This document shows, in pieces, positions 1-64,000 of a stretch of DNA of 64,000 nucleotides. Position numbers and translations under genes: made by a program. The stretch's first letter is position 1. The number at the start of each line of letters is the position of its first letter. A model generated the notes under the pieces. The model worked only from the letters and a program-made list of their open reading frames with translations, ran no database searches and was not told the origin of the DNA. Location of the stretch: positions 186,001 through 250,000 of the forward strand of contig NZ_JAIVAE010000007.1 of the NCBI RefSeq assembly GCF_020171785.1, in the 5' to 3' direction. This DNA comes from Guptibacillus hwajinpoensis (GTDB lineage Bacteria; Bacillota; Bacilli; Bacillales; Guptibacillaceae).

Positions 1-874
1 TGATATAAGAAAGGGCGAGCTGATATTGTGTCACTTTTGGAATATCGTCAATTTCATAAGATTGAAGAGAATTGACGACTTCACTATACTCGTTTGTTAA
101 AAAGTTCTCCTGTGCCTGAACAATATTCTCTTGTTTTGGTTGAAGAAGAAACAAAGAGTAAAGGGAATAAAGTAATGCTGGGAGTAAACAAATAGAAACG
201 CCAAGGAGAACATAGCGACTTATCTTCCACTTCTTTTTATTTACTTTAATAAATTCAGCTTCTTTCTTATGTAAATGTTTCATTTGGGAATGAATAATTG
301 GCTGAAGATCAAGAAGTGTTTTCGCTTGAAGCACCTGTTTTAGTTCTGATGAAAGTGTGAGCGTGTCAGAGTAATATAGGTATTGTTCAAATGATTGCTC
401 TGGATTCATCATAGCTGCGACAGTGGCTCGTGTTTCCTCAAGAATACGATCAGAATTTTCCTCGTACGGTGGAAGACTTTCCTTCACACCATAATGTAAA
501 AAATATGGCGTCAATCCTTGATTCAATACAAGGTTATCAGGACAAATAATTAAGTTAAGACGCTTGAAGCGGTGATCCTTTACTTTTTGCACTAGTTGAT
601 AAGCACTAGCGAGACGCTCGCTTTCAGTCATCTCCTTAAGGATTGTTGGAAGAGCGGCAACGGAAGGTGGAAGCATGTGCTGTATTCTTATCTCATCTTC
701 ATTCATATCAATCGTTTTGGGAATGCCAGTATCGATTTCACTTAGAAAATGAACTTCCGTTAACTCATCAAATTTGATTTTTTCTTTTTGAAAAAGAAAC
801 GTAATAGCTTCCTTATCGTTCATAATCTTTGCATCTATTTGAGTTTCAAGATAGGGTTTCACTTGATTCGCCAT
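1..874 (-). CDS. essB: Type VII secretion membrane protein EssB/YukC (3' end outside window)
   Basis: The reading frame runs off the left edge, leaving about 291 N-terminal residues. EssB/YukC is a bitopic membrane component of the Firmicute type VII (WXG100) secretion machine, with a pseudokinase-like cytoplasmic domain, one membrane segment and an extracytoplasmic domain. Here a soluble region of about 220 residues is followed by a Lys-rich stretch, one hydrophobic helix (about residues 224-246) and the start of an outer domain rich in Gln, Glu and Tyr. The ATG is preceded by a GAAGGAG site. It follows yukD and yukE on the same strand, as in the B. subtilis yuk operon. Identification rests on this order and on family-like sequence. 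Confidence 0.88.
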   Translation of the reverse strand, partial: MANQVKPYLETQIDAKIMNDKEAITFLFQKEKIKFDELTEVHFLSEIDTGIPKTIDMNEDEIRIQHMLPPSVAALPTILKEMTESERLASAYQLVQKVKDHRFKRLNLIICPDNLVLNQGLTPYFLHYGVKESLPPYEENSDRILEETRATVAAMMNPEQSFEQYLYYSDTLTLSSELKQVLQAKTLLDLQPIIHSQMKHLHKKEAEFIKVNKKKWKISRYVLLGVSICLLPALLYSLYSLFLLQPKQENIVQAQENFLTNEYSEVVNSLQSYEIDDIPKVTQYQLALSYI

Positions 875-888
875 GGTTGTGATCTCCT

Positions 889-1131
889 TCAGAGTATTTC
901 AATACGATCTCCTGTCATAATTCCCGCATCAATTAAACGCTCATTAGCGGCTACAACTTTGTGCTTATTCGCTAACCGCACCCACTGCGTTTGATCAGGA
1001 GGAATTTGGATTTGTTCTGTTTGGCACACAATTTCAATGAGCTTTTTGACAGAATGGTAGTTTGATAGTCTGAGATCAAGAAAACGACCTTTTTTATAAT
1101 GATGGAGATCGACCGTTACTTCAATGTACAT
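889..1131 (-). CDS. yukD: Ubiquitin-like type VII secretion protein YukD/EsaB
   Basis: This protein of about 80 residues has the compact ubiquitin fold of YukD/EsaB, a small cytosolic accessory of WXG100 secretion. It opens with MYIEVTVDL and ends in the family-like GDRIEIL. I chose the ATG at 1131 because GAGGTG lies 6 bases upstream and the N-terminus then matches B. subtilis YukD. A GTG nine bases earlier is also in frame, but it forms part of that ribosome binding site. It sits between yukE and essB in one minus-strand operon. A strong hairpin in the yukE-yukD gap may lower its expression relative to yukE. Confidence 0.9.
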   Translation of the reverse strand: MYIEVTVDLHHYKKGRFLDLRLSNYHSVKKLIEIVCQTEQIQIPPDQTQWVRLANKHKVVAANERLIDAGIMTGDRIEIL

Positions 1132-1150
1132 GTTGTTCACCTCATAAGGA

Positions 1151-1170
1151 AGGAGCGCCTAAGCGCTCCT
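1151..1170 (-). promoter_or_regulatory. Intercistronic hairpin between yukE and yukD
   Basis: A perfect 8-bp inverted repeat (AGGAGCGC / GCGCTCCT) with a 4-base loop lies between the yukE stop and the yukD ribosome binding site. No U-run follows it on the minus strand, so it is not a typical terminator. It more likely protects the upstream yukE message or attenuates read-through, which would suit a secreted substrate needed in excess over the machine. Confidence 0.5.
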
Positions 1171-1187
1171 GATCAATTCATTATCGC

Positions 1188-1481
1188 TTATCCGCGAATT
1201 TGGTTAGCAATTTGTGCATCAGCATCTTCAAGAGATTTAGCAGTGCTTGCTAGTTGTGTTGAAATGTCAGCAAGAAGACGCTGCATGTCTACGAAAGATG
1301 GGCGAAGAGATTGATATTGATCGCTAAATGCTTGACTTGCAGCACCTTCCCACATACCTTCTAACTCAGCAATCATTTTGTCCAAATTACCAATTTGTTC
1401 TTCTACTTTACTCTCTTCTGTTTGATAGCGTTGGGACATCGTAATAAGTTCTTCTGGTGTTACGCGAATTTGACCTGCCAT
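1188..1481 (-). CDS. yukE: WXG100 secreted protein YukE/EsxA
   Basis: A 97-residue helical-hairpin protein of the ESAT-6/WXG100 family, exported by the type VII system as a dimer. The central turn carries the WEG tripeptide (MWEGAASQAF) between two amphipathic helices. The ends, MAGQIRVTPEEL and DAQIANQIRG, are nearly those of B. subtilis YukE. The length is normal for the family. The ATG has an AAAAGGAG-type site upstream. It is the first gene of the visible yuk operon and is followed by yukD and essB, so it is the probable main secreted substrate. Confidence 0.95.
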   Translation of the reverse strand: MAGQIRVTPEELITMSQRYQTEESKVEEQIGNLDKMIAELEGMWEGAASQAFSDQYQSLRPSFVDMQRLLADISTQLASTAKSLEDADAQIANQIRG

Positions 1482-1951
1482 TCAAAATCACTCCTTTTTA
1501 ATTAGTAATGTGTGCATCATTCCTACAGAACTGCATCAGTCTTTCCTATATATAATTAGCATAATTTGTAATAACTTGATAGGTTTAACGCACACATTGT
1601 CAAAAAATGAAACTTATATACTATGACATAATACCCCGTAATTTCCAGTTAATAAACATAAATTATGAAAAATATGGAATTATAATAAAATAAATGGAAT
1701 TTTTGAGTGTTATTCCTAAGTATGAAATAGCTTTCCAGTATAATTTGACCGTTATCAGTCTAGCACTTGTTCAAAATTGGTTGATTAGTCAAACTGATCT
1801 TGAAGGAATATCTAACAGGTTAACGATGTTAGGAAAAATGACATAGGTAATTTTGATTGATAAAACTTTGTTACATAATTTAACAAATCAATTGAAGCGG
1901 TGAATGTAATGCTTTAACGTATTACGTAATTCAACGATTTGGAGGAATCAT
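1482..1951. other. Divergent intergenic region, yukE / Na+ symporter
   Basis: No coding frame is supported in these 470 bp. The DNA is AT-rich and must hold the promoters of both flanking genes, but I could not single out a convincing -35/-10 pair. One dyad, CTAACA-N9-TGTTAG near 1812-1832, could be an operator for the symporter. Confidence 0.4.
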
Positions 1952-3502
1952 ATGTTATCATCCAGTGTTGGTTATCTGTTGCTTTTAGTCTTTGGAGTGT
2001 TTTTTACAGGTCTTACGTTTTTCATGCAGCGAAGACGAAAACAGGCGATGACGGCGGAGCAGTATAGTACCGCTGGTCGTAGCGTAGGTGTAGGGTTAAC
2101 GAGCGCGTCAATTATTGCAGCATGGACGTGGGCGGCTACCTTAATGATGTCCTCTTCGACTGGGTATCAGTACGGGATAAGCGGACCATATTGGTATGCT
2201 GCTGGTGCTTGTATTCAAGTGTTGCTGTTTGCGATTGTAGCCATACAATTGAAGCGTAGGGCACCAAATGCGCATACGTTTCTTGAATTTATCGGTCAGC
2301 GTTTTGATAAGAAAAATCACCGACTGATTATGGTCTTTGCTCTTATGACCAACATTTTAGTCACAGCAATGGTTATTCTCGGCGGAGCCATTGCTCTAAA
2401 TTCCCTAACAGGTATGAATTTGTTTGTAGCAGCCTTTCTCATTCCCCTTACCTTCACGATCTACACCATGATTGGCGGATTAAAAGCTTCCTTTGTCGCT
2501 GATTACTTCAATACGATTATGATCTTTTTAATTCTTACCATTTTCGCGGTAGCGATCTACGTGAAATTTGGAACAACCCCCATCTATGAAGGACTTCAAG
2601 ATCTTCCATCTTCTACATCAATGCTTACGATGGCTTCTATTCCAGGACTCTTTTTCGGTATGATTAATATTATTGGTAACTTCGGTGCCGTTTTCGTTGA
2701 TCAGGCCTACTGGCAGCGAGCAATTGCTAGTAAAGATAGTGCAACTTCACGAGCATACATATATGGAGGAATTGCCTGGTTTTCTATTCCTTTTGCGATT
2801 GCCACTTTCCTAGGTGTAAGTGCAGCTGGTCTTGGCGTGCCGATTAGTACTCCAGATTCTGTTGCTCCTGAAATGGCTTCCTATCTTCTTGGTAGTGTAG
2901 GGTCAATCCTTTTTCTCGCAATGCTATTTATGGCCGTAATGTCGACTGGAGCAGCAGAATTAACAGCTATTACGAATATTGTCGTAACAGACATTTACCG
3001 TCATTCGATCAATCCAAAAGCAAGCAGCCAAAAATTACTCAAAGTATCCCGAAAAGTAACGTTAAGCTTTGGACTAATGATGGGGCTTCTGTCTATTCTC
3101 CTTTTCTATGTAGGGATAAGTTTAGGGTTTGTGTATATGGCAATGGGCATCTTCGTAAGTGGAGCCGTTATTCCAGTAACTTTAGGATTATTGTGGAGAA
3201 AAGCGACGAATGAAGGAACATTTTATGGGGCATTGTCTGGATTTATTCTTGGAGTAACAGCTTGGATTACGTCCGCATATGTAATGTTTGGAGAAGTGAG
3301 TGTTGGTTCGCTCGGACAGCTTGAATCGATGTTCTTCGGGAATATTACCGTGTTTATCGTAAGTGGTGTTATTTCTGTTGGTCACGGACTAATGGCTAAT
3401 CAAGAATTTGATTTTGATACATTGAAAGATAAATTCAAAAGCTTTGATGACGAAGAATTTGAAGAAGAGGAGGAGATTCGACTTGAACGAGCAGCTCGAT
3501 AA
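1952..3502 (+). CDS. Sodium:solute symporter family permease (DUR3/urea-type clade)
   Basis: A polytopic membrane protein of 516 residues, the usual length for sodium/solute symporters, with about 13-14 hydrophobic helices. The stretch NIIGNFGAVFVDQAYWQRAIA resembles the DUR3 urea-transporter branch, as does GLTSASIIAAWTWAATL in the first helices. The Na+-coupled mechanism is inferred from the family; urea as substrate is only a guess. The C-terminus is a highly acidic tail (DDEEFEEEEE). The ATG has GGAGG 8 bases upstream. It overlaps the start of a short membrane protein gene, so the two are probably translationally coupled and work together. Confidence 0.85.
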   Translation: MLSSSVGYLLLLVFGVFFTGLTFFMQRRRKQAMTAEQYSTAGRSVGVGLTSASIIAAWTWAATLMMSSSTGYQYGISGPYWYAAGACIQVLLFAIVAIQLKRRAPNAHTFLEFIGQRFDKKNHRLIMVFALMTNILVTAMVILGGAIALNSLTGMNLFVAAFLIPLTFTIYTMIGGLKASFVADYFNTIMIFLILTIFAVAIYVKFGTTPIYEGLQDLPSSTSMLTMASIPGLFFGMINIIGNFGAVFVDQAYWQRAIASKDSATSRAYIYGGIAWFSIPFAIATFLGVSAAGLGVPISTPDSVAPEMASYLLGSVGSILFLAMLFMAVMSTGAAELTAITNIVVTDIYRHSINPKASSQKLLKVSRKVTLSFGLMMGLLSILLFYVGISLGFVYMAMGIFVSGAVIPVTLGLLWRKATNEGTFYGALSGFILGVTAWITSAYVMFGEVSVGSLGQLESMFFGNITVFIVSGVISVGHGLMANQEFDFDTLKDKFKSFDDEEFEEEEEIRLERAAR

Positions 3503-3713
3503 AGATGCGAAACTTTGCGTAAGGTGGGCCATAGGGTTAACCGCTGTTTTCATCATCATCTTCCCAGGAATTATGTTCATCACTGGCTATGAATACAGTT
3601 TAAGTTTCTTTAAAGGATGGACGTATGTATCACTAGGGTGGCTCATTATCGCAGGACTGTTTATTGCCATTCGGCCAATTGTGGAAATGATAAATGAAGG
3701 GAAAGAATCTTAA
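3483..3713 (+). CDS. Small two-helix membrane protein, partner of the upstream symporter
   Basis: A 76-residue protein with two hydrophobic helices (about residues 14-36 and 44-64) and short charged ends. I placed the start at a TTG with GAGGAGG about 9 bases upstream, inside the last codons of the symporter gene, giving a 20-base overlap. The in-frame ATG further upstream lacks a site. Small two-helix proteins of this kind often accompany SSS-family transporters as accessory subunits; that role is inferred from context and architecture only. A terminator follows about 50 bases downstream, closing a two-gene operon. Confidence 0.7.
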   Translation: MNEQLDKDAKLCVRWAIGLTAVFIIIFPGIMFITGYEYSLSFFKGWTYVSLGWLIIAGLFIAIRPIVEMINEGKES

Positions 3714-3761
3714 GGTTTTAGATTAATAAACTAGATGGAACGAATAGTCGTGTTCAATAGT

Positions 3762-3800
3762 AAGCATTCCCCTGTGTTAGTTGGTGAATGCTTTTTCTTT
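3762..3800 (+). terminator. Intrinsic terminator after the symporter operon
   Basis: AAGCATTC pairs with GAATGCTT across a 15-base loop, followed directly by a T-rich tract (TTTTTCTTTTT). It lies about 50 bp past the small membrane protein stop. Confidence 0.75.
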
Positions 3801-3802
3801 TT

Positions 3803-4123
3803 GCTCAAGGCGCAGAGAAAGAAATGGTTATTGTTCATAACCCTTTTGAATTAAGATACATGCTTTTTTCGGCGTGCAGATCAAATGGAGTTGGAACAGT
3901 TAAATCTATGAAGGAAAAAGCTTCTCCTCTTTGTTGGAAAGAATCACTTTGCTTATTCGGTTACGATTGCAAAAATTACTTTTCCCGATCCTTTAGATAC
4001 GTACGAGCGTTAGTCACGTTGAGAAATATTCAAAAAGCGGAACGGAGCGATCGCCACTTTTGTATCAAGACTGGTCGTTTGAAATGAATGTTGGACCTAT
4101 GGAATTTAAATGGAAGAATAAAG
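3803..4123 (+). other. Gene-free stretch with possible decayed coding DNA
   Basis: There is no intact gene here. Two short plus-strand frames look protein-like (a piece reading FAYSVTIAKITFPDPLDTYE around 3940-4010, and DWSFEMNVGPMEFKWKN around 4065-4120), but they are in different frames and broken by stops. This is compatible with a decayed gene whose family I cannot name. The longest open frame has no ribosome binding site and an implausible composition. Confidence 0.25.
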
Positions 4124-4124
4124 A

Positions 4125-4160
4125 AAAAAACACCTCGCCCAATTAGGATGAGGTGTTTTT
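4125..4160 (-). terminator. Terminator of the EamA transporter gene
   Basis: AAAACACCTC / GAGGTGTTTT stem with A-runs on one side and T-runs on the other, so it can act on either strand. It abuts the stop codon of the minus-strand transporter gene. Confidence 0.85.
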
Positions 4161-4161
4161 G

Positions 4162-5070
4162 CTATTGCTGTTCGACTATTTTTCTCTGTGTAAGGCTTAT
4201 CCTTTCACTGAAAAGAGTAGGGAGCGTCATGCCGATAATAATAATCACAATACCTGCAACTTGCAGAACGGATACTGTTTCACTTAATAAGACAACGGAA
4301 ACCATGACAGCAATTGGGAGTTCAATCGCACTAAGAATAGAGGATTTTCCAAGGCCGACCTTTGGAATCGCGATGGAAAATAGGAAAACAGGAATGATCA
4401 TTCCAAATAAGCCAAGTGCAATTCCGTAGACCCATAGTCCTTCTGTGAGCAATGTACCATTCCAAATAATTTCAGGAGATTGAAAAACCGCTGACATCAA
4501 GAACGCAAAAAACGACACGATGACTAATCGGTTTGATGTATTCATTTTGGCGTTTGCTTTCCCATTGAAATAGAGGAAGAGTGAATAACAAAGTGCTGCT
4601 CCAAGCCCCCATAACCAGCCTTGCAAAGGGATGTTTGATAAGTCAGCATCAATGAGTCCTGCAGCAGGAATCGTTCCGCCAATTAAGATAATAAGTGAAA
4701 GTATTTCCATTCGTGTTGGAAGCTGGCGTTTTGAAATACTTGAGATTAGCATGCCAATCCATGTGAATTGAAAGAGCAAGACGACAGCTAGGGATGCTGG
4801 TAAATAATTTAATGATTGTCCATAGAAAATATTCGTTAAGCCTGTAAAAATCCCCGCGAAAATAAGGATTTTAATTCCAGAGAAACTTAGCTTTTGTCGA
4901 TTAGTGATGAGAAAGATTAGCACGGCAATCAAAAAGCCGATAAAGAATTGACTCGTAACAGCTTCAGATGCTGTAAAGCCACTACCCATTGCTAATTTAA
5001 TGATGGTTGAAACAACACCGTAACTGCTAGCCCCGATAATGACGAGCAACGGATATAAATACATTTTCAT
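4162..5070 (-). CDS. EamA/DMT-family transporter
   Basis: A 302-residue integral membrane protein with ten predicted helices arranged as two EamA repeats, typical of the drug/metabolite transporter superfamily. The first repeat starts MKMYLYPLLVIIGASSYG and the second begins near GWLWGLGAALCYSLFLYF. The substrate cannot be told from sequence; relatives export amino acids or other metabolites. The ATG has a TGGAGG site about 9 bases upstream. It is a single-gene unit with its own terminator. An imperfect CcpA-like dyad (TGAAAGCGCTTTTG) lies about 45-58 bp upstream of the start, so carbon regulation is possible but unproven. Confidence 0.85.
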   Translation of the reverse strand: MKMYLYPLLVIIGASSYGVVSTIIKLAMGSGFTASEAVTSQFFIGFLIAVLIFLITNRQKLSFSGIKILIFAGIFTGLTNIFYGQSLNYLPASLAVVLLFQFTWIGMLISSISKRQLPTRMEILSLIILIGGTIPAAGLIDADLSNIPLQGWLWGLGAALCYSLFLYFNGKANAKMNTSNRLVIVSFFAFLMSAVFQSPEIIWNGTLLTEGLWVYGIALGLFGMIIPVFLFSIAIPKVGLGKSSILSAIELPIAVMVSVVLLSETVSVLQVAGIVIIIIGMTLPTLFSERISLTQRKIVEQQ

Positions 5071-5492
5071 TGAACAATTGCCTCCAGTTAAGCTCTAGCT
5101 TTATAGTATCTCGATGAAAGCGCTTTTGATTTGAAAAACACAAATTCAAATATAGCTTAGATAGGATGAATAAAGCAATGGTTAATTGAGGAAAAGTGCC
5201 TGTCACCACCCGAATAATGCTCTTTTTTGTCTAATCGAAAGAGGTAACTTAATATTTTTATCAACTGAAACAGTTTAAAGCGAAAAATATTTTGATGATT
5301 TTTAATAAATCATAAATGAAAAAAGTTGGACTATGTGAGTTCCAACCTCTAAAGAAGTTTTCTGCTTTGTAGCAGTTATTTATGTAGCTATTCTATGTTA
5401 ATAAACTAGCGCACAACTGATCTCAGAGACTTTCCCAATCAAAGGATATGTTCGTTCAGGATTAATTGTTAGAAAATTTAGATTTTGTAAAC
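5071..5492. other. Intergenic region with a REP-like motif
   Basis: No gene is supported here. It contains GTGCCTGTCACC at 5196-5207, which I recall as a recurrent intergenic motif in Bacillaceae, and a weak hairpin (GTTGGA...TCCAAC) near 5325-5350. The rest is AT-rich spacer upstream of the large peptidase operon. Confidence 0.4.
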
Positions 5493-5528
5493 TACTTTAC
5501 ATTAAAGTAAAAAATCAAATTATATAAT
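5493..5528 (+). promoter_or_regulatory. Candidate operator and -10 of the peptidase/importer operon
   Basis: A perfect dyad TACTTTA-CAT-TAAAGTA (5493-5509) lies just upstream of a consensus TATAAT (5523-5528). Taking that hexamer as the -10, the dyad is centred near -34, over the -35 region, where no good -35 hexamer is visible. That arrangement suits a regulator-controlled promoter. The regulator is unknown. Confidence 0.45.
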
Positions 5529-5561
5529 AAATAAAAAGTAAGTGGTACTCAAAAGGTGGGG

Positions 5562-6893
5562 ATGAGCCTGGGGGATTGGAATGTCGTCAAAGAAGAAGCT
5601 ACTTTTTATTTAAGTAAATTGATTCAAATCGAAACAACAACGAAGCTTCAAAATGAAATGGATGCTATTCTCTATTTAGCAAAAATCGCCGAAGAAAATG
5701 GTCTTCAAACTTCAATTCAGAAGACGGCAGCAAATAGAGGAAATATCATTATATCTCTAAAAAAAGAATATGATTCGCCTGTGGTTTTATTGTCTCATGT
5801 AGATGTCGTTCCAGCGAATGCAGAAGATTGGAAGGTTCCTCCGTTTAATGGAGAAGTTGTAAATGAAGAGATGTGGGGAAGAGGAACCATCGATACGAAG
5901 CAACTTACGATAACACATTTAATGATACTTATTCTATTAAAACGAAATGGTATTGATCTTAAGCGAGATATTGTGATGGTAGCTACTTCGGACGAGGAGA
6001 GTGGAAGTCGTTATGGTCTTCTCCCATTTATACAAGAGAATCCGGGCTTTTTTAATCAAACAACAGTCTTTAATGAAGGGGGAGGATTCCCAATCCTCAT
6101 AGGTGACAGAGCATATTACTTATGTGAGACAGGGCAAAAAGGTCGTGCCATCGTTAAAATAAACGCAAAAGGTCAAACCCCAAGCAATTCCTATTTACCC
6201 GATCAGTCAAGTCTACAAACCATATTGCAAGTGATACAAAAATTAAAGCATATCAAACTAAATGATACCATTCCTTCTTCTACAAAAACGTTGTTTGAAA
6301 CAATCGCTTCAGAATATGGACATTCTTTCTCTGAGTTACAACTTGATGATTTTCTCGAATTGGTGCCAGAATATCAATCACTACTTCGGGCAATGGCTTC
6401 AACTACTGTTACTGTAACAAAATGGAATGGGGGAAGAAAGCATCCTATCCTTCGAGGAGAGTATGAACTTCATTTAGATTGTCGACCTGTTCCTTCAATC
6501 TCTAGAAGTGAATTTGAGAATTGGCTCAACACGATTCTAGACGGATTACCTGTTGAATGCAGCATTGAATCGTATACCGAAGGATTTGAAACGACCTTAA
6601 ACCAGTCACATCTTGCATTATTTGAAAAAGAATTAAAAAAAGAGGTTCCTCATGCAAAAGTAGTACCGTTTCTATCTATAGGAGGTAGTGACTCAAAGCA
6701 TGTTGTATCCTATGCTTCTCATATTTACGGTTACTGTCCGATGTTACCTGATATGACATTTGATCGAGTAATTAAAATGGTACATGGGGTGGATGAACGG
6801 ATCCCATTGGATTCTTTTATTTTCGGGATCAAGAACTTGTACAGATTGTTAGTTGGAATAGGGGGTGAGGAAGATGAAAGCAATGGTACCTGA
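5562..6893 (+). CDS. M20-family metallopeptidase/deacylase, first copy (divergent lid)
   Basis: A protein of about 443 residues of the M20 (ArgE/DapE/carboxypeptidase G2) family of di-zinc amide hydrolases. Metal and catalytic motifs are present: SHVDVV near residue 79 (His, Asp), GRGTIDTK (Asp), SDEESG (general-base and metal Glu), NEGGG (Glu) and a C-terminal MVHGVDER (His). The lid-domain signature GGHAGSPP of its paralogue at 8082-9398 is replaced by KGQTPSNSY, so the His that usually contacts substrate across the dimer is missing, as is the NVVP motif. The specificity or activity is therefore probably altered. The start could be the ATG used here, a GTG 6 bases earlier or a CTG 6 bases later. 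It is the first gene of the operon and overlaps the next by 20 bases. Confidence 0.85.
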   Translation: MSLGDWNVVKEEATFYLSKLIQIETTTKLQNEMDAILYLAKIAEENGLQTSIQKTAANRGNIIISLKKEYDSPVVLLSHVDVVPANAEDWKVPPFNGEVVNEEMWGRGTIDTKQLTITHLMILILLKRNGIDLKRDIVMVATSDEESGSRYGLLPFIQENPGFFNQTTVFNEGGGFPILIGDRAYYLCETGQKGRAIVKINAKGQTPSNSYLPDQSSLQTILQVIQKLKHIKLNDTIPSSTKTLFETIASEYGHSFSELQLDDFLELVPEYQSLLRAMASTTVTVTKWNGGRKHPILRGEYELHLDCRPVPSISRSEFENWLNTILDGLPVECSIESYTEGFETTLNQSHLALFEKELKKEVPHAKVVPFLSIGGSDSKHVVSYASHIYGYCPMLPDMTFDRVIKMVHGVDERIPLDSFIFGIKNLYRLLVGIGGEEDESNGT

Positions 6894-8076
6894 TATCACA
6901 TTTGAAAAAGCAGATCAGGCTGTTCAACTAATGAAGCAGAATGGAATTGATTCGTGGCTCATTCTGACGAGAGAAGGCTCAGATCCAGCTCTCCCTTTAT
7001 TAGTAGGCATCCGCTCTGTTCATATGGCAGCTATTTTCCTAAGAAGTAATGGAGAACATTTGGCATTAACCTCTGTTAGCGATCGAGGAAGCTATGAAGC
7101 GATCGGCTTATTTCATAGAATTCTTACTTATGAAGCTAGTATGGAAGAATCGTTTCTAAATATTTTTAACCAGCTAAATCCTCAGAAAGTAGCTTTAAAT
7201 ATATCTGAATCCGATCATTTATGTGATGGATTAACTCAAGGGATGTACCTTTGGTTAGAAAAAGTTCTTGGCAGGAATCGATTACAACAGATTGAGACGA
7301 GCAGTGAAAGGCTCTTGAAGAAGCTACGTAGTATCAAAACTCATTCTGAAATTGAGCAGATACAACAAGCGATTACGATGACGACAGAAATCTATCAAGT
7401 AGTCTTTGGTCAGATAGTGTGCGGGATGACGGAAATTGAAATAGGGGATCTTTTTGTTCAAGAAATGAAGAGGAGGGGCGCTTCGAATGGTCTCGGCCAT
7501 CCGCATGGTCCTCCTCTCGTTTGTATCGTTCGAAAAGGATTAGCCCATCGCAAACCAGCGAGTCATGTAACGAAGCCTGGCGATCTACTTATTATTGATT
7601 TTAGTCTGAAATTAAATGACTATGTATCAGATATTGCGAGAACTTGCTATTTCCTACCGGAACAAGAAACGTATCCGCCTGTTGAAGTTCAGCATGCATT
7701 CAATACGGCTATTGCGGCTATTGATGCTTCTATCGAATCGTTGTTACCTAACAAGGCGGGATTCGAGGTAGATGCAGCTGGCAGAAAAGTGATAGAAGAA
7801 GCCGGATATCCAACGATTCGTCATTCGGTCGGTCATCAGGTAGGAAGAGAAACACATGATGGAGGGACGATTCTCGGGCCAAAACGTATACCGATTAGAC
7901 CAGAGGTTGAAGGAGTTATTGCTGCTGGCGAAATTTACGCTATTGAACCAACCGTTATTCAGGACAACGGTCTTCCTTGTATCCTTGTAGAAGAGAATGT
8001 TCTGGTAACGGAGCAAGGGCCACTTATTCTAAGTGAAAGGCAAACTGAACTTGTCATCATCGAGTCAGGCAGGTGA
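6874..8076 (+). CDS. M24-family metallopeptidase, Xaa-Pro dipeptidase/creatinase-like, first copy
   Basis: A 400-residue two-domain pita-bread protein: a creatinase-type N-terminal domain (about 10-155) and an M24 catalytic domain (about 160-395). All five metal ligands are visible: Asp in IIDFS (about 242), Asp in VSDIART (about 253), His in VGHQVG (about 321), Glu in AIEPT (about 358) and Glu in LVEENVLVT (about 373). It should therefore be metal-dependent, unlike true creatinase. Substrate unknown; relatives cleave Xaa-Pro dipeptides or hydrolyse compounds such as ectoine. The ATG has GGGGG 8 bases upstream. It is paired with the preceding M20 gene and is a paralogue of the M24 gene at 9358. 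Confidence 0.87.
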   Translation: MKAMVPDITFEKADQAVQLMKQNGIDSWLILTREGSDPALPLLVGIRSVHMAAIFLRSNGEHLALTSVSDRGSYEAIGLFHRILTYEASMEESFLNIFNQLNPQKVALNISESDHLCDGLTQGMYLWLEKVLGRNRLQQIETSSERLLKKLRSIKTHSEIEQIQQAITMTTEIYQVVFGQIVCGMTEIEIGDLFVQEMKRRGASNGLGHPHGPPLVCIVRKGLAHRKPASHVTKPGDLLIIDFSLKLNDYVSDIARTCYFLPEQETYPPVEVQHAFNTAIAAIDASIESLLPNKAGFEVDAAGRKVIEEAGYPTIRHSVGHQVGRETHDGGTILGPKRIPIRPEVEGVIAAGEIYAIEPTVIQDNGLPCILVEENVLVTEQGPLILSERQTELVIIESGR

Positions 8077-8081
8077 ACGCT

Positions 8082-9398
8082 TTGAATCTTATGGGAAAAG
8101 CAGAACTGTGGCTAAGAAATTTAATTAAAATCGATACAACAAATGAAAAGCAAAGTGAAATCCTAGCGGCTACTTATCTCAAAGAAGAATTAGCAAAAGA
8201 AAACATTGATTCTACTATCTTGTTCAGTACAGCTAATCGCGCCTCTATTGTGGCTAAGTTACATGGGTGTGGAAAGAAAGAAGAGCCCCTTGTCCTCCTT
8301 TCTCATCTTGACGTTGTAGCCGCCAATGAACAGGAATGGTCTTATCCTCCTTTTAGCGCTGCCGTTGCAGGTGAAGCTATTTGGGGGAGAGGGACTCTTG
8401 ATACGAAACAGTTAACCGTTATGCATTTGATCGCCTTTATATCATTAAAAAGGAAGGGGTTCCTACTAAATCGAGATATCTATTTCGTTTCGACAGCGGA
8501 TGAAGAAAATGGAAGTGCGGAGGGTATGTCCTATTTAGCGAAAACTCATCCGGAAATTTTTAATGGAGCAACGGTTCTAAGTGAGGGCGGAGGTTTTACT
8601 GTTGAAGGAGTTGATCAATGCTACATGCTGTATGCCTGTGGTGAAAAAGGTACAGCTAGAGTGAAATTAACTGCCACTGGTGAAGGTGGGCATGCGGGTA
8701 GTCCACCAGTAAATCAAGCGATCGATCATCTAACACATGTGTTAAGTCTTCTTCAAGAAACGGGATTTGCCTCCTCGACCTATAACGTTGAAAAGTTTTT
8801 TAAGCTACGCATAAAAGAACAGAAGCTTATAAATGATCAGCTTAGTTTTGTTCGTCAATTACGTGAGTACATGTCGCAACTCACTTATACAGTTGAACAT
8901 ATTAGCATAGGGGAACAGCTAAATGTTGTTCCTTATAAAGCAGAGGCTATCATTGAATTTAGACTTCTTCCATATCAAACTGAAAAGCAATTTGTGGAGC
9001 AGATCATCCCGCTCCTTGCTCGTAAGGAAGTAGGAGTCGAGATTCTTTCTTTTGAACAAGGTTATGAAAGTGATGCGCTTAGTGAAATGGTTCAATTATT
9101 CAAAAAGTTTTCGTTTCGTGAGAGTCGAAGTATGGAGTGGGTCCCATTTACGGCGCTTGGTAAAACTGATGGTCGATTTATAGGTCAGAATGCTAGAAAT
9201 ATCTATGGCTTATCCCCAACGCTCACGCCTTTTACGGAGGTACTCAAAAGGGTTCATCAGGTAGATGAACGAATTGAGATCGATTCATTTCAATATGGCG
9301 TAGAGATGATGAGAAATGTTGTTCAAGAATACTGCATGATGAAAGGAGGGGGCGAAGTTGTATCAAGTTCAACAAGAGAAAATGAATCAAGTGATTGA
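8082..9398 (+). CDS. M20-family metallopeptidase/deacylase, second copy (canonical)
   Basis: A protein of about 438 residues, paralogous to the M20 gene at 5562. It keeps the whole family signature: LSHLDVV, GRGTLDTK, TADEENGS, SEGGG, the lid motif TGEGGHAGSPP with its His, LNVVPYKAEAIIEFR, and a C-terminal HQVDER. It should be an active zinc amidohydrolase, for example acting on dipeptides or N-acyl amino acids; the exact substrate is unknown. I favour a TTG start 9 bases after AGGCAGG. A GTG at 8073 overlapping the previous stop is possible, and the first ATG lies too far from the site. It overlaps the following M24 gene by about 40 bases, so the two are probably translationally coupled. 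Confidence 0.88.
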   Translation: MNLMGKAELWLRNLIKIDTTNEKQSEILAATYLKEELAKENIDSTILFSTANRASIVAKLHGCGKKEEPLVLLSHLDVVAANEQEWSYPPFSAAVAGEAIWGRGTLDTKQLTVMHLIAFISLKRKGFLLNRDIYFVSTADEENGSAEGMSYLAKTHPEIFNGATVLSEGGGFTVEGVDQCYMLYACGEKGTARVKLTATGEGGHAGSPPVNQAIDHLTHVLSLLQETGFASSTYNVEKFFKLRIKEQKLINDQLSFVRQLREYMSQLTYTVEHISIGEQLNVVPYKAEAIIEFRLLPYQTEKQFVEQIIPLLARKEVGVEILSFEQGYESDALSEMVQLFKKFSFRESRSMEWVPFTALGKTDGRFIGQNARNIYGLSPTLTPFTEVLKRVHQVDERIEIDSFQYGVEMMRNVVQEYCMMKGGGEVVSSSTRENESSD

Positions 9399-10572
9399 CC
9401 ATCTTCAGCAATTGGATATAGACGCATGGCTTATCTATACATCAGAAGGTAGTGATCCATGCATTCCCCTTGTAACTGGAGTAGGAACTGTTGGTCCAGG
9501 GGTCTTTATGGTTACGAAAGATCGTCAGAAATTTGCACTATGTAGTAGTATTGATGCTCAAGATATTGAGGAATCCAGACTTTTCGATAAGGTGTACAAG
9601 CATGATGGTAATTTAGCTGGCCTTTTAACAGGTGTGATATCAGAAATGAAACCTAATAAGATTGCCTTGAATTTCTCAGTTGAGGAACACCTTGCCGATG
9701 GGTTAACCGCTGGGAGATACCGCTGGCTCACTAGAACCCTATGTGAAGTTTTTAAAGGAGAGATTGTATCATCTGAAACATTCTTATCCTCCATTCGAAG
9801 TATTAAAACAAAGACCGAAATCAATAGAATTGAACAGGCGATTAACATAACCGAGGAAATTTACAGTACCGTCTTCCAAAGAATGAAAATTGGAATGTCA
9901 GAGAGAGCGCTTGGGAAGCTTTTTGTGGAAGAAATGGAAAAGCGTCATGTTGTAAACGGTATTGATCGTAAGCTTTCTATGCCAATCGTTTTAAAAGAGA
10001 ACGTTGCACACAGAGAGCCTGGAGAGGCAGTGGTAAAGGGCGGTGATCTTGTTATTTTCGATTTTAGTGTGGATGTGGAAGGATACGTCTCTGATATTGC
10101 CCGAACCGTTTATTTTCTGAAAGAAGGAGAAAGTGAACCACCAGATCATATTCATCAAGCATTTCAATCTGTCCATGAAGCAATTTCGATGGCTGGGGCA
10201 GCGATTAAACCAGGTGCAAAAGGTTATGAAGTTGATGATGCAGCGAGAAGGTTTTACTTGTCGCAGGGATTTCCTGAAATCTCCCATGCTACAGGACATC
10301 AAATAGGAAGAGATGTGCACGACGGTGGCATACTTCTTGGACCGAAATGGGAACGGTATGGGGCAGCACCACTTGGAGAAGTGAAAGAAGGAATGGTTTT
10401 TACGATAGAACCTACTCTTTTCTTAGATAATGGCATCCATTTTATCGTTGAAGAGAATGTTGTTGTCACATCTGAAGGGATTCGTTACTTGACGACTAGG
10501 CAGAATGAACTCATTCTCATTCCATTCAGCAAAGAACGGGAGGAGAAGGAAGTTGAAAAAGTATCTGATTAA
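9358..10572 (+). CDS. M24-family metallopeptidase, Xaa-Pro dipeptidase/creatinase-like, second copy
   Basis: A 404-residue paralogue of the M24 protein at 6874, with the same two-domain layout. Metal ligands are intact: Asp in IFDFS (about 235), Asp in VSDIART (about 246), His in TGHQIG (about 314), Glu in TIEPT (about 351) and Glu in IVEENVVVT (about 365). The shared GSDP signature near residue 31-34 and the HDGG after the active-site His set both copies apart from the shorter M24 enzyme encoded further downstream. Translation starts at a TTG with a perfect AAAGGAGG 8 bases upstream, inside the end of the M20 gene. The pair probably acts on the same imported compound. Confidence 0.88.
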   Translation: MYQVQQEKMNQVIDHLQQLDIDAWLIYTSEGSDPCIPLVTGVGTVGPGVFMVTKDRQKFALCSSIDAQDIEESRLFDKVYKHDGNLAGLLTGVISEMKPNKIALNFSVEEHLADGLTAGRYRWLTRTLCEVFKGEIVSSETFLSSIRSIKTKTEINRIEQAINITEEIYSTVFQRMKIGMSERALGKLFVEEMEKRHVVNGIDRKLSMPIVLKENVAHREPGEAVVKGGDLVIFDFSVDVEGYVSDIARTVYFLKEGESEPPDHIHQAFQSVHEAISMAGAAIKPGAKGYEVDDAARRFYLSQGFPEISHATGHQIGRDVHDGGILLGPKWERYGAAPLGEVKEGMVFTIEPTLFLDNGIHFIVEENVVVTSEGIRYLTTRQNELILIPFSKEREEKEVEKVSD

Positions 10573-11512
10573 AAGGCTACTCCAATCTATTCCAATTTTA
10601 ATTGGTATTACAATTATGACCTTCGCCATCATGCAACTTGCCCCGGGTAATCCCATGCAAACAATGATTGACCCTAAAATATCCGCTGAAGAAATGCAGC
10701 GCGCTCAAGAAAATCTCGGTATGAACGATTCGCTACCTGTGCAATATGTCACGTGGCTAAAGGAAATTGCGCAGGGGAACTTCGGTTATACAGTGAAGAC
10801 GGGTCAATCTGTCGGAGGGCTTATTGTTGAAAGGCTACCAGCTACACTACTATTAACGGGAACAGCTTTCATCATGGCATTTGCAATCGGTGTGCCACTC
10901 GGCGTTTATTCTGCAACACATCGCTACAAGCTACCAGATTATGTGCTAACCGTTATTTCATTCGTAGGTATTTCCATACCATCCTTCTTTTTTGGATTAG
11001 CATTAATCTTTATTTTTGCATTAAAGTTAGGTTGGCTTCCAACTTCAGGAATGATCACGGTTGGAGCAGATTATAGTGGATTTCAATTGTTTGTAGATTA
11101 CCTCAAGCATGTTACGCTACCTGCCATCGTTCTAGCACTTCCAACAATAGCGGTTGTGATGAGGTTTACAAGGTCCAGTATGCTTGAAGTTCTCAATCAA
11201 GATTTCATTCGCACAGCTGATTCGAAAGGATTAAGTAAAAAGGTTGTTTATTTAAAACACGGACTGAGAAACGCTTTAATTCCTGTCATTACGATATTTG
11301 GTCTTTCCATCCCATTTCTATTTGGAGGAGCTTACATTACTGAACATATTTTTAACTGGCCAGGGATGGGGAGTCTCGGTATCCAATCGATTGTAGCTCG
11401 AGAATATCCAGTTATTATGGCATTGAATCTCTTTACTTCGATCCTAGTTATGTCAGGAAACCTACTAGCAGATGTGATGTATGCATGGGCAGACCCGAGA
11501 ATTAGATACTGA
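10553..11512 (+). CDS. Peptide-type ABC importer permease (DppB/OppB-like)
   Basis: A 319-residue inner-membrane permease with the BPD_transp_1 fold. The N-terminus MKKYLIKRLLQSIPILIGI and LAPGNP motif are diagnostic of DppB/OppB/AppB, and the cytoplasmic coupling loop (EAA motif) is seen as IRTADSKGLSKKVVYLKHGLRNALIP. It forms the channel together with the next gene product. The start is a TTG with AGGAGAAGGA just upstream; an earlier ATG in the same frame lies deep within the M24 gene and has no site. It lies between the peptidase pairs and the binding protein, so substrate import and hydrolysis are encoded together. Confidence 0.93.
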   Translation: MKKYLIKRLLQSIPILIGITIMTFAIMQLAPGNPMQTMIDPKISAEEMQRAQENLGMNDSLPVQYVTWLKEIAQGNFGYTVKTGQSVGGLIVERLPATLLLTGTAFIMAFAIGVPLGVYSATHRYKLPDYVLTVISFVGISIPSFFFGLALIFIFALKLGWLPTSGMITVGADYSGFQLFVDYLKHVTLPAIVLALPTIAVVMRFTRSSMLEVLNQDFIRTADSKGLSKKVVYLKHGLRNALIPVITIFGLSIPFLFGGAYITEHIFNWPGMGSLGIQSIVAREYPVIMALNLFTSILVMSGNLLADVMYAWADPRIRY

Positions 11513-11539
11513 AAGTAGTTAATGGAAAGGGGGAGTGAG

Positions 11540-12460
11540 ATGAATGGCAGCTTAGAAGTTTCTGAAGAGAAGATCATTGTTCAGACAGAGGAAAGTAAAA
11601 GTTGGCGAGATAATGCAGCTTGGAAGCGATTTAAGAAGAACCGACTTGCCTTAATCGGTGCTGTTATTCTCATGGTGTTGTTACTGGCATCGATCATGGC
11701 ACCTGTTCTTGCACCTTATAGTCCCTATGACTCTATCAAAAGTGAAGCAGGTACATTAGATGTTCTTGCACCTCCAGGAAGCGAACATATTTTAGGAACC
11801 GATAGTCTTGGAAGAGATATGCTTTCACGCATTATATACGGTGGTAGAGTCTCATTAAGCGTTGCATTTGTAGCCGTGATGATTGCAACTGTCACTGGTG
11901 TTCTTCTCGGAGTCATTGCAGGTTATTACGGTAGATGGATAGATACGATTATTATGCGTATTACCGATGTTGTGATTTGTTTCCCTGTTTTGTTTCTAGC
12001 TATTACGGTTGCAACAATTTTAAAACCTAACCTATTTAATGTCATGCTTATTATCGGCCTCGTTAGCTGGACAACCATGACCAGGCTAGTACGAGGTGAA
12101 GTTTTAAGACTAAGAGAGATGGACTACATCGAAGCAACGCGAGCAATGGGACAGCGAGACTTCATTATCATTATGAAGCATATATTGCCGAATATCATGG
12201 CACCGATCGTTGTGCAGGGGACGTTGCAAACTGCAGAAGCGATCTTAACAGAATCAGCCTTAAGCTTTCTAGGCGTTGGTGTTCAACAACCTGTTCCAAG
12301 CTGGGGTAATATGCTGAATGAAGCCACTTCTATTATGGTATTACAATTCAAGCCGTGGGTATGGATGCCGGCTGGATTTGCGATATTGATTACAATTTTA
12401 TGTATTAACTTTGTTGGTGACGGTCTTCGAGATGCTTTAGATCCAAAAATGAAAAATTAA
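11540..12460 (+). CDS. Peptide-type ABC importer permease (DppC/OppC-like)
   Basis: A 306-residue permease partner of the preceding DppB-like protein. It has the DppC pattern: a soluble N-terminal segment ending WKRFKKNRLALIGAVIL, then LGTDSLGRDMLSRIIYGGRVSL, and the EAA coupling loop YIEATRAMGQRDFIIIMKHILPN. About six membrane helices are visible. The ATG is preceded by AAAGGGGGAG. Its product should heterodimerise with the upstream permease and be driven by the two ATPases encoded after the frameshifted M24 gene. Confidence 0.93.
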   Translation: MNGSLEVSEEKIIVQTEESKSWRDNAAWKRFKKNRLALIGAVILMVLLLASIMAPVLAPYSPYDSIKSEAGTLDVLAPPGSEHILGTDSLGRDMLSRIIYGGRVSLSVAFVAVMIATVTGVLLGVIAGYYGRWIDTIIMRITDVVICFPVLFLAITVATILKPNLFNVMLIIGLVSWTTMTRLVRGEVLRLREMDYIEATRAMGQRDFIIIMKHILPNIMAPIVVQGTLQTAEAILTESALSFLGVGVQQPVPSWGNMLNEATSIMVLQFKPWVWMPAGFAILITILCINFVGDGLRDALDPKMKN

Positions 12461-12474
12461 AAGGGGCGGTCTAA

Positions 12475-14151
12475 ATGGGGAAAAAGGGTTTTGTAGGGAT
12501 TATTTTCTTAATATTCACTCTTTTATTAACAGCTTGTTCTTCTACTAATAATGCAGAAAAGGCATCTACTGCCGAAACAGAGGAGGTTGTTGGCGGAACA
12601 GTTACGATTGCTTTTAACAGTGAGCCAGGAAACTTGAATCCAGCGATCTGGGCAACTACATCTGATACCGACATCACACACATGGTATTCGATTCTCTAG
12701 TTGTTCCCGATCAAGAATTAAAGATGGAAGGGCGTTTGGCTGAGAGTTGGGAAGTATCTGAAGATGGTAAAATATATACATTTAAGCTAAAAGATGGGGT
12801 TACATGGCACGACGGTGAAGCATTTACTGCGGACGATGTTGCCTTTACGTTCACTTCGCTTGCAGATGGAGCCTATGACTCTGGTGCCTATTGGAGGGTA
12901 GATCCACTTGTGGGAGCTGCTGAATACAAAGAAGGTAAAGCTAAAAGTATTGAAGGTATTGAAGTAGTAGATGATACAACAATTAAATTTACAACGAAAG
13001 AACCTTTTGCACCTTTCGTATCTGGGTTATTTATTGGAATCTTACCGGAGCATGTGCTAAAGGATGTTTCCCCAGGTGAGTGGGCCAAACATGAATCTAA
13101 TCGCTCTCCAATTGGTACAGGACCATTCAAATTCGTGAAATGGGAAACAGGTCAATACATTGAATTAGAAGCGAACAAAGACTACTTTGGAGAAACGCCT
13201 AAACTTGACCGACTGATTGCTCGTTTTGGCGATGCGAATACTATGCTAGCCTCAGTGCTTAGTAAGGATGTCGATATCTCCCCGGTTCCTGTTTCTGAAA
13301 CACCTTCAGTTGAATCACTGGATTATGCGAGTCTTGTGACACAAAATTCACTAAGTGTTTATTATGTAGGCTTTAACACGAAAAGTGCTCATTTCGATGA
13401 CCCTAAAGTACGACAGGCATTGGCTCATGCTGTAGACAAGGAGTCGATTGTCACTTCCATTCTTGGTGAATATGGGAATATAGCGGATGATATTTTCCCT
13501 TCTAAGCACTGGTCCCATAGTCCAGATCTACCGATCTATGACTTTGATACGGCCAAGTCAGAACAACTGCTAGAAGAAGCAGGTTATGAAAAAAATAGTG
13601 AGGGGATTTATGAGAGGGATGGTAATGAGTTGAGTTTCATGATGGAAGTACCAACCGGAACGAAAGAAAGAGAAAAGTCCGCAGTCCTATTAAAGCAAAT
13701 GTGGGAAAAAATTGGTGTGAAAGTCGAACTGAGATCGCTTGATTTTCCAACGCTTGTAACGAAGCTTCTCCCTAAGACTGATGACGGAAAACAGCGTGAA
13801 GTAACAAAGGATGACTACGATGCATACATTCTCGGATTTGGTATTGAAGTAGATCCAGATGAATACCGTAGTTATTTCGGCAGTGAATATATGCCTCCTA
13901 ATGGTTATAACTTTGTCGGGTACTCTGATCAAAAGGTAGATGAGCTTTTAGAAGCTCAAACAACGGAAATTGATTTTGATAAGCGTCAGCAGTTGATTTG
14001 GGATGTTAGCCAAAAGTTAGCGGAAGATGAAATTTGGATTCCATTATACGAACAAGAATCACCGTTCGTTGTAAACAATCGTGTTAATGGGTTCGAACCA
14101 GATTTTCGTGGGGTAACATTTAGTGCTGAAAGCTGGTCAGTATCAGAGTGA
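12475..14151 (+). CDS. Peptide-binding lipoprotein of the ABC importer (SBP family 5)
   Basis: A 558-residue extracytoplasmic binding protein anchored as a lipoprotein. The signal peptide (about residues 1-20) ends in the lipobox LTAC. The SBP_bac_5 domain follows (about 75-470), with the family motif AESWEVSEDGKIYTFKL. It captures the operon's substrate for the DppBC-type permeases; family members bind peptides, nickel chelates, opines and related compounds, so the ligand cannot be assigned. The start ATG has AAAGGGGC upstream. A GC-rich hairpin directly after the gene may stabilise this part of the message and give binding-protein excess. Confidence 0.93.
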   Translation: MGKKGFVGIIFLIFTLLLTACSSTNNAEKASTAETEEVVGGTVTIAFNSEPGNLNPAIWATTSDTDITHMVFDSLVVPDQELKMEGRLAESWEVSEDGKIYTFKLKDGVTWHDGEAFTADDVAFTFTSLADGAYDSGAYWRVDPLVGAAEYKEGKAKSIEGIEVVDDTTIKFTTKEPFAPFVSGLFIGILPEHVLKDVSPGEWAKHESNRSPIGTGPFKFVKWETGQYIELEANKDYFGETPKLDRLIARFGDANTMLASVLSKDVDISPVPVSETPSVESLDYASLVTQNSLSVYYVGFNTKSAHFDDPKVRQALAHAVDKESIVTSILGEYGNIADDIFPSKHWSHSPDLPIYDFDTAKSEQLLEEAGYEKNSEGIYERDGNELSFMMEVPTGTKEREKSAVLLKQMWEKIGVKVELRSLDFPTLVTKLLPKTDDGKQREVTKDDYDAYILGFGIEVDPDEYRSYFGSEYMPPNGYNFVGYSDQKVDELLEAQTTEIDFDKRQQLIWDVSQKLAEDEIWIPLYEQESPFVVNNRVNGFEPDFRGVTFSAESWSVSE

Positions 14152-14174
14152 TGATTTCAAATAAGACACAACGA

Positions 14175-14197
14175 GGGTTCGGGTGTCCCCCGAATCT
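14175..14197 (+). promoter_or_regulatory. Hairpin after the binding-protein gene
   Basis: GGTTCGGG pairs with CCCGAATC (one G-T) around a 5-base loop, between the binding-protein stop and the next ribosome binding site. There is no following T-run, so it is more likely a message-stabilising or partial attenuating structure than a full terminator. Confidence 0.5.
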
Positions 14198-14218
14198 TCT
14201 CACTTACAGGAGAGTGAG

Positions 14219-15282
14219 ATGTTAGAAAGAATTGAAAAGCTGAAGAAAATAATGCAGAAAAATCACCTTGATGCTGTGTTTGTCAATTCCTATGAAAATC
14301 GAAGGTACTTGTCCGGCTTTACTGGGAGCAACGGATACGTTTTCATTACATCAAATGACCATAGTTTAATCACTGATCAGCGATACGCAGTGCAGGCAAA
14401 TGAGCAGACAGAAGGTTTGAGATCTATATTTATGGAATTGATCCATATGAAATGATGAAGGACATCTTCTCTACAAAAACAATCAAGACGATTGGCTATG
14501 AAGCTAATTCATTAACTGTGCAGTTCTTCCATAACCTTCAAAACTTACTACCTCATATGGAATGGGTTCCGCTTTCTTCAGAATTCCATTCGATGAGGCG
14601 TTTAAAAGATGAGAAGGAATTGAAGCTAATCAAGCAAGCTGTAGAGATTGCAGATCAGTCTTTTCATGAGCTTCTCCCTCGGATTCAACCGGGAATGACG
14701 GAAAAAGAGGTGGCTGTGGAGCTTGAGTATTTAATCGGGAAAAATGGGCATGATGGACCAGCTTTTGGCACGATCGTAGCTTCTGACATTCGCGCAGCTT
14801 TACCTCATGCTACGCCTTCATCAAATGTGGTGAAAAATGATCACTTTCTTTTGATTGATTTTGGTGTAAAGTACAAGGGGTATATGTCTGACATGACAAG
14901 AACGATTTGGATTGGCTCTCCCAATCAAGAACTACAGCAATATGATCGAATTGTTCATAAAGCCCTTGAAGAGGCGATTGCCGCGATAAAGCCAGGGAGG
15001 ACAGGTCATGAAATTGATGCTGTCACGAGAAGGGTGTTTCAAAATGAAGGAATTGAATCCTATAGTCTCCGTGGACTTGGGCATGGTGTTGGATTAGCTA
15101 TTCATGAGCATCCAAGAATCGTACTGAATGGGGAGGAAGTAGTAGAAGCTGGAATGGTTTTTACGGTTGAACCAGGTTTATACGTACCGAATAAAGTAGG
15201 CGTAAGAGTAGAAGATATCATTCATGTGACGGACCGTGGCTGTGACATACTGACAAAAACTCCACGGCATATCCATATTTAA
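14219..15282 (+). pseudogene. Xaa-Pro aminopeptidase/dipeptidase (M24), split by a one-base frameshift
   Basis: The N-terminal creatinase-like part (MLERIEKLKKIM..., with ENRRYLSGFTGSNGY) and the catalytic part are in different frames. At TTT 14416-14418 one T appears to be missing: restoring it reads TEGFEIYIYGIDPYEMMKDI without interruption and gives about 354 residues, the normal length for this family. All five metal ligands are intact in the second part (IDFG, SDMTR, GLGHGVG, VEPG, RVED). The ATG has AGGAGAG upstream. The catalytic half alone could start at an ATG at 14452. This could be a real mutation, a slippage-dependent gene or a base-calling error; conserved sequence on both sides argues the change is recent or artefactual. 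Confidence 0.8.
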
Positions 15283-15297
15283 ATTAGGGGGGATGAG

Positions 15298-16323
15298 ATG
15301 GATCCTTTATTGAAAGTCCAAAATCTAAAAACATATTTTTATAGTGACCAGAAAGAAACCCCTGCTGTTGATGGCGTCTCATTTGAAATTAATAAAGGAG
15401 AAACTTTGAGTATTGTTGGAGAGTCAGGTAGTGGTAAGAGCGTTACATCGCTCTCAATACTTCAGCTGCTCCCAAAACCTCATGGAAAGATTATCGGTGG
15501 AGAAGTTCTATTTAAAGGAGAAAACCTTGTCACGAAAAGTGATGGAGAGATTAGAAAAATTCGAGGCAATGATATATCAATGATTTTTCAGGAACCAATG
15601 ACATCACTTAACCCTGTTTATACTGTAGGAAATCAAATTGTAGAAGTCCTAGTCTTACATCAAAAACTCTCAAAAAAAGAAGCTAAAAAGAAAGCGATTG
15701 ATATGCTCACTTTAGTCGGAATTCCTTCGGCAGATCAAAGAGTGAATCAATACCCCCATCAATTATCAGGCGGGATGCGGCAACGGGTCATGATTGCGAT
15801 GGCCCTTGCCTGCAATCCGGATCTCCTTATTGCAGATGAACCCACAACTGCTCTTGATGTGACAACTCAGGCGCAAATCCTCGACTTGATGAATGATTTG
15901 AAAACCAAACTGGATACGTCCATTCTTCTTATCACACACGATCTTGGTGTTGTGGCTGAAACTGCTGATAAAGTGGCGGTCATGTACCTTGGAAGAATTG
16001 TCGAATACGCAGACGTTGAGACATTCTTTGAATCTCCTAAGCATCCATACTCACGCGGATTGATTCAATCCATGCCAGGCTTGAAAGATCGCGTGGCTCG
16101 TTTAAGCCCTATCAAAGGTCAGGTACCCCATCCATCTGACGTTAAGTCAGGATGTCGTTTTGCTAGTCGATGCGAGTATGTTGAGTCCATGTGCTTAAGT
16201 GAGGAACCACCGCTTATTGAAGTAGGTCGGAATAAAACAAGATGTTGGATGAATAGTGAAGACTGGACAGGCGAAGGGGGGATTAATGATGAACGAGAGA
16301 CTGTTGGAAATAGAAAATCTTAA
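15298..16323 (+). CDS. Peptide ABC importer ATPase (DppD/OppD-like)
   Basis: A 341-residue cytosolic ATPase with Walker [10 protein letters not shown]-loop region [12 protein letters not shown], signature LSGGMRQR, Walker [13 protein letters not shown] and switch His in ITHDLG. The C-terminal oligopeptide/dipeptide extension carries the Cys-containing motif [15 protein letters not shown] typical of DppD/OppD. It powers the DppBC-type permease with the next ATPase. The ATG follows AGGGGGG. The end of the gene overlaps the start of the following ATPase gene by about 38 bases. Confidence 0.94.
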
Positions 16324-17278
16324 GAAATGGTTTCCGGTAGATACCGCAGGTTTCTTCTCGAAGGAAAAAAGTTATGTGAAAGCTGTTGATGATATTAGTT
16401 TTTATATTGAGAAGGGTGAAACGTTAGGATTAGTTGGTGAATCAGGATGTGGAAAATCCACAGCAGGCAGAGTAATCCTTCGTCTTCTAGAGGCATCTGA
16501 AGGAAGAATAGTTATTGAAAATGAAGACATTCGTGCTCTGAGTTCGAGGGAATTAAAAAAGAGAAGAAAGAACATGCAAATTGTTTTTCAAGATCCATAC
16601 GCCTCATTAAATCCCAGGTTAAAAGTTGGACAAATTCTTGAAGAGCCAATGAGCATTCACTTGAGTCTTTCGAAAAAGGAAAGAAAAGAGCGCGTAAAGC
16701 AGATTATGAATGATGTGGGCTTAAATCAGAGCTATCTTGATCGGTATCCCCACGAGTTCTCTGGGGGACAAAGGCAACGGATTGGCATTGCGAGGGCACT
16801 TGCAGCGAATCCGAAGCTCATCGTTATGGATGAGCCTGTTTCCGCACTCGATGTTTCGGTTCAAGCGCAGGTTCTCAATTTGATTCAAGATTTACAAGAG
16901 AAGTATGACTTAACATATTTGTTTATAACGCATAACTTAAGCGTTGTGAAGCATATATCGAATCGAATCGCTGTGATGTATTTAGGTAAAATTGTTGAAA
17001 TCGCTGACCGAGATGAATTCTTTCATTCTCCAAAACATCCTTATTCAAAAGCTCTATTATCAGCGATTCCAGAACCCGATCCTAAGCAAAGGAAAGAAAG
17101 AATTATTTTAAAAGGAGATATTCCTAGTCCAGTAGATCCACCCGATGGATGTAGATTTCATACGAGGTGCCCATACGTGATGGATACTTGTCGGACAAAA
17201 ACCCCTGATTTGAAGGTTACAAATAAAAATCACTTTGTAGCATGTCATCTTGAAAAAACAGTAGAGGAGATTAATTAA
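16286..17278 (+). CDS. Peptide ABC importer ATPase (DppF/OppF-like)
   Basis: A protein of about 330 residues with Walker A GESGCGKST, QIVFQDPYASLNP, signature FSGGQRQR, Walker B LIVMDEPVSALD and a C-terminal GCRFHTRCPYVMDTC region as in DppF/OppF. It pairs with the DppD-like protein. Two adjacent in-frame ATGs (16286 and 16289) lie 4 and 7 bases after AAGGGGGG; the second has the better spacing. Its stop overlaps the next start (TAATG), so the oxidase gene is tightly coupled to the importer. Confidence 0.94.
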   Translation: MMNERLLEIENLKKWFPVDTAGFFSKEKSYVKAVDDISFYIEKGETLGLVGESGCGKSTAGRVILRLLEASEGRIVIENEDIRALSSRELKKRRKNMQIVFQDPYASLNPRLKVGQILEEPMSIHLSLSKKERKERVKQIMNDVGLNQSYLDRYPHEFSGGQRQRIGIARALAANPKLIVMDEPVSALDVSVQAQVLNLIQDLQEKYDLTYLFITHNLSVVKHISNRIAVMYLGKIVEIADRDEFFHSPKHPYSKALLSAIPEPDPKQRKERIILKGDIPSPVDPPDGCRFHTRCPYVMDTCRTKTPDLKVTNKNHFVACHLEKTVEEIN

Positions 17279-18420
17279 TGAAAATGTATGATGCAGTGAT
17301 TGTAGGTGCAGGAATTATTGGTTGTTCCATTGCTTATTTTTTAACAGAGAAGGGTTTTGCGAATGTTCTAGTCATTGATAAAGGAGGCATCGCTTCAGAT
17401 GTTACGGGTCTATGCCCGGGAGGAGTTCGTCAGCAATGGGGTACGGAAATTAATTGTTTAATGTCTAAAGCGTCCACCGAGTTTTTTAATGAAATTAATG
17501 ACAGATTAGAACCAGAACATGAAATTAAATTTCGCAGTGTAGGTTATATGAATACGTTTCATTCAGAAGAAGCGAAAGCCAAGTATGCTGAAAACGTAGC
17601 GTTACAAAACTCTTTGGGGATTCCGACTAAGTTTATATCTCCCCAGGAAGCGAAGGAATTAATTCCTGGTATTAACGAATCAAGTTTTCTGACAGCAGCT
17701 TTTTGTGAAACGGACGGATTCGTAGATGATGCCTATCATGTGACACAAAGTTTTGCGGATGCAGCAAAACGTAAGGGTGTTGAATTTGTAAATGATACGG
17801 TGAATCGTATCGTTGTCGAAAATGGCGTCGTGAAAGGGGTAGATTGTGAGAAAAGAGGACTTATTGGGGCTGATCGAGTTGTTAATGCAGCGGGGTTAGG
17901 TTCTAAGAAAATGGCTGAAACTGCTGGTGTTGCTCTACCGATTGAATTTGAAATCAGGCGAATTTTATATACGAATCGAGTCCCCAAGCGAATTTTAGAG
18001 CCCCTCTTAATTTCGTTTGAGAAGGGATTTGCTGCAAAACAATTAACGGATGGTACATTGTATCTAAGTTATTTAGGTAAAGATCTTAAACCACCGTTTA
18101 ACTCCTTCGATTATCAAGTGAGGGCTGCGGAAGTAGGAACGGAAATTTTCCCTCCTCTAGAGAGTTTAGTTTTCCATACACATGTTGATGGTCGATATGA
18201 CAGCACATCCGATCACCAGGCAATTCTTGGTGATGTAGATGGAGTACTAGGGTATTATCAGGCGGTTGGAATGAGTGGACACGGGTTCATGATGTCCCCA
18301 TCTATTGGTGAATCTCTTGCAGCGATGGTCACAGGAAATATTCCTCAAGTGGATGTATCGAGTCTACATTTTAATCGCTTCCAAACAAATCAACTAGTCT
18401 TTGAACCTAGCGTAGTATAG
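17278..18420 (+). CDS. FAD-dependent amine/amino-acid oxidoreductase (DAO family)
   Basis: A 380-residue flavoprotein with an N-terminal dinucleotide-binding motif (DAVIVGAGIIGCSIAYFL, ending in an acidic residue at VIDKGG) and the DAO-family C-terminal region (HTHVDGRYDSTSDHQAILG, GYYQAVGMSGHGFMMSP). Relatives include sarcosine, glycine and N-methyl amino-acid oxidases or dehydrogenases. In this operon it may oxidise an amine or N-substituted amino acid released by the M20/M24 enzymes; that step is inference. The start overlaps the previous stop and an AGAGGAG lies about 9 bases upstream. No partner subunit or ferredoxin-like gene is adjacent. Confidence 0.85.
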   Translation: MKMYDAVIVGAGIIGCSIAYFLTEKGFANVLVIDKGGIASDVTGLCPGGVRQQWGTEINCLMSKASTEFFNEINDRLEPEHEIKFRSVGYMNTFHSEEAKAKYAENVALQNSLGIPTKFISPQEAKELIPGINESSFLTAAFCETDGFVDDAYHVTQSFADAAKRKGVEFVNDTVNRIVVENGVVKGVDCEKRGLIGADRVVNAAGLGSKKMAETAGVALPIEFEIRRILYTNRVPKRILEPLLISFEKGFAAKQLTDGTLYLSYLGKDLKPPFNSFDYQVRAAEVGTEIFPPLESLVFHTHVDGRYDSTSDHQAILGDVDGVLGYYQAVGMSGHGFMMSPSIGESLAAMVTGNIPQVDVSSLHFNRFQTNQLVFEPSVV

Positions 18421-18431
18421 GAGGTATATCC

Positions 18432-18905
18432 ATGACAACATTTTATATTCATTTTGTAGACTCAGATGTATCATTAAAAGCAGAGGTGCTTTCTGAGCAA
18501 GCTCCTTCTACAACGGAGGCTTTTGTTCAAGCACTATCTGAGCCGATTGAAACTGCAGGCACACATGCGATGTATACTGGCAGAGAAATTTCAATTCAAT
18601 TACCTGTTGATACGTGTCAAGACAGCAAGCTTCATGATCCTGCGAAGGAAAATTTAACGTGCTTCCCTACGCCTGGTGATATACTTTTTACGTTTATGCC
18701 AGCATATGCCTGGGGTGGAAATCCATCGCCAATCTATGACTTTGGTCTTTTCTATGGAAAGGAAGCGAGAACCTTCTTTCCAGCCGGTTGGTTGCCTGGG
18801 AATTTATTCGCTAGAGTTGTAAAGGAAGATTTAGAAGAGCTCGAAGAAATGGGAAGGATGATTCACATAAAAGGGAGGCAAAAAGTGATTCTATCACTTG
18901 AGTAG
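18432..18905 (+). CDS. DUF3830-family protein (cyclophilin-like fold)
   Basis: A 157-residue soluble protein with no signal peptide. The segment FPTPGDILFTFMPAYAWGGN followed by PIYDFGLFYG matches what I recall of DUF3830, a family with a cyclophilin-like barrel and no established function. As the last gene of a peptidase/importer/oxidase operon it may be a small enzyme or a carrier for an intermediate; nothing in the sequence decides this. It has a good site (TAGGAGG) and lies 11 bp after the oxidase. A very strong terminator follows. Confidence 0.75.
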   Translation: MTTFYIHFVDSDVSLKAEVLSEQAPSTTEAFVQALSEPIETAGTHAMYTGREISIQLPVDTCQDSKLHDPAKENLTCFPTPGDILFTFMPAYAWGGNPSPIYDFGLFYGKEARTFFPAGWLPGNLFARVVKEDLEELEEMGRMIHIKGRQKVILSLE

Positions 18906-18934
18906 CTGCTTAAAAAGCAATAGGTGATTGGGCT

Positions 18935-18978
18935 AATACTCCGCGCATTTGCTATATAAATGCGCGGAGTATTTCTAT
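18935..18978 (+). terminator. Strong terminator of the peptidase/importer operon
   Basis: A stem of about 15 bp (AATACTCCGCGCATTT / AAATGCGCGGAGTATT) with a short loop, then TTTCTATT. It marks the end of the operon that begins at 5562. Confidence 0.9.
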
Positions 18979-19041
18979 TATAAAATGGTCTTCACAATAG
19001 AACTTTCTCTAAAACGACACTCTTTTTCCCAAGAAGTGTTA

Positions 19042-19071
19042 TTGACAGTCAATCTAATTCAAATGTATTAT
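19042..19071 (+). promoter_or_regulatory. Promoter-like sequence with no gene behind it
   Basis: TTGACA (19042-19047), an 18-base spacer and TATTAT (19066-19071) resemble a SigA promoter reading right. The following 130 bp contain no ORF. A hairpin (AACCAGC...GCTGGTT, 19208-19233) lies downstream, so a short RNA is conceivable. AT-rich DNA often gives such matches by chance. Confidence 0.3.
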
Positions 19072-19206
19072 TAATATACTATAATAATGATTTAATATAC
19101 AATGAATACTAATTTCCATTTTCGTTAGAATTTGTAAAAAATATCATTATAGTAATAAAACATCTTATTTGTTGAATTTAGGTTATCGGTTTCTTTAAGT
19201 TTCAAA

Positions 19207-19235
19207 TAAACCAGCCAATCCCATTAGATTAGCTG
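19207..19235 (-). terminator. Probable terminator of the aminotransferase gene
   Basis: AACCAGC pairs with GCTGGTT around a 13-base loop, followed on the minus strand by TTTATTTG. It lies about 20 bp past the stop. The stem is short and the T-tract interrupted. Confidence 0.45.
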
Positions 19236-19251
19236 GTTGTATATTTATGAA

Positions 19252-20382
19252 TTATGTTAAAGATCGTAATGTAGTGAGACACGCGTCAATATCCTCAGTT
19301 GTATTGTAAATATGGGGTGCGATCCGTATAACATTCTGTCTTGCTGAAACGATGAACTTGGCTTTCTTCATTTGCTCCTCAATTTGATGAGCAGCGTCCA
19401 CGTAAATGGCTGTATTCGACCCTTTTTGAATGGCGCGATCAGGACTTGCTAGACGAAATCCTAACTCATCTGCTTTAACAATTGTATAAGCTGATAGCTT
19501 TTGCAAGTGCTGTTCAATCTGTTCCATTCCGATTTTCTCAATGAATGAAAGAGCTGCTTCAGCAATATAAGCGTTTATAACAGGAGGGGTCCCTGTATTG
19601 AAACGTTGGGCTGATGGAGCATATTCTAGCTCTTTTAATTTGAAGTCAAAGGGATTTCGTTGTCCAAACCATCCTGTAGTTGTCGGTTGCAAATGTTCTG
19701 CTACTTCTTTCTTTACGTATAGAAATGAAATTCCTGGTACACCTAGTAGGTACTTTTGCATCCCGGTCATAAGGATGTCGATTCCCATTTCCTGAACATC
19801 TATTTTTACGTTCCCAGCTGATTGATATGCATCTACCATGAGAAGAGAGCCATTTTGATGGGCAATTTCACCAATTTGTTTTACATCTTGCTTAAATCCA
19901 TTGTAATAAGAAACGTGAGGAATACAGGTTAAAGCAGTATCTTTTGTGATAAATTTCTCGTAATGCTCAAGTGGGATTGTATGGTTCTCTTCAGGTATAT
20001 AAGTTATACGGAAGCTTTGAGCTTGCTGCTGAGCCAGGAGTGCTTGACCAATGCAAGGAAAGTCCATTTCGGTGACGCAAACATTCTTCTCCTTTAGGTC
20101 CAGCGCATGTAGAACACTTGAAATCGAATCTGAAACGGATGAGAGGACAGCAACTTCATGTGGAGAGCAATTGATAAGCTTAGCAAATTTTTGTTTCGCT
20201 GCATTTACTTTGTCCATCCATAACTCCCACGACATGCCATCTTCAATCAAACTATCTTTGTAGTTCTCAATCGCAGTAATCACGTCATATGACAATGCAC
20301 TTTGTGAACAGCTTGAAAGCATGACTTTCTTTTGTAAAATTGGAAATTCTGCGCGAATTCTAGTCGTTACCAGAGTTTTCAT
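19252..20382 (-). CDS. PLP-dependent aminotransferase class V (cysteine desulfurase/epimerase-like)
   Basis: A 376-residue fold-type I PLP enzyme. The motif MVDAYQSAGNVKIDVQEMG supplies the PLP-binding Asp, and the presumed Schiff-base Lys is in MTGMQKYLLGVPG. Class V includes cysteine desulfurases, kynureninase-like and isopenicillin N epimerase-like enzymes; the lack of a recognisable catalytic-Cys loop makes a classical desulfurase unlikely. The real substrate is unknown. I chose the ATG 11 bases after AAAGGA; a GTG two codons earlier is also possible. It is divergent from a Crp/Fnr-type regulator and follows the peptidase operon convergently, so a link to that pathway is possible but not shown. 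Confidence 0.8.
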   Translation of the reverse strand: MKTLVTTRIRAEFPILQKKVMLSSCSQSALSYDVITAIENYKDSLIEDGMSWELWMDKVNAAKQKFAKLINCSPHEVAVLSSVSDSISSVLHALDLKEKNVCVTEMDFPCIGQALLAQQQAQSFRITYIPEENHTIPLEHYEKFITKDTALTCIPHVSYYNGFKQDVKQIGEIAHQNGSLLMVDAYQSAGNVKIDVQEMGIDILMTGMQKYLLGVPGISFLYVKKEVAEHLQPTTTGWFGQRNPFDFKLKELEYAPSAQRFNTGTPPVINAYIAEAALSFIEKIGMEQIEQHLQKLSAYTIVKADELGFRLASPDRAIQKGSNTAIYVDAAHQIEEQMKKAKFIVSARQNVIRIAPHIYNTTEDIDACLTTLRSLT

Positions 20383-20415
20383 TAGCACTTATTCCTTTCA
20401 TATGAGGTGAAGAAC

Positions 20416-21120
20416 ATGAATGATATCTTACAAGAGTTTAGCTTACTTAATCCCTGGTTTGATCATTTGCCTTACACCTGGACAGATTTGTTTGAAAATA
20501 CAGATAAGGTATCATTTAGAAAGCATGAAACTATTTTTATTCAAAATGAAGTTGGTTCCTACATTTATTTGATTGAAAGTGGACGAGTGCGGCTTTTCTT
20601 AATCTCTCCAAATGGAGAAGAAAAAGCGCTTTCGATCGTTGGGCAGAATGGCATTATTGGTGAATGCTCTTTGAATCAAGATTCACGTCATGCGTCAAAT
20701 GCGATCACTGCTTCAGATGTTATTCTTCGAAGAGTACCTAAAAAGCAATTTATCCAGTTTCTTTCTGCAAAACCTGAATACATCCTCCAGACTTTAGATT
20801 TAATTACAAGAAAATACCGTTTACTTTGTTCTCAAACGCTTCATCTAAGTTACATGAAAGCACTACCAAGAGTATGCGCCGCCTTTATTCAACTTTCAAT
20901 TCAATATGGAGAAAAGGTAGGAGAGAATAAAGTGAAAGTATCTATTAGCTTTACGCATCAAGAAATGGCAAATTTATTAGGAACAACTCGAGTAACGATT
21001 GCGAAAAATATTAAATGGCTCGAAAGTGAAAATTATATTGTAAAAAACGGTAAATCCTACATCATCAATAATATTGAAGATTTAGCAGAGCTTGCTAATG
21101 AACAAATGATGCTTTCATAG
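20416..21120 (+). CDS. Crp/Fnr-family transcriptional regulator without iron-sulfur cysteines
   Basis: A 234-residue protein with an N-terminal cyclic-nucleotide-type beta-barrel (about 35-125), a long dimerisation helix and a C-terminal HTH_Crp domain whose recognition helix reads LLGTTRVTIAKNIKWL. It lacks the CxxCxxxxC cluster found in the other Fnr-like protein of this window and lacks the Glu that in FNR and CRP recognition helices contacts TGTGA, so it probably reads a different sequence in response to a different signal. The ATG has GAGGTGA upstream. Divergent placement suggests control of the aminotransferase gene. Confidence 0.85.
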   Translation: MNDILQEFSLLNPWFDHLPYTWTDLFENTDKVSFRKHETIFIQNEVGSYIYLIESGRVRLFLISPNGEEKALSIVGQNGIIGECSLNQDSRHASNAITASDVILRRVPKKQFIQFLSAKPEYILQTLDLITRKYRLLCSQTLHLSYMKALPRVCAAFIQLSIQYGEKVGENKVKVSISFTHQEMANLLGTTRVTIAKNIKWLESENYIVKNGKSYIINNIEDLAELANEQMMLS

Positions 21121-21258
21121 CTGTATTATAATTAGAAGATTCAGAAAAAGATGTAAAGTGGTTAACAAAATGACTAGAATATTAGATGTTGAAGTTGAAA
21201 AAACAATAATTGTTATCCTCGTTTATTAAAATAAATAGATTACAAACTGGTAGATTGT

Positions 21259-21292
21259 AAAAGCGCTTTTCACTATTGTGAAGCGCTTTTTG
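21259..21292 (+). terminator. Terminator after the Crp/Fnr regulator
   Basis: AAAAGCGCTT pairs with AAGCGCTTTT around a loop of about 12 bases, followed by TTTTT. It lies about 140 bp past the regulator stop. An AT-rich gap without ORFs precedes it. Confidence 0.8.
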
Positions 21293-21352
21293 CCATGTCT
21301 ATATCTATGAGAGCTTTTTAAATCAACCACGACCACACGTTTCCTTTCAGTC

Positions 21353-21368
21353 TGTGACATCCCTCACT
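21353..21368 (+). promoter_or_regulatory. FNR-like box in the cyd upstream region
   Basis: TGTGACATCCCTCACT matches TGTGA-N6-TCACA at 9 of 10 positions. Unlike the boxes upstream of fnr and the ba3 oxidase, the bases at class II spacing downstream (ACTGTT) do not resemble a -10. It lies about 220 bp before cydA. It may be a weaker or repressing site, or chance. Nothing else was recognised in the remaining leader (21369-21587). Confidence 0.4.
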
Positions 21369-21587
21369 TTTCTTTTCCTTTCTGAATCAACTGTTGAAAT
21401 TCGCACACAAGACAGACAAAAACCGTTCAAATTCATCTGCTCACTCATTTTAGCGTCTAAGGTAATCTAAAGAAGAAACGAAAGAGACTTTTGTCATAGG
21501 AGAATTTATCTAAATGGTGATTATTTACGTATTAGTTACTTTGCGCGTATGTGAATAGTCATTAGAGAGGATGGAGGGGGATTTAGT

Positions 21588-22982
21588 ATGAGTGAACTAT
21601 TTCTAGCAAGACTACAATTCGGATCAACAACGATTTTTCACTTTTTGTTTGTTCCATTGTCGATTGGGCTTGTCTTTCTAGTAGCGGTCATGGAGACGCT
21701 TTATGTTGTGAAAGGAGAAGAAGTGTATAAACGAATGGCGAAATTCTGGGGACACTTGTTTCTCATTAACTTTGCTGTTGGGGTCGTGACGGGAATTATC
21801 CAGGAATTTCAGTTTGGGATGAACTGGTCTGAGTATTCTCGATTTGTTGGTGATGTGTTTGGAGCTCCGCTCGCGATTGAAGCGTTGCTTGCCTTCTTTA
21901 TGGAATCAACGTTTATTGGTCTATGGATTTTTGGATGGGATCGCTTATCAAAGAAACTTCATTTAATTTGTATTTGGCTCGTCTCACTCGGAACGTTGAT
22001 GTCAGCGTTGTGGATTCTTGCAGCAAATTCATTTATGCAGGAACCAGTAGGTTTTGTGATTCGAAACGGAAGAGCAGAGATGAACGATTTTTTTGCACTA
22101 CTTACAAATCCACAGCTCTTTGTTGAGTTCCCTCACGTTATCTTCGGTGCACTCGCTACAGGAGCTTTCTTTATCGGAGGTGTTAGTGCATATAAAATTC
22201 TCCGTAAACAGGAAGTGGCCTTTTTTAAAAAGTCGTTTAACATTGCGATGATTGTTGCTTTTGTTTCTGGGATGGGCGTCGCGTTCAGTGGTCATGCACA
22301 AGCGAAGCATTTGATGGAATCTCAGCCAATGAAGATGGCGGCTAGTGAAGCGTTATGGGAAGACAGTGGCGATCCGGCAGCCTGGACAGCTTTTGCGCTG
22401 CTTGACTCCAAAAATCAAGAAAACTCATTTGAGATTAACATACCTTATGCACTTAGTTACCTTGCTTACGAAGAATTTAGTGGTGAAGTACCGGGTATGA
22501 AGACCTTGCAAAAAGAGTATGAAGAAAAATACGGAGAGGGGAATTATATTCCTCCAGTTAAAACAACTTTCTGGAGCTTTCGCATTATGGTTGGGGCAGG
22601 AATGCTAATGATTTTTACATCCTTCCTCGGACTTTTACTGAATTTCTACAAAAAGCTTGAGGGTAGCCAATTTTATTTAAAAGGAATGGTATGGCTGATA
22701 TCGTTTCCTTTTATAGCAAATTCAGCCGGATGGATTATGACGGAAATTGGAAGGCAGCCGTGGACAGTATTTGGATTGATGACAACTTCCGCCTCTATCT
22801 CTCCAAACGTATCAAAGGCCTCATTATTATTCTCCTTCCTATCATTTACATTGATTTATATGATTCTTGCTATCTTACTCGTTTACTTATTCATTCGTGA
22901 AATTAAAAAGGGATCAGAACATACTGCTCATGAGGACAAAGAGGTGGCAGTTGATCCGTTTGATCAGGGGGCTTATTTATGA
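21588..22982 (+). CDS. cydA: Cytochrome bd quinol oxidase subunit I
   Basis: A 464-residue membrane subunit carrying hemes b558, b595 and d. It oxidises quinol and reduces O2 without pumping protons and works at low oxygen. Seen here: an axial His at residue 18 (IFHFLFVP), the proton-channel Glu residues in IEALLAFFMESTF, His in FPHVIFG, Met in MKMAASEALW, and GRQPW near the C-terminal helices. The Q loop is short, as in Firmicutes. The ATG follows GGAGGGGG. The gene overlaps cydB by 4 bases and heads cydABDC. An FNR-like box lies in the upstream leader. Confidence 0.97.
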   Translation: MSELFLARLQFGSTTIFHFLFVPLSIGLVFLVAVMETLYVVKGEEVYKRMAKFWGHLFLINFAVGVVTGIIQEFQFGMNWSEYSRFVGDVFGAPLAIEALLAFFMESTFIGLWIFGWDRLSKKLHLICIWLVSLGTLMSALWILAANSFMQEPVGFVIRNGRAEMNDFFALLTNPQLFVEFPHVIFGALATGAFFIGGVSAYKILRKQEVAFFKKSFNIAMIVAFVSGMGVAFSGHAQAKHLMESQPMKMAASEALWEDSGDPAAWTAFALLDSKNQENSFEINIPYALSYLAYEEFSGEVPGMKTLQKEYEEKYGEGNYIPPVKTTFWSFRIMVGAGMLMIFTSFLGLLLNFYKKLEGSQFYLKGMVWLISFPFIANSAGWIMTEIGRQPWTVFGLMTTSASISPNVSKASLLFSFLSFTLIYMILAILLVYLFIREIKKGSEHTAHEDKEVAVDPFDQGAYL

Positions 22983-23992
22983 TCACACTTAATGAACTAT
23001 GGTTTATACTTGTTGCTGTTTTGTTTGTTGGTTTTTTCTTTCTCGAAGGGTTTGATTTCGGGGTGGGTATGGCCAGTCGTTTCCTCGGAAGGAATGAACT
23101 AGAGCGGCGAATAATGGTGAACACGATTGGACCATTTTGGGATGCGAATGAAGTGTGGTTATTAACAGGAGGAGGCGCCATCTTTGCGGCGTTTCCACAC
23201 TGGTATGCAACGATGTTCAGCGGTTATTATATACCATTTGTGTTTGTCCTTCTTGCACTCATAGGACGAGGTGTTGCTTTTGAATTTCGAGGGAAGGTCG
23301 ATACCGCTAAGTGGATCAAGTCGTGGGACTGGGTTGTTTTCGTTGGAAGTATCATGCCGCCATTTCTGTTTGGCGTTCTCTTTACAAGTATTTTAAGGGG
23401 AATGCCTATTGATGAACAAATGAACATCCATGCGGCTTTTAGTGATTATGTGAATGTATACACGGTGCTCGGTGGGGTCACAGTAACGATGCTCTGTTTC
23501 TTACATGGACTTGTCTTTCTTACTCTGAAAACTGTTGGAGATCTTCAGAAGCGTGCGCGAGAATTAGCGAGCAAAGTGATTTATGGGGTTTTGACTTCAT
23601 TAGTAGTTTTTGTTGGACTTTCTTATTTTGAAACAGATTTATTCAGTAACCGAGGTATTATGAGTGTAACGCTTATAGGATTGATTGTACTCAGTTATTT
23701 ATTGGCGATTGTATTTTTGAAAAAACGGCGTGATGGGTGGGCGTTTGGAATGACTGGTGCAGGTATTGCTTTAACGGTTTCTACCATCTTTGCAGCCTTA
23801 TTCCCACGTGTAATGATTAGCTCAATTGATGCCGCGTATAATTTAACCGTTTATAATGCTGCTTCGGGAAATTATTCATTAAAGGTCATGACCATCGTGG
23901 CGCTCACACTTCTTCCTTTTGTTCTTGGTTATCAAATCTGGAGTTACTATGTTTTCAGAAAGCGCGTAGATGGTAAGGATATGATTTACTAA
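22979..23992 (+). CDS. cydB: Cytochrome bd quinol oxidase subunit II
   Basis: A 337-residue membrane protein that pairs with CydA. It has the family N-terminus with FFLEGFDFGVG and a further conserved region NTIGPFWDANEVWLLTGGGAIFAAFP. About eight to nine helices are visible. It starts within the cydA stop (ATGA overlap) and its own stop overlaps the cydD start, so all four cyd genes are translationally coupled. Confidence 0.97.
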   Translation: MITLNELWFILVAVLFVGFFFLEGFDFGVGMASRFLGRNELERRIMVNTIGPFWDANEVWLLTGGGAIFAAFPHWYATMFSGYYIPFVFVLLALIGRGVAFEFRGKVDTAKWIKSWDWVVFVGSIMPPFLFGVLFTSILRGMPIDEQMNIHAAFSDYVNVYTVLGGVTVTMLCFLHGLVFLTLKTVGDLQKRARELASKVIYGVLTSLVVFVGLSYFETDLFSNRGIMSVTLIGLIVLSYLLAIVFLKKRRDGWAFGMTGAGIALTVSTIFAALFPRVMISSIDAAYNLTVYNAASGNYSLKVMTIVALTLLPFVLGYQIWSYYVFRKRVDGKDMIY

Positions 23993-25707
23993 TGGGGAAA
24001 ATTCTATTTCAATTAAAAGACGTCAAAAAGGTGCTGTTTATCCTAACGTTATTAACCGTTCTTCAAGGGATCGCGATTATCTTGCAGGCGAGATGGCTTG
24101 CAGAAGCAGTAACAAGACTCTTTGAGGGAGAAGCACTGCAACGAATTTATTCCGTTGTTTCGCTTTTCCTCATAGCTTTTATTATGAGGCATCTTGTTAA
24201 GTTGATCATGACCAAAGTAACCGATCGTTATGCTGCTCAAACGGCTGCTTCTTTAAAGAAAGATGCTGTTGCGAAATTGTTTGCGTTAGGTCCACACTAT
24301 GCAGCAAAATGGGGAACGGGCAATCTTGTTACATTACTAATTGACGGGACAAAACAATTCCGTCTTTATTTAGAGTTATTTATTCCGAAATTAACGGCCA
24401 TGCTTATTGTTGCTCCTCTTGTCCTTATCTCTGTTTGGACTCTTGATGTGACGTCAGCCATTATTTTAAGTCTAACTTTGCCGATATTGATTGGGTTTCT
24501 GATTTTACTTGGATTGGCTGCAAAGAAGAAAGCGGATAAGCAGTGGAGCACACATCGCGTTTTATCCAATCATTTTGTTGATTCCCTTCGTGGACTTGAA
24601 ACGCTGAAGTATCTTGGGTTGAGTGAAAAGCACGCCGCAAGTATTAAGGAAGTGAGTGAGAAATATCGGAAATCAACGATGAGTACGCTTCGAGTCGCTT
24701 TTCTCTCTTCGTTTGCTCTCGACTTTTTTACAATGTTAGGAATCGCTGCAGTCGCTGTATTTCTTGGATTGCGCCTTGTAGAAGGAGAGATATCCTTAAT
24801 GCCAGCTCTTATGATTTTAATTCTTTCTCCTGAATTTTTTCTTCCAGTTCGTGAGCTGGGAAATGATTATCATGCCACGTTGGATGGACAAGAAGCAGGA
24901 AGAAGGTTATTGGATATGATTCAAACACCAGACTTCAAAGAAGAGAATGGAACGATTCCTCATTGGTCCGATAAAGATCTTTTAACGATTCAGCATCTTT
25001 CTGTAGATCATGGAAATGAAAGGAAAGCTCTTCAAAATATCTCTTTTTCAGTAAAAGGAAAGCAGAAAATAGGGATCATTGGAGAAAGTGGTTCTGGTAA
25101 ATCGACCTTGATTGACATATTGGGAGGATTTCTTGAAGGAAGTGAAGGGACCATTGAGATAAATGGGCAGGAATTGACCCATCTAAAGCATGAGGAATGG
25201 CAGAAGCAGTTATTCTATATTCCACAGGACCCTCATCTTTTTCATGATTCGTTAGCAAACAATATTCGTTTCTATAACCACAACGCTTCATTAGAAGAAG
25301 TTGGACGCGCAGCAGAAGCAGCTGGTTTGAGGAAAGTGATTGATCAACTTCCTAATGGCTTAAATGAAAAGATTGGAGAAGGTGGAAGAGAAATAAGTGG
25401 TGGTCAGGCACAGAGGATCGCGTTAGCTCGCGCATTTCTTGAAGATCGCTCCATTCTGCTTCTTGATGAGCCAACAGCCCAGCTTGATGTTGAAACAGAA
25501 TACGACATAAAGAAAAAAATCCTTCCATTATTAGAAGATAAACTTGTCTTCATGGCCACGCATCGTTTGCATTGGATGATGGAAATGGACCTGATTCTAA
25601 TGCTTGAAAAAGGAAAATTGGTTGAGGTTGGTACTCATGAAGAGCTTATGTCTCGTAGAGGTAGCTACTATCAAATGGTATGTTTACAAATGGAGGGAGT
25701 CTCATAA
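23992..25707 (+). CDS. cydD: Thiol ABC exporter subunit CydD
   Basis: A 571-residue half-transporter with six N-terminal membrane helices (about 1-310) and a C-terminal ATPase domain: Walker [10 protein letters not shown], signature ISGGQAQR, Walker B ILLLDEPTAQLD and His in ATHRL. With CydC it exports cysteine and glutathione-type thiols and is needed for assembly of cytochrome bd. Placement directly after cydAB supports this over a drug exporter. Start and stop both overlap neighbouring genes. Confidence 0.95.
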   Translation: MGKILFQLKDVKKVLFILTLLTVLQGIAIILQARWLAEAVTRLFEGEALQRIYSVVSLFLIAFIMRHLVKLIMTKVTDRYAAQTAASLKKDAVAKLFALGPHYAAKWGTGNLVTLLIDGTKQFRLYLELFIPKLTAMLIVAPLVLISVWTLDVTSAIILSLTLPILIGFLILLGLAAKKKADKQWSTHRVLSNHFVDSLRGLETLKYLGLSEKHAASIKEVSEKYRKSTMSTLRVAFLSSFALDFFTMLGIAAVAVFLGLRLVEGEISLMPALMILILSPEFFLPVRELGNDYHATLDGQEAGRRLLDMIQTPDFKEENGTIPHWSDKDLLTIQHLSVDHGNERKALQNISFSVKGKQKIGIIGESGSGKSTLIDILGGFLEGSEGTIEINGQELTHLKHEEWQKQLFYIPQDPHLFHDSLANNIRFYNHNASLEEVGRAAEAAGLRKVIDQLPNGLNEKIGEGGREISGGQAQRIALARAFLEDRSILLLDEPTAQLDVETEYDIKKKILPLLEDKLVFMATHRLHWMMEMDLILMLEKGKLVEVGTHEELMSRRGSYYQMVCLQMEGVS

Positions 25708-27461
25708 TGGAGAAGAAAGGATGGATTCTTCCATATTTAAAAGAAAATGCAAAGCTCTTTTCGCTAGTCATCTTACTCGGTTTAGTGACAGCCTTCTCAG
25801 CAGCTTTTCTTATGTTTACATCCGGATTTCTCATTTCTAAAGCTGCGACTAAACCGGAAAACCTTCTACTAATCTATGTGCCAATTGTTGCAGTAAGGAC
25901 ATTTGGCATCTTACGTGCCGTTTCAAGGTATAGTGAGAAGTTGCTAGGTCACCATATTATTCTAAAGGTTCTTTCACATATGCGCTCTCGATTATACGAA
26001 ACTATTGAACCGAGAATTTTAAAAGAAGGAGCCAGTATAAAAACAGGAGATCTCCTTGGTGTAATGGCAGAGGACATTGAATATTTGCAGGATGTTTACG
26101 TAAAGACGATTTTTCCTTCTGTCATTGGAATCTTTTTATATGCTGTTGCGATAGGGTTGCTTGGCGCTTTCTCCTGGGTATTTGCAGGATTAATGGCTAT
26201 TTATGGCGCTATTCTCGTCTTTCTCTTTCCTTTAGTGTCCTTATTAGTTACGCGTAAAAATGTAGCAAAGCTAAAAAGTCGTCGTAGCTCTCAATACAGC
26301 ACGCTAACAGATGGTGTCGTTGGAATTGGAGACTGGGTCTTTAGCGGTCATCAGAAAACGTTTATTGAAAATGTTGAAAAAGAGGATGATGAGATTTATA
26401 AGGAAGAGAGGCGTCGGTCTACTTTTGTTTCTTATCGAAATTTTGCTGCTCAGTGTATTGTTGCCATTATTGTGTTATCGATGCTTGTTTGGACAGGGAA
26501 TCAAAGTATGAATGGACAGGTTTCCCATACGCTAATTGCTGCATTTGTTCTTATAGTCTTTCCATTAACAGAAGCTTTTCTTCCACTCTCTGATGCTGTG
26601 AGTGAACTCCCAGGATATGAAGATTCGATAAATCGATTGAAAGGATTGTCATTGGAGCAACCTGATGGGGAAAAAGATGATGAGAAAAACGTATGGAAGA
26701 ATAGTCATCTTTGCTTGGATAAGGTTAGTTATCAAACGAAAGAGGGTCAATGGATACTGAAAGATATCAATCTAAACATACCTGAGGGAACAAAACTTGC
26801 TATTCTTGGTCCAAGTGGTTCCGGTAAAACGACCCTGCTTAAGCTTATGAAAGGAATCTATTCTCCTTCTGAAGGGAGTGTATCGATAAAAGGTAGAGAG
26901 ACAGCTCGGTCTAAGGGTGATAAACAGCTCTTAAGTGTGCTAAATCAACAACCGTATCTTTTTGATACTTCGGTATTGAATAATATTCGACTTGGGAAGC
27001 CATCGGCTTCGGATGAAGAGGTCTATGAAGCAGCGAAAAGCGTCCAACTTCATGACTTTATTGTTGCATTACCTGAAGGCTATCAAACGTCTATGCAAGA
27101 AGCGGGTATGCGGTTCTCAGGAGGAGAGCGTCAGCGCATTGCCCTTGCTCGTATTCTTATACAAGAGACAGACGTTGTTTTACTAGATGAACCAACAGTT
27201 GGGCTCGACCCACGAACAGAGCAAGCCTTGCTCTCTACGATCTTTCAAGTGCTTGAGAAGAAAACAGTCGTTTGGGTAACCCATCATCTTGTAGGGATGA
27301 AAAGAATGGACCATATTGCATTTATGGAAGAAGGTGAGATTGTAATGGAAGGAAAGCATGAGGAACTGCTAATGTCGAGCGACCGCTATAGAAGACTTTA
27401 TGAATTAGATACTCCTTTTCAATTAAAGAACTCTCATGTAAAAGAAAAGATGATAGGTTAA
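25707..27461 (+). CDS. cydC: Thiol ABC exporter subunit CydC
   Basis: A 584-residue half-transporter partner of CydD: membrane domain (about 1-320) and ATPase with Walker A GPSGSGKTT, signature FSGGERQR, Walker B VVLLDEPTVGLD and His in VTHHL. The ATG sits in a TAATG overlap with the cydD stop, with GGAGGGAG upstream; an upstream ATG in frame lies within cydD and is not needed. It is the last gene of cydABDC and is followed by a terminator-like hairpin. Confidence 0.95.
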   Translation: MEKKGWILPYLKENAKLFSLVILLGLVTAFSAAFLMFTSGFLISKAATKPENLLLIYVPIVAVRTFGILRAVSRYSEKLLGHHIILKVLSHMRSRLYETIEPRILKEGASIKTGDLLGVMAEDIEYLQDVYVKTIFPSVIGIFLYAVAIGLLGAFSWVFAGLMAIYGAILVFLFPLVSLLVTRKNVAKLKSRRSSQYSTLTDGVVGIGDWVFSGHQKTFIENVEKEDDEIYKEERRRSTFVSYRNFAAQCIVAIIVLSMLVWTGNQSMNGQVSHTLIAAFVLIVFPLTEAFLPLSDAVSELPGYEDSINRLKGLSLEQPDGEKDDEKNVWKNSHLCLDKVSYQTKEGQWILKDINLNIPEGTKLAILGPSGSGKTTLLKLMKGIYSPSEGSVSIKGRETARSKGDKQLLSVLNQQPYLFDTSVLNNIRLGKPSASDEEVYEAAKSVQLHDFIVALPEGYQTSMQEAGMRFSGGERQRIALARILIQETDVVLLDEPTVGLDPRTEQALLSTIFQVLEKKTVVWVTHHLVGMKRMDHIAFMEEGEIVMEGKHEELLMSSDRYRRLYELDTPFQLKNSHVKEKMIG

Positions 27462-27528
27462 AAGACCTAATCAGTAGGAAGCAATAGTTTATTTTAAAAG
27501 ATTTGATAGAGTTATATTCTTTGTGAAG

Positions 27529-27559
27529 AACCAAAAACGAGGGTTTTTACTGGTTTTTT
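27529..27559 (+). terminator. Probable terminator after cydC
   Basis: AACCA-AAAAC pairs with GTTTT-TGGTT with a three-base bulge, followed by TTTTT. It is imperfect but well placed, about 70 bp past the stop. Confidence 0.6.
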
Positions 27560-27638
27560 GACATATTTGTAATAAAGACATGACGTAAATGGGCATATAG
27601 TACTATATTGTGCAAAGTTTATAAAAACCGTATTAATC

Positions 27639-27655
27639 TGTCATATTTATGTAAC
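27639..27655 (+). promoter_or_regulatory. Candidate WalR box upstream of the 3D-domain protein
   Basis: TGTCAT-ATTTA-TGTAAC fits the WalR pattern TGTWAH-N5-TGTWAH at 11 of 12 fixed positions. It lies about 120 bp before the gene. B. subtilis yocH, which encodes a similar cell-wall protein, is a known WalRK target, so the position makes sense. Confidence 0.45.
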
Positions 27656-27774
27656 CGACTTGTTATTGGACTAAAATCGCTGTGTTATATTTGCCTGTTA
27701 TCATGTGGAACATGGGTGATTGAGAGATAAACAAACCAACACCAATATTAAAAACTCTCAGGAGGAATGTATAC

Positions 27775-28713
27775 ATGGTAGCTCGTAAAAACATTGTAAG
27801 AAACGTGGTTACATCCACAGCACTAGCTGGAATGATGTTTGCTAGTCCGGTAGTTTCAGAGGCGGCACTAGGAGATCAGACACTTTCTTATGGTGAAAAA
27901 CACGGCGACGTTGTCGAGTTACAGGATGTACTGTCTGCCAAAGGGTATTTCAACTATGATGAATCTACAGGATATTACGGATCAATTACTGAAGGTGCTG
28001 TAAAGCAATTCCAAAAAGAACACGGTCTTGCAGTTGACGGCATCGCAGGTCCAAATACATTTTCAGCAATGCAAAGCGTAAATAATGGACAAGCTATGCG
28101 TACGCTCGTTCAAGGTGACCGCGGTCATCAAGTACAAGCGCTACAAGAAGAGCTTGGTGGTTACTATAACTATACAGTAGACGGAATTTATGGTCCGATC
28201 ACTGAACAAGCTGTTCGTGCGTTCCAGGCCGATAACGGTCTATCAGTAGACGGTATTGCAGGTAAGAACACTTGGTCTGTATTAAACGGTGGTAGTGCTC
28301 CTGCTCCAAAAGCACCTGCTAAGAAAGAGGCTGCAAATAAGGAAGCAGTTCAAACATCTACTACTTCTAATTCCACGCCTGCTAAAGAATCAAACACTGA
28401 AAGTAAGTCTTCACAGGCAAGTGGTCAAGAAATTCAAATGGAAGCAACAGCTTACACTGCATTCTGTACAGGATGCTCTGGTGTAACAGCTACTGGTATT
28501 GATTTGAGAGCTAATCCAAATCAAAAAGTAATTGCTGTTGACCCTGATGTCATTCCACTAGGTTCTAAAGTACATGTAGAAGGTTACGGAGAAGCAGTTG
28601 CTGGAGATACTGGCGGTGCAATCCAGGGTAACCGAGTTGATTTATTCATGGCTGATCGCCAAGATGCACTAGACTTTGGTCGTAAGACAGTTACTGTAAC
28701 AGTACTTGACTAA
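27775..28713 (+). CDS. Secreted peptidoglycan-binding 3D-domain cell-wall protein (YocH/CwlO-like)
   Basis: A 312-residue secreted protein with a signal peptide cleaved near VSEA-AL, two peptidoglycan-binding type 1 domains (about 37-95 and 110-168, each ending in VDGIAG-NT), a Ser/Thr/Lys/Pro-rich linker (about 175-225) and a C-terminal 3D domain. The three acidic positions that name the domain are visible in AVDPDVIPLG, GDTGG and RVDLF. Such proteins are wall lytic enzymes related to MltA/EXLX folds. The ATG follows AGGAGG. Single gene with its own terminator and a possible WalR site upstream. Confidence 0.9.
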   Translation: MVARKNIVRNVVTSTALAGMMFASPVVSEAALGDQTLSYGEKHGDVVELQDVLSAKGYFNYDESTGYYGSITEGAVKQFQKEHGLAVDGIAGPNTFSAMQSVNNGQAMRTLVQGDRGHQVQALQEELGGYYNYTVDGIYGPITEQAVRAFQADNGLSVDGIAGKNTWSVLNGGSAPAPKAPAKKEAANKEAVQTSTTSNSTPAKESNTESKSSQASGQEIQMEATAYTAFCTGCSGVTATGIDLRANPNQKVIAVDPDVIPLGSKVHVEGYGEAVAGDTGGAIQGNRVDLFMADRQDALDFGRKTVTVTVLD

Positions 28714-28727
28714 TTTAATTGAAGAAC

Positions 28728-28762
28728 AAAACTGCCTGATGATTTCATCAGGCAGTTTTTTT
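28728..28762 (+). terminator. Terminator of the 3D-domain protein gene
   Basis: A perfect stem AACTGCCTGATG / CATCAGGCAGTT with a 4-base loop and TTTTTTT behind it. Confidence 0.93.
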
Positions 28763-28929
28763 GTCTTGTAATCTATTTAATTCTTTTCGTTGAAACGTGC
28801 ATTTCACTACGAGTGATTGAAAAAGATTTAAGGGAAGTATTCCCTAGTTTACCGATTGGTTTTTATGTTTTCGATCCTGTGATATAGTTTCAAAGGTTTG
28901 AAATTGTTCTGTTTGAGAGGGGCTTTTTT

Positions 28930-29568
28930 GTGCGAAATAAAATCATTCGGTGGGGATTTTTCTTCGTAGGACTCGCCGTACTTGGTCTAGGCATTGCCAT
29001 GACTATTAAAGGTAAAACATTTGGAATTGGTCCATGGGACGTCTTTCATTATGGATTATTTAAGCAATTTGGTTTAACGATTGGTAGCTGGTCTATCATT
29101 ACTGGATTTATTATACTTGCATTCACATCACTGTACACAAAAACAATGCCGCAATTAGGCGCTTTTTTAAATATGCTTTTGCTCGGTTTATTTATTGATT
29201 TCTTCCTATATCTTCTCCCGGATCCAGTGACGCTGCTTTCTCAGGGAATTGTATTTATAGTCGGTATTGTTGTGCTCGGATATGGTATTGGTTTATATGT
29301 AATCTCTGGTCTTGGGGCAGGACCACGAGATGGTATTATGCTCTTGATTGTAGAAAAAACGGGCTGGCGCATTGATTGGGTAAGAAACGGAATTGAAATC
29401 GCTGTATTGCTTTTTGGTTGGTTACTTGGAGGGCCTGTTGGGATTGGAAGTATTGTCATTGCTTTTATGCTCGGTAAAATAATTCAATTTTCGATGCCTC
29501 AATGTAAAGCATTGCTAGAAACTGTTTTAACTTATCAAAAGCCAATGTCCTCAAATGAATCTGCTTAA
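28930..29568 (+). CDS. YczE/YitT-family membrane protein
   Basis: A 212-residue protein with about five to six hydrophobic helices. The pattern GLGAGPRDGIMLLI with TFGIGPWDVFHYGL is characteristic of YczE-type proteins. Function is not established in the family; the B. subtilis relative affects surfactin production through an unknown route. Translation starts at a GTG with AGAGGGG about 8 bases upstream. Monocistronic, with a perfect terminator directly behind it. Confidence 0.82.
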   Translation: MRNKIIRWGFFFVGLAVLGLGIAMTIKGKTFGIGPWDVFHYGLFKQFGLTIGSWSIITGFIILAFTSLYTKTMPQLGAFLNMLLLGLFIDFFLYLLPDPVTLLSQGIVFIVGIVVLGYGIGLYVISGLGAGPRDGIMLLIVEKTGWRIDWVRNGIEIAVLLFGWLLGGPVGIGSIVIAFMLGKIIQFSMPQCKALLETVLTYQKPMSSNESA

Positions 29569-29570
29569 TG

Positions 29571-29599
29571 AAAAGCCTGCCGAATTCGGCAGGCTTTTC
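29571..29599. terminator. Bidirectional terminator between convergent genes
   Basis: A nearly gapless palindrome AAAAGCCTGCCGAATTCGGC-AGGCTTTT. It serves the YczE-like gene and, on the minus strand, the DUF2252 remnant. Confidence 0.9.
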
Positions 29600-29600
29600 G

Positions 29601-30473
29601 TTAGATATAGTTTTTCTGTTTGCACCATTCTATGAAAATATCATAGTCTTTTTTTACACGTTTTTGATAAAATGTGGCCCATTCATTCACTTCATAACGT
29701 AGGTTTTTCCAGTCATCAATTACACGAAAAATTTCCGTTTCACTATGGTAGGTTAAATAATGGTGATCAATGTCAGTATCCGCTCGAGCATGAATTTTGG
29801 CAGAAATTTGACCCATCGTCTTAACAGTTTGTTTAAGATCTTTGTATTCTTTTATGTGTTTTGGCTCGGTTTCCTTTGTATAAGGTGATTTTTCTCTAAC
29901 ATAGAATTCTTTATCGCTAATTGTCACGTAACCAAGGTGAGGGTCTTGCTTATGGTGCATGGCTTGTTGCGCTTTAATTACCCTCAAACCTTCATGTTTA
30001 TTTGTATCCCAAAATGCCTGTTCGTATGGAAAGAAATAAGCTGGAATAGGTGTGCAAGCTTCCTTAATTTCAAGGATAAGATCAGTTAAATGATCTTCAG
30101 CACTTTCGCCGTGAACGAGGATAAGGTAGCGTTTTAACCCTGTAGAGCCAATGCCCGCTTCTTTTTTCTCAACGATATCTTTCATTTCATAATGTCTCAA
30201 GCTTTCATCAATCTCATCTAACCAGGTTGGTTTATCATCTTGGGTATGGTAATGAAAAGGTATTTGTGTCACATCATAATAATACAAATACGCGCTCCCA
30301 CGAAAGAAGCTAAATGGACTTTCGCTCATCTTACTATATTTCGTTTTACGTTCAGCTTTCGTAAGTTGCATTAACGTAGAATCGAATTGGTCAATAATCA
30401 TTTATAGCGTTTGTTTTTGTTTACGAAGATGGTTTCTTGTGTTTTTGATATGTTCAGTTGAGACGGATGTCAT
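29601..30473 (-). pseudogene. Broken DUF2252-family gene: nonsense codon plus internal deletion
   Basis: A start codon with GGAGGAAG upstream opens a frame reading MTSVSTEHIKNTRNHLRKQ, which stops at a TAA (30404-30402) after 23 codons. The same frame continues for 266 more residues (MIIDQFDSTLMQLTKAERK..., SPFSFFRGSAYLYYYDVTQ). The segment then jumps from DDKPTW straight to a C-terminal part (GSTGLKRYLILVHG, AQQAMHHKQDPHLGYVTI, MGQISAKIHARAD). As I recall the family, DUF2252 proteins have about 430 residues, with GDxHxxN and a FDxNDFDE kinase-like core in between; that core of roughly 170 residues is absent. The remnant could still be translated from the second ATG but would lack the core. 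Confidence 0.78.
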
Positions 30474-30606
30474 GTTGCTTCCTCCTTTGTTCGTCATCAT
30501 TCTAGTGTACTTTAGTTGAAGATCTTAACAAAAAAATAGGTTATAAGAGTCTTATGATTTGTATGGGTGCTTACAATCATTGCTAATAATGGTGTGAAAA
30601 CAACTT

Positions 30607-30644
30607 AAGAGATCCCACTCCAATGGCAAGGAGTAGGATCTCTT
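30607..30644 (-). terminator. Terminator of the flavin oxidoreductase gene
   Basis: AAGAGATCC-ACTCC pairs with GGAGT-GGATCTCTT with one internal mismatch and an 8-base loop, directly past the minus-strand stop. Confidence 0.8.
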
Positions 30645-30649
30645 AGTTT

Positions 30650-31759
30650 CTAGTCTCTTATAATCTCCTCTTTCAATTCATGTTCTTTAATATAGGCAAG
30701 AGGAAGGAGGGTACTCTCAAAATCAAACACTTTTAATTCTTTTCCGTTTAGCAGGCGATTTGGGTAATCAGGGTTAGCAAGGGCGCTTGTACCAAGACTA
30801 ACAAAATCAGCTTCGTGCTTTTCGATAAGATTACTTGCTTTATCAGGAGCACCTAACTGGCCATTTGCAATGACAGGAATCGAGCTATAGGCTTTCGCAG
30901 CAGCAGCTAATGATTTAGAATCGTCTCCAAAAGCAGGTTGAGTGCCATCAGGCTCAGTTACGTGAATATAATCAAGTTCTTTTTCTAACGTTGAAAAGAT
31001 GAGCTTTGCTGATTTTTCTCCTTCAGGCCATTTATAGGCTGGGTCAGCAACTTTGATTTGAGATAAACGAATACCAACAGTAAAGTTCTTTCCAACTTCA
31101 TTTCGCACATCTTTGATCACTTCTGCTAAAAGCTTAAGTCGGTTTTCAAGTGATCCACCATATTCATCTTCACGCTCATTTAAATAGTCTGTTAAAAATT
31201 GGTCAAGCAAATACCCGTTTGCACCATGAATTTCAACCCCATCAAATCCTGCTTCACTCGCATGACGAGCTGCTTTTTTAAATGAGTGCCTTATTTCCTT
31301 TATTTCATCTAAAGAAAGAGACTTCGGTGTTTTGAATGATCCTGATCCTCCATAAAACCCAAGCTGTTCTCCTTTTGGGGGGATAGGTGAAGGAGCTACT
31401 GTGACATCTGTGTAGGCATTTCCCTGACTTTGACCCCCAGCATGCATCAGTTGAGCAATGATAGAAGTTCCGTATTCATGAACGGATGAAGTGACATTTT
31501 TCCAGGTCTCTATATGATTATGATTCGTTAAACCAGGCTGATTTAAATAGCCCTGGCTGTAAAGCTCATCTGTATAGATGCCTTCAGTGATAACAGCACT
31601 GAAACCTCCTTTCGCAAAACGTTCATAGTAATCGCGCATGGTCGTAGTAGCACTTCCGTCATCTGTAGCGGTAATGCGAGTCATAGGCGCGACGATGAAC
31701 CGATTTTTTAGTGAAAGCTTTCCAAGATTAGCTGATGTAAATAATTTGTTGTGGTTCAT
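30650..31759 (-). CDS. Old-yellow-enzyme-family NADH:flavin oxidoreductase
   Basis: A 369-residue TIM-barrel flavoenzyme that reduces activated C=C or similar bonds using NAD(P)H and FMN. Visible motifs: NRFIVAPMTRITA near the N-terminus (FMN site), AQLMHAGGQS, the catalytic and substrate-binding HGANGYLLDQFLTDYLNEREDEYGG, and GIRLSQ. The physiological substrate is unknown. I placed the start at the second ATG, 9 bases after AGAGAGG; the first ATG, three codons upstream, touches that site. Monocistronic. Confidence 0.9.
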   Translation of the reverse strand: MNHNKLFTSANLGKLSLKNRFIVAPMTRITATDDGSATTTMRDYYERFAKGGFSAVITEGIYTDELYSQGYLNQPGLTNHNHIETWKNVTSSVHEYGTSIIAQLMHAGGQSQGNAYTDVTVAPSPIPPKGEQLGFYGGSGSFKTPKSLSLDEIKEIRHSFKKAARHASEAGFDGVEIHGANGYLLDQFLTDYLNEREDEYGGSLENRLKLLAEVIKDVRNEVGKNFTVGIRLSQIKVADPAYKWPEGEKSAKLIFSTLEKELDYIHVTEPDGTQPAFGDDSKSLAAAAKAYSSIPVIANGQLGAPDKASNLIEKHEADFVSLGTSALANPDYPNRLLNGKELKVFDFESTLLPLAYIKEHELKEEIIRD

Positions 31760-31863
31760 TTCCCTCATCCTCTCTGCGATTAAATGATGGTTACCATTAT
31801 AAAGCGTAACCTAGTGATAAACGAAAATTATGCTCAATTTATTTGTAGATGGTGATATAACGC

Positions 31864-31895
31864 AAAAAAACCACCCTTTTATTAAAAGGGTGGTG
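31864..31895 (-). terminator. Terminator of proBA
   Basis: ACCACCCTTTT / AAAAGGGTGGT with a 3-base loop and an A-run that becomes TTTTTTT on the minus strand. It lies 10 bp past the proA stop. Confidence 0.93.
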
Positions 31896-31904
31896 GAAGT
31901 TACA

Positions 31905-33170
31905 TTATCTAGTTTGACCAGTACCTGTCATGCAATATTTAATCGTAGTTAAAGCAGGTAGTCCCATAGGACCTCTGGCATGTAGCTTTTGTGTTGATAT
32001 GCCGATTTCTGCACCAAAGCCTAGAGCAGAACCATCTGTAAAGCGAGTAGATGCATTATGATAAACAGCAGCTGCATCTACAAGATTGCGGAATAGAGAA
32101 GCTGATGTTGCATCTTCTGTAATAATCGCTTCAGAGTGTTTCGTGCCATATTGTTCAATATGATAGATCGCTTCTTGCGTATTTTCGACTGTTTTGATTG
32201 CAATTTCAAGACCAAGGTATTCGTTACTCCAGTCATCTTCGTCAGCAAGGACAGCATCTTTAAATGTGTTTACGATATGGTCATCACCGTGAACTTTAAT
32301 GTTATTTTCAGCTAATGCTTTTTCAAGAGCATCTTGATTTTCTTCAAGCCATTTTTTATGAACGATTAGCGTTTCTACGGCGTTACAAACCGCAGGGCGG
32401 TCAGTTTTCGCATTGATTAAAATGTTAATGGCTTTGTCAACTTCAGCTGACTGATCAAAATAGATGTGGCAGTTTCCTACCCCCGTCTCAAGGACTGGTA
32501 CCGTTGCATTGTTTACAACAGTGTTAATAAGGGCGCCACCTCCACGAGGAATGAGAACATCAATGTGTTCTTTCATTGTAAAGAGCTGACTTGTTGCTTC
32601 ACGATCAGTTGTTGCAATAAGCTGCACAGCTTCTACAGGGATTTTTGTTTTTGGAAGTGCTGCATGAATGACGCGAACAATTCCTTTATTTGAGTTAAGA
32701 GCGTTAGAGCCACCTTTTAGTACAATTGCATTACCTGATTTAAGAGCAAGGCCGGTTGCATCAACCGTTACGTTAGGTCGTGCTTCATAAATCATACCGA
32801 TAACGCCTAGTGGAACGCGGACTTGTTCGACTTGCATACCATTATCAAGTGACCAGTCCGAAATGACTTCTCCTACTGGGTCTTCGAGCTCAGCCACTTC
32901 GCGAAGTCCATTCGCAAAGTCTTTCACACGCTCTTCTGATAAACTTAAGCGATCCATGAACGCTTCTGTAAACCCTTTTTCTTTCCCGCGCTCAAGATCT
33001 TTTTTATTCTCGTTTAATATATAGTCTGTTTCTTTCTCAAGTTCGTCTGCAATAATGAGCAACGCCTGGTTTTTTTCCTCAGTTGTTAGCAGGGAGAGGG
33101 TTTTAGAAGCCCCCTGTGCCTGCTTTGCTTGTTCTTTAACATCTACTTTAATTGGATCTAGAGTAGTCAT
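31905..33170 (-). CDS. proA: Gamma-glutamyl phosphate reductase (glutamate-5-semialdehyde dehydrogenase)
   Basis: A 421-residue NADPH-dependent enzyme, the second step of proline synthesis from glutamate. Family signatures are clear: GVIGMIYEARPNVTVDA, VLKGGSNALNSN, LIPRGGGALIN, the catalytic Cys in RPAVCNAVETLIVH, and the C-terminal FGAEIGISTQKLHARGPMGL. The ATG follows AGGAGG by 6 bases. It lies 30 bp after proB and shares its promoter and terminator. The third enzyme, ProC, is encoded separately at 51850. Confidence 0.97.
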   Translation of the reverse strand: MTTLDPIKVDVKEQAKQAQGASKTLSLLTTEEKNQALLIIADELEKETDYILNENKKDLERGKEKGFTEAFMDRLSLSEERVKDFANGLREVAELEDPVGEVISDWSLDNGMQVEQVRVPLGVIGMIYEARPNVTVDATGLALKSGNAIVLKGGSNALNSNKGIVRVIHAALPKTKIPVEAVQLIATTDREATSQLFTMKEHIDVLIPRGGGALINTVVNNATVPVLETGVGNCHIYFDQSAEVDKAINILINAKTDRPAVCNAVETLIVHKKWLEENQDALEKALAENNIKVHGDDHIVNTFKDAVLADEDDWSNEYLGLEIAIKTVENTQEAIYHIEQYGTKHSEAIITEDATSASLFRNLVDAAAVYHNASTRFTDGSALGFGAEIGISTQKLHARGPMGLPALTTIKYCMTGTGQTR

Positions 33171-33203
33171 CAAACGCCTCCTATATTTTTTATTCTTATT
33201 TTA

Positions 33204-34346
33204 TTACGAGCCGAGTGGAATAGCTAGCTGATCGTGATAAACGAAATCGTTAATGTGGACGGCTTCTTTCACTGAAATATCGATAAGCTCAGAAATCTCA
33301 CCAGTAGAAAGTCCTTTAATCATTTTCAAATGCTTGGAAGAGTAGTTCGTTACACCAAGACCGATTTCTGCACCGTCCATGTCTGTTAGTTTCACAACAG
33401 CTCCTGGCTTAAAGTGTCCGTGTACATAATGCACGCCTACAGGTTGTAAGCTACGTTCATGTTCAGAGATTTCAGAGCTTGCTTTATCTGTCACGATGAC
33501 TTCACCTTCAGGACCTGAATTAAATGCAATCCATTGTTTCTTATTATCAAGCTCAGCTTGACCTTCCGGTGTAAAGTACGTTCCGGTAGCAGTTTGATGA
33601 ACCGCGTTATAAATAATTCCTTTTGTAGTCGCATTACCTAAGAATGAAGGTGTACCTGATGCCATCGCAATTTTAACAGCATCAATTTTGGATCTCATGC
33701 CACCAGTACCGACAGAGCTACCAGGTTCTCCGGCAGATTCTTCAATTTCTGGTGTGATTTCAGTGACGTGTTCTAATAGTTTCGCGTCAGGATTCTTTCT
33801 AGGATCTTCACTATATAACCCATCTATATCTGAAAGAATAATAAGCTGGTCAGCACTTACGAGTGCAGCCACTTTTGCAGATAGTGTATCATTGTCTCCA
33901 AATTTTAAGCGTTCAACTGTTACCGTATCATTTTCATTAACGATTGGAACAATTCCTCTTTCTAATAGTACATTAATTGTATTGCGTGCGTTATTGTATC
34001 TTTTGCGATCAGAAAAGTCACTGCGCGTAATCAGAATTTGTGAAGCAGTATAGCCGTGAGATATGAAGCGTTCTGAATAAGCTTCCATTAACAGTCCCTG
34101 ACCAATTGATGCAGCGGCCTGTTTTTCTGAAAGGGATGTTGGCCGTTCAAGGCACCCTAGACGGCGGTAACCAGCGGCTACTGCTCCTGATGACACAAGG
34201 AGAACTTCATGGCCTTCATCTTTTAACATTACAATATCGTCTACTAGTCTTTCTAGTTTTCTTCGGCTAATGTCACCTAGTCTGCTCGTTAGTGAGCTGC
34301 TTCCGATTTTAATTACGATTCGTTTTTTTCCGTCGTTTAGATTCAT
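33204..34346 (-). CDS. proB: Glutamate 5-kinase with PUA domain
   Basis: A 380-residue kinase that phosphorylates glutamate to gamma-glutamyl phosphate and is usually feedback-inhibited by proline. The amino-acid kinase domain (about 8-260) shows VIKIGSSSLTS, VSSGAVAAG, ENDTV and GTGGMRSKIDA. The PUA domain follows (about 280-365). The ATG has TAGGAGTG upstream. A promoter about 60 bp upstream leaves a leader too short for a T-box, so tRNA-sensing attenuation seen in some relatives is absent here. Confidence 0.97.
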   Translation of the reverse strand: MNLNDGKKRIVIKIGSSSLTSRLGDISRRKLERLVDDIVMLKDEGHEVLLVSSGAVAAGYRRLGCLERPTSLSEKQAAASIGQGLLMEAYSERFISHGYTASQILITRSDFSDRKRYNNARNTINVLLERGIVPIVNENDTVTVERLKFGDNDTLSAKVAALVSADQLIILSDIDGLYSEDPRKNPDAKLLEHVTEITPEIEESAGEPGSSVGTGGMRSKIDAVKIAMASGTPSFLGNATTKGIIYNAVHQTATGTYFTPEGQAELDNKKQWIAFNSGPEGEVIVTDKASSEISEHERSLQPVGVHYVHGHFKPGAVVKLTDMDGAEIGLGVTNYSSKHLKMIKGLSTGEISELIDISVKEAVHINDFVYHDQLAIPLGS

Positions 34347-34408
34347 TATTTCACTCCTATATAACTTGCCGTTAAATGTGTGATTGCTTTAATCAATTGA
34401 CTGTAATG

Positions 34409-34436
34409 AGTATAACAAACGGTCATATCGTGACAA
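34409..34436 (-). promoter_or_regulatory. SigA-type promoter of proBA
   Basis: Read on the minus strand: TTGTCA, 16-base spacer, TATACT. The predicted start lies about 55 bases before the proB ATG. Confidence 0.6.
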
Positions 34437-34766
34437 CATCACATGCCCAAATAGTCCGTATACGAGGAGAATAAGTATGAATTTGGACGATGCTCGCTCT
34501 AAACTCGTTTCACATAAGCTTAGAAGATGAGAGGCTGGCTTATCACGGTATATAAAGACTGTATAACAAAATAAATTTACAATTTAATCCATTTTATACG
34601 TTTGATTGTATGGAATAATTAATTGGATTAGCTGTTTTGTAAGGGCTTACATAATGGTGGTGTGCATAAAAGTTAAGATTTATGCAAAAAGAAACAGACA
34701 CAGATCAGTCAGTAAGGAAAGAACTCTGGTATACTGCTGATAAAAGGATGTCGAAAGGGTGATGGC
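34437..34766. other. Intergenic region upstream of the ICMT-like gene
   Basis: No supported gene. It includes a 17-codon frame with a fair ribosome binding site (34477-34530) that I do not accept. A TATACT at about 34731-34736 may be the -10 of the gene at 34767. Confidence 0.35.
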
Positions 34767-35327
34767 ATGATCATAATCGATGTACTATTTGTTTTATTGA
34801 CTGTTTTATGGATTAGCGAGTTTGTGATGAAACGAGGGAAAAAAAGTACGGAATCATCATCTTCTGAAAAGCGATCTTTTGTTTTGATTCTAAGTATGAT
34901 TAGTTTAGCCATTGTAGGTTCCATTATCTTTAGTGAACGTAATCTTTTCGTTTTTAATGAATCTCCGTTTACTGAATTGCTAGGGCTACTTCTATATGCT
35001 AGTGGAATTGGGTTAAGGTATTGGGGGATTCAAGAACTGGGGCGTTTTTTTTCGAGAAACGTGATCGTAGAACAAAAAGTCGACCTTGTCAGTTCAGGTC
35101 CTTATCGTTTATTGCGTCATCCCCTATACACAGGATTGCTTCTTACTTTAGTTGGGCTGCCAATCTACATAGGTACCTGGGGAGGCGGGATATTATCATT
35201 TCTATTGCTTGTTCCTGCCCTTCTTTATCGAATACGTATCGAAGAAAGAATGCTCTTCGATTCTGTTGGGAAAACTTATTACGAATGGGGGAAGGAAAGA
35301 TACCGACTGCTTCCTTTCATTTACTAA
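34767..35327 (+). CDS. Isoprenylcysteine carboxyl methyltransferase-family membrane protein
   Basis: A 186-residue membrane protein with about four to five helices. The ICMT/PEMT signature is clear in the second half: YWGIQELGRFFSRNV, SGPYRLLRHPLYTGLLL and EERMLFDSVGKTYYEWGKERYRLLP, which in the family bind S-adenosylmethionine and the acceptor. Bacterial members have no prenylated-protein substrate, so the acceptor is unknown, perhaps a lipid or small molecule. The ATG follows AAAGGGTG. Monocistronic. Confidence 0.85.
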   Translation: MIIIDVLFVLLTVLWISEFVMKRGKKSTESSSSEKRSFVLILSMISLAIVGSIIFSERNLFVFNESPFTELLGLLLYASGIGLRYWGIQELGRFFSRNVIVEQKVDLVSSGPYRLLRHPLYTGLLLTLVGLPIYIGTWGGGILSFLLLVPALLYRIRIEERMLFDSVGKTYYEWGKERYRLLPFIY

Positions 35328-35441
35328 TATAAGCCGTTCGATTTATCCTAGGAAAATTTTGCTGTTTATATAAAGTGATTAGGATAATGGAAAGAGGGAA
35401 CAAGAATTAGATGACATAATAGTGAAAGAGGACTCTAATGA

Positions 35442-36734
35442 ATGAATTATTCTAAAACATCAATTAACCTACGCAATAGTTTCTGGTTTCTGCCAGTCGT
35501 ATACGGCCTTATTTCTTTGGCGGTAGTAGGACTCACTACATGGATAGACATCATGTATGTGTCGCAGCTTCAAGGGACGTTACCGAAGCTATTTCTTGCA
35601 ACTGAGAAACTTGCACAGTCACTCTATGCTCCGCTGGTTACGGCTATTTTAACGATGACGACGATTTCATTTTCATCCATTATGGTTGTGTTGACGACTT
35701 ATTCATCACAATTTTCTCCGAGAACATTACAGGATTTTATCTCGGACCGTTTTACACAACATGTACTAGGTGTTTTTGTGGCGGGATTTGTTTTTGCACT
35801 TGTTAACATGCTTCTTTTAACAGGTAAAGACAGTCGAATTATTCTATCACCACTTTTAACGGTTATTCTTGCGATTACTTGTTTACTGTTCTTCATCTTA
35901 TTTATTCATCATTCGGCCACGTTTGTTCAGGTAAATAACTTAATTGAAAAAATCACAAGAAGATCCCTATACCTTGTTGAAAAGAAAAGTGAACTTTACG
36001 AAGGTGAGACGTTCGAGAAATGGGATCGCTGGGAAGAAAGTGAACTTAGAGAAGAAGATGGTATACCGATATATAGTCATAAGATGGGCTATATTCAGCA
36101 AATCCCTTACTCGAAATTAGTCGATCTCGCCACTCAAAATGAAAGCATCATTCGACTTAATTCTGATGTAGGGAATTACGTAAAGGAAGGTTCTAGAATC
36201 GCAACGGTATGGATGAAAGACTCTTCCACTTTTTCTACTGACAATTTCTTAAATTCAATTGCGATCGGTACAGAAAGAATCAATGATCAAGACCTGGAGT
36301 TTTCAATACAAAAACTCGTAGATATCGCCCTTAGAGCGATCTCGCCATCAGTGAACGATCCGCATACAGCAGTTAACTGTACGAACCGAATTGGTACGAT
36401 CCTTTCAAAAATCGGCCATTCGTATGACCCAAAAGAAGCTTTTTTTGATAAAGAAAGAAACCTTCGCGTTCTATCAACGCCAAAACCATTTTTTCAATAT
36501 CTCTATAAATCGTTCTATCAAATACGTCATTATGGAAAAGATGATGTATCCATGTTAAACGGGATACTTGATGCACTCATATTAACCGCGGATGGGCAAC
36601 GGAAGGAAATTAAAGCAGATGTTCAGCGGTTTCATCAATATTTATTAACTAGCATTGATCTAAACGAACTACCAGATCTTGACCGTGAGTTTCTTCTCCA
36701 TACTTCAGAAGTATTAAATGATGTATGTAAATAA
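35442..36734 (+). CDS. DUF2254-family membrane protein
   Basis: A 430-residue protein with four membrane helices in the first 170 residues, including the motif TMTTISFSSIMVVLTTYSSQFSPR, and then a soluble region of about 260 residues with FSIQKLVDIALRAISPSVNDPHTA. These are hallmarks of the uncharacterised DUF2254 family. No enzymatic motif is visible. The ATG lies after AAAGAGG. It is a single gene between an ICMT-like gene and a convergent sigma/anti-sigma pair. Confidence 0.85.
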   Translation: MNYSKTSINLRNSFWFLPVVYGLISLAVVGLTTWIDIMYVSQLQGTLPKLFLATEKLAQSLYAPLVTAILTMTTISFSSIMVVLTTYSSQFSPRTLQDFISDRFTQHVLGVFVAGFVFALVNMLLLTGKDSRIILSPLLTVILAITCLLFFILFIHHSATFVQVNNLIEKITRRSLYLVEKKSELYEGETFEKWDRWEESELREEDGIPIYSHKMGYIQQIPYSKLVDLATQNESIIRLNSDVGNYVKEGSRIATVWMKDSSTFSTDNFLNSIAIGTERINDQDLEFSIQKLVDIALRAISPSVNDPHTAVNCTNRIGTILSKIGHSYDPKEAFFDKERNLRVLSTPKPFFQYLYKSFYQIRHYGKDDVSMLNGILDALILTADGQRKEIKADVQRFHQYLLTSIDLNELPDLDREFLLHTSEVLNDVCK

Positions 36735-36739
36735 CATAG

Positions 36740-36778
36740 AAAGGCATCCGACAAATTATCGGATGCCTTTATTTTTTT
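36740..36778. terminator. Bidirectional terminator
   Basis: AAAGGCATCCGA / TCGGATGCCTTT with a 7-base loop, then TTTTTTT on the plus side. It serves the DUF2254 gene and the convergent anti-sigma gene. Confidence 0.9.
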
Positions 36779-37382
36779 ATTTTTGTAGCTCAACCTGTGC
36801 GAGCGCTTCTCCTGGTAAGCTGAACTCTTCAAGAATACTGCTTTGTTGGTTCCGGATGACAAAATTGAGAGGAAGACCTGTATCTGGTTCAATCCATATA
36901 CTAAATGTCATTTTCTCAAAATACCCTTCCGTAATTCTACCTTGAGCAAGAATCGCAGGCTGTTCCTTATAGATCGCTTTTGGGTTGCTGATTTTCCAAT
37001 TATCATAGTTAGCTAAGTAAGAAAGGGCAATCGAGCGGATTTTTTCTTCATCATCGGCATTATTTATAAGAGATGCTGAGTGTAAGACATCATTATATAA
37101 GTCTTCTTCCGTAAGCGTGTGGACGCTAGCTGAATTCGTTTCTGGCAAAATGCCAATCTCAGATGCAACAATTAATCCGGTTCCTACTAGCATCAATAAA
37201 AGAGTAAGATAAGTAAGAAGAGCAGGGATTTTTTGATGTAACACTGATCCAAAACTACTTTTCTTTTTTGGACGAGTCTCTCTCTTAACTGTTTTCCAAA
37301 CATTGTTCTTATGGGAACGAGTAAAAGTAACAGCTTTTGTATCAAGCAACCTAGTACGAAGGTTTTTAAAATGTTTCTCCAT
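36777..37382 (-). CDS. Putative membrane anti-sigma factor
   Basis: A 201-residue protein with a basic cytoplasmic N-terminus of about 50 residues (many Lys/Arg), one membrane helix (about 54-75) and an extracytoplasmic domain of about 125 residues. It lies 11 bp downstream of an ECF sigma gene. Topology and position are those of an anti-sigma factor, but I see no ZAS-type HxxxCxxC motif and no named domain, so the role is inferred. It is read from ATG with GAGGGGC upstream. Confidence 0.65.
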   Translation of the reverse strand: MEKHFKNLRTRLLDTKAVTFTRSHKNNVWKTVKRETRPKKKSSFGSVLHQKIPALLTYLTLLLMLVGTGLIVASEIGILPETNSASVHTLTEEDLYNDVLHSASLINNADDEEKIRSIALSYLANYDNWKISNPKAIYKEQPAILAQGRITEGYFEKMTFSIWIEPDTGLPLNFVIRNQQSSILEEFSLPGEALAQVELQK

Positions 37383-37393
37383 TGTGCCCCTCC

Positions 37394-37924
37394 CTAGTAC
37401 ATTTCTTTAAGAAGCATTCTTGCCCGTCGTAATCTAGTTTTAACGGAGTTTTCATTAATGGAAAGCAGTTCACTGATTTCTTGTACTTTCAAATCTTCAA
37501 AATAATGAAGAAAGATAACCTCGCGATATTTAGTAGGAAGCTTAAGTATGTTTAATGCAAGTTCATTATTCTCTTCTGAGCCAATGAGCACCATATCAGG
37601 TTCAGAAGCGGAATGCTTAAATGTACTTAAAAGGGATTGAGCGAAGGTGATGTTACGATAAGCCCAGCTCTTAAGAACATCCTTGCATTTATTTGCGGTA
37701 ATGGTTAGAACCCAAGATTTAAGAGAAGATTCCACATTAAATGTGTCTAATTTCGTATAACAAATAATAAACACTTCTTGAGCAATATCTTCTGCCTTAT
37801 CTTTATCTTTTAAGTAGCTAAAAGCAAGCCAGACAACACTATCGCCATATTCATCCATAATTGTTTCAAGGACCGCTTCCCTATTGGTAAGATCAAGGTA
37901 ATTGGTTGGTTCTTTGTTCCCCAA
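37394..37924 (-). CDS. ECF-type RNA polymerase sigma factor
   Basis: A 176-residue group IV sigma factor. Region 2 (about 18-85) includes AFSYLKDKDKAEDIAQEVFI; region 4 (about 120-172) has LPTKYREVIFLHYFEDLKVQEISELLSINENSVKTRLRRAR, the -35-binding helix-turn-helix. The start is a TTG about 11 bases after AAGGAGG. It is transcribed with the next gene, probably its anti-sigma. I could not find a convincing ECF promoter upstream, so autoregulation and the target genes remain open. Confidence 0.9.
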   Translation of the reverse strand: MGNKEPTNYLDLTNREAVLETIMDEYGDSVVWLAFSYLKDKDKAEDIAQEVFIICYTKLDTFNVESSLKSWVLTITANKCKDVLKSWAYRNITFAQSLLSTFKHSASEPDMVLIGSEENNELALNILKLPTKYREVIFLHYFEDLKVQEISELLSINENSVKTRLRRARMLLKEMY

Positions 37925-38091
37925 GGTTGCGTCTTCCTCCTTCGGCCCTTCAAATAAAAGACGTGTAACGTGCGCGAAGGGTTTTGTATTAAATTTCCAT
38001 AATTTGTGTTTGTTTCTATTATAGAATAGATTTAACCAAACTTGGTAGATTTTACTTAAATTATATAAAAATAATGTACGGTGGTAAATAT

Positions 38092-38119
38092 TTGACTAAG
38101 TCGGCTTCGTTTATAGAAT
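38092..38119 (+). promoter_or_regulatory. Candidate promoter of the DUF418 gene
   Basis: TTGACT, 16-base spacer, TAGAAT, ending about 80 bp before the TTG start. The gap between this gene and the sigma gene (37925-38197) holds no other feature I can support. Confidence 0.45.
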
Positions 38120-38197
38120 CGCTAAAGAAGGATTAAGTTTGATTAATGTGGAACGAGTTCTTTAGAGGTATATCATTAGAATGAAAAGAGGAATAAG

Positions 38198-39388
38198 TTG
38201 ACTAAATTAACCGCAGTCCCCACTCCTACGAATGAAAGAATTCAATCCATTGATGCGATGCGAGGTCTCGCTTTACTCGGTATCTTTTTTGTGAACATGA
38301 TTGATTTCCATTCACCATGGATGTACATCGATCAGTTGAGCTACTGGGGGGATCAATGGAATCAAATCTCCATGAATGTGATTGATGTACTCGCACAAGC
38401 GAGTTTCTATCCCTTATTTTCGTTTTTGTTTGGTTATGGATTTATTATTCTACAAAATCGTTTGATTGCTCGTAGTACCCGGTTTCTTCCGGTTATAGTT
38501 AGGCGATTGGTTTTCCTGTTTGTCCTTGGCGTTATGCATTTCGTATTGATCTGGCATGGTGATATTTTATTTACTTATAGTCTTTGTGGTTTCTTCTTGC
38601 TTCTTTTTATCAAACGAAAGGGGAAGCTTTTATTACAAATTGGAATCAGTATGTGGCTGTTTTATGCCATTATTTTCTTTTTATTACTATTGCCATTTAA
38701 CGGAGATGAGTTTACATCGCATCATCCTGACGCGATTCAACAATCACTTCTCATTTATGGCTCAGGTAGCTATATGGAAATTTTAAATCAACGTGTGAGT
38801 GATTGGACTTATGTGAATGGTGGGATAAATGGTGTATTTCTTTTATTTTCAATCTTCCCTTACTTTCTAATAGGTGCCGCTTTTGCGAAAGAAGGGTGGT
38901 TTAATGGGAAGCAGAACAATTTGTTATTAGTGAAAAAATTGTTTTTTATTGGAGCAATCGGCTTTTTTATAAAGATTTTGCCTTTTGTATTTGATTCTTA
39001 TGCATTTTCTCATCTTCAAGATAGTCTTGGTGGACCGCTTGTTTCTCTTTTTTATATGTCGGCTATTGCTCTTATTTACTATTCGGGAAAAACGCTAAAG
39101 CCACTTGAGTGGGTTGGGAAAATGGCGCTAACAAATTATTTGTCCCAGTCAATTGTAAGCACGCTTCTTTTTTATAATTATGGTTTGGGTTTATATGGAG
39201 AAGTTGAGGTTACCACAGGCGTTCTATTATTACTGGGCATTTTCATGTTGCAGATCGCATTTAGTCGATGGTGGCTTTTGAAATATCGTTACGGTCCGAT
39301 TGAATGGATTTGGCGAATGGTAACGTATAGACGGCGTTTTTCCTTAAAAAAAAACCAGGAAAAGGAGTTTGGATATGAGAATAATTGA
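38198..39388 (+). CDS. DUF418-family (YeiB-like) membrane protein
   Basis: A 396-residue membrane protein with about ten helices. The N-terminal RIQSIDAMRGLALLGIFFVNM and the C-terminal region with EWVGKMALTNYLSQSI and FSRWWLLKYRYGPIEWIWR are typical of the YeiB/DUF418 family, loosely related to acyltransferase-3 membrane proteins; function unknown. The start is a TTG 5 bases after GAGGAA. The end overlaps the next gene by 14 bases, so the two are probably cotranscribed. Confidence 0.85.
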   Translation: MTKLTAVPTPTNERIQSIDAMRGLALLGIFFVNMIDFHSPWMYIDQLSYWGDQWNQISMNVIDVLAQASFYPLFSFLFGYGFIILQNRLIARSTRFLPVIVRRLVFLFVLGVMHFVLIWHGDILFTYSLCGFFLLLFIKRKGKLLLQIGISMWLFYAIIFFLLLLPFNGDEFTSHHPDAIQQSLLIYGSGSYMEILNQRVSDWTYVNGGINGVFLLFSIFPYFLIGAAFAKEGWFNGKQNNLLLVKKLFFIGAIGFFIKILPFVFDSYAFSHLQDSLGGPLVSLFYMSAIALIYYSGKTLKPLEWVGKMALTNYLSQSIVSTLLFYNYGLGLYGEVEVTTGVLLLLGIFMLQIAFSRWWLLKYRYGPIEWIWRMVTYRRRFSLKKNQEKEFGYENN

Positions 39389-39929
39389 AAAAGCTGTTGA
39401 ATTTTCAGCAGTCGCTCATGATAAGCAATACAGAAAAGGCTCAACATTGCCATACTTTTCTCACCCTGTCACAGTAGGGTTCTATTTAATAGAGGCAGGC
39501 GCCTCAGAAGAAGCCATTGCAGCAGGAATACTCCATGATGTGGTCGAAGATACCCCCATGACTTATGAGATGGTTAAAGAAGAGTTCGGTGAAATCATTG
39601 CAGATTTAGTTGAAGGGTGCTCAGAGCCTGATAAAAGTCTTAGTTGGGAAAAAAGAAAAAGTCATACGATAGATACGATAAGAACAGCTTCGTTCCAAAT
39701 AAAACAAATTGCTTGTGCAGATAAACTCCATAACTTAACGACAATCCATTATGATTACGAGACAGAAGGTGAACGAATTTGGGAGCGATTTAATCGTGGA
39801 AAAGAAATGCAGCGCTGGTATTATGAATCGATCTATGTAAGTTTGTTAGCTGGTCTTACAGCAAAAGAAGCGGAATTTCCATTGTTTTTAAAGCTAAATG
39901 AAATGATTGAAATGGTTTTTAAGGATTAG
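39375..39929 (+). CDS. HD-domain phosphohydrolase (RelA/SpoT-hydrolase-like)
   Basis: A 184-residue protein with the HD-superfamily metal site seen as FSHPVTVGFYL (His), AGILHDVVEDTPMTYE (His-Asp) and CADKLHNLTTI (Asp), the order found in the hydrolase domain of RelA/SpoT and in small alarmone hydrolases. It lacks a synthetase domain. It may cleave (p)ppGpp or another nucleotide; this is inference. The ATG follows AAAGGAG by 7 bases and lies within the end of the DUF418 gene. Confidence 0.82.
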   Translation: MRIIEKAVEFSAVAHDKQYRKGSTLPYFSHPVTVGFYLIEAGASEEAIAAGILHDVVEDTPMTYEMVKEEFGEIIADLVEGCSEPDKSLSWEKRKSHTIDTIRTASFQIKQIACADKLHNLTTIHYDYETEGERIWERFNRGKEMQRWYYESIYVSLLAGLTAKEAEFPLFLKLNEMIEMVFKD

Positions 39930-40017
39930 CGAAACGTTTGTCATATGAATTTCATGATTACATTTCCTACTTCGGGGTATGGATAATTATATTCAAATAG
40001 AAGTAGGAGGAATAGTA

Positions 40018-40473
40018 ATGGAACTTATTCTTTATTTAGCAGTTGCTCTTATCGCGATTGTATTCGCTGTACTTAGCATCTTTTTAATTAAAGTGTTAAA
40101 GTCAACCGAAAAAACACTTTCTAACACAGCAGAAATGATTGATTCTCTGCAAGGACAGATTGATGGGTTATCGAAAGAAACAACAATGATGTTGCACAAA
40201 ACAAATGTACTTGCAGATGAAGTACAATCGAAAGTTGGGCAATTCTCACCCGTTTTCAAATCTGTTCAAGAAACAGGTGCATCTCTACAAAACCTATCCC
40301 GTTCTTTTTCCAAATTAAGCAAATCAGTTGAGAAAGGCGTCGAAGCCAGGCAGGGAAAAGCAGCTGAAGCGGCGAATTGGGGAAGTACTGCACTGAGTAT
40401 GTGGGAGAAGTATCGCATCAAAAAATCAAACATACAAGCTGTTAAGGAGGAAGGTAAATATGAAAGAGTCTAA
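40018..40473 (+). CDS. ytxG: DUF948 general stress protein YtxG
   Basis: A 151-residue protein with one N-terminal membrane helix (about 2-24) and a long coiled-coil-prone region (KSTEKTLSNTAEMIDSLQGQ...) typical of DUF948. In B. subtilis ytxG and ytxH are stress-induced neighbours, and the same order is found here with a 14-base overlap. The ATG has AGGAGGAA upstream. A GGGTAT at about 39975-39980 resembles a SigB -10, but no matching -35 is seen at the right distance. Confidence 0.85.
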   Translation: MELILYLAVALIAIVFAVLSIFLIKVLKSTEKTLSNTAEMIDSLQGQIDGLSKETTMMLHKTNVLADEVQSKVGQFSPVFKSVQETGASLQNLSRSFSKLSKSVEKGVEARQGKAAEAANWGSTALSMWEKYRIKKSNIQAVKEEGKYERV

Positions 40474-41101
40474 ATCAAGCCATGATGTAAAGGTTGAACA
40501 CGAACCAGCACCAGAAGGGTATTCATCTTCAACAAGAGAAGTGATTCGCATTGATTCTTCCGATCCGATCAAGTCAGAAAGTCAGTTTAAAGGTCCAGCG
40601 ATTGCTGCTTTAGCTGGTAGTGTCGTAGGAGCAGCTGCAGGAGTATTGCTAGCTCCTAAAGCAGGGAAAGACTTAAGAAATGATATTAGCGGCGGCGTTA
40701 CCAAAGCGAAAGACAAAAGTGTTGAAGTGTCTAGTAATGTGAAAGTTAAATCCACTGCTTTTGCACAATCGGTTAAAACAAAGTCGAATGATATTGTGAG
40801 CAAAGTAAAGAATCGTAAAAGTGATTCAAATCAACCAGAACAACCAGAGGAAGAAACACTTGTAAGTGGCTATTCGATCAAACGAGCAGCTGAGCTTGAC
40901 GAGACAGAAGTGCCAACTTCAACAGTGGTGAATAAGGACATCGAAAAGATTATTGTTGAAACAGAAGGTGCTGAAACATTTAACGATGTGATTCAACGTG
41001 ATGTAGAACGTACGCTTGAAAAAGATCCAGATCATCCTGAAACCCTCGATGAAGCAGCCGAATTAGAGTTAAAGAGAACATATAATAAAGATTCAAAATA
41101 A
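40460..41101 (+). CDS. ytxH: YtxH-like general stress protein
   Basis: A 213-residue protein. After a charged N-terminus of about 40 residues comes the YtxH glycine-zipper-like hydrophobic segment (AIAALAGSVVGAAAGVLLAPKAGKDLR), then a Lys/Ser/Val-rich stretch and an acidic C-terminus longer than in B. subtilis YtxH. Function is unknown beyond stress association. The start has a full AAGGAGG and overlaps ytxG, so the pair is co-translated. A short strong terminator follows. Confidence 0.85.
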   Translation: MKESKSSHDVKVEHEPAPEGYSSSTREVIRIDSSDPIKSESQFKGPAIAALAGSVVGAAAGVLLAPKAGKDLRNDISGGVTKAKDKSVEVSSNVKVKSTAFAQSVKTKSNDIVSKVKNRKSDSNQPEQPEEETLVSGYSIKRAAELDETEVPTSTVVNKDIEKIIVETEGAETFNDVIQRDVERTLEKDPDHPETLDEAAELELKRTYNKDSK

Positions 41102-41126
41102 AAAACCGCCTTGGCGGTTTTTTTTG
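41101..41126 (+). terminator. Terminator of ytxGH
   Basis: AAAAACCGCC-TTG-GCGGTTTTT: 10-bp stem, 3-base loop, 8 Ts. It begins at the ytxH stop. Confidence 0.93.
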
Positions 41127-41132
41127 GTCATA

Positions 41133-41165
41133 GAAAAAGCAGAGAAAAGGTCTCTCTGCTTTACG
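41133..41165 (-). terminator. Terminator of the 42-residue minus-strand gene
   Basis: On the minus strand AAAGCAGAGA pairs with TCTCTGCTTT around a short loop, followed by TTC. It lies about 12 bp past the small gene's stop and supports its being transcribed. Confidence 0.75.
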
Positions 41166-41176
41166 CGAAAATGAAA

Positions 41177-41305
41177 TTAGGACGGGTGGATCGAGTTTAC
41201 TTTTGTAGCTTCTCGGACAACGCTTCTAGCTTTAGACGCTTCAAGTTGTTCTTTCTTCGCTTTGTTCTCGATTTCTTTAATGGTCTGAATCGTGGGACCA
41301 GTCAT
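41177..41305 (-). CDS. Small charged protein, 42 residues, unknown function
   Basis: The frame begins MTGPTIQTIKEIENKAKKEQ and ends NSIHPS. It is soluble, helical and rich in Lys/Glu/Ala. The ATG is preceded by GGAGGG with 8-base spacing, and a clear intrinsic terminator follows on the same strand, so it is a plausible independent gene between ytxGH and spo0F. I do not recognise the family. Sporulation or stress small proteins in Bacillus look like this, but nothing specific identifies it. Confidence 0.65.
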   Translation of the reverse strand: MTGPTIQTIKEIENKAKKEQLEASKARSVVREATKVNSIHPS

Positions 41306-41490
41306 TTTTTAAACCCTCCTAATTTTAATCTAGTTATCTTTTCCCCACTTTTAAAAGATAAAACAGCTTAAAGGTTAAAAAGTTATAAAATGGTAAAAAA
41401 GAACCTGTGTTTTTGATTAAACGCTTACATTTCTTAATAATGAACAGTTCGAGAGGCGAAAATGTGCGAGATTTGTAATCTCATGACTAG

Positions 41491-41500
41491 TTTCGACGAA
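41491..41500 (-). promoter_or_regulatory. Possible Spo0A box upstream of spo0F
   Basis: Read on the minus strand, TTCGTCGAAA differs from the core 0A box TGTCGAA at one position. Spo0F genes in Bacillus are Spo0A-controlled, which makes the location (about 90 bp upstream) plausible. A small dyad GAGATT-TGT-AATCTC lies next to it. Confidence 0.3.
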
Positions 41501-41587
41501 GTTATTTCCTTTCGGGATTAGATGATGCACAATAATGATAAGAAGTCGCATGATATGAGACTATATCGCAAAAAAGGTGGGCATACG

Positions 41588-41974
41588 ATGAAGAAAATAT
41601 TAATTGTGGACGACCAGTATGGCATTCGCGTGTTGTTAAGCGAACTATTTAAGAAAGAAGGGTACCAAACGCTCCAAGCTGCGAACGGTATGACAGCCAT
41701 TGAGCTTGTGAAACAAGAATGTCCCGATCTTGTAATCCTCGATTTGAAAATGCCCGGTATGGACGGATTGGAAGTATTTAAAAACTTGAAAAAGCTTAAT
41801 GAAGGTGTTCAAGTTATCTTTATGACGGCTTATGGTGAGTTACAGCTCGTACAAGAATTTATGAAGCTTGGTGCAATCACTCATTTTGCAAAACCGTTTG
41901 ACATAGAAGAAGTGTGTCGAACCGTTAAACGTGTTGTTCCACTTGATACAAAAGAAATGGCACGTACCAAATAA
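41588..41974 (+). CDS. spo0F: Sporulation phosphorelay response regulator Spo0F
   Basis: A 128-residue single-domain response regulator that takes phosphate from sporulation kinases and passes it to Spo0B. It is nearly colinear with B. subtilis Spo0[16 protein letters not shown], phospho-acceptor Asp at about 52 in [12 protein letters not shown], Thr in FMTAYGELQ and Lys in THFAKPFDI. There is no output domain. The ATG has AAAGGTGG 7 bases upstream; earlier in-frame ATGs lack a site. Unlike B. subtilis it is not followed by fbaA. Confidence 0.95.
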
Positions 41975-41982
41975 TTGTTTTC

Positions 41983-42012
41983 CCTGCTTTCTTCAGAAAG
42001 CAGGTTTTTTTC
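41983..42012 (+). terminator. Terminator of spo0F
   Basis: CCTGCTTTC / GAAAGCAGG with a 4-base loop and a run of Ts. Confidence 0.9.
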
Positions 42013-42080
42013 GATCAATTTTGAAACCTATTTAGCGGTCATCCGTATCATAATCAATGATTAAAAAGGGGGATTATGAA

Positions 42081-42872
42081 ATGAATAATCACGAAATTGA
42101 CTATAAATTATACGGGGATGATATGCAGTTTGTGGAAGTAGAATTAGATCCAGGAGAAACGGTTGTAGCCGAAGCGGGAAGTCTGATGATGATGGAAGAT
42201 CATATTGAAATGGAAACGATTTTTGGGGATGGAAGTGAACGACAAAGTGGCTTAGTAGGTAAGTTGTTTAGTGCAGGAAAACGAGTACTTACAGGCGAGA
42301 GTCTCTTTATGACGGCTTTTACGAATGAAGGAAAAGTGAAAAAACACGTATCTTTTGCATCGCCTTATCCGGGTAAGATTATCCCAATGGATTTAAGTGA
42401 GTGGGATGGGAAAATCATTTGCCAAAAAGATGCTTTTCTTGCTGCAGCGAAAGGGGTATCGGTAGGAATTGAACTTCAAAGGAAGTTAGGTACAGGTTTC
42501 TTTGGCGGAGAAGGGTTTATTATGCAGAAGCTTGAAGGAGACGGTTTAGCATTCGTCCATGCTGGGGGGACGATACATAAAAAAGTACTTCAACCAGGTG
42601 AAACGCTTCGTCTTGATACGGGGTGTTTAGTAGCCATGACAGGCGATGTAGATTATAACATCGAATTTGTAAAAGGGGTGAAAACGGCGTTGTTTGGTGG
42701 AGAAGGCTTGTTTTTTGCAACGCTTAGAGGTCCAGGAACGGTTTGGGTGCAATCACTACCGTTTAGTCGCTTAGCAAGTCGCGTATTTGCTGCAATGCCA
42801 CAAACGCCAGGTGCTAGTAAAGGGGAAGGTAGTATGGCAAAAGGACTCTTTGATATGTTTAATGGAGATTGA
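42081..42872 (+). CDS. AIM24/TIGR00266-family protein
   Basis: A 263-residue protein of the AIM24-like beta-rich family. Gly-rich repeats typical of the family are seen: [57 protein letters not shown]. No catalytic motif or membrane segment is evident. Function in bacteria is unknown. The ATG follows AAAAGGGGG; an earlier in-frame ATG at 42057 has no site. Monocistronic with a bidirectional terminator. Confidence 0.87.
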
Positions 42873-42886
42873 GAAAATTTGTATTC

Positions 42887-42930
42887 AAAAAGCTGCTCTT
42901 CATCCATAAGTGATGGAGAGCAGCTTTTTA
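42887..42930. terminator. Bidirectional terminator
   Basis: AAAAGCTGCTCT-CATC / GATG-AGAGCAGCTTTT with a 7-base loop. It lies between convergent genes. Confidence 0.9.
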
Positions 42931-42947
42931 GGTTGCGTAGTAAAGCT

Positions 42948-44069
42948 TTACTTGCGCTTGCGAGATTTAGGAGCTGGCGCATTCTTTCTTGTTAATTCAA
43001 GATCTAGTTTTTGGGTGATTTTCTCGAGGTATTTCTCTTCACCAGGAAGTAGTAGAGTGACAACCGATCCTTCTTTCCCCATTCGGCCTGTTCGTCCTGA
43101 ACGATGAAGATAAGTTCTTGCGTCCTCAGATAAATCGTAGTGGAAGACATGGGTAATGTTATCAATATCCAAACCTCTTGCAGCAAGGTCAGTCGTTAAC
43201 AAAAGTTGAATCTGATCGTTTCGAAAACGATTTAGAACATTCTTTCTTTCAGTCTTGTTTGTGGAACTATCCAATACATCGAATGAAATTTTTTTAGTTG
43301 CAAGAATATCCTTTAAACGCGATAGATAGTTGCTATTGTTAACAAAGGCTAGAGCTTTAACACCATCTTTACGTGCTAGCTTTCGAAGTAGTTCTGGTTT
43401 TTCACGACGGTTGGTTACGTAATAACTGTGATCAATGGCTTTCTTCTCTTCAGCAGTAGCTTTAATGCTTAATACTGATGGGTTATCAGACAGCTTTTTC
43501 GCTTGCATGAGTACTTTATCGCTAAGAGTAGCTGAGAAGAAAAGAAGCTGACAGTCTCTAAGGGCGGATTGACAGATGTAAGAAACATCTTCCATTGTAG
43601 AAGGGTGTAGAACCTGATCGGCTTCGTCGGCTACGATGCTGGTAACCTCATTCATCTTAAGTTTCTTCATATCGATCAATTCAGCCACTCGGTTTGGCGT
43701 CCCAACAATGAGTTGTGGGTGTTTTTTGAGTTTCTCTAATTGGCGTTTAATCGCAGCTCCCCCGATCATCGAAGCAGCTGTCATGTCACTACCTTTTAAG
43801 AACTTTTGCGCGACTTCAAAAACCTGCATGGCAAGTTCCCGAGTTGGCGCAAGTACGATCGCCTGTGTATTTTTCTTAGTTGGATCAAGCTTTTGCATAA
43901 TAGGTAAAAGGTAAGCTAACGTCTTTCCGGTACCCGTGGGTGCTTCTACAAGTAAATCCTCACCGTTCAAGATACGAGGAATTGCCTGTTCTTGGACATC
44001 TGAGAAATTTGTAAAGCCGGCAGCTTGCCAGTTTTCTGAAAGAAATGGGTGTTGATTAAACATTGTCAT
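42948..44069 (-). CDS. yfmL: DEAD-box RNA helicase (YfmL-like)
   Basis: A 373-residue two-RecA-domain helicase. Motifs in order: Q-motif region FTNFSDVQEQAIP, motif I APTGTGKT, Ia APTRELA, Ib TPNR, II DEAD (VADEADQVLHP), III SAT, IV ALAFVNNS, V TTDLAARGLDI and VI HRSGRTGR. It lacks the long C-terminal RNA-binding tails of CshA or DbpA and has only a short basic end (KSRKRK), like B. subtilis YfmL, which takes part in ribosome assembly. The ATG follows AAAGGAG. Confidence 0.9.
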   Translation of the reverse strand: MTMFNQHPFLSENWQAAGFTNFSDVQEQAIPRILNGEDLLVEAPTGTGKTLAYLLPIMQKLDPTKKNTQAIVLAPTRELAMQVFEVAQKFLKGSDMTAASMIGGAAIKRQLEKLKKHPQLIVGTPNRVAELIDMKKLKMNEVTSIVADEADQVLHPSTMEDVSYICQSALRDCQLLFFSATLSDKVLMQAKKLSDNPSVLSIKATAEEKKAIDHSYYVTNRREKPELLRKLARKDGVKALAFVNNSNYLSRLKDILATKKISFDVLDSSTNKTERKNVLNRFRNDQIQLLLTTDLAARGLDIDNITHVFHYDLSEDARTYLHRSGRTGRMGKEGSVVTLLLPGEEKYLEKITQKLDLELTRKNAPAPKSRKRK

Positions 44070-44282
44070 ATTGTTACTCCTTTATTATCATATACGTTCA
44101 ACCTGCAAGGCAGGATAAATATTCAATTTCTACGCCTATTTCATCAAGTTATCTTTATTTTAACATAGTCGTCATTTTCTCAGGATGCTAACCATGTCTT
44201 TTCGTTTGCTTCTTTCCTTGCGTCTCTTTATGTTTTATTGGGTCATGAGAGGGAATAAGCAAGCAAGAGGGAGGGATCGGAC

Positions 44283-44531
44283 ATGAATGGATACTTACTT
44301 AGAAGAATGGCAGTGTATACATTACTTACAGGAATCATCGCCGCGCTCTTTATTGGCATTACACTTGGAGAAAACTTACCGAATTACGCTACGATTGAAG
44401 AGCCTTATCCAATGCGTTGGCTGATTGGAATCGGAGCATTTGGAATTAGTGGCATCATTTCATCTATTCTTTATACAGGTGGTGTGATAGCGGATATCAT
44501 TGCACAAAAAAACGAAAAAATTTCTCCATGA
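44283..44531 (+). CDS. Small two-helix membrane protein of unknown function
   Basis: An 82-residue protein with two hydrophobic helices (about 8-28 and 45-68) joined by a short polar loop (GENLPNYATIEEPYPMRW). Not recognised. The ATG follows GAGGGAGG by about 6 bases and a strong terminator follows, so it is a real single-gene unit. Confidence 0.7.
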   Translation: MNGYLLRRMAVYTLLTGIIAALFIGITLGENLPNYATIEEPYPMRWLIGIGAFGISGIISSILYTGGVIADIIAQKNEKISP

Positions 44532-44538
44532 AATTGAC

Positions 44539-44568
44539 AAAGAGCGCATCGCTTTGATGCGCTCTTTC
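44539..44568 (+). terminator. Terminator of the small membrane protein gene
   Basis: AAAGAGCGCATC / GATGCGCTCTTT with a 5-base loop. Confidence 0.9.
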
Positions 44569-44781
44569 ATTATATATAACGATCGTTATTTATTAACAGT
44601 AACTCCTTCATTGCCGCGGTAAACATACCATAGAGATCTGTTGATCTCTCAAACAACGAAAGCCCTACCTCTCTTCCATCCTTACGGCTCCGAAGCCGCG
44701 CCAGTGTGAGTGAGGAGGATCAACAGCAATTGTAGTATGGCCATTAACTTGATACAAGCCAATTAGAATCATGCTGTTCAT
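44563..44781 (-). pseudogene. Possible frameshifted small gene, unidentified
   Basis: On the minus strand, AAAGG precedes two ATGs (44781, 44772) opening MILIGLYQVNGHTTIAVDPP, which stops after HWRGFGAVRMEER. A shift of one frame near 44670 continues as VGLSLFERSTDLYGMFTAAM plus KELLLINN, ending near the neighbouring terminator. The join reads like one protein of about 70 residues, but I do not recognise it. Nothing else was seen in the gap up to 44903. Confidence 0.25.
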
Positions 44782-44903
44782 ACCTTTCCAGTTATGAATT
44801 TTAGTTCTCCTTATTTTAAAGGAGCTAGTTGTTAATATCGGGTTTATTGATACCCCAACTACACATTATACACGCTAGATTACATATGTCAAATGCAACT
44901 TTG

Positions 44904-45359
44904 TTATTTTTTTGAAAAATACCCGAAAAATCCAAGTGCTATGCCTAATAAGGCACCCCCAGCTACCTCAGCGGGCTGATGACCAAGTAATTCGTTCAAT
45001 TCTACATCGCGCCTTGCATGAAACAGATCGGGATATTGTCCTGATAAGAGCTCAAAATCTTCATCAAGGTCATTAACAAGACGAGCGATCTCACCTGTAT
45101 GTCGTCTAATACCTTGAGCATCGTACATAACAATGACTCCAAAAACAACCGCAAGAGCGGTCTCGATCGATTCTTTACCAGTTTTTAAAGCTGTGTAAGT
45201 AGCTAGTGCTGACACACCTGCAGAATGAGAACTAGGCATTCCTCCTGTTTGAAGGAGAGGTCGCCAATCCCACTTCCCTGATGTTGCTTTATGTGTCAGT
45301 ATTTTTAGTCCTTGCGCAAGGACGATTGCTGAAAGTGCCAGGTTCATACCTTTATTCAT
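44904..45359 (-). CDS. yuiD: DUF212/PAP2-like membrane protein YuiD
   Basis: A 151-residue membrane protein with the acidic-phosphatase-like pattern GGMPSSHSAGVSALATY followed by FGVIVMYDAQGIRRHTGEIARL, as in B. subtilis YuiD. The family resembles vanadium haloperoxidase/PAP2 phosphatases, but the substrate is unknown. I chose the ATG preceded by GAGGTGA; a much longer open frame upstream is antisense to the promoter region of the next gene and has no site. Confidence 0.85.
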   Translation of the reverse strand: MNKGMNLALSAIVLAQGLKILTHKATSGKWDWRPLLQTGGMPSSHSAGVSALATYTALKTGKESIETALAVVFGVIVMYDAQGIRRHTGEIARLVNDLDEDFELLSGQYPDLFHARRDVELNELLGHQPAEVAGGALLGIALGFFGYFSKK

Positions 45360-45444
45360 TTTCTTCACCTCATTGTTATTCTGGCGAAAAACCACATGAT
45401 TATGATAAGGGAGGGAGAAAATAAGAAAAAAAGTGGAAGAAGGT

Positions 45445-45636
45445 ATGCATGTGAATATTACGCATCGAGAAGCAGAAGTAATTCGTTCCGCTTTAGCGAC
45501 ATTAATCAATGATACTAACCAAGAGTATTATGCGGGGATATTAGAGAAGTTGGCTCTTTCTCCGTCTGTCATCGAGTTATGTGATATGGAAGGATTTATG
45601 AATGGTGTGGATGATAGCAGTGATGCTGCGAATTAG
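45445..45636 (+). CDS. Small soluble protein of unknown function
   Basis: About 62-63 residues, acidic and helical, starting MHVNITHREAEVIRSALATL. GAAGAAGG sits immediately before the ATG and 7 bases before a GTG two codons later, so the true start may be that GTG. Not recognised. A strong terminator covers its stop codon, which supports a real transcript. Confidence 0.6.
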   Translation: MHVNITHREAEVIRSALATLINDTNQEYYAGILEKLALSPSVIELCDMEGFMNGVDDSSDAAN

Positions 45637-45671
45637 TCAGAAGTTTTCAGCTTCTGACTATTATTTTTTTA
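45634..45671 (+). terminator. Terminator
   Basis: TAGTCAGAAG / CTTCTGACTA with a 7-base loop and TTATTTTTTT behind. Confidence 0.9.
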
Positions 45672-45755
45672 AGCACATTAATAACCGATTCAAATTAGAA
45701 CCGTGCCGTTTCTTTCAGTACTCTTAACATAGGAAAGAAAGAAGGGATGGTTTAA

Positions 45756-46499
45756 ATGGATAAAGTCGTGATTGTTACTGGTGCAACGTCAGGAATCGGG
45801 CAAGAAACAGCGCGCTATTTTGCAGAAAAAGGAGCTAGTGTTCTTGGGCTTGGACGCTCAAAAGAACGCGGTGAAAGCCTAGAGCGAAGTAGCAAAGAGC
45901 TATTGGGTTCCATTACCTTCTATCAAGTCGATGTTGGGAAAGAAAACGAAGTAAAAAAGTTCGTTGAAGAATTTAAGACAACCTATGAGAAAGTAGACGT
46001 TCTCTTTAATAATGCTGGTGTAGCAGATGTCGCGATCGGACCTCTGAGTCGCGTTTCAGATGATGAATGGGACCGTCTTTTTCAGACCAACTTAAAGTCA
46101 ATCTATTATATGGTGAATCATTGTGAAAGACTTTTTAATAAAAATTCAGCGATTGTAAACAATGCTGCTATTGTGGGAACACTCAAATACCCTTCAGCTC
46201 TCCCGGCATATAGTGCTGCGAAAGCTGGGGTAGTAGCATTATCAAAATCATTGGCAATTCGTTATGCGAAGCGAAAAATTCGTGTGAATGTCATTTCTCC
46301 TGGCCCCATTGATACTCCTCTTGCAAGAAAGTTATATGGTTCGGAAGAAGTATTTCAGACAGCTTTCCAACAGCATCCAAGGGGTTCATTTGGATCACCA
46401 CTTGAAATCGCCAAAGTCGTATACTTTTTATCTAGCGAGGATGCTAGTTATATTAATGGACACAATCTCGTCGTAGACGGTGGGTACACGCTTTCGTAA
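45756..46499 (+). CDS. Short-chain dehydrogenase/reductase lacking the usual catalytic Ser
   Basis: A 247-residue Rossmann-fold SDR: cofactor motif TGATSGIGQET, NNAGVAD, the catalytic YSAAK (Tyr and Lys) and C-terminal NGHNLVVDGGYTLS. The active-site Ser normally found as SS or AS in the beta5 segment is replaced: the segment reads IVNNAAIVGTLKYPS, with Ala at both positions. It may be a sluggish or differently working enzyme. The ATG is preceded by AAGGGATGG. Single gene; substrate unknown. Confidence 0.88.
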   Translation: MDKVVIVTGATSGIGQETARYFAEKGASVLGLGRSKERGESLERSSKELLGSITFYQVDVGKENEVKKFVEEFKTTYEKVDVLFNNAGVADVAIGPLSRVSDDEWDRLFQTNLKSIYYMVNHCERLFNKNSAIVNNAAIVGTLKYPSALPAYSAAKAGVVALSKSLAIRYAKRKIRVNVISPGPIDTPLARKLYGSEEVFQTAFQQHPRGSFGSPLEIAKVVYFLSSEDASYINGHNLVVDGGYTLS

Positions 46500-46508
46500 A
46501 AAAATAAT

Positions 46509-46558
46509 AAAAGGACTACTTTCGTTAAGACGTTATTCTAACGAGAGTAGTCCTTTTA
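46509..46558. terminator. Bidirectional terminator
   Basis: AAAAGGACTACT-TCGTTA pairs with TAACGA-AGTAGTCCTTTT with one wobble and an 11-base loop, between convergent genes. Confidence 0.9.
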
Positions 46559-47686
46559 TTAGAGTTTAGGGACTTTTAGGCTTGGAATCCATTTTTTCAT
46601 ATGATTGTTTATTTCCTCTAGTCGCTCAGGCTTGGCTTCTATAAGAGGATGAACGTGATAGTTCTGATCAACATACGTTGGCGTGAAGGAGGGAGAGGTG
46701 ATTGAAAAGGTCGTTTTTCCTCTAAATTGCTCTTTGGCAAACTTCACTTTCAAAATGCCGCCGATGTCTTTGTAATCATCCTTCTGGCCAGACCAAAAAT
46801 TACCGAGTGAATAAGCTACGAGTACGTTTCGTTTGTCTTTTGTTTCAATCCATTCAAGTGGTTGAAGCACGTGAGGGTGGTGGCCCAAAATAAGGTCAGC
46901 TCCTGACTCAGCTAGAAATGAACTTAGCTCCAATTGTGTTTTATTTGGGTAGCGTTCATATTCATTTCCAAAATGTACGCTTACAACGACACCATCTGCT
47001 TGCTTTTTGGCATTCTGTATATCTTGTTTCATCACGCTTTTATCAATGTAGTTAACGAGGTGCGGCTTATTAGCCGGAGGACGTATACCGTTCGTACCAT
47101 AAGTATAAGAAAGAAAAGCTAACGAAATGCCATTATGTTCCATCGTTCGAATTTGATTCCTATCTTCTTTGGATAAGTAGCTTCCTGTATAAAGTATACC
47201 GATTTTTTTCCAATGTTGAATCGCATTTTGGATGGCCTTTTCTCCTCGGTCTAATGTATGATTGTTCGCCATTGAGACGATATCGACTCCGGATATTTTT
47301 AAGGCATCGCCAACTTCAGTTGGACTGTTAAAAGAAGGATAGGAAGAAAGGCCAATTGAGGTTCCACCTATTACTGTTTCCTGATTGGCAATGGTTATGT
47401 CTGCATCTTGCAATTGATTTTGTACGTTTTGAAGCATCGGATTAAAATTGTACTTCCCAGCTTCCCCTGCTTTTTCGTAGACGCGATCGTGGATCAAAAT
47501 ATCTCCAATTGCTGCAAGTGTTAAAGAAGAAGTTTCAAGTGTACTATCATTAGTGTGTTGTGTTACGTTTCGATAAGCAAGGAGATCTGATGTGTTCTTT
47601 GGATCTTCCTTTTGACTGGATAGCCAAAAGACGACACCTCCAACAAAAATCAAAAGAATGATAAGTAATAGCGACCTTCTTTTCAT
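46559..47686 (-). CDS. CapA-family (poly-gamma-glutamate/capsule) metallophosphatase-like protein
   Basis: A 375-residue protein with an N-terminal membrane anchor (about 4-22) and an extracytoplasmic PGA_cap domain. The family's metal-site-like motifs are visible: AAIGDILIHDRV, ANQETVIGG, MANNHTLDRG, VSVHFGNEYERYP and GHHPHVLQPLEW. No capB or capC neighbours exist, so a role in polyglutamate synthesis is not supported here; stand-alone CapA proteins are common. Start chosen at the ATG after AGGTG. Confidence 0.87.
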   Translation of the reverse strand: MKRRSLLLIILLIFVGGVVFWLSSQKEDPKNTSDLLAYRNVTQHTNDSTLETSSLTLAAIGDILIHDRVYEKAGEAGKYNFNPMLQNVQNQLQDADITIANQETVIGGTSIGLSSYPSFNSPTEVGDALKISGVDIVSMANNHTLDRGEKAIQNAIQHWKKIGILYTGSYLSKEDRNQIRTMEHNGISLAFLSYTYGTNGIRPPANKPHLVNYIDKSVMKQDIQNAKKQADGVVVSVHFGNEYERYPNKTQLELSSFLAESGADLILGHHPHVLQPLEWIETKDKRNVLVAYSLGNFWSGQKDDYKDIGGILKVKFAKEQFRGKTTFSITSPSFTPTYVDQNYHVHPLIEAKPERLEEINNHMKKWIPSLKVPKL

Positions 47687-47827
47687 TGTTTTCACCTATA
47701 TCCATATGTAAGTTATCTTAAAGCGTTATCATCGCTATCGTACCACCTTTTCATAAGAAAAGCATGTGGATGAAAAAAGGACCATTCGATTTGTGTAGAG
47801 AGTTCATTGAAAAAGAGAGGATCCATT

Positions 47828-47861
47828 CAAATAGACATGGTGAAGTCACCATGTCTATTTG
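47828..47861 (-). repeat. Perfect 16-bp inverted repeat overlapping the nucleotidyltransferase stop
   Basis: Arms CAAATAGACATGGTGA / TCACCATGTCTATTTG are separated by 2 bases. The repeat covers the stop codon and the preceding Lys codon of the minus-strand gene. There is no T-run after it on the minus strand. It probably acts as a processing or termination structure. Confidence 0.7.
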
Positions 47862-48388
47862 AGGGAGAGCATATCAGGTTGAATGACTACTGAAGAAGTA
47901 TTAATGCTTTTTAGAAAAGTGGAAGTGGTGGTATCTCCTGCTTGAAGTAAACCAGTTAGGCATGTTTTTGTGCTTGTCCTGTAAACTCCTTCAAATGGTT
48001 TTAGAACACCATTAAATACAGGAAGAGCACCGTCTACATCCAATTTCAACAAGTTTTTTATCAATCTACCTGCGATGCGAGTAGACGGGGCAAGATTATC
48101 TGATTCGATGACCCATACCACATCGGTCCTAGCGAGTGAAATCCCGGCATGTAAACCACCTAGAGGACCTTTGTTTTGAAAAAAATCTGTAATGATGCGT
48201 GTATCTGGTGGTACGAAGGGCAATAAGTCTCTAGGCGTATTCGTTACGACAATCATTTCATCAACAATCTTACGCATTTCTCTAATCTGAAACTGAATAA
48301 GCGGTTCACCATGATGTGGTAGAAGGGATCTGTGGCGACCGTAAATATACTCATTTGGTCCCCCGGCTAAAATAACTCCAGTTAGCAT
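47855..48388 (-). CDS. MobA-like nucleotidyltransferase with altered signature
   Basis: A 177-residue protein of the NTP_transf_3 type, the fold of molybdenum-cofactor guanylyltransferase MobA. It keeps VILAGG and GPLGGLHAGI, but the nucleotide-binding signature LAGGxSxRMGxDK is replaced by LAGGPNEYIYGRHR, and the metal-binding CDMP-like motif reads SDN. It may therefore be a different or inactive nucleotidyltransferase. No other Mo-cofactor genes lie nearby. The ATG follows GGAAGG by 8 bases. It is divergent from fnr and shares its regulatory gap. Confidence 0.75.
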   Translation of the reverse strand: MLTGVILAGGPNEYIYGRHRSLLPHHGEPLIQFQIREMRKIVDEMIVVTNTPRDLLPFVPPDTRIITDFFQNKGPLGGLHAGISLARTDVVWVIESDNLAPSTRIAGRLIKNLLKLDVDGALPVFNGVLKPFEGVYRTSTKTCLTGLLQAGDTTTSTFLKSINTSSVVIQPDMLSLK

Positions 48389-48487
48389 TCTCTTCACCTT
48401 CCAATTCGTTTGTTAGTTTAAATGTAACCGGTATTTGAAAAGTAGACTGTAAGGAATGTCACATCTTTATTAATAAAACGGGCGAGG

Positions 48488-48530
48488 TGTGATGTTTATC
48501 ACACCTGAATGAGAAGTGAACTCTTATAAT
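48488..48530 (+). promoter_or_regulatory. FNR box and class II promoter of fnr
   Basis: TGTGATGTTTATCACA (48488-48503), within a 20-bp palindrome from 48486 to 48505, is a perfect TGTGA-N6-TCACA site. A consensus TATAAT lies at 48525-48530. With +1 at about 48537 the site centre is at -41.5, the class II activation position. This predicts autoactivation of fnr when oxygen is low. Confidence 0.82.
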
Positions 48531-48563
48531 GAAAGCAACAGAAAGGTTCTAGGAGGGAAATCG

Positions 48564-49289
48564 ATGAAGGTTACATGTCCAGTTGCGATGATGAATAAAG
48601 GGAGTTACAATACACAGTCTTTTACTAATGAAAATTTTGTGAAATTAGAAGAGTTAATGTATGAACAGCAGGTGCAACGTGGTGAAAAGATCTACTGGGA
48701 AGGAAACGACTGCAATCATTTATATTATTTAAAAAGCGGAGCAGTGAAACTTACGAAAAGTTCGGATGAGGGGAAGGACCTCGTTCTCTACCACTTTCAG
48801 GCAGGCGATCTTTTTGGGGAAATTGGAGATGATAGCCACGTGCTTAATAGCTTTAGTGCAGAAGCAATGACAGATTGCAGTCTTGGCGTCATTCAACAAA
48901 AAGACCTTGAAACAATCCTCTGGCAAAATGGTGACCTGGCGGTTGAATTTATGAAATGGATGGGATATATGCAGCGTTTTACGCAGACGAAACTTCGTGA
49001 TTTAATGTTTTTTGGAAAGCATGGAGCTCTTGCCTCAACATTGATTCGAATCGCAAACACTTACGGTATTGAAGAAGGGAATACCATTCGAATGACTACA
49101 AAGTTCACGAATACGGAAATTGCTGATTTAATTGGCGCCACGCGCGAAACGGTCAATCGCATGTTAAATCAGTTAAAGAAAGATAACATCATTGCTTACG
49201 AAAATGGCACCATCATGATTAAAGATCTTGAACAGCTAAAAGCAATTTGTCATTGTGAAGGCTGTCCTAAAAACATATGTCGGTTATAA
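48564..49289 (+). CDS. fnr: Oxygen-sensing regulator Fnr (Bacillus type)
   Basis: A 241-residue Crp/Fnr regulator: N-terminal barrel (about 28-120), dimer helix, and HTH with recognition helix IGATRETVNRML, which contains the RETVNR contact set for TGTGA. The C-terminus CHCEGCPKNIC has Cys at 231, 234 and 239, the spacing of the 4Fe-4S ligands of B. subtilis Fnr, and an Asp at about 146 in KLRDL matches its fourth ligand. So it is oxygen-labile by the Bacillus mechanism, not the N-terminal-Cys E. coli one. The ATG follows TAGGAGGG. It is preceded by its own box and followed by the ba3 oxidase genes with another. Confidence 0.95.
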   Translation: MKVTCPVAMMNKGSYNTQSFTNENFVKLEELMYEQQVQRGEKIYWEGNDCNHLYYLKSGAVKLTKSSDEGKDLVLYHFQAGDLFGEIGDDSHVLNSFSAEAMTDCSLGVIQQKDLETILWQNGDLAVEFMKWMGYMQRFTQTKLRDLMFFGKHGALASTLIRIANTYGIEEGNTIRMTTKFTNTEIADLIGATRETVNRMLNQLKKDNIIAYENGTIMIKDLEQLKAICHCEGCPKNICRL

Positions 49290-49291
49290 CA

Positions 49292-49324
49292 AGTTCAGGA
49301 GAGTTGTCCTGAACTCTTTTTTTT
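49292..49324 (+). terminator. Terminator of fnr
   Basis: AGTTCAGGA / TCCTGAACT with a 6-base loop and 8 Ts. Confidence 0.92.
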
Positions 49325-49403
49325 GAGGTTTTATTGGCTAAAAAGCAAACTATATGGTCCAATTTCAAATTTTACTGGCCATACCCAAAACCTCTCACTG
49401 TTT

Positions 49404-49446
49404 TGTGAGTAAAGTCACAGAATAAACCCTTTTATTCTCCTAAACT
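49404..49446 (+). promoter_or_regulatory. FNR box and class II promoter of the ba3 oxidase operon
   Basis: TGTGAGTAAAGTCACA (49404-49419) is a second perfect TGTGA-N6-TCACA. TAAACT at 49441-49446 sits at exactly the same distance from the box centre as the -10 of fnr, again giving -41.5. An overlapping dyad CTCAC-N6-GTGAG (49393-49408) shares the left half. It predicts activation by Fnr at low oxygen. Confidence 0.8.
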
Positions 49447-49480
49447 AAACCTATACCGAGCATACAAAGGAGGAGGAACA

Positions 49481-49639
49481 ATGGGGGTTCTTGAGGAGAA
49501 AAAGGAAACGGTGCGAAAAGTCGTTACGACAAAGGAAGGACCAAACCTGAAAGGAACGATGATTGCTGTCATGTTGCTTGGGGGATTTATTGTCCTGTCC
49601 TGGTTTAGCGTCTACTGGTTGTATATGGTTCGTCTTTAG
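49481..49639 (+). CDS. ba3-type cytochrome oxidase small subunit IIa
   Basis: A 52-residue protein with a charged N-terminus of about 24 residues and one membrane helix (about 26-49, GTMIAVMLLGGFIVLSWFSV). Its size, topology and place directly before subunits II and I match the single-helix subunit 2A of B-family (ba3) oxidases, whose helix replaces the missing second helix of subunit II. The ATG has AGGAGGAGG upstream. It is the first gene of the three-gene oxidase operon, 20 bp before subunit II. Confidence 0.8.
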   Translation: MGVLEEKKETVRKVVTTKEGPNLKGTMIAVMLLGGFIVLSWFSVYWLYMVRL

Positions 49640-49658
49640 AGAGAGAGGGGAGAGTAGC

Positions 49659-50132
49659 ATGCACATGCATAAATTAGAAAGGCTATGGCTTATGATTGGA
49701 AGTGGAGCACTGATTCTTTTTTTAATGGTAATTGGTGTGAACGCTTTCGCAATGGGTCATACACCGCCAAGCGATAGTGAGATTCTTGATCCAACTCAAG
49801 TCGATTTAACGGCACCTTTCGATGACCCAGGCTTAAAAAAGATAGGTGAGAATGAATATGAATTGGTTCTGGTTGCTCAAGCATTCACATTTCAATCGAA
49901 CGATGAAATAAAAATACCTGAAGGGGCAACTGTTCATTTTAAAGTAACGAGTAAAGATGTAGTACATGGATTTCAAATTCCGAAAACGAATGTGAATATG
50001 ATGATTACACCAGGTCATATCAATACCATTACTCATACATTTGATGAAGCGGGACAGTTTCTTATTTTATGTAATGAATATTGTGGAGTTGGTCACCAGG
50101 CCATGGGTGTGCCGCTGGAGGTGATAAAATGA
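49659..50132 (+). CDS. cbaB: ba3-type cytochrome c oxidase subunit II (CuA)
   Basis: A 157-residue protein with a single N-terminal helix (about 10-32) and an outer cupredoxin domain. The CuA ligands are all present: His103 in VVHGFQIP and Cys138, Glu140, Cys142, His146, Met149 in CNEYCGVGHQAM. It receives electrons from cytochrome c. The short length with one helix is typical of B-family oxidases. Start at the ATG after GAGGGGAG; a longer frame upstream overlaps the small subunit gene and is not needed. Confidence 0.93.
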   Translation: MHMHKLERLWLMIGSGALILFLMVIGVNAFAMGHTPPSDSEILDPTQVDLTAPFDDPGLKKIGENEYELVLVAQAFTFQSNDEIKIPEGATVHFKVTSKDVVHGFQIPKTNVNMMITPGHINTITHTFDEAGQFLILCNEYCGVGHQAMGVPLEVIK

Positions 50133-51775
50133 AAAACGAATTAGTAGTCGATCGAAATGATGCAAAGCTTAGTATGGCTCATTTGTATATCGCTTTTGCA
50201 GCCGTCCTATTAGGTGGGATTGCAGGACTTTTACAAACGCTAGTTAGAAGTGGAACGATTCAACTTCCTGCAGGGATAGGCTATTATCAGCTGTTGACCG
50301 CTCACGGTATTTTACTTGCACTTGTATTTACAACTTATTTCATTATTGGGTTTTTCTATGCCGGCATGAGCAGAACAATGGGGAAATTCTATGACCAACC
50401 TTATCGGTTGGGATGGCTTGGTTACATTGTAATGACAATTGGAACGGCGCTTACAACAGTGATGGTTCTTTTAAATGAAGGGACGGTTCTTTATACCTTC
50501 TACGCACCTTTAAAAGCTTCCCCATGGTTCTATATTGGCCTTACGTTATTTATTGTTGGTACCTGGTTAGCGGGGGGTGCGATGTGCCATCAATATTACA
50601 TTTGGAAAAAGGTAACGCATAAGAAGATTTCACCTTTGTTTAGCTTTATGGCTGTTATGACAATGGTTTTATGGTTTGTCGCTACGATTGGTGTCGCCGT
50701 TTCCGTTATCTTTCAATTCATTCCATGGTCATTTGGATGGGTTGATGAGATTAACATTCTACTAAGTCGAACGCTTTTCTGGTATTTTGGTCACCCACTT
50801 GTGTACTTCTGGCTCTTACCTGCCTATGTGTGCTGGTATGTTATTATTCCAGAAATCATTGGTGGGAAAATTTTCAGTGACTCTTTAGCTCGTTTATCTT
50901 TCGTGCTCTTCTTACTGTTTTCTATTCCTGTTGGCTTTCATCATCAGTTACTTGAATCAGGAATCTCTCCGTTTTGGAAGTATTTGCAGGTTGTGTTAAC
51001 GTTCATGGTTATCGTTCCTTCTCTCATGACTGCTTTCTCACTGTTTGCTACTTTTGAAATAGCAGGACGAAAAAAAGGAGCAAAAGGATTATTTGGTTGG
51101 TTTCGTGCATTACCATGGAAGGATGCAAGATTCTTTGCACCTATGGTTGGTATGCTCATCTTCATTCCTGCAGGTGCAGGAGGGATCATTAATGCTAGTA
51201 ACCAAATGAACCAGATTGTTCATAATACGCTGTGGGTTACAGGGCATTTCCATCTTACTGTTGCTTCGAGCGTGGCGCTTACGTTTTTTGGAATAGCCTA
51301 TTGGCTTATCCCTCATCTTACCGGTCGCGTACTAACAGGAAGAATGCATCAAATTGCAAATCTCCAAACAATTCTATGGGCGGTTGGCATGTTCTTTATG
51401 TCAGGGGCTATGCATACCGTTGGCTTGCTTGGTGCACCGAGACGAACAGCTTATACGACATACCAAGAGCATCCTGATGCATTAGGCTGGATTCCTTATG
51501 AAGTCACAATGGCGGTTGGTGGTTCCATTCTCTTTATAGCTATTTTACTGTTAATTTATATTATTACAGATCTTGCTTTTTTTGCCCCAAAAGGAAAAGA
51601 AGATTTTCCGATTGGAGAAGTGGCAGAGGCTGCAGAAAAGACACCAGTCATTTTAGAAAATTGGCGGCTGTGGCTTGGCATTGCAACTGTGCTTATCCTT
51701 GTAGCTTATATCGTACCAGTCATTCATATGATTGAACACGCTCCCCCAGGTTCTCCTGGATACAAGTTCTGGTAA
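50129..51775 (+). CDS. cbaA: ba3-type cytochrome c oxidase subunit I
   Basis: A 548-residue heme-copper oxidase core with about 13 helices that reduces O2 to water and pumps protons. Ligand histidines are visible: TAHGILLALVF (low-spin heme), FGHPLVYFWLLPAY (CuB His-Tyr pair), FHHQL (CuB) and TGHFHLTVAS (heme a3 and low-spin heme). This pattern and the company of a 157-residue subunit II place it in the ba3/B family, high-affinity oxidases suited to low oxygen. The start overlaps the subunit II stop (ATGA) with GGAGGTG upstream. Confidence 0.95.
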   Translation: MKNELVVDRNDAKLSMAHLYIAFAAVLLGGIAGLLQTLVRSGTIQLPAGIGYYQLLTAHGILLALVFTTYFIIGFFYAGMSRTMGKFYDQPYRLGWLGYIVMTIGTALTTVMVLLNEGTVLYTFYAPLKASPWFYIGLTLFIVGTWLAGGAMCHQYYIWKKVTHKKISPLFSFMAVMTMVLWFVATIGVAVSVIFQFIPWSFGWVDEINILLSRTLFWYFGHPLVYFWLLPAYVCWYVIIPEIIGGKIFSDSLARLSFVLFLLFSIPVGFHHQLLESGISPFWKYLQVVLTFMVIVPSLMTAFSLFATFEIAGRKKGAKGLFGWFRALPWKDARFFAPMVGMLIFIPAGAGGIINASNQMNQIVHNTLWVTGHFHLTVASSVALTFFGIAYWLIPHLTGRVLTGRMHQIANLQTILWAVGMFFMSGAMHTVGLLGAPRRTAYTTYQEHPDALGWIPYEVTMAVGGSILFIAILLLIYIITDLAFFAPKGKEDFPIGEVAEAAEKTPVILENWRLWLGIATVLILVAYIVPVIHMIEHAPPGSPGYKFW

Positions 51776-51801
51776 ACGCCGGCGATTAGCCGGCGTTTTT
51801 C
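51775..51801 (+). terminator. Terminator of the ba3 oxidase operon
   Basis: AACGCCGGC-GATTA-GCCGGCGTT followed by TTT, directly at the subunit I stop. Confidence 0.93.
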
Positions 51802-51849
51802 TATTTAGACACCTTTTGATATAGTTAAGAAGGAAATTGAGGAGGGATT

Positions 51850-52647
51850 ATGTTGAAAAAACCGAATATCTTGTTTATTGGTGCAGGGCGAATGGCTGAG
51901 GCTATTTTTTCTGGACTTAAGCAGTCAGATACGATTGGTAAAATTACGATTTCAAATCAGTCTGATCAAACGAGATTGACTCATTTGAAAGAAACATATA
52001 ACGTGGAAACAGGTATATGGCAAGAGGTTATTTCGACCCATGATGTTGTGATACTAGCAATGCCTCCTGCAGCTCATCCTAATGTTCTTAAGGAACTTTC
52101 TAGTAAAGTAACCGATCACTTTGTCATTACGGTAGCTGCAGGGATTGGGCCTTCTATTTTAGAAGCTTCCTTGCCAGGTGTTCCAACAGCGTGGATTATG
52201 CCGAACACTGCAGCTGATATTGGCGAGTCAATGTCACTGTTTGCTTGCGGGAGTGAGGTAAAGGAAGAACATCGAGAAGTGCTACAAACAATTTTAGATG
52301 CTATTGGTGAATCCGAAGAGCTATCAGAAGAACAGATTCATGACTTAACAGCGGTTACGGGAAGTGCCCCTGCTTTTGTTTACCAATTCGCTGAGGCGTT
52401 AGAAAAGTCGGCGCAATCCTATGGTTTATCATCGGAAGTGGCGAGAAAGCTCGTGATGCAAATGATCTTTGGTTCAGCTTCGATGCTTAAAGATGGGCGG
52501 AAGGCAGGAGACCTTCGGGATCAAGTCACAACGCCAGGCGGCGCGACAGCTGCAGGACTTGACGTTCTAGAAAATGCTGAATTTAGTCAACTTTTACACA
52601 AGGCGGTACTAGCTGTAAATCATAAAGCTTCAGAACAAGCAAAGTAA
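51850..52647 (+). CDS. proC: Pyrroline-5-carboxylate reductase
   Basis: A 265-residue NAD(P)H enzyme, the last step of proline synthesis. N-terminal Rossmann motif ILFIGAGRMAEAIFSGL, VVILAMPP, WIMPNTAADIGES and the C-terminal dimer domain AVTGSAPAFVYQF...LRDQVTTPGGATAAGLDVLE, which contains the family signature. The sequence is closest in style to B. subtilis ProI. It lies 17 kb from proBA and has its own ATG with GAGGAGGG and its own terminator. Confidence 0.95.
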   Translation: MLKKPNILFIGAGRMAEAIFSGLKQSDTIGKITISNQSDQTRLTHLKETYNVETGIWQEVISTHDVVILAMPPAAHPNVLKELSSKVTDHFVITVAAGIGPSILEASLPGVPTAWIMPNTAADIGESMSLFACGSEVKEEHREVLQTILDAIGESEELSEEQIHDLTAVTGSAPAFVYQFAEALEKSAQSYGLSSEVARKLVMQMIFGSASMLKDGRKAGDLRDQVTTPGGATAAGLDVLENAEFSQLLHKAVLAVNHKASEQAK

Positions 52648-52683
52648 AAAAGCATGTCCTCTGGCCAGAGGACATGCTTTTTT
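52646..52683. terminator. Perfect bidirectional terminator
   Basis: A 38-bp palindrome (AAAAAAGCATGTCCTCTGG and its complement) with no loop bases, between convergent genes. Confidence 0.95.
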
Positions 52684-52688
52684 ATTTG

Positions 52689-54191
52689 TTAGAGGATATA
52701 AGGTCCTAATAGGAAGATTAGCATGCCGAGATTTAATCCAAGTTGATAGGAGGTTCGCTGCATGATGGTCCATTCTTGATCTTGAGCAACGCGGCTAATC
52801 ATATAAGATACAACAAAGATAATTAGCGGCCAGACGTATGAAGCTCCTGAAAAGGTTAGGTAAGATGGAGCTAGATATTGAAATGGTCCATCAAGAATAG
52901 ACGGAAGGAAAATAATTTGAGAGGCAACACATAAAAGAATGATCGTCCATTCAACCCATTTTTTGTCTTGTTCAATTGCTGTTGTATTGGCGAAATAGAA
53001 GTACATTAATGCAACGGCAGGAAGGATGAGAAAACCAAATGAGAAGGCTAACATCGCAAACATACCGACAATTGCTGTGAACGTATAGTAAAGGGCATAC
53101 GTTAAGTCATCGCTCGAGATGGAGCTACTGCTTTTCACAACGGTAGGATCTGTTGATGCGCCGTGCAAGACGAGTTCGTTTTTCTCTTGATCCATCCAGA
53201 CTAAAGACTGATCGGTAATTGCAATGGGGCGGATAGATAACTCTTCTGTCGTACTCCGGCGAGAGGCAACCCACTCGCCATCCTGTTGCGAAGCTTCATA
53301 GATACTAATGACGGAACGTTTTGGTGAAATTTCTCCGTTCGAACTAAACAAAAGATGAGCCGCACCGTCTTTTTCGATTAATGAAAAGTAGTTTGGCTTC
53401 TCAAACCTGTCACCAGTTTCCGCATTTTGGATTTTCAAAAGCTGAACGTCAGCTTCCTTACCAGCAACACTTTCTCCAAAGTACGTATTTACAACTCGTG
53501 TACCCTGTCTCGTTGCACTAATGGTATAGGTGAACGTAAGTTTGTTATCGAGTTCAATCATTTGAAGATTGCTGTAAATTTCTCCTGATGTAAGTGGAGT
53601 CTCATATAGAACAACTGGGTCTTCACCTGCATCAAGTGTTAGAAACTGGTTCACATCATCCGTTTGAACATAAAGAAATGCCAAACCTTCTTCTGTTAAA
53701 GTACCGCTTTTTATGTATTGAGGTAGTTCGATTTCTGACTTAATTTTTCCTTCTGGTGAAATGGTGTATGCGGTGTGCCGTGACCACGCAATTACGCCAT
53801 TTTCTGATACGTTCATTCCTTCAATTTCCTTTAAAATGCTTGTTTCTTTCTCGTCTGTTGCGTAAATTAATTCATCATTCTTCTTGTAAATCGCTTGCTG
53901 ATCATCAACATAAAACGAATATCCGTCTGGAATGGAATAGCTGAGTTCTTCTGTCGTTGTATCCAACTTTTCGTTCACGACCACTTTTCGAACGGGATCA
54001 CCGCTAAAAAAGAGAGTGCTACTATCTTCCTCACGTTGAACAAACATCTCACTATCTTCTGCAGCTACGTCAAGATTGACTGACCTGCTCCAATCCGTTG
54101 CCGGTTTTTCTTGAAGAATGGAGAGCTGATGAAGATAAACGAAAAGCAAAATGATAAAACCAGTGAGAATGGGAAAGCCTATTTTTTTCAT
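52689..54191 (-). CDS. Large membrane protein with outer beta-rich domain, unknown
   Basis: A 500-residue protein with an N-terminal signal-anchor (about 4-24), an extracytoplasmic region of about 330 residues made of short beta repeats that resemble propeller blades (for example GYSFYVDDQQAIYKKNDELI), and four to five C-terminal membrane helices (about 365-500). I do not recognise a named family. It could be a sensor or wall-associated protein. The ATG follows AGGAGG. Single gene with a shared palindromic terminator. Confidence 0.7.
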   Translation of the reverse strand: MKKIGFPILTGFIILLFVYLHQLSILQEKPATDWSRSVNLDVAAEDSEMFVQREEDSSTLFFSGDPVRKVVVNEKLDTTTEELSYSIPDGYSFYVDDQQAIYKKNDELIYATDEKETSILKEIEGMNVSENGVIAWSRHTAYTISPEGKIKSEIELPQYIKSGTLTEEGLAFLYVQTDDVNQFLTLDAGEDPVVLYETPLTSGEIYSNLQMIELDNKLTFTYTISATRQGTRVVNTYFGESVAGKEADVQLLKIQNAETGDRFEKPNYFSLIEKDGAAHLLFSSNGEISPKRSVISIYEASQQDGEWVASRRSTTEELSIRPIAITDQSLVWMDQEKNELVLHGASTDPTVVKSSSSISSDDLTYALYYTFTAIVGMFAMLAFSFGFLILPAVALMYFYFANTTAIEQDKKWVEWTIILLCVASQIIFLPSILDGPFQYLAPSYLTFSGASYVWPLIIFVVSYMISRVAQDQEWTIMQRTSYQLGLNLGMLIFLLGPYIL

Positions 54192-54322
54192 TCTATTCCT
54201 CCTTGTTCCTTACATACGTTTGAATTTTACACAAGTTTCAAAAAATTTACAATAGTTATTAGTGAGAATCTCCGAAAGGTAGCGTGAATACAATACGGTA
54301 GCCTACTTGAGGAGGGAGCGCC

Positions 54323-56143
54323 ATGCTAGAAAAGAAAGTAGATGAAAAAATAGAAGACCTATTAAGTGAGGCATTACGGCATCAACAAGGGAATGGTGCC
54401 TTTCACTTTTGTTTTGAGAATAGTTTATTAACGGATGCGATGATGATTGTCTTAATACGCATGCTTAAACTTCCAGATAAATCATTGCTTGAGGCTCTTG
54501 TGAAACGACTTCTATTTAAACAATCTAAAGAAGGATACTGGAAATTATATGAAGACGACCGGGGGAATCTTTCCGCTACCGTTCAGGCTTACCATAGTCT
54601 CCTTTATTCAGGGATGATGACTTGTAAACATAGTGAGATGAAAAAAGCAGAGCACTATATTAAAAAATGGGGTGGGATCGAAAGGGTTGATTCGATGACG
54701 TCCATTTTCCTCGCCTTAAACGGTCATCTAAATTGGCCTCACTTATTCCATATTCCGATGCTTTTTCTACTTATTCCGAAGGCTTCACCAGTTTCTTTCT
54801 ATGATTTAAGTTCTTATGCAAGAGCGCATTTTGCACCAATTCTTCTATGCCAGGACCTTCGTTATTCCATTAAAACAAGATGGACGCCAGATCTCACGCA
54901 TTTAACTTTGGAAGATCGATCCATGAAAGAAGATATTAAACAAGCATGGACTGCTATGAGTCAATTTCCATCAAACCAGCTATATAAAGCAAGAAAGAGA
55001 GCGGAACAATACATGCTTCAAAGAATTGAATCAGATGGGACATTGATGAACTATGCAACGGCTACTTTTTTTATGATCTATGCGATGTTGGCTCTAGGAT
55101 ATGAAAAACACGCTCCTTCTATTATACGTGCCTTTAATGGACTGAAAGGAATGCTCTGTGATTCTAATTCCCATCTTCAGAATTCACCTTCAACAATATG
55201 GGATACTGCCCTTCTGTCCTACACGATACAAGAAGCTGGCTTAGTTCATGCAGTACCTTCAACTAGAGCGGCTAACCATTATTTAGTTAGACATCAGCAG
55301 ACAAAGTATGGGGATTGGGCGATTACAAGAGAGGGTATTGCCCCTGGTGGATGGGGGTTTTCTGAGGGTAATACAACTCATCCAGATGTAGACGATACAA
55401 CTGTTGCGTTAAGAGCGTTGAAGGATATGAAAAATGAGTCCAGTCGTTGGCATGACGGAGTCAATTGGCTTCTAGCCATGCAAAATCAGGATGGAGGTTG
55501 GCCAGCTTTCGAACCGGATCGTCAGGCTTTTCTATTAAAAGACTTACCCATTGACGGGGCAAGGTCATCTTTTCCAGATGATTCATCGGCTGATTTAACT
55601 GGTAGAACCGTTGAGTTTTTATGTAATTATGCTGAACTAAACCGTAATCATCCTTCCATTAGAAAGGGAACAAACTGGTTAGTTCGGAATCAAGAGAGCG
55701 ATGGTTCTTGGAGAGGTAGATGGGGGATTTGCTACATTTATGGTACATGGGCAGCGTTAACGGCTTTAAAGGCAGCTGGCTATCCATCTGATTTTATTCC
55801 TGTTCGAAAAGGAATACAGTTTCTTAAGAAAATACAGAGACATGATGGGGGATGGGGAGAGTCGTGTCAAAGTGATATTCAACAGAAATTCGTTCCTTTA
55901 CACGTTAGCACGCCATCACAAACAGCATGGGCCGTTGATGCTTTATCCGTTTGTAAAGAAACAGGTGAATCATTATCTAGAGGTGTGGGTTACCTTCTCA
56001 AAAAATCATTTGATATGGAAGAACGCATGTATCCAACAGGGGCGGGATTACCAGGTGGGTTTTATATTAGGTATCATAGTTATGAAGTGATATGGCCACT
56101 ACTTGCGCTATCACACTATAAAAAGTTACAAATTCAACAATAA
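54323..56143 (+). CDS. sqhC: Squalene-hopene-cyclase-family terpene cyclase (sporulenol synthase-like)
   Basis: A 606-residue double-barrel triterpene cyclase. The catalytic acid motif DVDD is at 355-358 (HPDVDDTTVALRAL), and QW repeats recur (GGWGFSEGN, NQDGGWPAFE, ESDGSWRGRWGICYIYGTW, HDGGWGES). In B. subtilis the homologue cyclises C35 tetraprenyl-beta-curcumene to spore sporulenes; with Spo0F present the same role is likely. No hopanoid or squalene synthesis genes are adjacent. The ATG follows GGAGGGAG. Confidence 0.92.
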   Translation: MLEKKVDEKIEDLLSEALRHQQGNGAFHFCFENSLLTDAMMIVLIRMLKLPDKSLLEALVKRLLFKQSKEGYWKLYEDDRGNLSATVQAYHSLLYSGMMTCKHSEMKKAEHYIKKWGGIERVDSMTSIFLALNGHLNWPHLFHIPMLFLLIPKASPVSFYDLSSYARAHFAPILLCQDLRYSIKTRWTPDLTHLTLEDRSMKEDIKQAWTAMSQFPSNQLYKARKRAEQYMLQRIESDGTLMNYATATFFMIYAMLALGYEKHAPSIIRAFNGLKGMLCDSNSHLQNSPSTIWDTALLSYTIQEAGLVHAVPSTRAANHYLVRHQQTKYGDWAITREGIAPGGWGFSEGNTTHPDVDDTTVALRALKDMKNESSRWHDGVNWLLAMQNQDGGWPAFEPDRQAFLLKDLPIDGARSSFPDDSSADLTGRTVEFLCNYAELNRNHPSIRKGTNWLVRNQESDGSWRGRWGICYIYGTWAALTALKAAGYPSDFIPVRKGIQFLKKIQRHDGGWGESCQSDIQQKFVPLHVSTPSQTAWAVDALSVCKETGESLSRGVGYLLKKSFDMEERMYPTGAGLPGGFYIRYHSYEVIWPLLALSHYKKLQIQQ

Positions 56144-56153
56144 AACAATAATC

Positions 56154-56178
56154 GAGAGGCGGTATGGAAACGCCTCTC
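56154..56178. terminator. Hairpin between convergent sqhC and speD
   Basis: GAGAGGCG / CGCCTCTC with a 9-base loop. There is no clear T-run on either side, so termination is likely but not certain. Confidence 0.6.
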
Positions 56179-56187
56179 TACAGTCAA

Positions 56188-56607
56188 TTACTGTGATTCT
56201 ACACCACTTTTTTCAATTTCTTTTACGGTAATTTCTCCTGCGCCACGAGGAATTTTCACTGTGTGAATGGTTTTTGCTTCTAAAGACCTTGCGATCGCAT
56301 TCGCTGCTTCGGAAGGATCAATTTTATCTCCGCATGTATAGACATCAACAGAAGCATAGCCATGTTCAGGGAAACTGTGGATGGTTAGATGGGATTCAGC
56401 GATAATTACCGCCCCACTTATACCTTGAGGTTCAAATGGGTGGAAAACAACATCTCTTATTTCTGCTCCAGCTTCAAGAGCCGCACTAGCGAATGTTTCT
56501 TCTATATACACTAAATCGTTTAGTTTTTCTTTGTTACAATTCCACATCTCAGCAATGATATGATGACCGAGCGTTTCGATAGTAAATTGCCTCCTTCTTA
56601 ACTGCAT
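56188..56607 (-). CDS. speD: S-adenosylmethionine decarboxylase proenzyme (start uncertain)
   Basis: Makes the aminopropyl donor for spermidine. The proenzyme cleaves itself between Glu71 and Ser72 (numbered from the ATG) in [15 protein letters not shown] to form the pyruvoyl group; His77 and Cys92 (DVYTCGD) of the active site are present. The ATG at 56607 has no spaced ribosome binding site. A perfect AGGAGG lies inside the frame (56595-56590), 9 bases before an ATC codon (56580-56578). Starting there gives [11 protein letters not shown], aligning with the Met-Asp-Thr start of B. subtilis SpeD. The true protein may therefore begin at a rare ATC and have 130 residues. Confidence 0.93.
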
Positions 56608-56694
56608 CCTTGTATAGTGTTGATTATAGGTATTGCTTTTATGCAGGTTTTCCCCTCAAACAGGAAGAAATAAACCTATAAAAGAGTTTTAAGA

Positions 56695-56723
56695 TTGACA
56701 TATTATGTTTAAATGTTTAAACT
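56695..56723 (+). promoter_or_regulatory. SigA promoter of the aldehyde dehydrogenase gene
   Basis: TTGACA, 17-base spacer, TAAACT, ending 35 bp before the ATG, with AAGAGGAG in between. Confidence 0.75.
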
Positions 56724-56758
56724 AAAGAACAATAAAGTCGTTAAGAGGAGAGTATAAG

Positions 56759-58129
56759 ATGGAGCATATTGCTAATAAAGTAAGCCTGCAAAAAGAATAT
56801 TTTTATACAGGAGAAACAAAATCCTATTCGTTTAGAAAAAAACAGCTTGAAACGTTAAGAGATGTGATTAAAGAGTATGAACCTGAGATTTTACAAGCGC
56901 TTAAAGATGATTTGCATAAATCAGAATGGGAAGCTTATACAACTGAAATTGGTTTCCTTCTAGAGGAAATTAAGTTCACACTTAAGCACCTAAAAGAGTG
57001 GATGACACCGGAGAAAGTAAAGTCACCCGTTACTCACTTTGGCTCTAAAAGTGTCATTCACCGTGAGCCGTTCGGGGTCACGTTAATTATAGCGCCGTGG
57101 AACTATCCATTTCAACTTCAGTTAGCTCCACTTATTGGAGCAATCGCATCGGGGAACTGTGCCGTCTTAAAACCATCAGAATTAACACCTGCTGTCTCAA
57201 CTCTTATTAGTAAAATGATTCGAGAAGTTTTTCCTGAAAAGTACATTGTGGTTATTGAAGGTAGCGTTGAAACGAGTACTGAACTTTTGAAACAACCATT
57301 TGATCACATCTTTTTCACAGGAAGTGTTGCTGTAGGAAAGATTGTGATGGAGGCGGCTGCAAAGCAACTTATCCCTGTTACGCTTGAATTGGGAGGGAAG
57401 AGTCCAGCGATTGTTGACAAAGACGCTAATTTAGCTCTAGCTGCCAAACGAATTATGTGGGGGAAATTCACGAACGCTGGTCAAACATGTATTGCACCTG
57501 ACTATTTGTATGTCCACAGTGACGTAAAACTAGCATTGATCGAACAAATGAACAATGTGCTGATTGAATTCTACGGAGAAGATCCACTGTCAGATGAAAA
57601 ATACGGTCATATTGTAAGTGATCGTCACTTTGACCGATTAAAACGGTTTTTAGCTGATGGAGACGTATTAATTGGTGGACAGCATAAAGCAAGTGATCGG
57701 GTAATTGCTCCAACGATTATGGACAATATTTCATGGGAAGATCCAGTGATGCAAGAGGAGATTTTTGGTCCTATTTTACCTGTGCTTGAATTTACAGAAC
57801 TTGAAACGGTTATTAACGAAGTACGTCGCCGTCCAAAACCGCTCGCACTTTACTTTTTCTCTGAATCTGAAGAAAAACAAGATGAAATAACGTCAGCCAT
57901 TTCATTTGGAGGAGGGTGCATGAACGACACATTTATGCATATCGTCTCTCCTTACTTGCCTTTTGGTGGTGTTGGGTCTAGTGGTACGGGGAGTTATCAT
58001 GGGAAAGCAAGCTTTCAAGCCTTCTCGCATGAGAAGAGCATTGTAAAACAAACAACGAAGTTTGATTTCGCCTTCCGTTACCCCTCAGCCAAAAACGGGC
58101 TGAAAATCATCAAGAAGATCATGGGGTAA
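56759..58129 (+). CDS. ywdH: NAD(P)-dependent aldehyde dehydrogenase (YwdH-like)
   Basis: A 456-residue class 3-type aldehyde dehydrogenase, shorter at the N-terminus than classical enzymes. Seen: IAPWNYPFQLQLAPLIGAIA and FFTGSVAVGK (cofactor), ELGGKSP (general-base Glu), the catalytic Cys in NAGQTCIAPDY, EEIFGPILPV and the C-terminal PFGGVGSSGTGSYHGK. It oxidises fatty or aromatic aldehydes; the exact substrate is unknown. A good promoter and AGAGGAG precede the ATG. A hairpin lies between it and the sugar kinase. Confidence 0.93.
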   Translation: MEHIANKVSLQKEYFYTGETKSYSFRKKQLETLRDVIKEYEPEILQALKDDLHKSEWEAYTTEIGFLLEEIKFTLKHLKEWMTPEKVKSPVTHFGSKSVIHREPFGVTLIIAPWNYPFQLQLAPLIGAIASGNCAVLKPSELTPAVSTLISKMIREVFPEKYIVVIEGSVETSTELLKQPFDHIFFTGSVAVGKIVMEAAAKQLIPVTLELGGKSPAIVDKDANLALAAKRIMWGKFTNAGQTCIAPDYLYVHSDVKLALIEQMNNVLIEFYGEDPLSDEKYGHIVSDRHFDRLKRFLADGDVLIGGQHKASDRVIAPTIMDNISWEDPVMQEEIFGPILPVLEFTELETVINEVRRRPKPLALYFFSESEEKQDEITSAISFGGGCMNDTFMHIVSPYLPFGGVGSSGTGSYHGKASFQAFSHEKSIVKQTTKFDFAFRYPSAKNGLKIIKKIMG

Positions 58130-58179
58130 TGACGTTTTCTTCTTTAGTGTTTTACCTTGCCATGGTATGATTACGGAAA

Positions 58180-58200
58180 AGCTGTACCCTTGGTGCAGCT
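58180..58200 (+). promoter_or_regulatory. Hairpin upstream of the sugar kinase gene
   Basis: AGCTGTACC / GGTGCAGCT with one G-T pair and a 3-base loop, with no T-run. It may be a weak terminator of ywdH or a leader structure of the kinase gene. Confidence 0.4.
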
Positions 58201-58231
58201 CTACAATTGATAGACATAGGAGGAAGTAGAT

Positions 58232-59188
58232 ATGAGTAAAGGTGTCATTAGTTTAGGGGAGGCATTAATTGATTTTATACCTCTTGACAAAGACAATTTA
58301 ACGTATCAAAAAAGCCCTGGTGGAGCTCCGGCAAATGTAGCAGTTGGGCTTGCCCGTCTAGGCGTAAATTCCACTTTTCTTGGAAAAGTAGGCGATGATG
58401 TGCTTGGACGTTTTCTTCAAGAAACGTTAAAGAACTATGGTGTAGATGTTTCGACGATGATTCTAACTGAATCTGCACGCACAGGCGTTGTATTTGTGAC
58501 CAATGCCGAAAATGGTGAACGTAGCTTTGACTTTTACATAAATCCAAGTGCAGATCGTTTCTTAAGTGAAGAAGAAATAAGCGATCAGTTATTTGAGCGT
58601 CATCGCATTCTCCACTTCGGATCCATTTCTATGATTAGTGAACCCTCTAGAACAGCTACTAAAAAAGCTGTTGAGAAGGCAAAAGAGAACGGACTGCTTA
58701 TTTCCTATGATCCGAACTTACGACTTGGTTTATGGGAGAGTGAGGAGCGAGCAAGAGAAACGATTGTTTCCATGCTATCTGAGGCAGACATTCTTAAGCT
58801 TTCTGAAGAAGAATTAACTTTTATTACTGGTGAAGAAACTGTCGAAGCTGGAATTAAAAGATTGGCTCACTATCGTATCCCAGTTATTTTCATTACAATG
58901 GGCGGAGAAGGTAGTCTGGTTTTTACCCCTAACTATTCAATCAGAGTTCCTGCTATGAAAGTAAAAGCGGTTGATACGACAGGTGCTGGCGATGCATTTG
59001 TATCAGGCATCCTTCATGGTTTTAACGAATATGTTGGTTCTCTCACCGAACTATCGCGCGAAGAGCTCGAGCGAATGACACAATTTGCTAGCGTTTCTGG
59101 TGCTTTAGCAGCTGCAACAAAAGGCGCTATGACGGCTCTGCCAACGAAAGAAGAAGTGGAAGAAATTTTATTGAAAGAATCGAAATAG
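58232..59188 (+). CDS. PfkB-family sugar kinase (fructokinase-like)
   Basis: A 318-residue ribokinase-fold kinase. N-terminal substrate motif SLGEALIDFIP and KSPGGAPANVAVGLARLG; C-terminal ATP/anion-hole motif VDTTGAGDAFVSGIL with the catalytic Asp. The sequence is most like fructokinases or 2-keto-3-deoxygluconate kinases; the sugar cannot be fixed without neighbours. The ATG follows AGGAGG. There is no transporter or regulator beside it. A terminator follows. Confidence 0.88.
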   Translation: MSKGVISLGEALIDFIPLDKDNLTYQKSPGGAPANVAVGLARLGVNSTFLGKVGDDVLGRFLQETLKNYGVDVSTMILTESARTGVVFVTNAENGERSFDFYINPSADRFLSEEEISDQLFERHRILHFGSISMISEPSRTATKKAVEKAKENGLLISYDPNLRLGLWESEERARETIVSMLSEADILKLSEEELTFITGEETVEAGIKRLAHYRIPVIFITMGGEGSLVFTPNYSIRVPAMKVKAVDTTGAGDAFVSGILHGFNEYVGSLTELSREELERMTQFASVSGALAAATKGAMTALPTKEEVEEILLKESK

Positions 59189-59189
59189 C

Positions 59190-59223
59190 GAGGTGCCCCG
59201 TCTAAATGCGGGGTGCTTTTTTG
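59190..59223 (+). terminator. Terminator of the sugar kinase gene
   Basis: GGTGCCCCG / CGGGGTGC-type stem with a 7-base loop and TTTTTT. Confidence 0.85.
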
Positions 59224-59310
59224 TATTGAGCTGGCATCCAAAACTAGAATGAAGACTAGCTGTAAGATACAATGAAAAAGGAACTAATTAACTAATCGGA
59301 GGTGCTTCGT

Positions 59311-60357
59311 ATGAATCGGGAATTTTTATTGGAATTGTTATCAACTGCTTCACCGTCAGGAGCTGAAATGGAGATTCAGCATAAATGGATGGAGTATGTG
59401 AAGGAATTTGCGGACGAAATGAAAACAGACAATGCAGGAAATGCCATTGGCGTTCTTAATCCCAATGCAGAATTTAAAGTTCTCCTTGCTGGCCACTGTG
59501 ATGAGATCGGATTTATGGTAAAGAAAATTGATCAAGATGGTTTCATTCGTGTGGAAAAGTTAGGTGGGATTAGTCATAAACCTGCTATCGGAATGAAGGT
59601 AACCATCCTTGGCACACATGGAAACTTAACTGGAGTATTTGGGGTGAATGCTGAACATCATGGTGGAGCAAAAGAATTCAATTTCGAAGATCTTTACATA
59701 GATTGTGGAGCAACTTCAAAAGAAGAGATTGAAAAGTATGTTCAGATAGGGGATCTAGCTGTCTATAAACGCGAAGTTGAGCACTTATTGAATGACAGAA
59801 TCAGTGGTAGAGGTCTAGATAATCGCACGGGCTCGTTTATTGTCGCAGAGGTTCTACGAAAACTCGCTAAGCGAAATCCTAAAGTAGGTGTATATGCAGT
59901 TAGTACAGTGAACGAAGAAACCAATATGGGCGGAGCATACTTTGCCGGTGCAGGAATTCAGCCAACGATGGCCATTGCTTGTGATGTGACATTTTCTTCT
60001 GATTATCCTGGCATTGATGCAAGAAAACACACGGAGGTTAATCTCGGGGGCGGCCCTGTTCTTGCGAAAGGTGCTCCAATTAATATTAAAATTAATCAAC
60101 TACTCGAAAAGGCTGCAAAAAAGCTTGATCTTAAACTTCAGTATGAATTAACACCAAGAATGACAGGAACCGATGCTGATAAGCTTCGCTTAACAGGATA
60201 TGGTGTGCCGATCTCACTCGTATCTTTGCCGCTTCGCTATATGCATGCGCCAGTTGAAACAGTTAGTCTCAAAGACATGCAGGAAGAAATTGATTTGTTA
60301 GTTGAAATGATTGCAGAATTAACTGGTGAAGAAAGTGTAAATCCATTAAGTAAATAA
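59311..60357 (+). CDS. M42-family metallo-aminopeptidase
   Basis: A 348-residue tetrahedral-type aminopeptidase/glutamyl aminopeptidase. Metal and catalytic residues are visible: His in LAGHCDEIG, bridging Asp in GRGLDNRTG, the Glu pair in TVNEETNMGG, Asp in ACDVTF and His in RYMHAPVE. It trims short peptides in the cytosol; B. subtilis has similar proteins (YsdC, YtoP). The ATG follows GGAGGTG by 8 bases. Not linked by position to the peptide-import operon. Confidence 0.9.
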   Translation: MNREFLLELLSTASPSGAEMEIQHKWMEYVKEFADEMKTDNAGNAIGVLNPNAEFKVLLAGHCDEIGFMVKKIDQDGFIRVEKLGGISHKPAIGMKVTILGTHGNLTGVFGVNAEHHGGAKEFNFEDLYIDCGATSKEEIEKYVQIGDLAVYKREVEHLLNDRISGRGLDNRTGSFIVAEVLRKLAKRNPKVGVYAVSTVNEETNMGGAYFAGAGIQPTMAIACDVTFSSDYPGIDARKHTEVNLGGGPVLAKGAPINIKINQLLEKAAKKLDLKLQYELTPRMTGTDADKLRLTGYGVPISLVSLPLRYMHAPVETVSLKDMQEEIDLLVEMIAELTGEESVNPLSK

Positions 60358-60362
60358 TAATA

Positions 60363-60392
60363 TTGACAAAATTGTGACAATTATGCTACGAT
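60363..60392 (+). promoter_or_regulatory. Promoter of the bmr leader
   Basis: TTGACA, 18-base spacer, TACGAT. A start near 60399 leaves about 30 bases before the leader ORF. Confidence 0.6.
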
Positions 60393-60430
60393 GACAAAGT
60401 GAAAAATAACGGTAAAGGAGAGTGTGTGTG

Positions 60431-60502
60431 ATGAGACATGTTTTAACAGGTATAATCCAACCAATTTCATGTACTCATAGACGCACTTTGCCAGAGAAGT
60501 AA
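60431..60502 (+). CDS. Leader peptide controlling bmrCD (BmrB-like role)
   Basis: A 23-codon frame starting MRHVLTGIIQPISCTH, with AAAGGAG 10 bases upstream and its own promoter. It ends 23 bp before a strong intrinsic terminator. In B. subtilis bmrCD follows a translated leader (bmrB) that couples ribosome stalling to antitermination; this leader is shorter than that one, but it has the same position and logic. Its 3' codons (60479-60492) can pair with the 5' arm of the terminator. The peptide itself probably has no other function. Confidence 0.75.
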   Translation: MRHVLTGIIQPISCTHRRTLPEK

Positions 60503-60525
60503 CCCCTTTGTCACAAAAAGGAATC

Positions 60526-60557
60526 GGCACGCGTCTTAGACGTGTGCCCTTTTTTTT
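60526..60557 (+). terminator. Attenuator terminator T1 of bmrCD
   Basis: GGCACGCGTC pairs with GACGTGTGCC (one G-T) around a 3-base loop, followed by 8 Ts. The alternative pairing is AGACGC (60479-60484) with GCGTCT (60531-60536) and TGCC (60489-60492) with GGCA (60526-60529), which would break the terminator. Confidence 0.85.
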
Positions 60558-60575
60558 ATGTCCAATGATTGGATG

Positions 60576-60606
60576 AGACATAGCCGCATACGGCTATGTC
60601 TTTTTT
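60576..60606 (+). terminator. Second terminator T2 in the bmrCD leader
   Basis: AGACATAGCCG-CATA-CGGCTATGTCT with 6 Ts, 18 bp past T1 and about 100 bp before bmrC. Tandem terminators would lower basal read-through. Confidence 0.85.
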
Positions 60607-60654
60607 GATCCTCAAATATGATGACAAAGAATGAAGTAGTAGGGGGTGGGAGTG

Positions 60655-60672
60655 ATGATTGCAATTTACTAA
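60655..60672 (+). other. Five-codon mini-ORF upstream of bmrC
   Basis: ATG ATT GCA ATT TAC TAA preceded by GGGGGTGGGAG. It is as well equipped with a ribosome binding site as bmrC, 37 bp downstream. It could tune translation of bmrC or be accidental. Confidence 0.3.
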
Positions 60673-60709
60673 GGAAGACCATGTTAGGGAAAAGACTGGG
60701 GGGAAAAGA

Positions 60710-62461
60710 ATGTTTTCGATTTTAAAGAAGCTAAGCTGGTTTTTTAAGCAGCATTGGAAGCGTTATAGTATTGCAATCGGGTTATTGATATTAGGTGGGA
60801 TCCTTGAGGTTATTCCTCCGAAGCTAATTGGGATGGCAATTGATGAGATCAATGTAGGAAGTTTAACTTGGGATAGCTTACGGAATTATCTATTTTTTTA
60901 TGGTGCGTTATTGATTGTCGTTTATCTCGTCACATATGTATGGATGTATCAACTATTTGGTGGTGCATTTCTAGTTGAGAGAATGCTTCGGTCTAGATTC
61001 ATGAAACATCTTCTGAAAATGACGCCGTCTTTTTACGAGAAAAATCGAACTGGGGACTTGATGGCAAGAGCAACAAACGACTTAAAAGCTGTGTCCCTTA
61101 CAGCGGGTTTCGGTATTTTAACTTTGGTTGATTCAACGATCTTTATGTTTCTTATATTGGTTACGATGGGTGTTTTGATTAGCTGGAAACTAACGCTTGC
61201 GGCTATTCTGCCTCTTCCATTAATGGCTCTTGCCATGAACCGTTATGGAAAGGTTATTCATAAGCGCTTTACCGCTGCGCAGGATTCTTTCGGTCATATG
61301 AATGATCAAGTACTTGAATCGATTGCAGGCGTTCGCGTAACGCGTGCTTATGTACAGGAGAGAGCGGATCAGCAAAAATTCAAAAACTTAACAGAAGATG
61401 TTTACAGAAAGAACATTGATGTAGCAAAGATAGATGTCCTTTTTGAACCAACGATTAAAGTTCTCGTAGGGATGAGTTATTTAATTGGTTTAGGATATGG
61501 GGCTTATCTTGTTTTTCACAATGTACTTACACTAGGAGAACTAGTGTCATTTAACGTGTATCTAGGTATGTTGATTTGGCCGATGATTGCGGTTGGTGAG
61601 CTAATTAATGTCATGCAGCGTGGAAGTGCCTCACTAAATCGGGTATTGGATACGTTATCTCACGAAGAAGATGTGAAGGAACATCATGCTCCGAAACATC
61701 ACGAGTCTCCTGGTACGATTTGCTTTGAACATGTTCAGTTTACGTATCCAACTTCTTCAGTTACTAATTTAAATGATGTTTCATTTACGCTTGAAAAAGG
61801 TCAAACGCTCGGTATCGTTGGGCGAACTGGTAGCGGCAAAACCACTTTGCTAAAGCAATTGTTGAGAGAATACCCAGTAGGCAAAGGGAAAATCAAAATC
61901 TCTGATGTACCGATCGAAGAGTTTTCGCTTGGAACGCTTCAAAGCTGGATTGGGTATGTTCCGCAAGATCAAATGCTATTCTCTCGATCAGTGCGAGAAA
62001 ACCTACTTTTTGGTAAGAAAGATGGAACTGACCAAGATATCGATCAAGTGCTCCGTTTATCTGATTTTAAGAAAGATGTCAATCTTCTTCCTCAAGGGCT
62101 TGAAACACTTGTAGGAGAAAAGGGGGTAGCACTATCTGGTGGGCAAAAGCAGAGGGTTTCGATTGCTAGAGCTCTCATGATTGATCCAGAAATTCTTATT
62201 CTTGATGATGCGATGTCAGCAGTGGATGGGAAAACAGAGGCACAAATTCTTGCAAATATAAGAAGTGAACGTGCTGGTAAAACGACGCTTATTGCCACAC
62301 ATCGGCTTTCAGGTGTAAAGCATGCTGATCGTATTCTTGTTCTAGAAGATGGCAAAGTGATTGAAGAAGGTACACATGAGGAGCTTCTTACTCAACAAGG
62401 ATGGTACAGAGAGCAATATGACAGACAGCAACTTGAAGATTCACTAAAGGAGGTGCTGTAA
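60710..62461 (+). CDS. bmrC: Heterodimeric multidrug ABC exporter subunit BmrC (YheI-like)
   Basis: A 583-residue half-exporter: six membrane helices (about 15-310) and an ATPase with Walker A GRTGSGKTT, signature LSGGQKQR and Walker B LILDDAMSAVD. The usual catalytic Glu after Walker B is Asp here, the mark of the degenerate site in BmrCD-type heterodimers. It pumps diverse drugs with BmrD. The ATG follows GGGGGG; an earlier in-frame start lacks a site. It is expressed only if transcription passes the two leader terminators. Confidence 0.9.
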   Translation: MFSILKKLSWFFKQHWKRYSIAIGLLILGGILEVIPPKLIGMAIDEINVGSLTWDSLRNYLFFYGALLIVVYLVTYVWMYQLFGGAFLVERMLRSRFMKHLLKMTPSFYEKNRTGDLMARATNDLKAVSLTAGFGILTLVDSTIFMFLILVTMGVLISWKLTLAAILPLPLMALAMNRYGKVIHKRFTAAQDSFGHMNDQVLESIAGVRVTRAYVQERADQQKFKNLTEDVYRKNIDVAKIDVLFEPTIKVLVGMSYLIGLGYGAYLVFHNVLTLGELVSFNVYLGMLIWPMIAVGELINVMQRGSASLNRVLDTLSHEEDVKEHHAPKHHESPGTICFEHVQFTYPTSSVTNLNDVSFTLEKGQTLGIVGRTGSGKTTLLKQLLREYPVGKGKIKISDVPIEEFSLGTLQSWIGYVPQDQMLFSRSVRENLLFGKKDGTDQDIDQVLRLSDFKKDVNLLPQGLETLVGEKGVALSGGQKQRVSIARALMIDPEILILDDAMSAVDGKTEAQILANIRSERAGKTTLIATHRLSGVKHADRILVLEDGKVIEEGTHEELLTQQGWYREQYDRQQLEDSLKEVL

Positions 62462-64000
62462 ATGAATCGACATGTAGGAAAGCGTTTAGTAAAGTATGCA
62501 CTTGGATTTAAGAAGAATATTTTAATTGCACTTCTACTTTTAACAGTTGCCGTAACAGCGGAACTATCTGGCCCTTTCATTGCTAAACGGATGATCGACG
62601 TTCATATTCTTGGAATTGAGTATCCATGGTATGAATCAGATCAGGGGGAAGACGCTGTTCAATATGATGGTGGATGGTATAAGCGAAGCGATCATTTTGA
62701 AAATAATGAAGCAAAAGGAGAAGAGGCAAGAATTCTTCAAATCGGGCGTGATTATTACTTCATTGACGAACCGATCGCTTTCGACGGTGAAAGATCAATG
62801 AACGAAAATACGCTCACGATCGAAAAGGATGGGCAACGACAGTCCTACGGAGCATCAGAAATAAGCAACGAAGAACTGCTCGCGTTTTATCAACCTCAGA
62901 TTGAACCGATGATCTGGCTCATTGCATTATACTTCGGACTTCTCGTCTTCGCTTCATTTTTTGAGTATGGGCAGGGACTTCTTTTGCAAACTTCAGCTAA
63001 CAGAATCATTCAAAAGATGAGAACAGATGTCTATGCGCAAATTCAGCGATTGCACATCAACTACTTCGATAATTTGCCAGCTGGAAAAGTAGTGGCAAGA
63101 ATTACAAATGATACAGAGGCGATACGTGAGCTTTATGTAACCGTACTCGCAACTTTTTTCACAAGCATCTTTTATATGACAGGGATCTTTGTTGCCTTGT
63201 TCTTATTGGATGTAAAGCTTGCATTTATTACATTAACCATTGTTCCCCTGCTGGTTGTTTGGATCATTGTTTATCGCAAATATGCTTCGAAATTTAATAA
63301 AGTGATCCGGGCAAGAGTGAGTGACATTAATGCTATGATTAACGAATCCATTCAAGGAATGTCACTCATAAGAGCTTTTAAACGCCAGCAAATGACAGAA
63401 CGAGAATTTGAAGAATTAAATGATAGCCACTTTACGTATCAAAACAAGCTTTTACATTTAAATTCTTTAATGTCTCATAACTTGGTTAACATCTTAAGGA
63501 ATATCTCATTTGTAGCATTGATTTGGTATTTCGGAGGAGCTTCTCTTACATCAAGCGCCGTGATAAGTCTTGGGGTTCTCTATGCTTTCGTCGATTATTT
63601 AAATCGATTGTTTCAACCCGTTACAAACATGGTCAACCAACTTGCCAATCTAGAGCAGGCATTGGTTGCTGCAGACCGCGTTTTTGAGCTTCTTGATGAA
63701 GAAGGAGAAGATGTAGCGGATGGAATTTTCCCGCGATATGATGGGAATGTTTCTTTCGATCATGTTTCCTTTGCTTATAAAGAAGATGAATATGTGTTAA
63801 AGAATCTTTCTTTTGAAGCGAAAAAAGGTCAAACCATTGCGCTCGTTGGACACACGGGCTCAGGAAAAAGCTCCATTATGAATTTGTTATTTCGATTTTA
63901 TGATAATCAAAAAGGAACAATATCCATTGATGGGAAAAACATTCAGGATATTAAAAAGCAAGAACTGAGACAGCATATGGCCATAGTGCTTCAGGATCCA
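62462..64000 (+). CDS. bmrD: Heterodimeric multidrug ABC exporter subunit BmrD (YheH-like, 3' end outside window)
   Basis: 513 codons are visible and the frame continues past the edge; the B. subtilis homologue has about 670 residues. Six helices are expected, with the characteristic large insertion between helices 1 and 2 (about residues 50-160, WYESDQGEDAVQYDGGWYKR...) that in BmrD forms an extracellular domain. The ATPase domain starts near 440 with Walker A GHTGSGKSS; the signature and Walker B lie beyond the window. AAGGAGGTG precedes the ATG, which follows the bmrC stop at once. Confidence 0.9.
   Translation, partial: MNRHVGKRLVKYALGFKKNILIALLLLTVAVTAELSGPFIAKRMIDVHILGIEYPWYESDQGEDAVQYDGGWYKRSDHFENNEAKGEEARILQIGRDYYFIDEPIAFDGERSMNENTLTIEKDGQRQSYGASEISNEELLAFYQPQIEPMIWLIALYFGLLVFASFFEYGQGLLLQTSANRIIQKMRTDVYAQIQRLHINYFDNLPAGKVVARITNDTEAIRELYVTVLATFFTSIFYMTGIFVALFLLDVKLAFITLTIVPLLVVWIIVYRKYASKFNKVIRARVSDINAMINESIQGMSLIRAFKRQQMTEREFEELNDSHFTYQNKLLHLNSLMSHNLVNILRNISFVALIWYFGGASLTSSAVISLGVLYAFVDYLNRLFQPVTNMVNQLANLEQALVAADRVFELLDEEGEDVADGIFPRYDGNVSFDHVSFAYKEDEYVLKNLSFEAKKGQTIALVGHTGSGKSSIMNLLFRFYDNQKGTISIDGKNIQDIKKQELRQHMAIVLQDP

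Follow-up and report, generated by a model that had tools for sequence, protein, structure and literature searches.

A run of metallohydrolase, importer, flavoprotein and DUF3830 genes in Guptibacillus hwajinpoensis raises the question of which compound such a set would take up and how it would be broken down. The initial annotation, made from the sequence alone, proposed a dedicated pathway that imports a peptide-like or N-substituted compound, hydrolyses it in two steps and oxidises the product. Our analysis of the window, the whole stretch of 64,000 nucleotides, partly supports this interpretation. At roughly even odds (a probability of about 0.5), we favour a 14-gene catabolic cluster controlled by a Crp-family activator, in which a peptide-like compound would undergo amide hydrolysis and its product would pass to a DAO-family enzyme and then to a DUF3830 protein. 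In line with the initial statement, we found no described pathway with this gene set in the open-licence portion of the literature that was searched.

A conserved cluster of fourteen genes

Twelve genes lie on the + strand, preceded by a promoter that carries a palindrome and followed by a strong terminator, with gaps between neighbours of -68 to +31 nt; the open reading frame coordinates and the terminator hairpin bear out the layout initially described. The first four encode metallohydrolases, namely M20_1 (5556-6893), M24_1 (6865-8076), M20_2 (8073-9398) and M24_2 (9358-10572). They are followed by ABC importer permeases resembling DppB/AppB (10505-11512, where a later start is likely) and DppC/AppC (11522-12460), a substrate-binding lipoprotein (12475-14151), a third M24 protein, M24_3, importer ATPases resembling DppD (15298-16323) and DppF (16256-17278), a DAO-family FAD amine oxidoreductase (17278-18420) and the DUF3830 protein (18432-18905). 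M20, M24, SBP_bac_5, DAO and DUF3830 domains all score above their Pfam cut-offs, as do BPD_transp_1, OppC_N, ABC_tran and oligo_HPY in the importer proteins, which confirms the initial assignment of two M20 proteins, three M24 proteins, a DAO-family flavoprotein and a DUF3830 protein, with one amendment. M24_3 is split here over two frames, the first (14183-14455) with Creatinase_N positions 1-63 and the second (14452-15282) with Creatinase_N positions 88-126 and the M24 catalytic domain; it is one frame of 354-361 aa in all five relatives checked.

The importer had been described as a complete Dpp-type system with a lipoprotein. It is of the oligopeptide type, and its binding protein is nearest to AppA (PDB chain 1xoc) rather than to DppA. 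In this and in having five genes, it resembles the App oligopeptide importer of B. subtilis, from which it differs in that M24_3 is interleaved among the importer genes and the binding protein scores below the NCBIfam Opp4A equivalog cut-off (333.1 bits vs 650). We suggest that this App-type importer would take up a small peptide-like compound.

Two flanking genes were missing from the block as first drawn, one for a class-V PLP enzyme resembling SufS and kynureninase (19252-20388, - strand) and one for a Crp/Fnr-family regulator (20407-21120, + strand). The twelve operon genes and these two recur in identical order in four other genomes, so the arrangement is more than chance. The initial annotation had named beforehand, as an observation that would speak against it, a gene set not kept together in relatives; the set is conserved, and in close relatives it extends from twelve genes to 14. 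The PLP enzyme falls below the NCBIfam cut-offs for both SufS cysteine desulfurase (137.3 bits vs 475.1) and kynureninase (87.4 bits vs 246.4), and may degrade a product of the pathway. The cluster is rarely found yet tightly conserved, and its distribution is patchy. For example, one Chloroflexota genome, Ornatilinea, has 10 of the 12 operon genes, and nine counterparts (two M24 proteins, a third M24, the PLP enzyme, DAO, DUF3830, the binding protein and two permeases) are present in each of the three Deinococcus plasmid loci opened.

A Crp-type palindrome, TGTAAACTACTTTACA (5486-5501, + strand), lies 21 nt upstream of a TATAAT hexamer at 5523-5528. The same 21-nt spacing to the -10 box is found in all five loci with the whole gene set, and 6 Mb of order-1 simulated sequence gave no match. 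A class II position has been described for Crp sites. Both the cNMP_binding and HTH_Crp_2 domains of the Crp-type protein are above their Pfam cut-offs, and it reached no named NCBIfam equivalog; we propose that it activates the operon via this palindrome. The distal end is marked by an intrinsic terminator hairpin of 17 pairs (18935-18973, + strand; -25.8 kcal/mol, z -6.4). Promoter-like hexamers within the operon (region 10480-19260) did not exceed those in shuffled sequences (17 vs a mean of 22.3), and no known RNA leader was matched in 4900-21200 at the Rfam gathering threshold.

M24 and M20 proteins as possible unlike subunits

In a 21-row alignment, M24_1 and M24_2 have invariant metal ligands (D245, D256, H324, E361 and E376/E377, assigned by motif) and invariant H228, H320 and H331, the equivalents by motif mapping of PepP His 243, 350 and 361, whose roles are taken from PMC5723419. 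In fold, metal ligands and these three second-shell histidines they resemble the M24B enzymes Xaa-Pro aminopeptidase P and prolidase, but they lack the S1' Arg and Tyr of the proline-specific Xaa-Pro peptidases; EPTVI/EPTLF and LVEEN/IVEEN replace EPGLY and V-R-V/I-E. M24_3 has both residues in all five rows (the window, L073, L074, L032 and L033). The initial annotation held that M20 and M24 enzymes cleave amide or Xaa-Pro bonds. Amide hydrolysis stands as the family activity; because M24_1 and M24_2 lack the proline-pocket residues, Xaa-Pro cleavage fits at best M24_3, which would be an ordinary Xaa-Pro type peptidase. The M20 and M24 hydrolases together would cut the amide bonds of the imported compound. 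Assignment of the M24 proteins as ectoine hydrolase or DMSP lyase was rejected, as scores were far under the cut-offs and fold ranks were behind those of peptidases.

A further difference from the M24B peptidases is that the two M24 N-domains are kept together in all 14 genomes found to have a type-1 or type-2 M24, seven of which have a single M24 catalytic domain only. Six genomes carry the M24_2 N-domain as a lone gene, and since all six belong to one genus, loss of a catalytic domain amounts to about two independent events. In these six, where only the M24_1 catalytic domain is present, the N-domain loops of type 1 keep 8-10 of 18 and those of type 2 keep 22-24 of 26 (Fisher p 0.003-0.045 in each genome); the reciprocal pattern, 15 of 18 for type 1 and 9 of 26 for type 2 (p 0.002), is found in the one genome whose sole M24 catalytic domain is that of M24_2, the loops in these comparisons having been picked after data inspection. 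When no loops were chosen, loss was clustered in the type-1 N-domain of the reduced genus (permutation p 0.001), but the one fusion genome showed no such clustering in its type-2 N-domain (permutation p 0.51), although these two loss profiles are similar (r 0.71). The idea that the N-domains differ in decay overall was rejected, given retention of 35-43 of 51 vs 52-54 of 70 in the reduced genus; only the loops differ.

Xaa-Pro aminopeptidase P and prolidase form head-to-tail dimers with cross-subunit loops, according to PMC5723419 and PMC4213023, and the former describes, for prokaryotic aminopeptidase P, a loop that enters the cavity of the neighbouring subunit, where Trp88' helps form S1'. 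From the retention of both N-domains and the reciprocal loop decay, we infer that M24_1 and M24_2 may form a heteromeric enzyme of unlike subunits, in which the N-domain of one partner would complete the active site of the other. We found no paper on an M24 enzyme working as unlike subunits in the open-licence literature.

Pairing is not a general trait of this M24 subfamily. M24_2 had matches at 1e-55 in 31 of 301 Chloroflexota genomes, and 30 of these 31 had one match only. We opened 20 single-copy loci (16 of those 30 from Chloroflexota and four of four from the window's phylum), and most had no query gene nearby. Among the others, a further M24 lies nearby in both L128 and L130, in the latter together with importer genes, and L114, L124 and L131 have weak partial matches to query genes. 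In a tree, the 20 single-copy proteins separated from types 1 and 2. The Deinococcus M24 pair came out there as a duplication of its own, leaving orthology of that pair to types 1 and 2 unsupported.

A comparable arrangement is suggested for the M20 proteins. The metal-ligand motifs (His, Asp, Glu-Glu, Glu, His) are present in all 12 M20 rows, including those of M20_1; the lid-domain histidine is absent from all six M20_1 rows and present in all six M20_2 rows (as GHA in the window). In DapE-type M20 enzymes, the lid histidine acts across the dimer. Judging from these residue patterns, M20_1 and M20_2 may act as unlike, complementary subunits, with the lid of one partner completing the active site of the other. 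For the two M20-M24 pairs, initially read as two steps of hydrolysis, two sets of complementary unlike subunits may be the better interpretation.

The DAO enzyme, DUF3830 and their neighbours

The closest solved relative of the DAO enzyme is PDB chain 1y56_B (179.6 bits vs 72.5 for the next), with a match spanning nearly the whole length. The search tool labels this chain a sarcosine oxidase; we take it to be the L-proline dehydrogenase beta subunit. None of the operon genes encodes a partner subunit of heteromeric sarcosine oxidase or proline dehydrogenase. The DAO enzyme would dehydrogenate a freed secondary-amine amino acid to an imine.

The DUF3830 protein is well above the PF12903 cut-off (107.8 bits vs 26), and its predicted model has a cyclophilin-like fold. 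The nearest structure is 3kop, followed by Pictet-Spenglerases, which suggests that DUF3830 may process an imine adduct. In the proposed pathway, it would act on the imine made by the DAO enzyme or on an amine-carbonyl adduct. Fold and profile matches include McbB, KslB and cucumopine-synthase-like proteins, which share the cyclophilin-like domain, and profile alignments reveal an H-A-[MV]-x-[ST]-G stretch common to DUF3830 and KslB-type chains. These Pictet-Spenglerases, however, have 273-340 residues, about twice the length of DUF3830's single 157-residue domain, and the TM values are 0.36-0.41 by target length vs 0.62-0.71 by query length. True cyclophilins also match, from 1.8e-4 by fold and with PPIL3 at 8.8e-4. 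The name DUF3830 was absent from the open-licence literature searched.

A DAO gene adjoins DUF3830 in eight loci with close DUF3830s (the window and other genomes) and lies within ~5 kb of it in six opened plasmid loci (nine records were found), with DAO family membership confirmed for L053, L057, L058 and L059. Co-occurrence of DUF3830 with paired M20-M24 and Dpp genes, which the initial annotation suggested looking for, was found in the four relatives and is loose when viewed from DUF3830. In a sample of 398 genomes from the window's phylum, eight had DUF3830 above the family cut-off, including the window's own; another candidate, G402, fell below it and was left out of the loci opened. The other seven loci (L079-L085) had no M24 or DAO neighbour with the query set used, and DUF3830 as a constant partner of either was therefore rejected. 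Likewise, of the six genomes in which the M24_2 N-domain stands alone, three have no DUF3830 genome-wide and no close DAO beside the M24 pair, so DUF3830 and DAO are not obligatory partners of that pair.

Alternative readings and a possible pathway

One alternative is an ordinary scavenging route for peptides rich in proline or hydroxyproline, made up of an importer, Xaa-Pro peptidases, M20 dipeptidases and a DAO enzyme serving as proline or imino-acid dehydrogenase. This is consistent with the proline pocket of M24_3, with the similarity of the DAO enzyme to 1y56_B, and with a haloarchaeal plasmid relative in which prolyl oligopeptidase, M32, dihydrodipicolinate-synthase-like and ornithine-cyclodeaminase-like genes are annotated nearby. 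We consider it unlikely given the missing pocket residues of M24_1 and M24_2 and because, to our knowledge, neither DUF3830 nor the PLP enzyme has a part in known proline catabolism. Creatine breakdown, in which creatinase, an enzyme that has lost its metal site, is followed by sarcosine oxidase, offers another model. The M24 protein would then be an amidinohydrolase or related C-N hydrolase of an N-alkyl amino-acid derivative, acting ahead of a sarcosine-oxidase-like DAO enzyme, and DUF3830 would be an accessory enzyme for cyclic amides. The order of an M24-family hydrolase and a DAO-family oxidase in the reduced run of some genomes fits this scheme, as does the rank of creatinase 7yto among the M24 fold matches (25). 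So does the setting of DUF3830 in two genomes of the window's phylum, where amidohydrolase, Asp/Glu/hydantoin-racemase and nitrilase-family genes surround it. Xaa-Pro peptidases, however, outrank creatinase in both sequence and fold, and none of the 16 M24 sequence matches at 1e-8 was a creatinase. The full metal site, the PLP enzyme and DUF3830 also set the cluster apart, and creatine requires neither a peptide-type importer nor M20 enzymes; the scheme is highly improbable.

Alternatively, DUF3830 could reverse an amine-carbonyl condensation, or hydrolyse a DAO-made imine, during breakdown of an opine-like secondary amine or Pictet-Spengler adduct held in a peptide or amide. The DAO family includes opine oxidases, and both the proximity of DAO genes to DUF3830 and the matches to McbB, KslB and cucumopine-synthase-like proteins point in this direction. 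We nevertheless judge this reading very unlikely, as true cyclophilins match DUF3830 too, the Pictet-Spenglerases matched are about double its length, seven DUF3830 loci are without DAO, and we saw no gene for the transport or synthesis of opines.

Beyond the fourteen-gene catabolic cluster that we favour, we tentatively outline a new pathway, itself rather doubtful, in which an obligate heteromeric M24 enzyme, the DAO enzyme and DUF3830 would act in turn on opine-like or cyclic-imine amino acids taken up in the form of peptide conjugates, with Pictet-Spenglerase-like imine chemistry running in the direction of breakdown. As part of this same doubtful proposal, each M24 catalytic domain would be completed in trans by the N-domain of its unlike partner, an enzyme that some genomes have pared down to one catalytic domain and two N-domains. 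If true, this would give DUF3830 its first testable role, provide a case of an M24 enzyme operating as unlike subunits, and indicate a class of peptide-linked amino acids eaten by bacteria. The reduced run of four genes (M24_1, the M24_2 N-domain, DAO and DUF3830) would lend itself to straightforward laboratory tests of the core reactions. This run occurs in three genomes, all from one genus, in which DUF3830 is present in three of eight genomes, exactly those three with the reduced run.

The conserved unit and its distribution

The initial annotation described twelve co-directional genes of named families, and this description is borne out: M20_1, M24_1, M20_2, M24_2, DppB, DppC, an SBP lipoprotein, M24_3, DppD, DppF, DAO and DUF3830 lie on a single strand (5556-18905, +) with intergenic gaps of -68 to +31 nt. 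The strong terminator proposed at their end is likewise present, as a 17-pair hairpin of -25.8 kcal/mol. The existence of a unit also holds, though not its size of twelve genes. The identical twelve-gene order was found in G187 (locus L073), G069 (L074) and G158 (L075), members of the window's own order, and in Cytobacillus praedii (L032, L078); identity to the window's proteins was lowest for M20_2 of G158 (41.5%) and highest for DppB of G187 (88%). In each of these four genomes a class-V PLP gene adjoins the twelve on the opposite strand and is followed by a Crp-family gene, as in the window (19252-20388, -; 20407-21120, +). Because these two genes adjoin the same twelve in every such relative, the unit almost certainly comprises 14 genes.

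The 14-gene unit is accessory. Within the order, six of 397 genomes, among them the window's, gave a match to M24_1 at 1e-60; in the family of G069, M24_1 was present in 2 of 18. DUF3830 was matched in nine of 398 genomes of the phylum, eight of them above the cut-off, and among 15 genomes of the window's family only in its own. Overall, the cluster is real, conserved, sparsely distributed and catabolic; its general kind is familiar, and some of its combinations are new. Confidence in any named substrate is low.

M24_3 occupies two overlapping frames in the window instead of the single frame of 354-361 aa found in all five relatives checked (L073, L074, L075, L032 and L033 of Ornatilinea apprima), a split that may be genuine or a sequence error. 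Upstream of the C. praedii operon (L032 1642-8355) lie genes for a PucR-type regulator, two amidohydrolases, a sodium:solute symporter and a further M24; the window too has a sodium:solute symporter (1952-3502).

DAO, DUF3830 and more distant relatives

The closest match of DAO was 1y56_B (179.6 bits; runner-up 72.5). For the DUF3830 model (pLDDT 91.3), fold ranking placed 3kop (1.2e-11) ahead of the Pictet-Spenglerases McbB (from 7.6e-8) and KslB (from 3.5e-7) and of cyclophilins (from 1.8e-4). A profile of 15 sequences returned 3kop (4.3e-24), 2nnz (4.6e-5), KslB (1.7e-4), cucumopine-synthase-like chains (2e-4 and 3.7e-4), PPIL3 (8.8e-4) and McbB (7.9e-3). These matches hint at amine-carbonyl chemistry without proving it. 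Elsewhere in the window's phylum, DUF3830 of two genomes (L079 3945-12439; L080) sits amid amidohydrolase, Asp/Glu/hydantoin-racemase, nitrilase-family and Crp-type genes, a different pathway context. Two other DUF3830 loci of the phylum carry a distant class-V PLP-like gene (L082 9023-10144) or a peptide-type binding protein and two permeases (L084 8197-15137).

In O. apprima (Chloroflexota), a Crp-type gene lies upstream of a run of SBP, M20_1, M24_1, M20_2, M24_2, DppB, DppC, M24_3, DppD, DppF and a class I/II aminotransferase; DAO and DUF3830 had no match in this 21-kb stretch, nor was DUF3830 found in the genome. The M24_1-M24_2 pair also occurs in one Mycoplasmatota genome (L034), where five additional M24-like genes lie within 1-16555, three of them of 440-455 aa and Pfam-negative in the one scanned.

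Six of nine DUF3830-matching plasmid records were opened. Three Deinococcus plasmids carry two M24s plus a third, PLP, DAO, DUF3830 (as two tblastn pieces in L054), SBP and two permeases, and M20 was not found at these loci. M24s, PLP and DAO also occur on one haloarchaeal plasmid, which showed no DUF3830 match within 25 kb. On Caballeronia and rhizobial plasmids, DUF3830 and a DAO gene lie no more than about 5 kb apart beside a branched-chain-type amino-acid importer, with no M24 match within 24 kb. We infer that a monomer importer here stands in place of importer and hydrolases, which suggests that the hydrolases would free the amino acid used by DAO.

Paired hydrolases and retention of both N-domains

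All 21 alignment rows of M24_1 and M24_2 retain the metal-binding residues along with three histidines of the second shell. In the window, M24_1 and M24_2 have neither the Arg nor the Tyr of the proline pocket; M24_3 has both in 5/5 rows. The nearest structures to the M24_1 model (pLDDT 88.3) are Xaa-Pro peptidases (2zsg). In the M24 tree, type 1 (M24_1-like; 100/100) and type 2 (M24_2-like; 90/79) each have Bacillota, Chloroflexota and Mycoplasmatota members. The Deinococcus pairs form a separate group, and 20 single-copy relatives fall outside all three, alongside haloarchaeal and two other Mycoplasmatota rows. M20_1 keeps its metal-ligand motifs and lacks the lid His in 6/6 sequences; M20_2 has it in 6/6. 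Because this lid residue can function across the dimer in related M20 enzymes, an M20_1-M20_2 heterodimer could likewise be complementary.

A reduced form occurs in the genus of G384, where six of eight genomes have M24_1 (L076, L139-L143). In all six, a gene of 151-156 aa matching only the N-domain of M24_2 abuts or overlaps M24_1; Creatinase_N exceeded the cut-off in two of three products scanned (L140 and L141, not L076). Purifying selection acts on this gene: pN/pS is 0.18-0.37 in 15 pairwise comparisons, 14 of them with saturated synonymous sites. Three loci continue with DAO (62-65% identity) and DUF3830 (51-55%), and these are the only three of the genus's eight genomes with DUF3830. 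No close DAO adjoins the M24 pair in the other three, but in L142 a distantly related DAO-like gene is found within a few kb; such a gene is likewise present in L140 and L141 and, judged by its sequence, in L076. M20 and importer genes were not found in the 16-20 kb stretches with the query set used. Immediately upstream of all six reduced M24 runs (L140 9158-10252 and the matching position in the others) are a QueA-like gene (Queuosine_synth domain in the one scanned) and a small glyoxalase-fold gene.

G017 (L077 7517-9172) has a single 551-aa frame joining the N-domain of M24_1 to a whole M24_2. Thus all 14 genomes in which type 1 or type 2 was detected, by 1e-60 M24 searches blind to lone N-domains and divergent copies, retain both N-domains; both catalytic domains remain in seven, only that of M24_1 in six and only that of M24_2 in one. 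Loop columns, scored where invariant across six reference pairs in loops picked after inspection, decay reciprocally: the six reduced genomes retain 8-10 of 18 in the type-1 and 22-24 of 26 in the type-2 N-domain, and G017 retains 15/18 and 9/26, about two independent events in all. Overall N-domain retention is similar for both, and the clustering of loss in G017 has p 0.51. In aminopeptidase P a loop serves the neighbouring subunit's catalytic site (PMC5723419), and prolidase forms head-to-tail dimers (PMC4213023). Reciprocal decay is what a heteromer would predict, provided that each N-domain serves its partner's catalytic site as that loop does. We put the probability that M24_1 and M24_2 form a heteromeric enzyme at about 0.6.

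A palindrome upstream of M20_1

Upstream of M20_1 in 5/5 whole-set loci, TGTAAA-N4-TTTACA or TGTTAA-N4-TTAACA is followed after exactly 21 nt by TATAAT or TATTAT. The pattern occurs once in the window, both strands counted, and zero times in 6 Mb of simulated sequence; it was not found upstream of the first Ornatilinea gene. If transcription starts about 7 nt past the -10 box, the palindrome centre would lie near -41.5, the position of class II activator sites. The cluster's Crp-type protein would be the natural candidate for binding it; this we can only infer, because the window holds a second Crp/Fnr-type gene (48516-49289). Three more Crp/Fnr-like palindromes (48448, 48488 and 49404) surround that second gene, whose product has cysteines close to its C-terminus, and a COX1-family gene follows (50081-51775).
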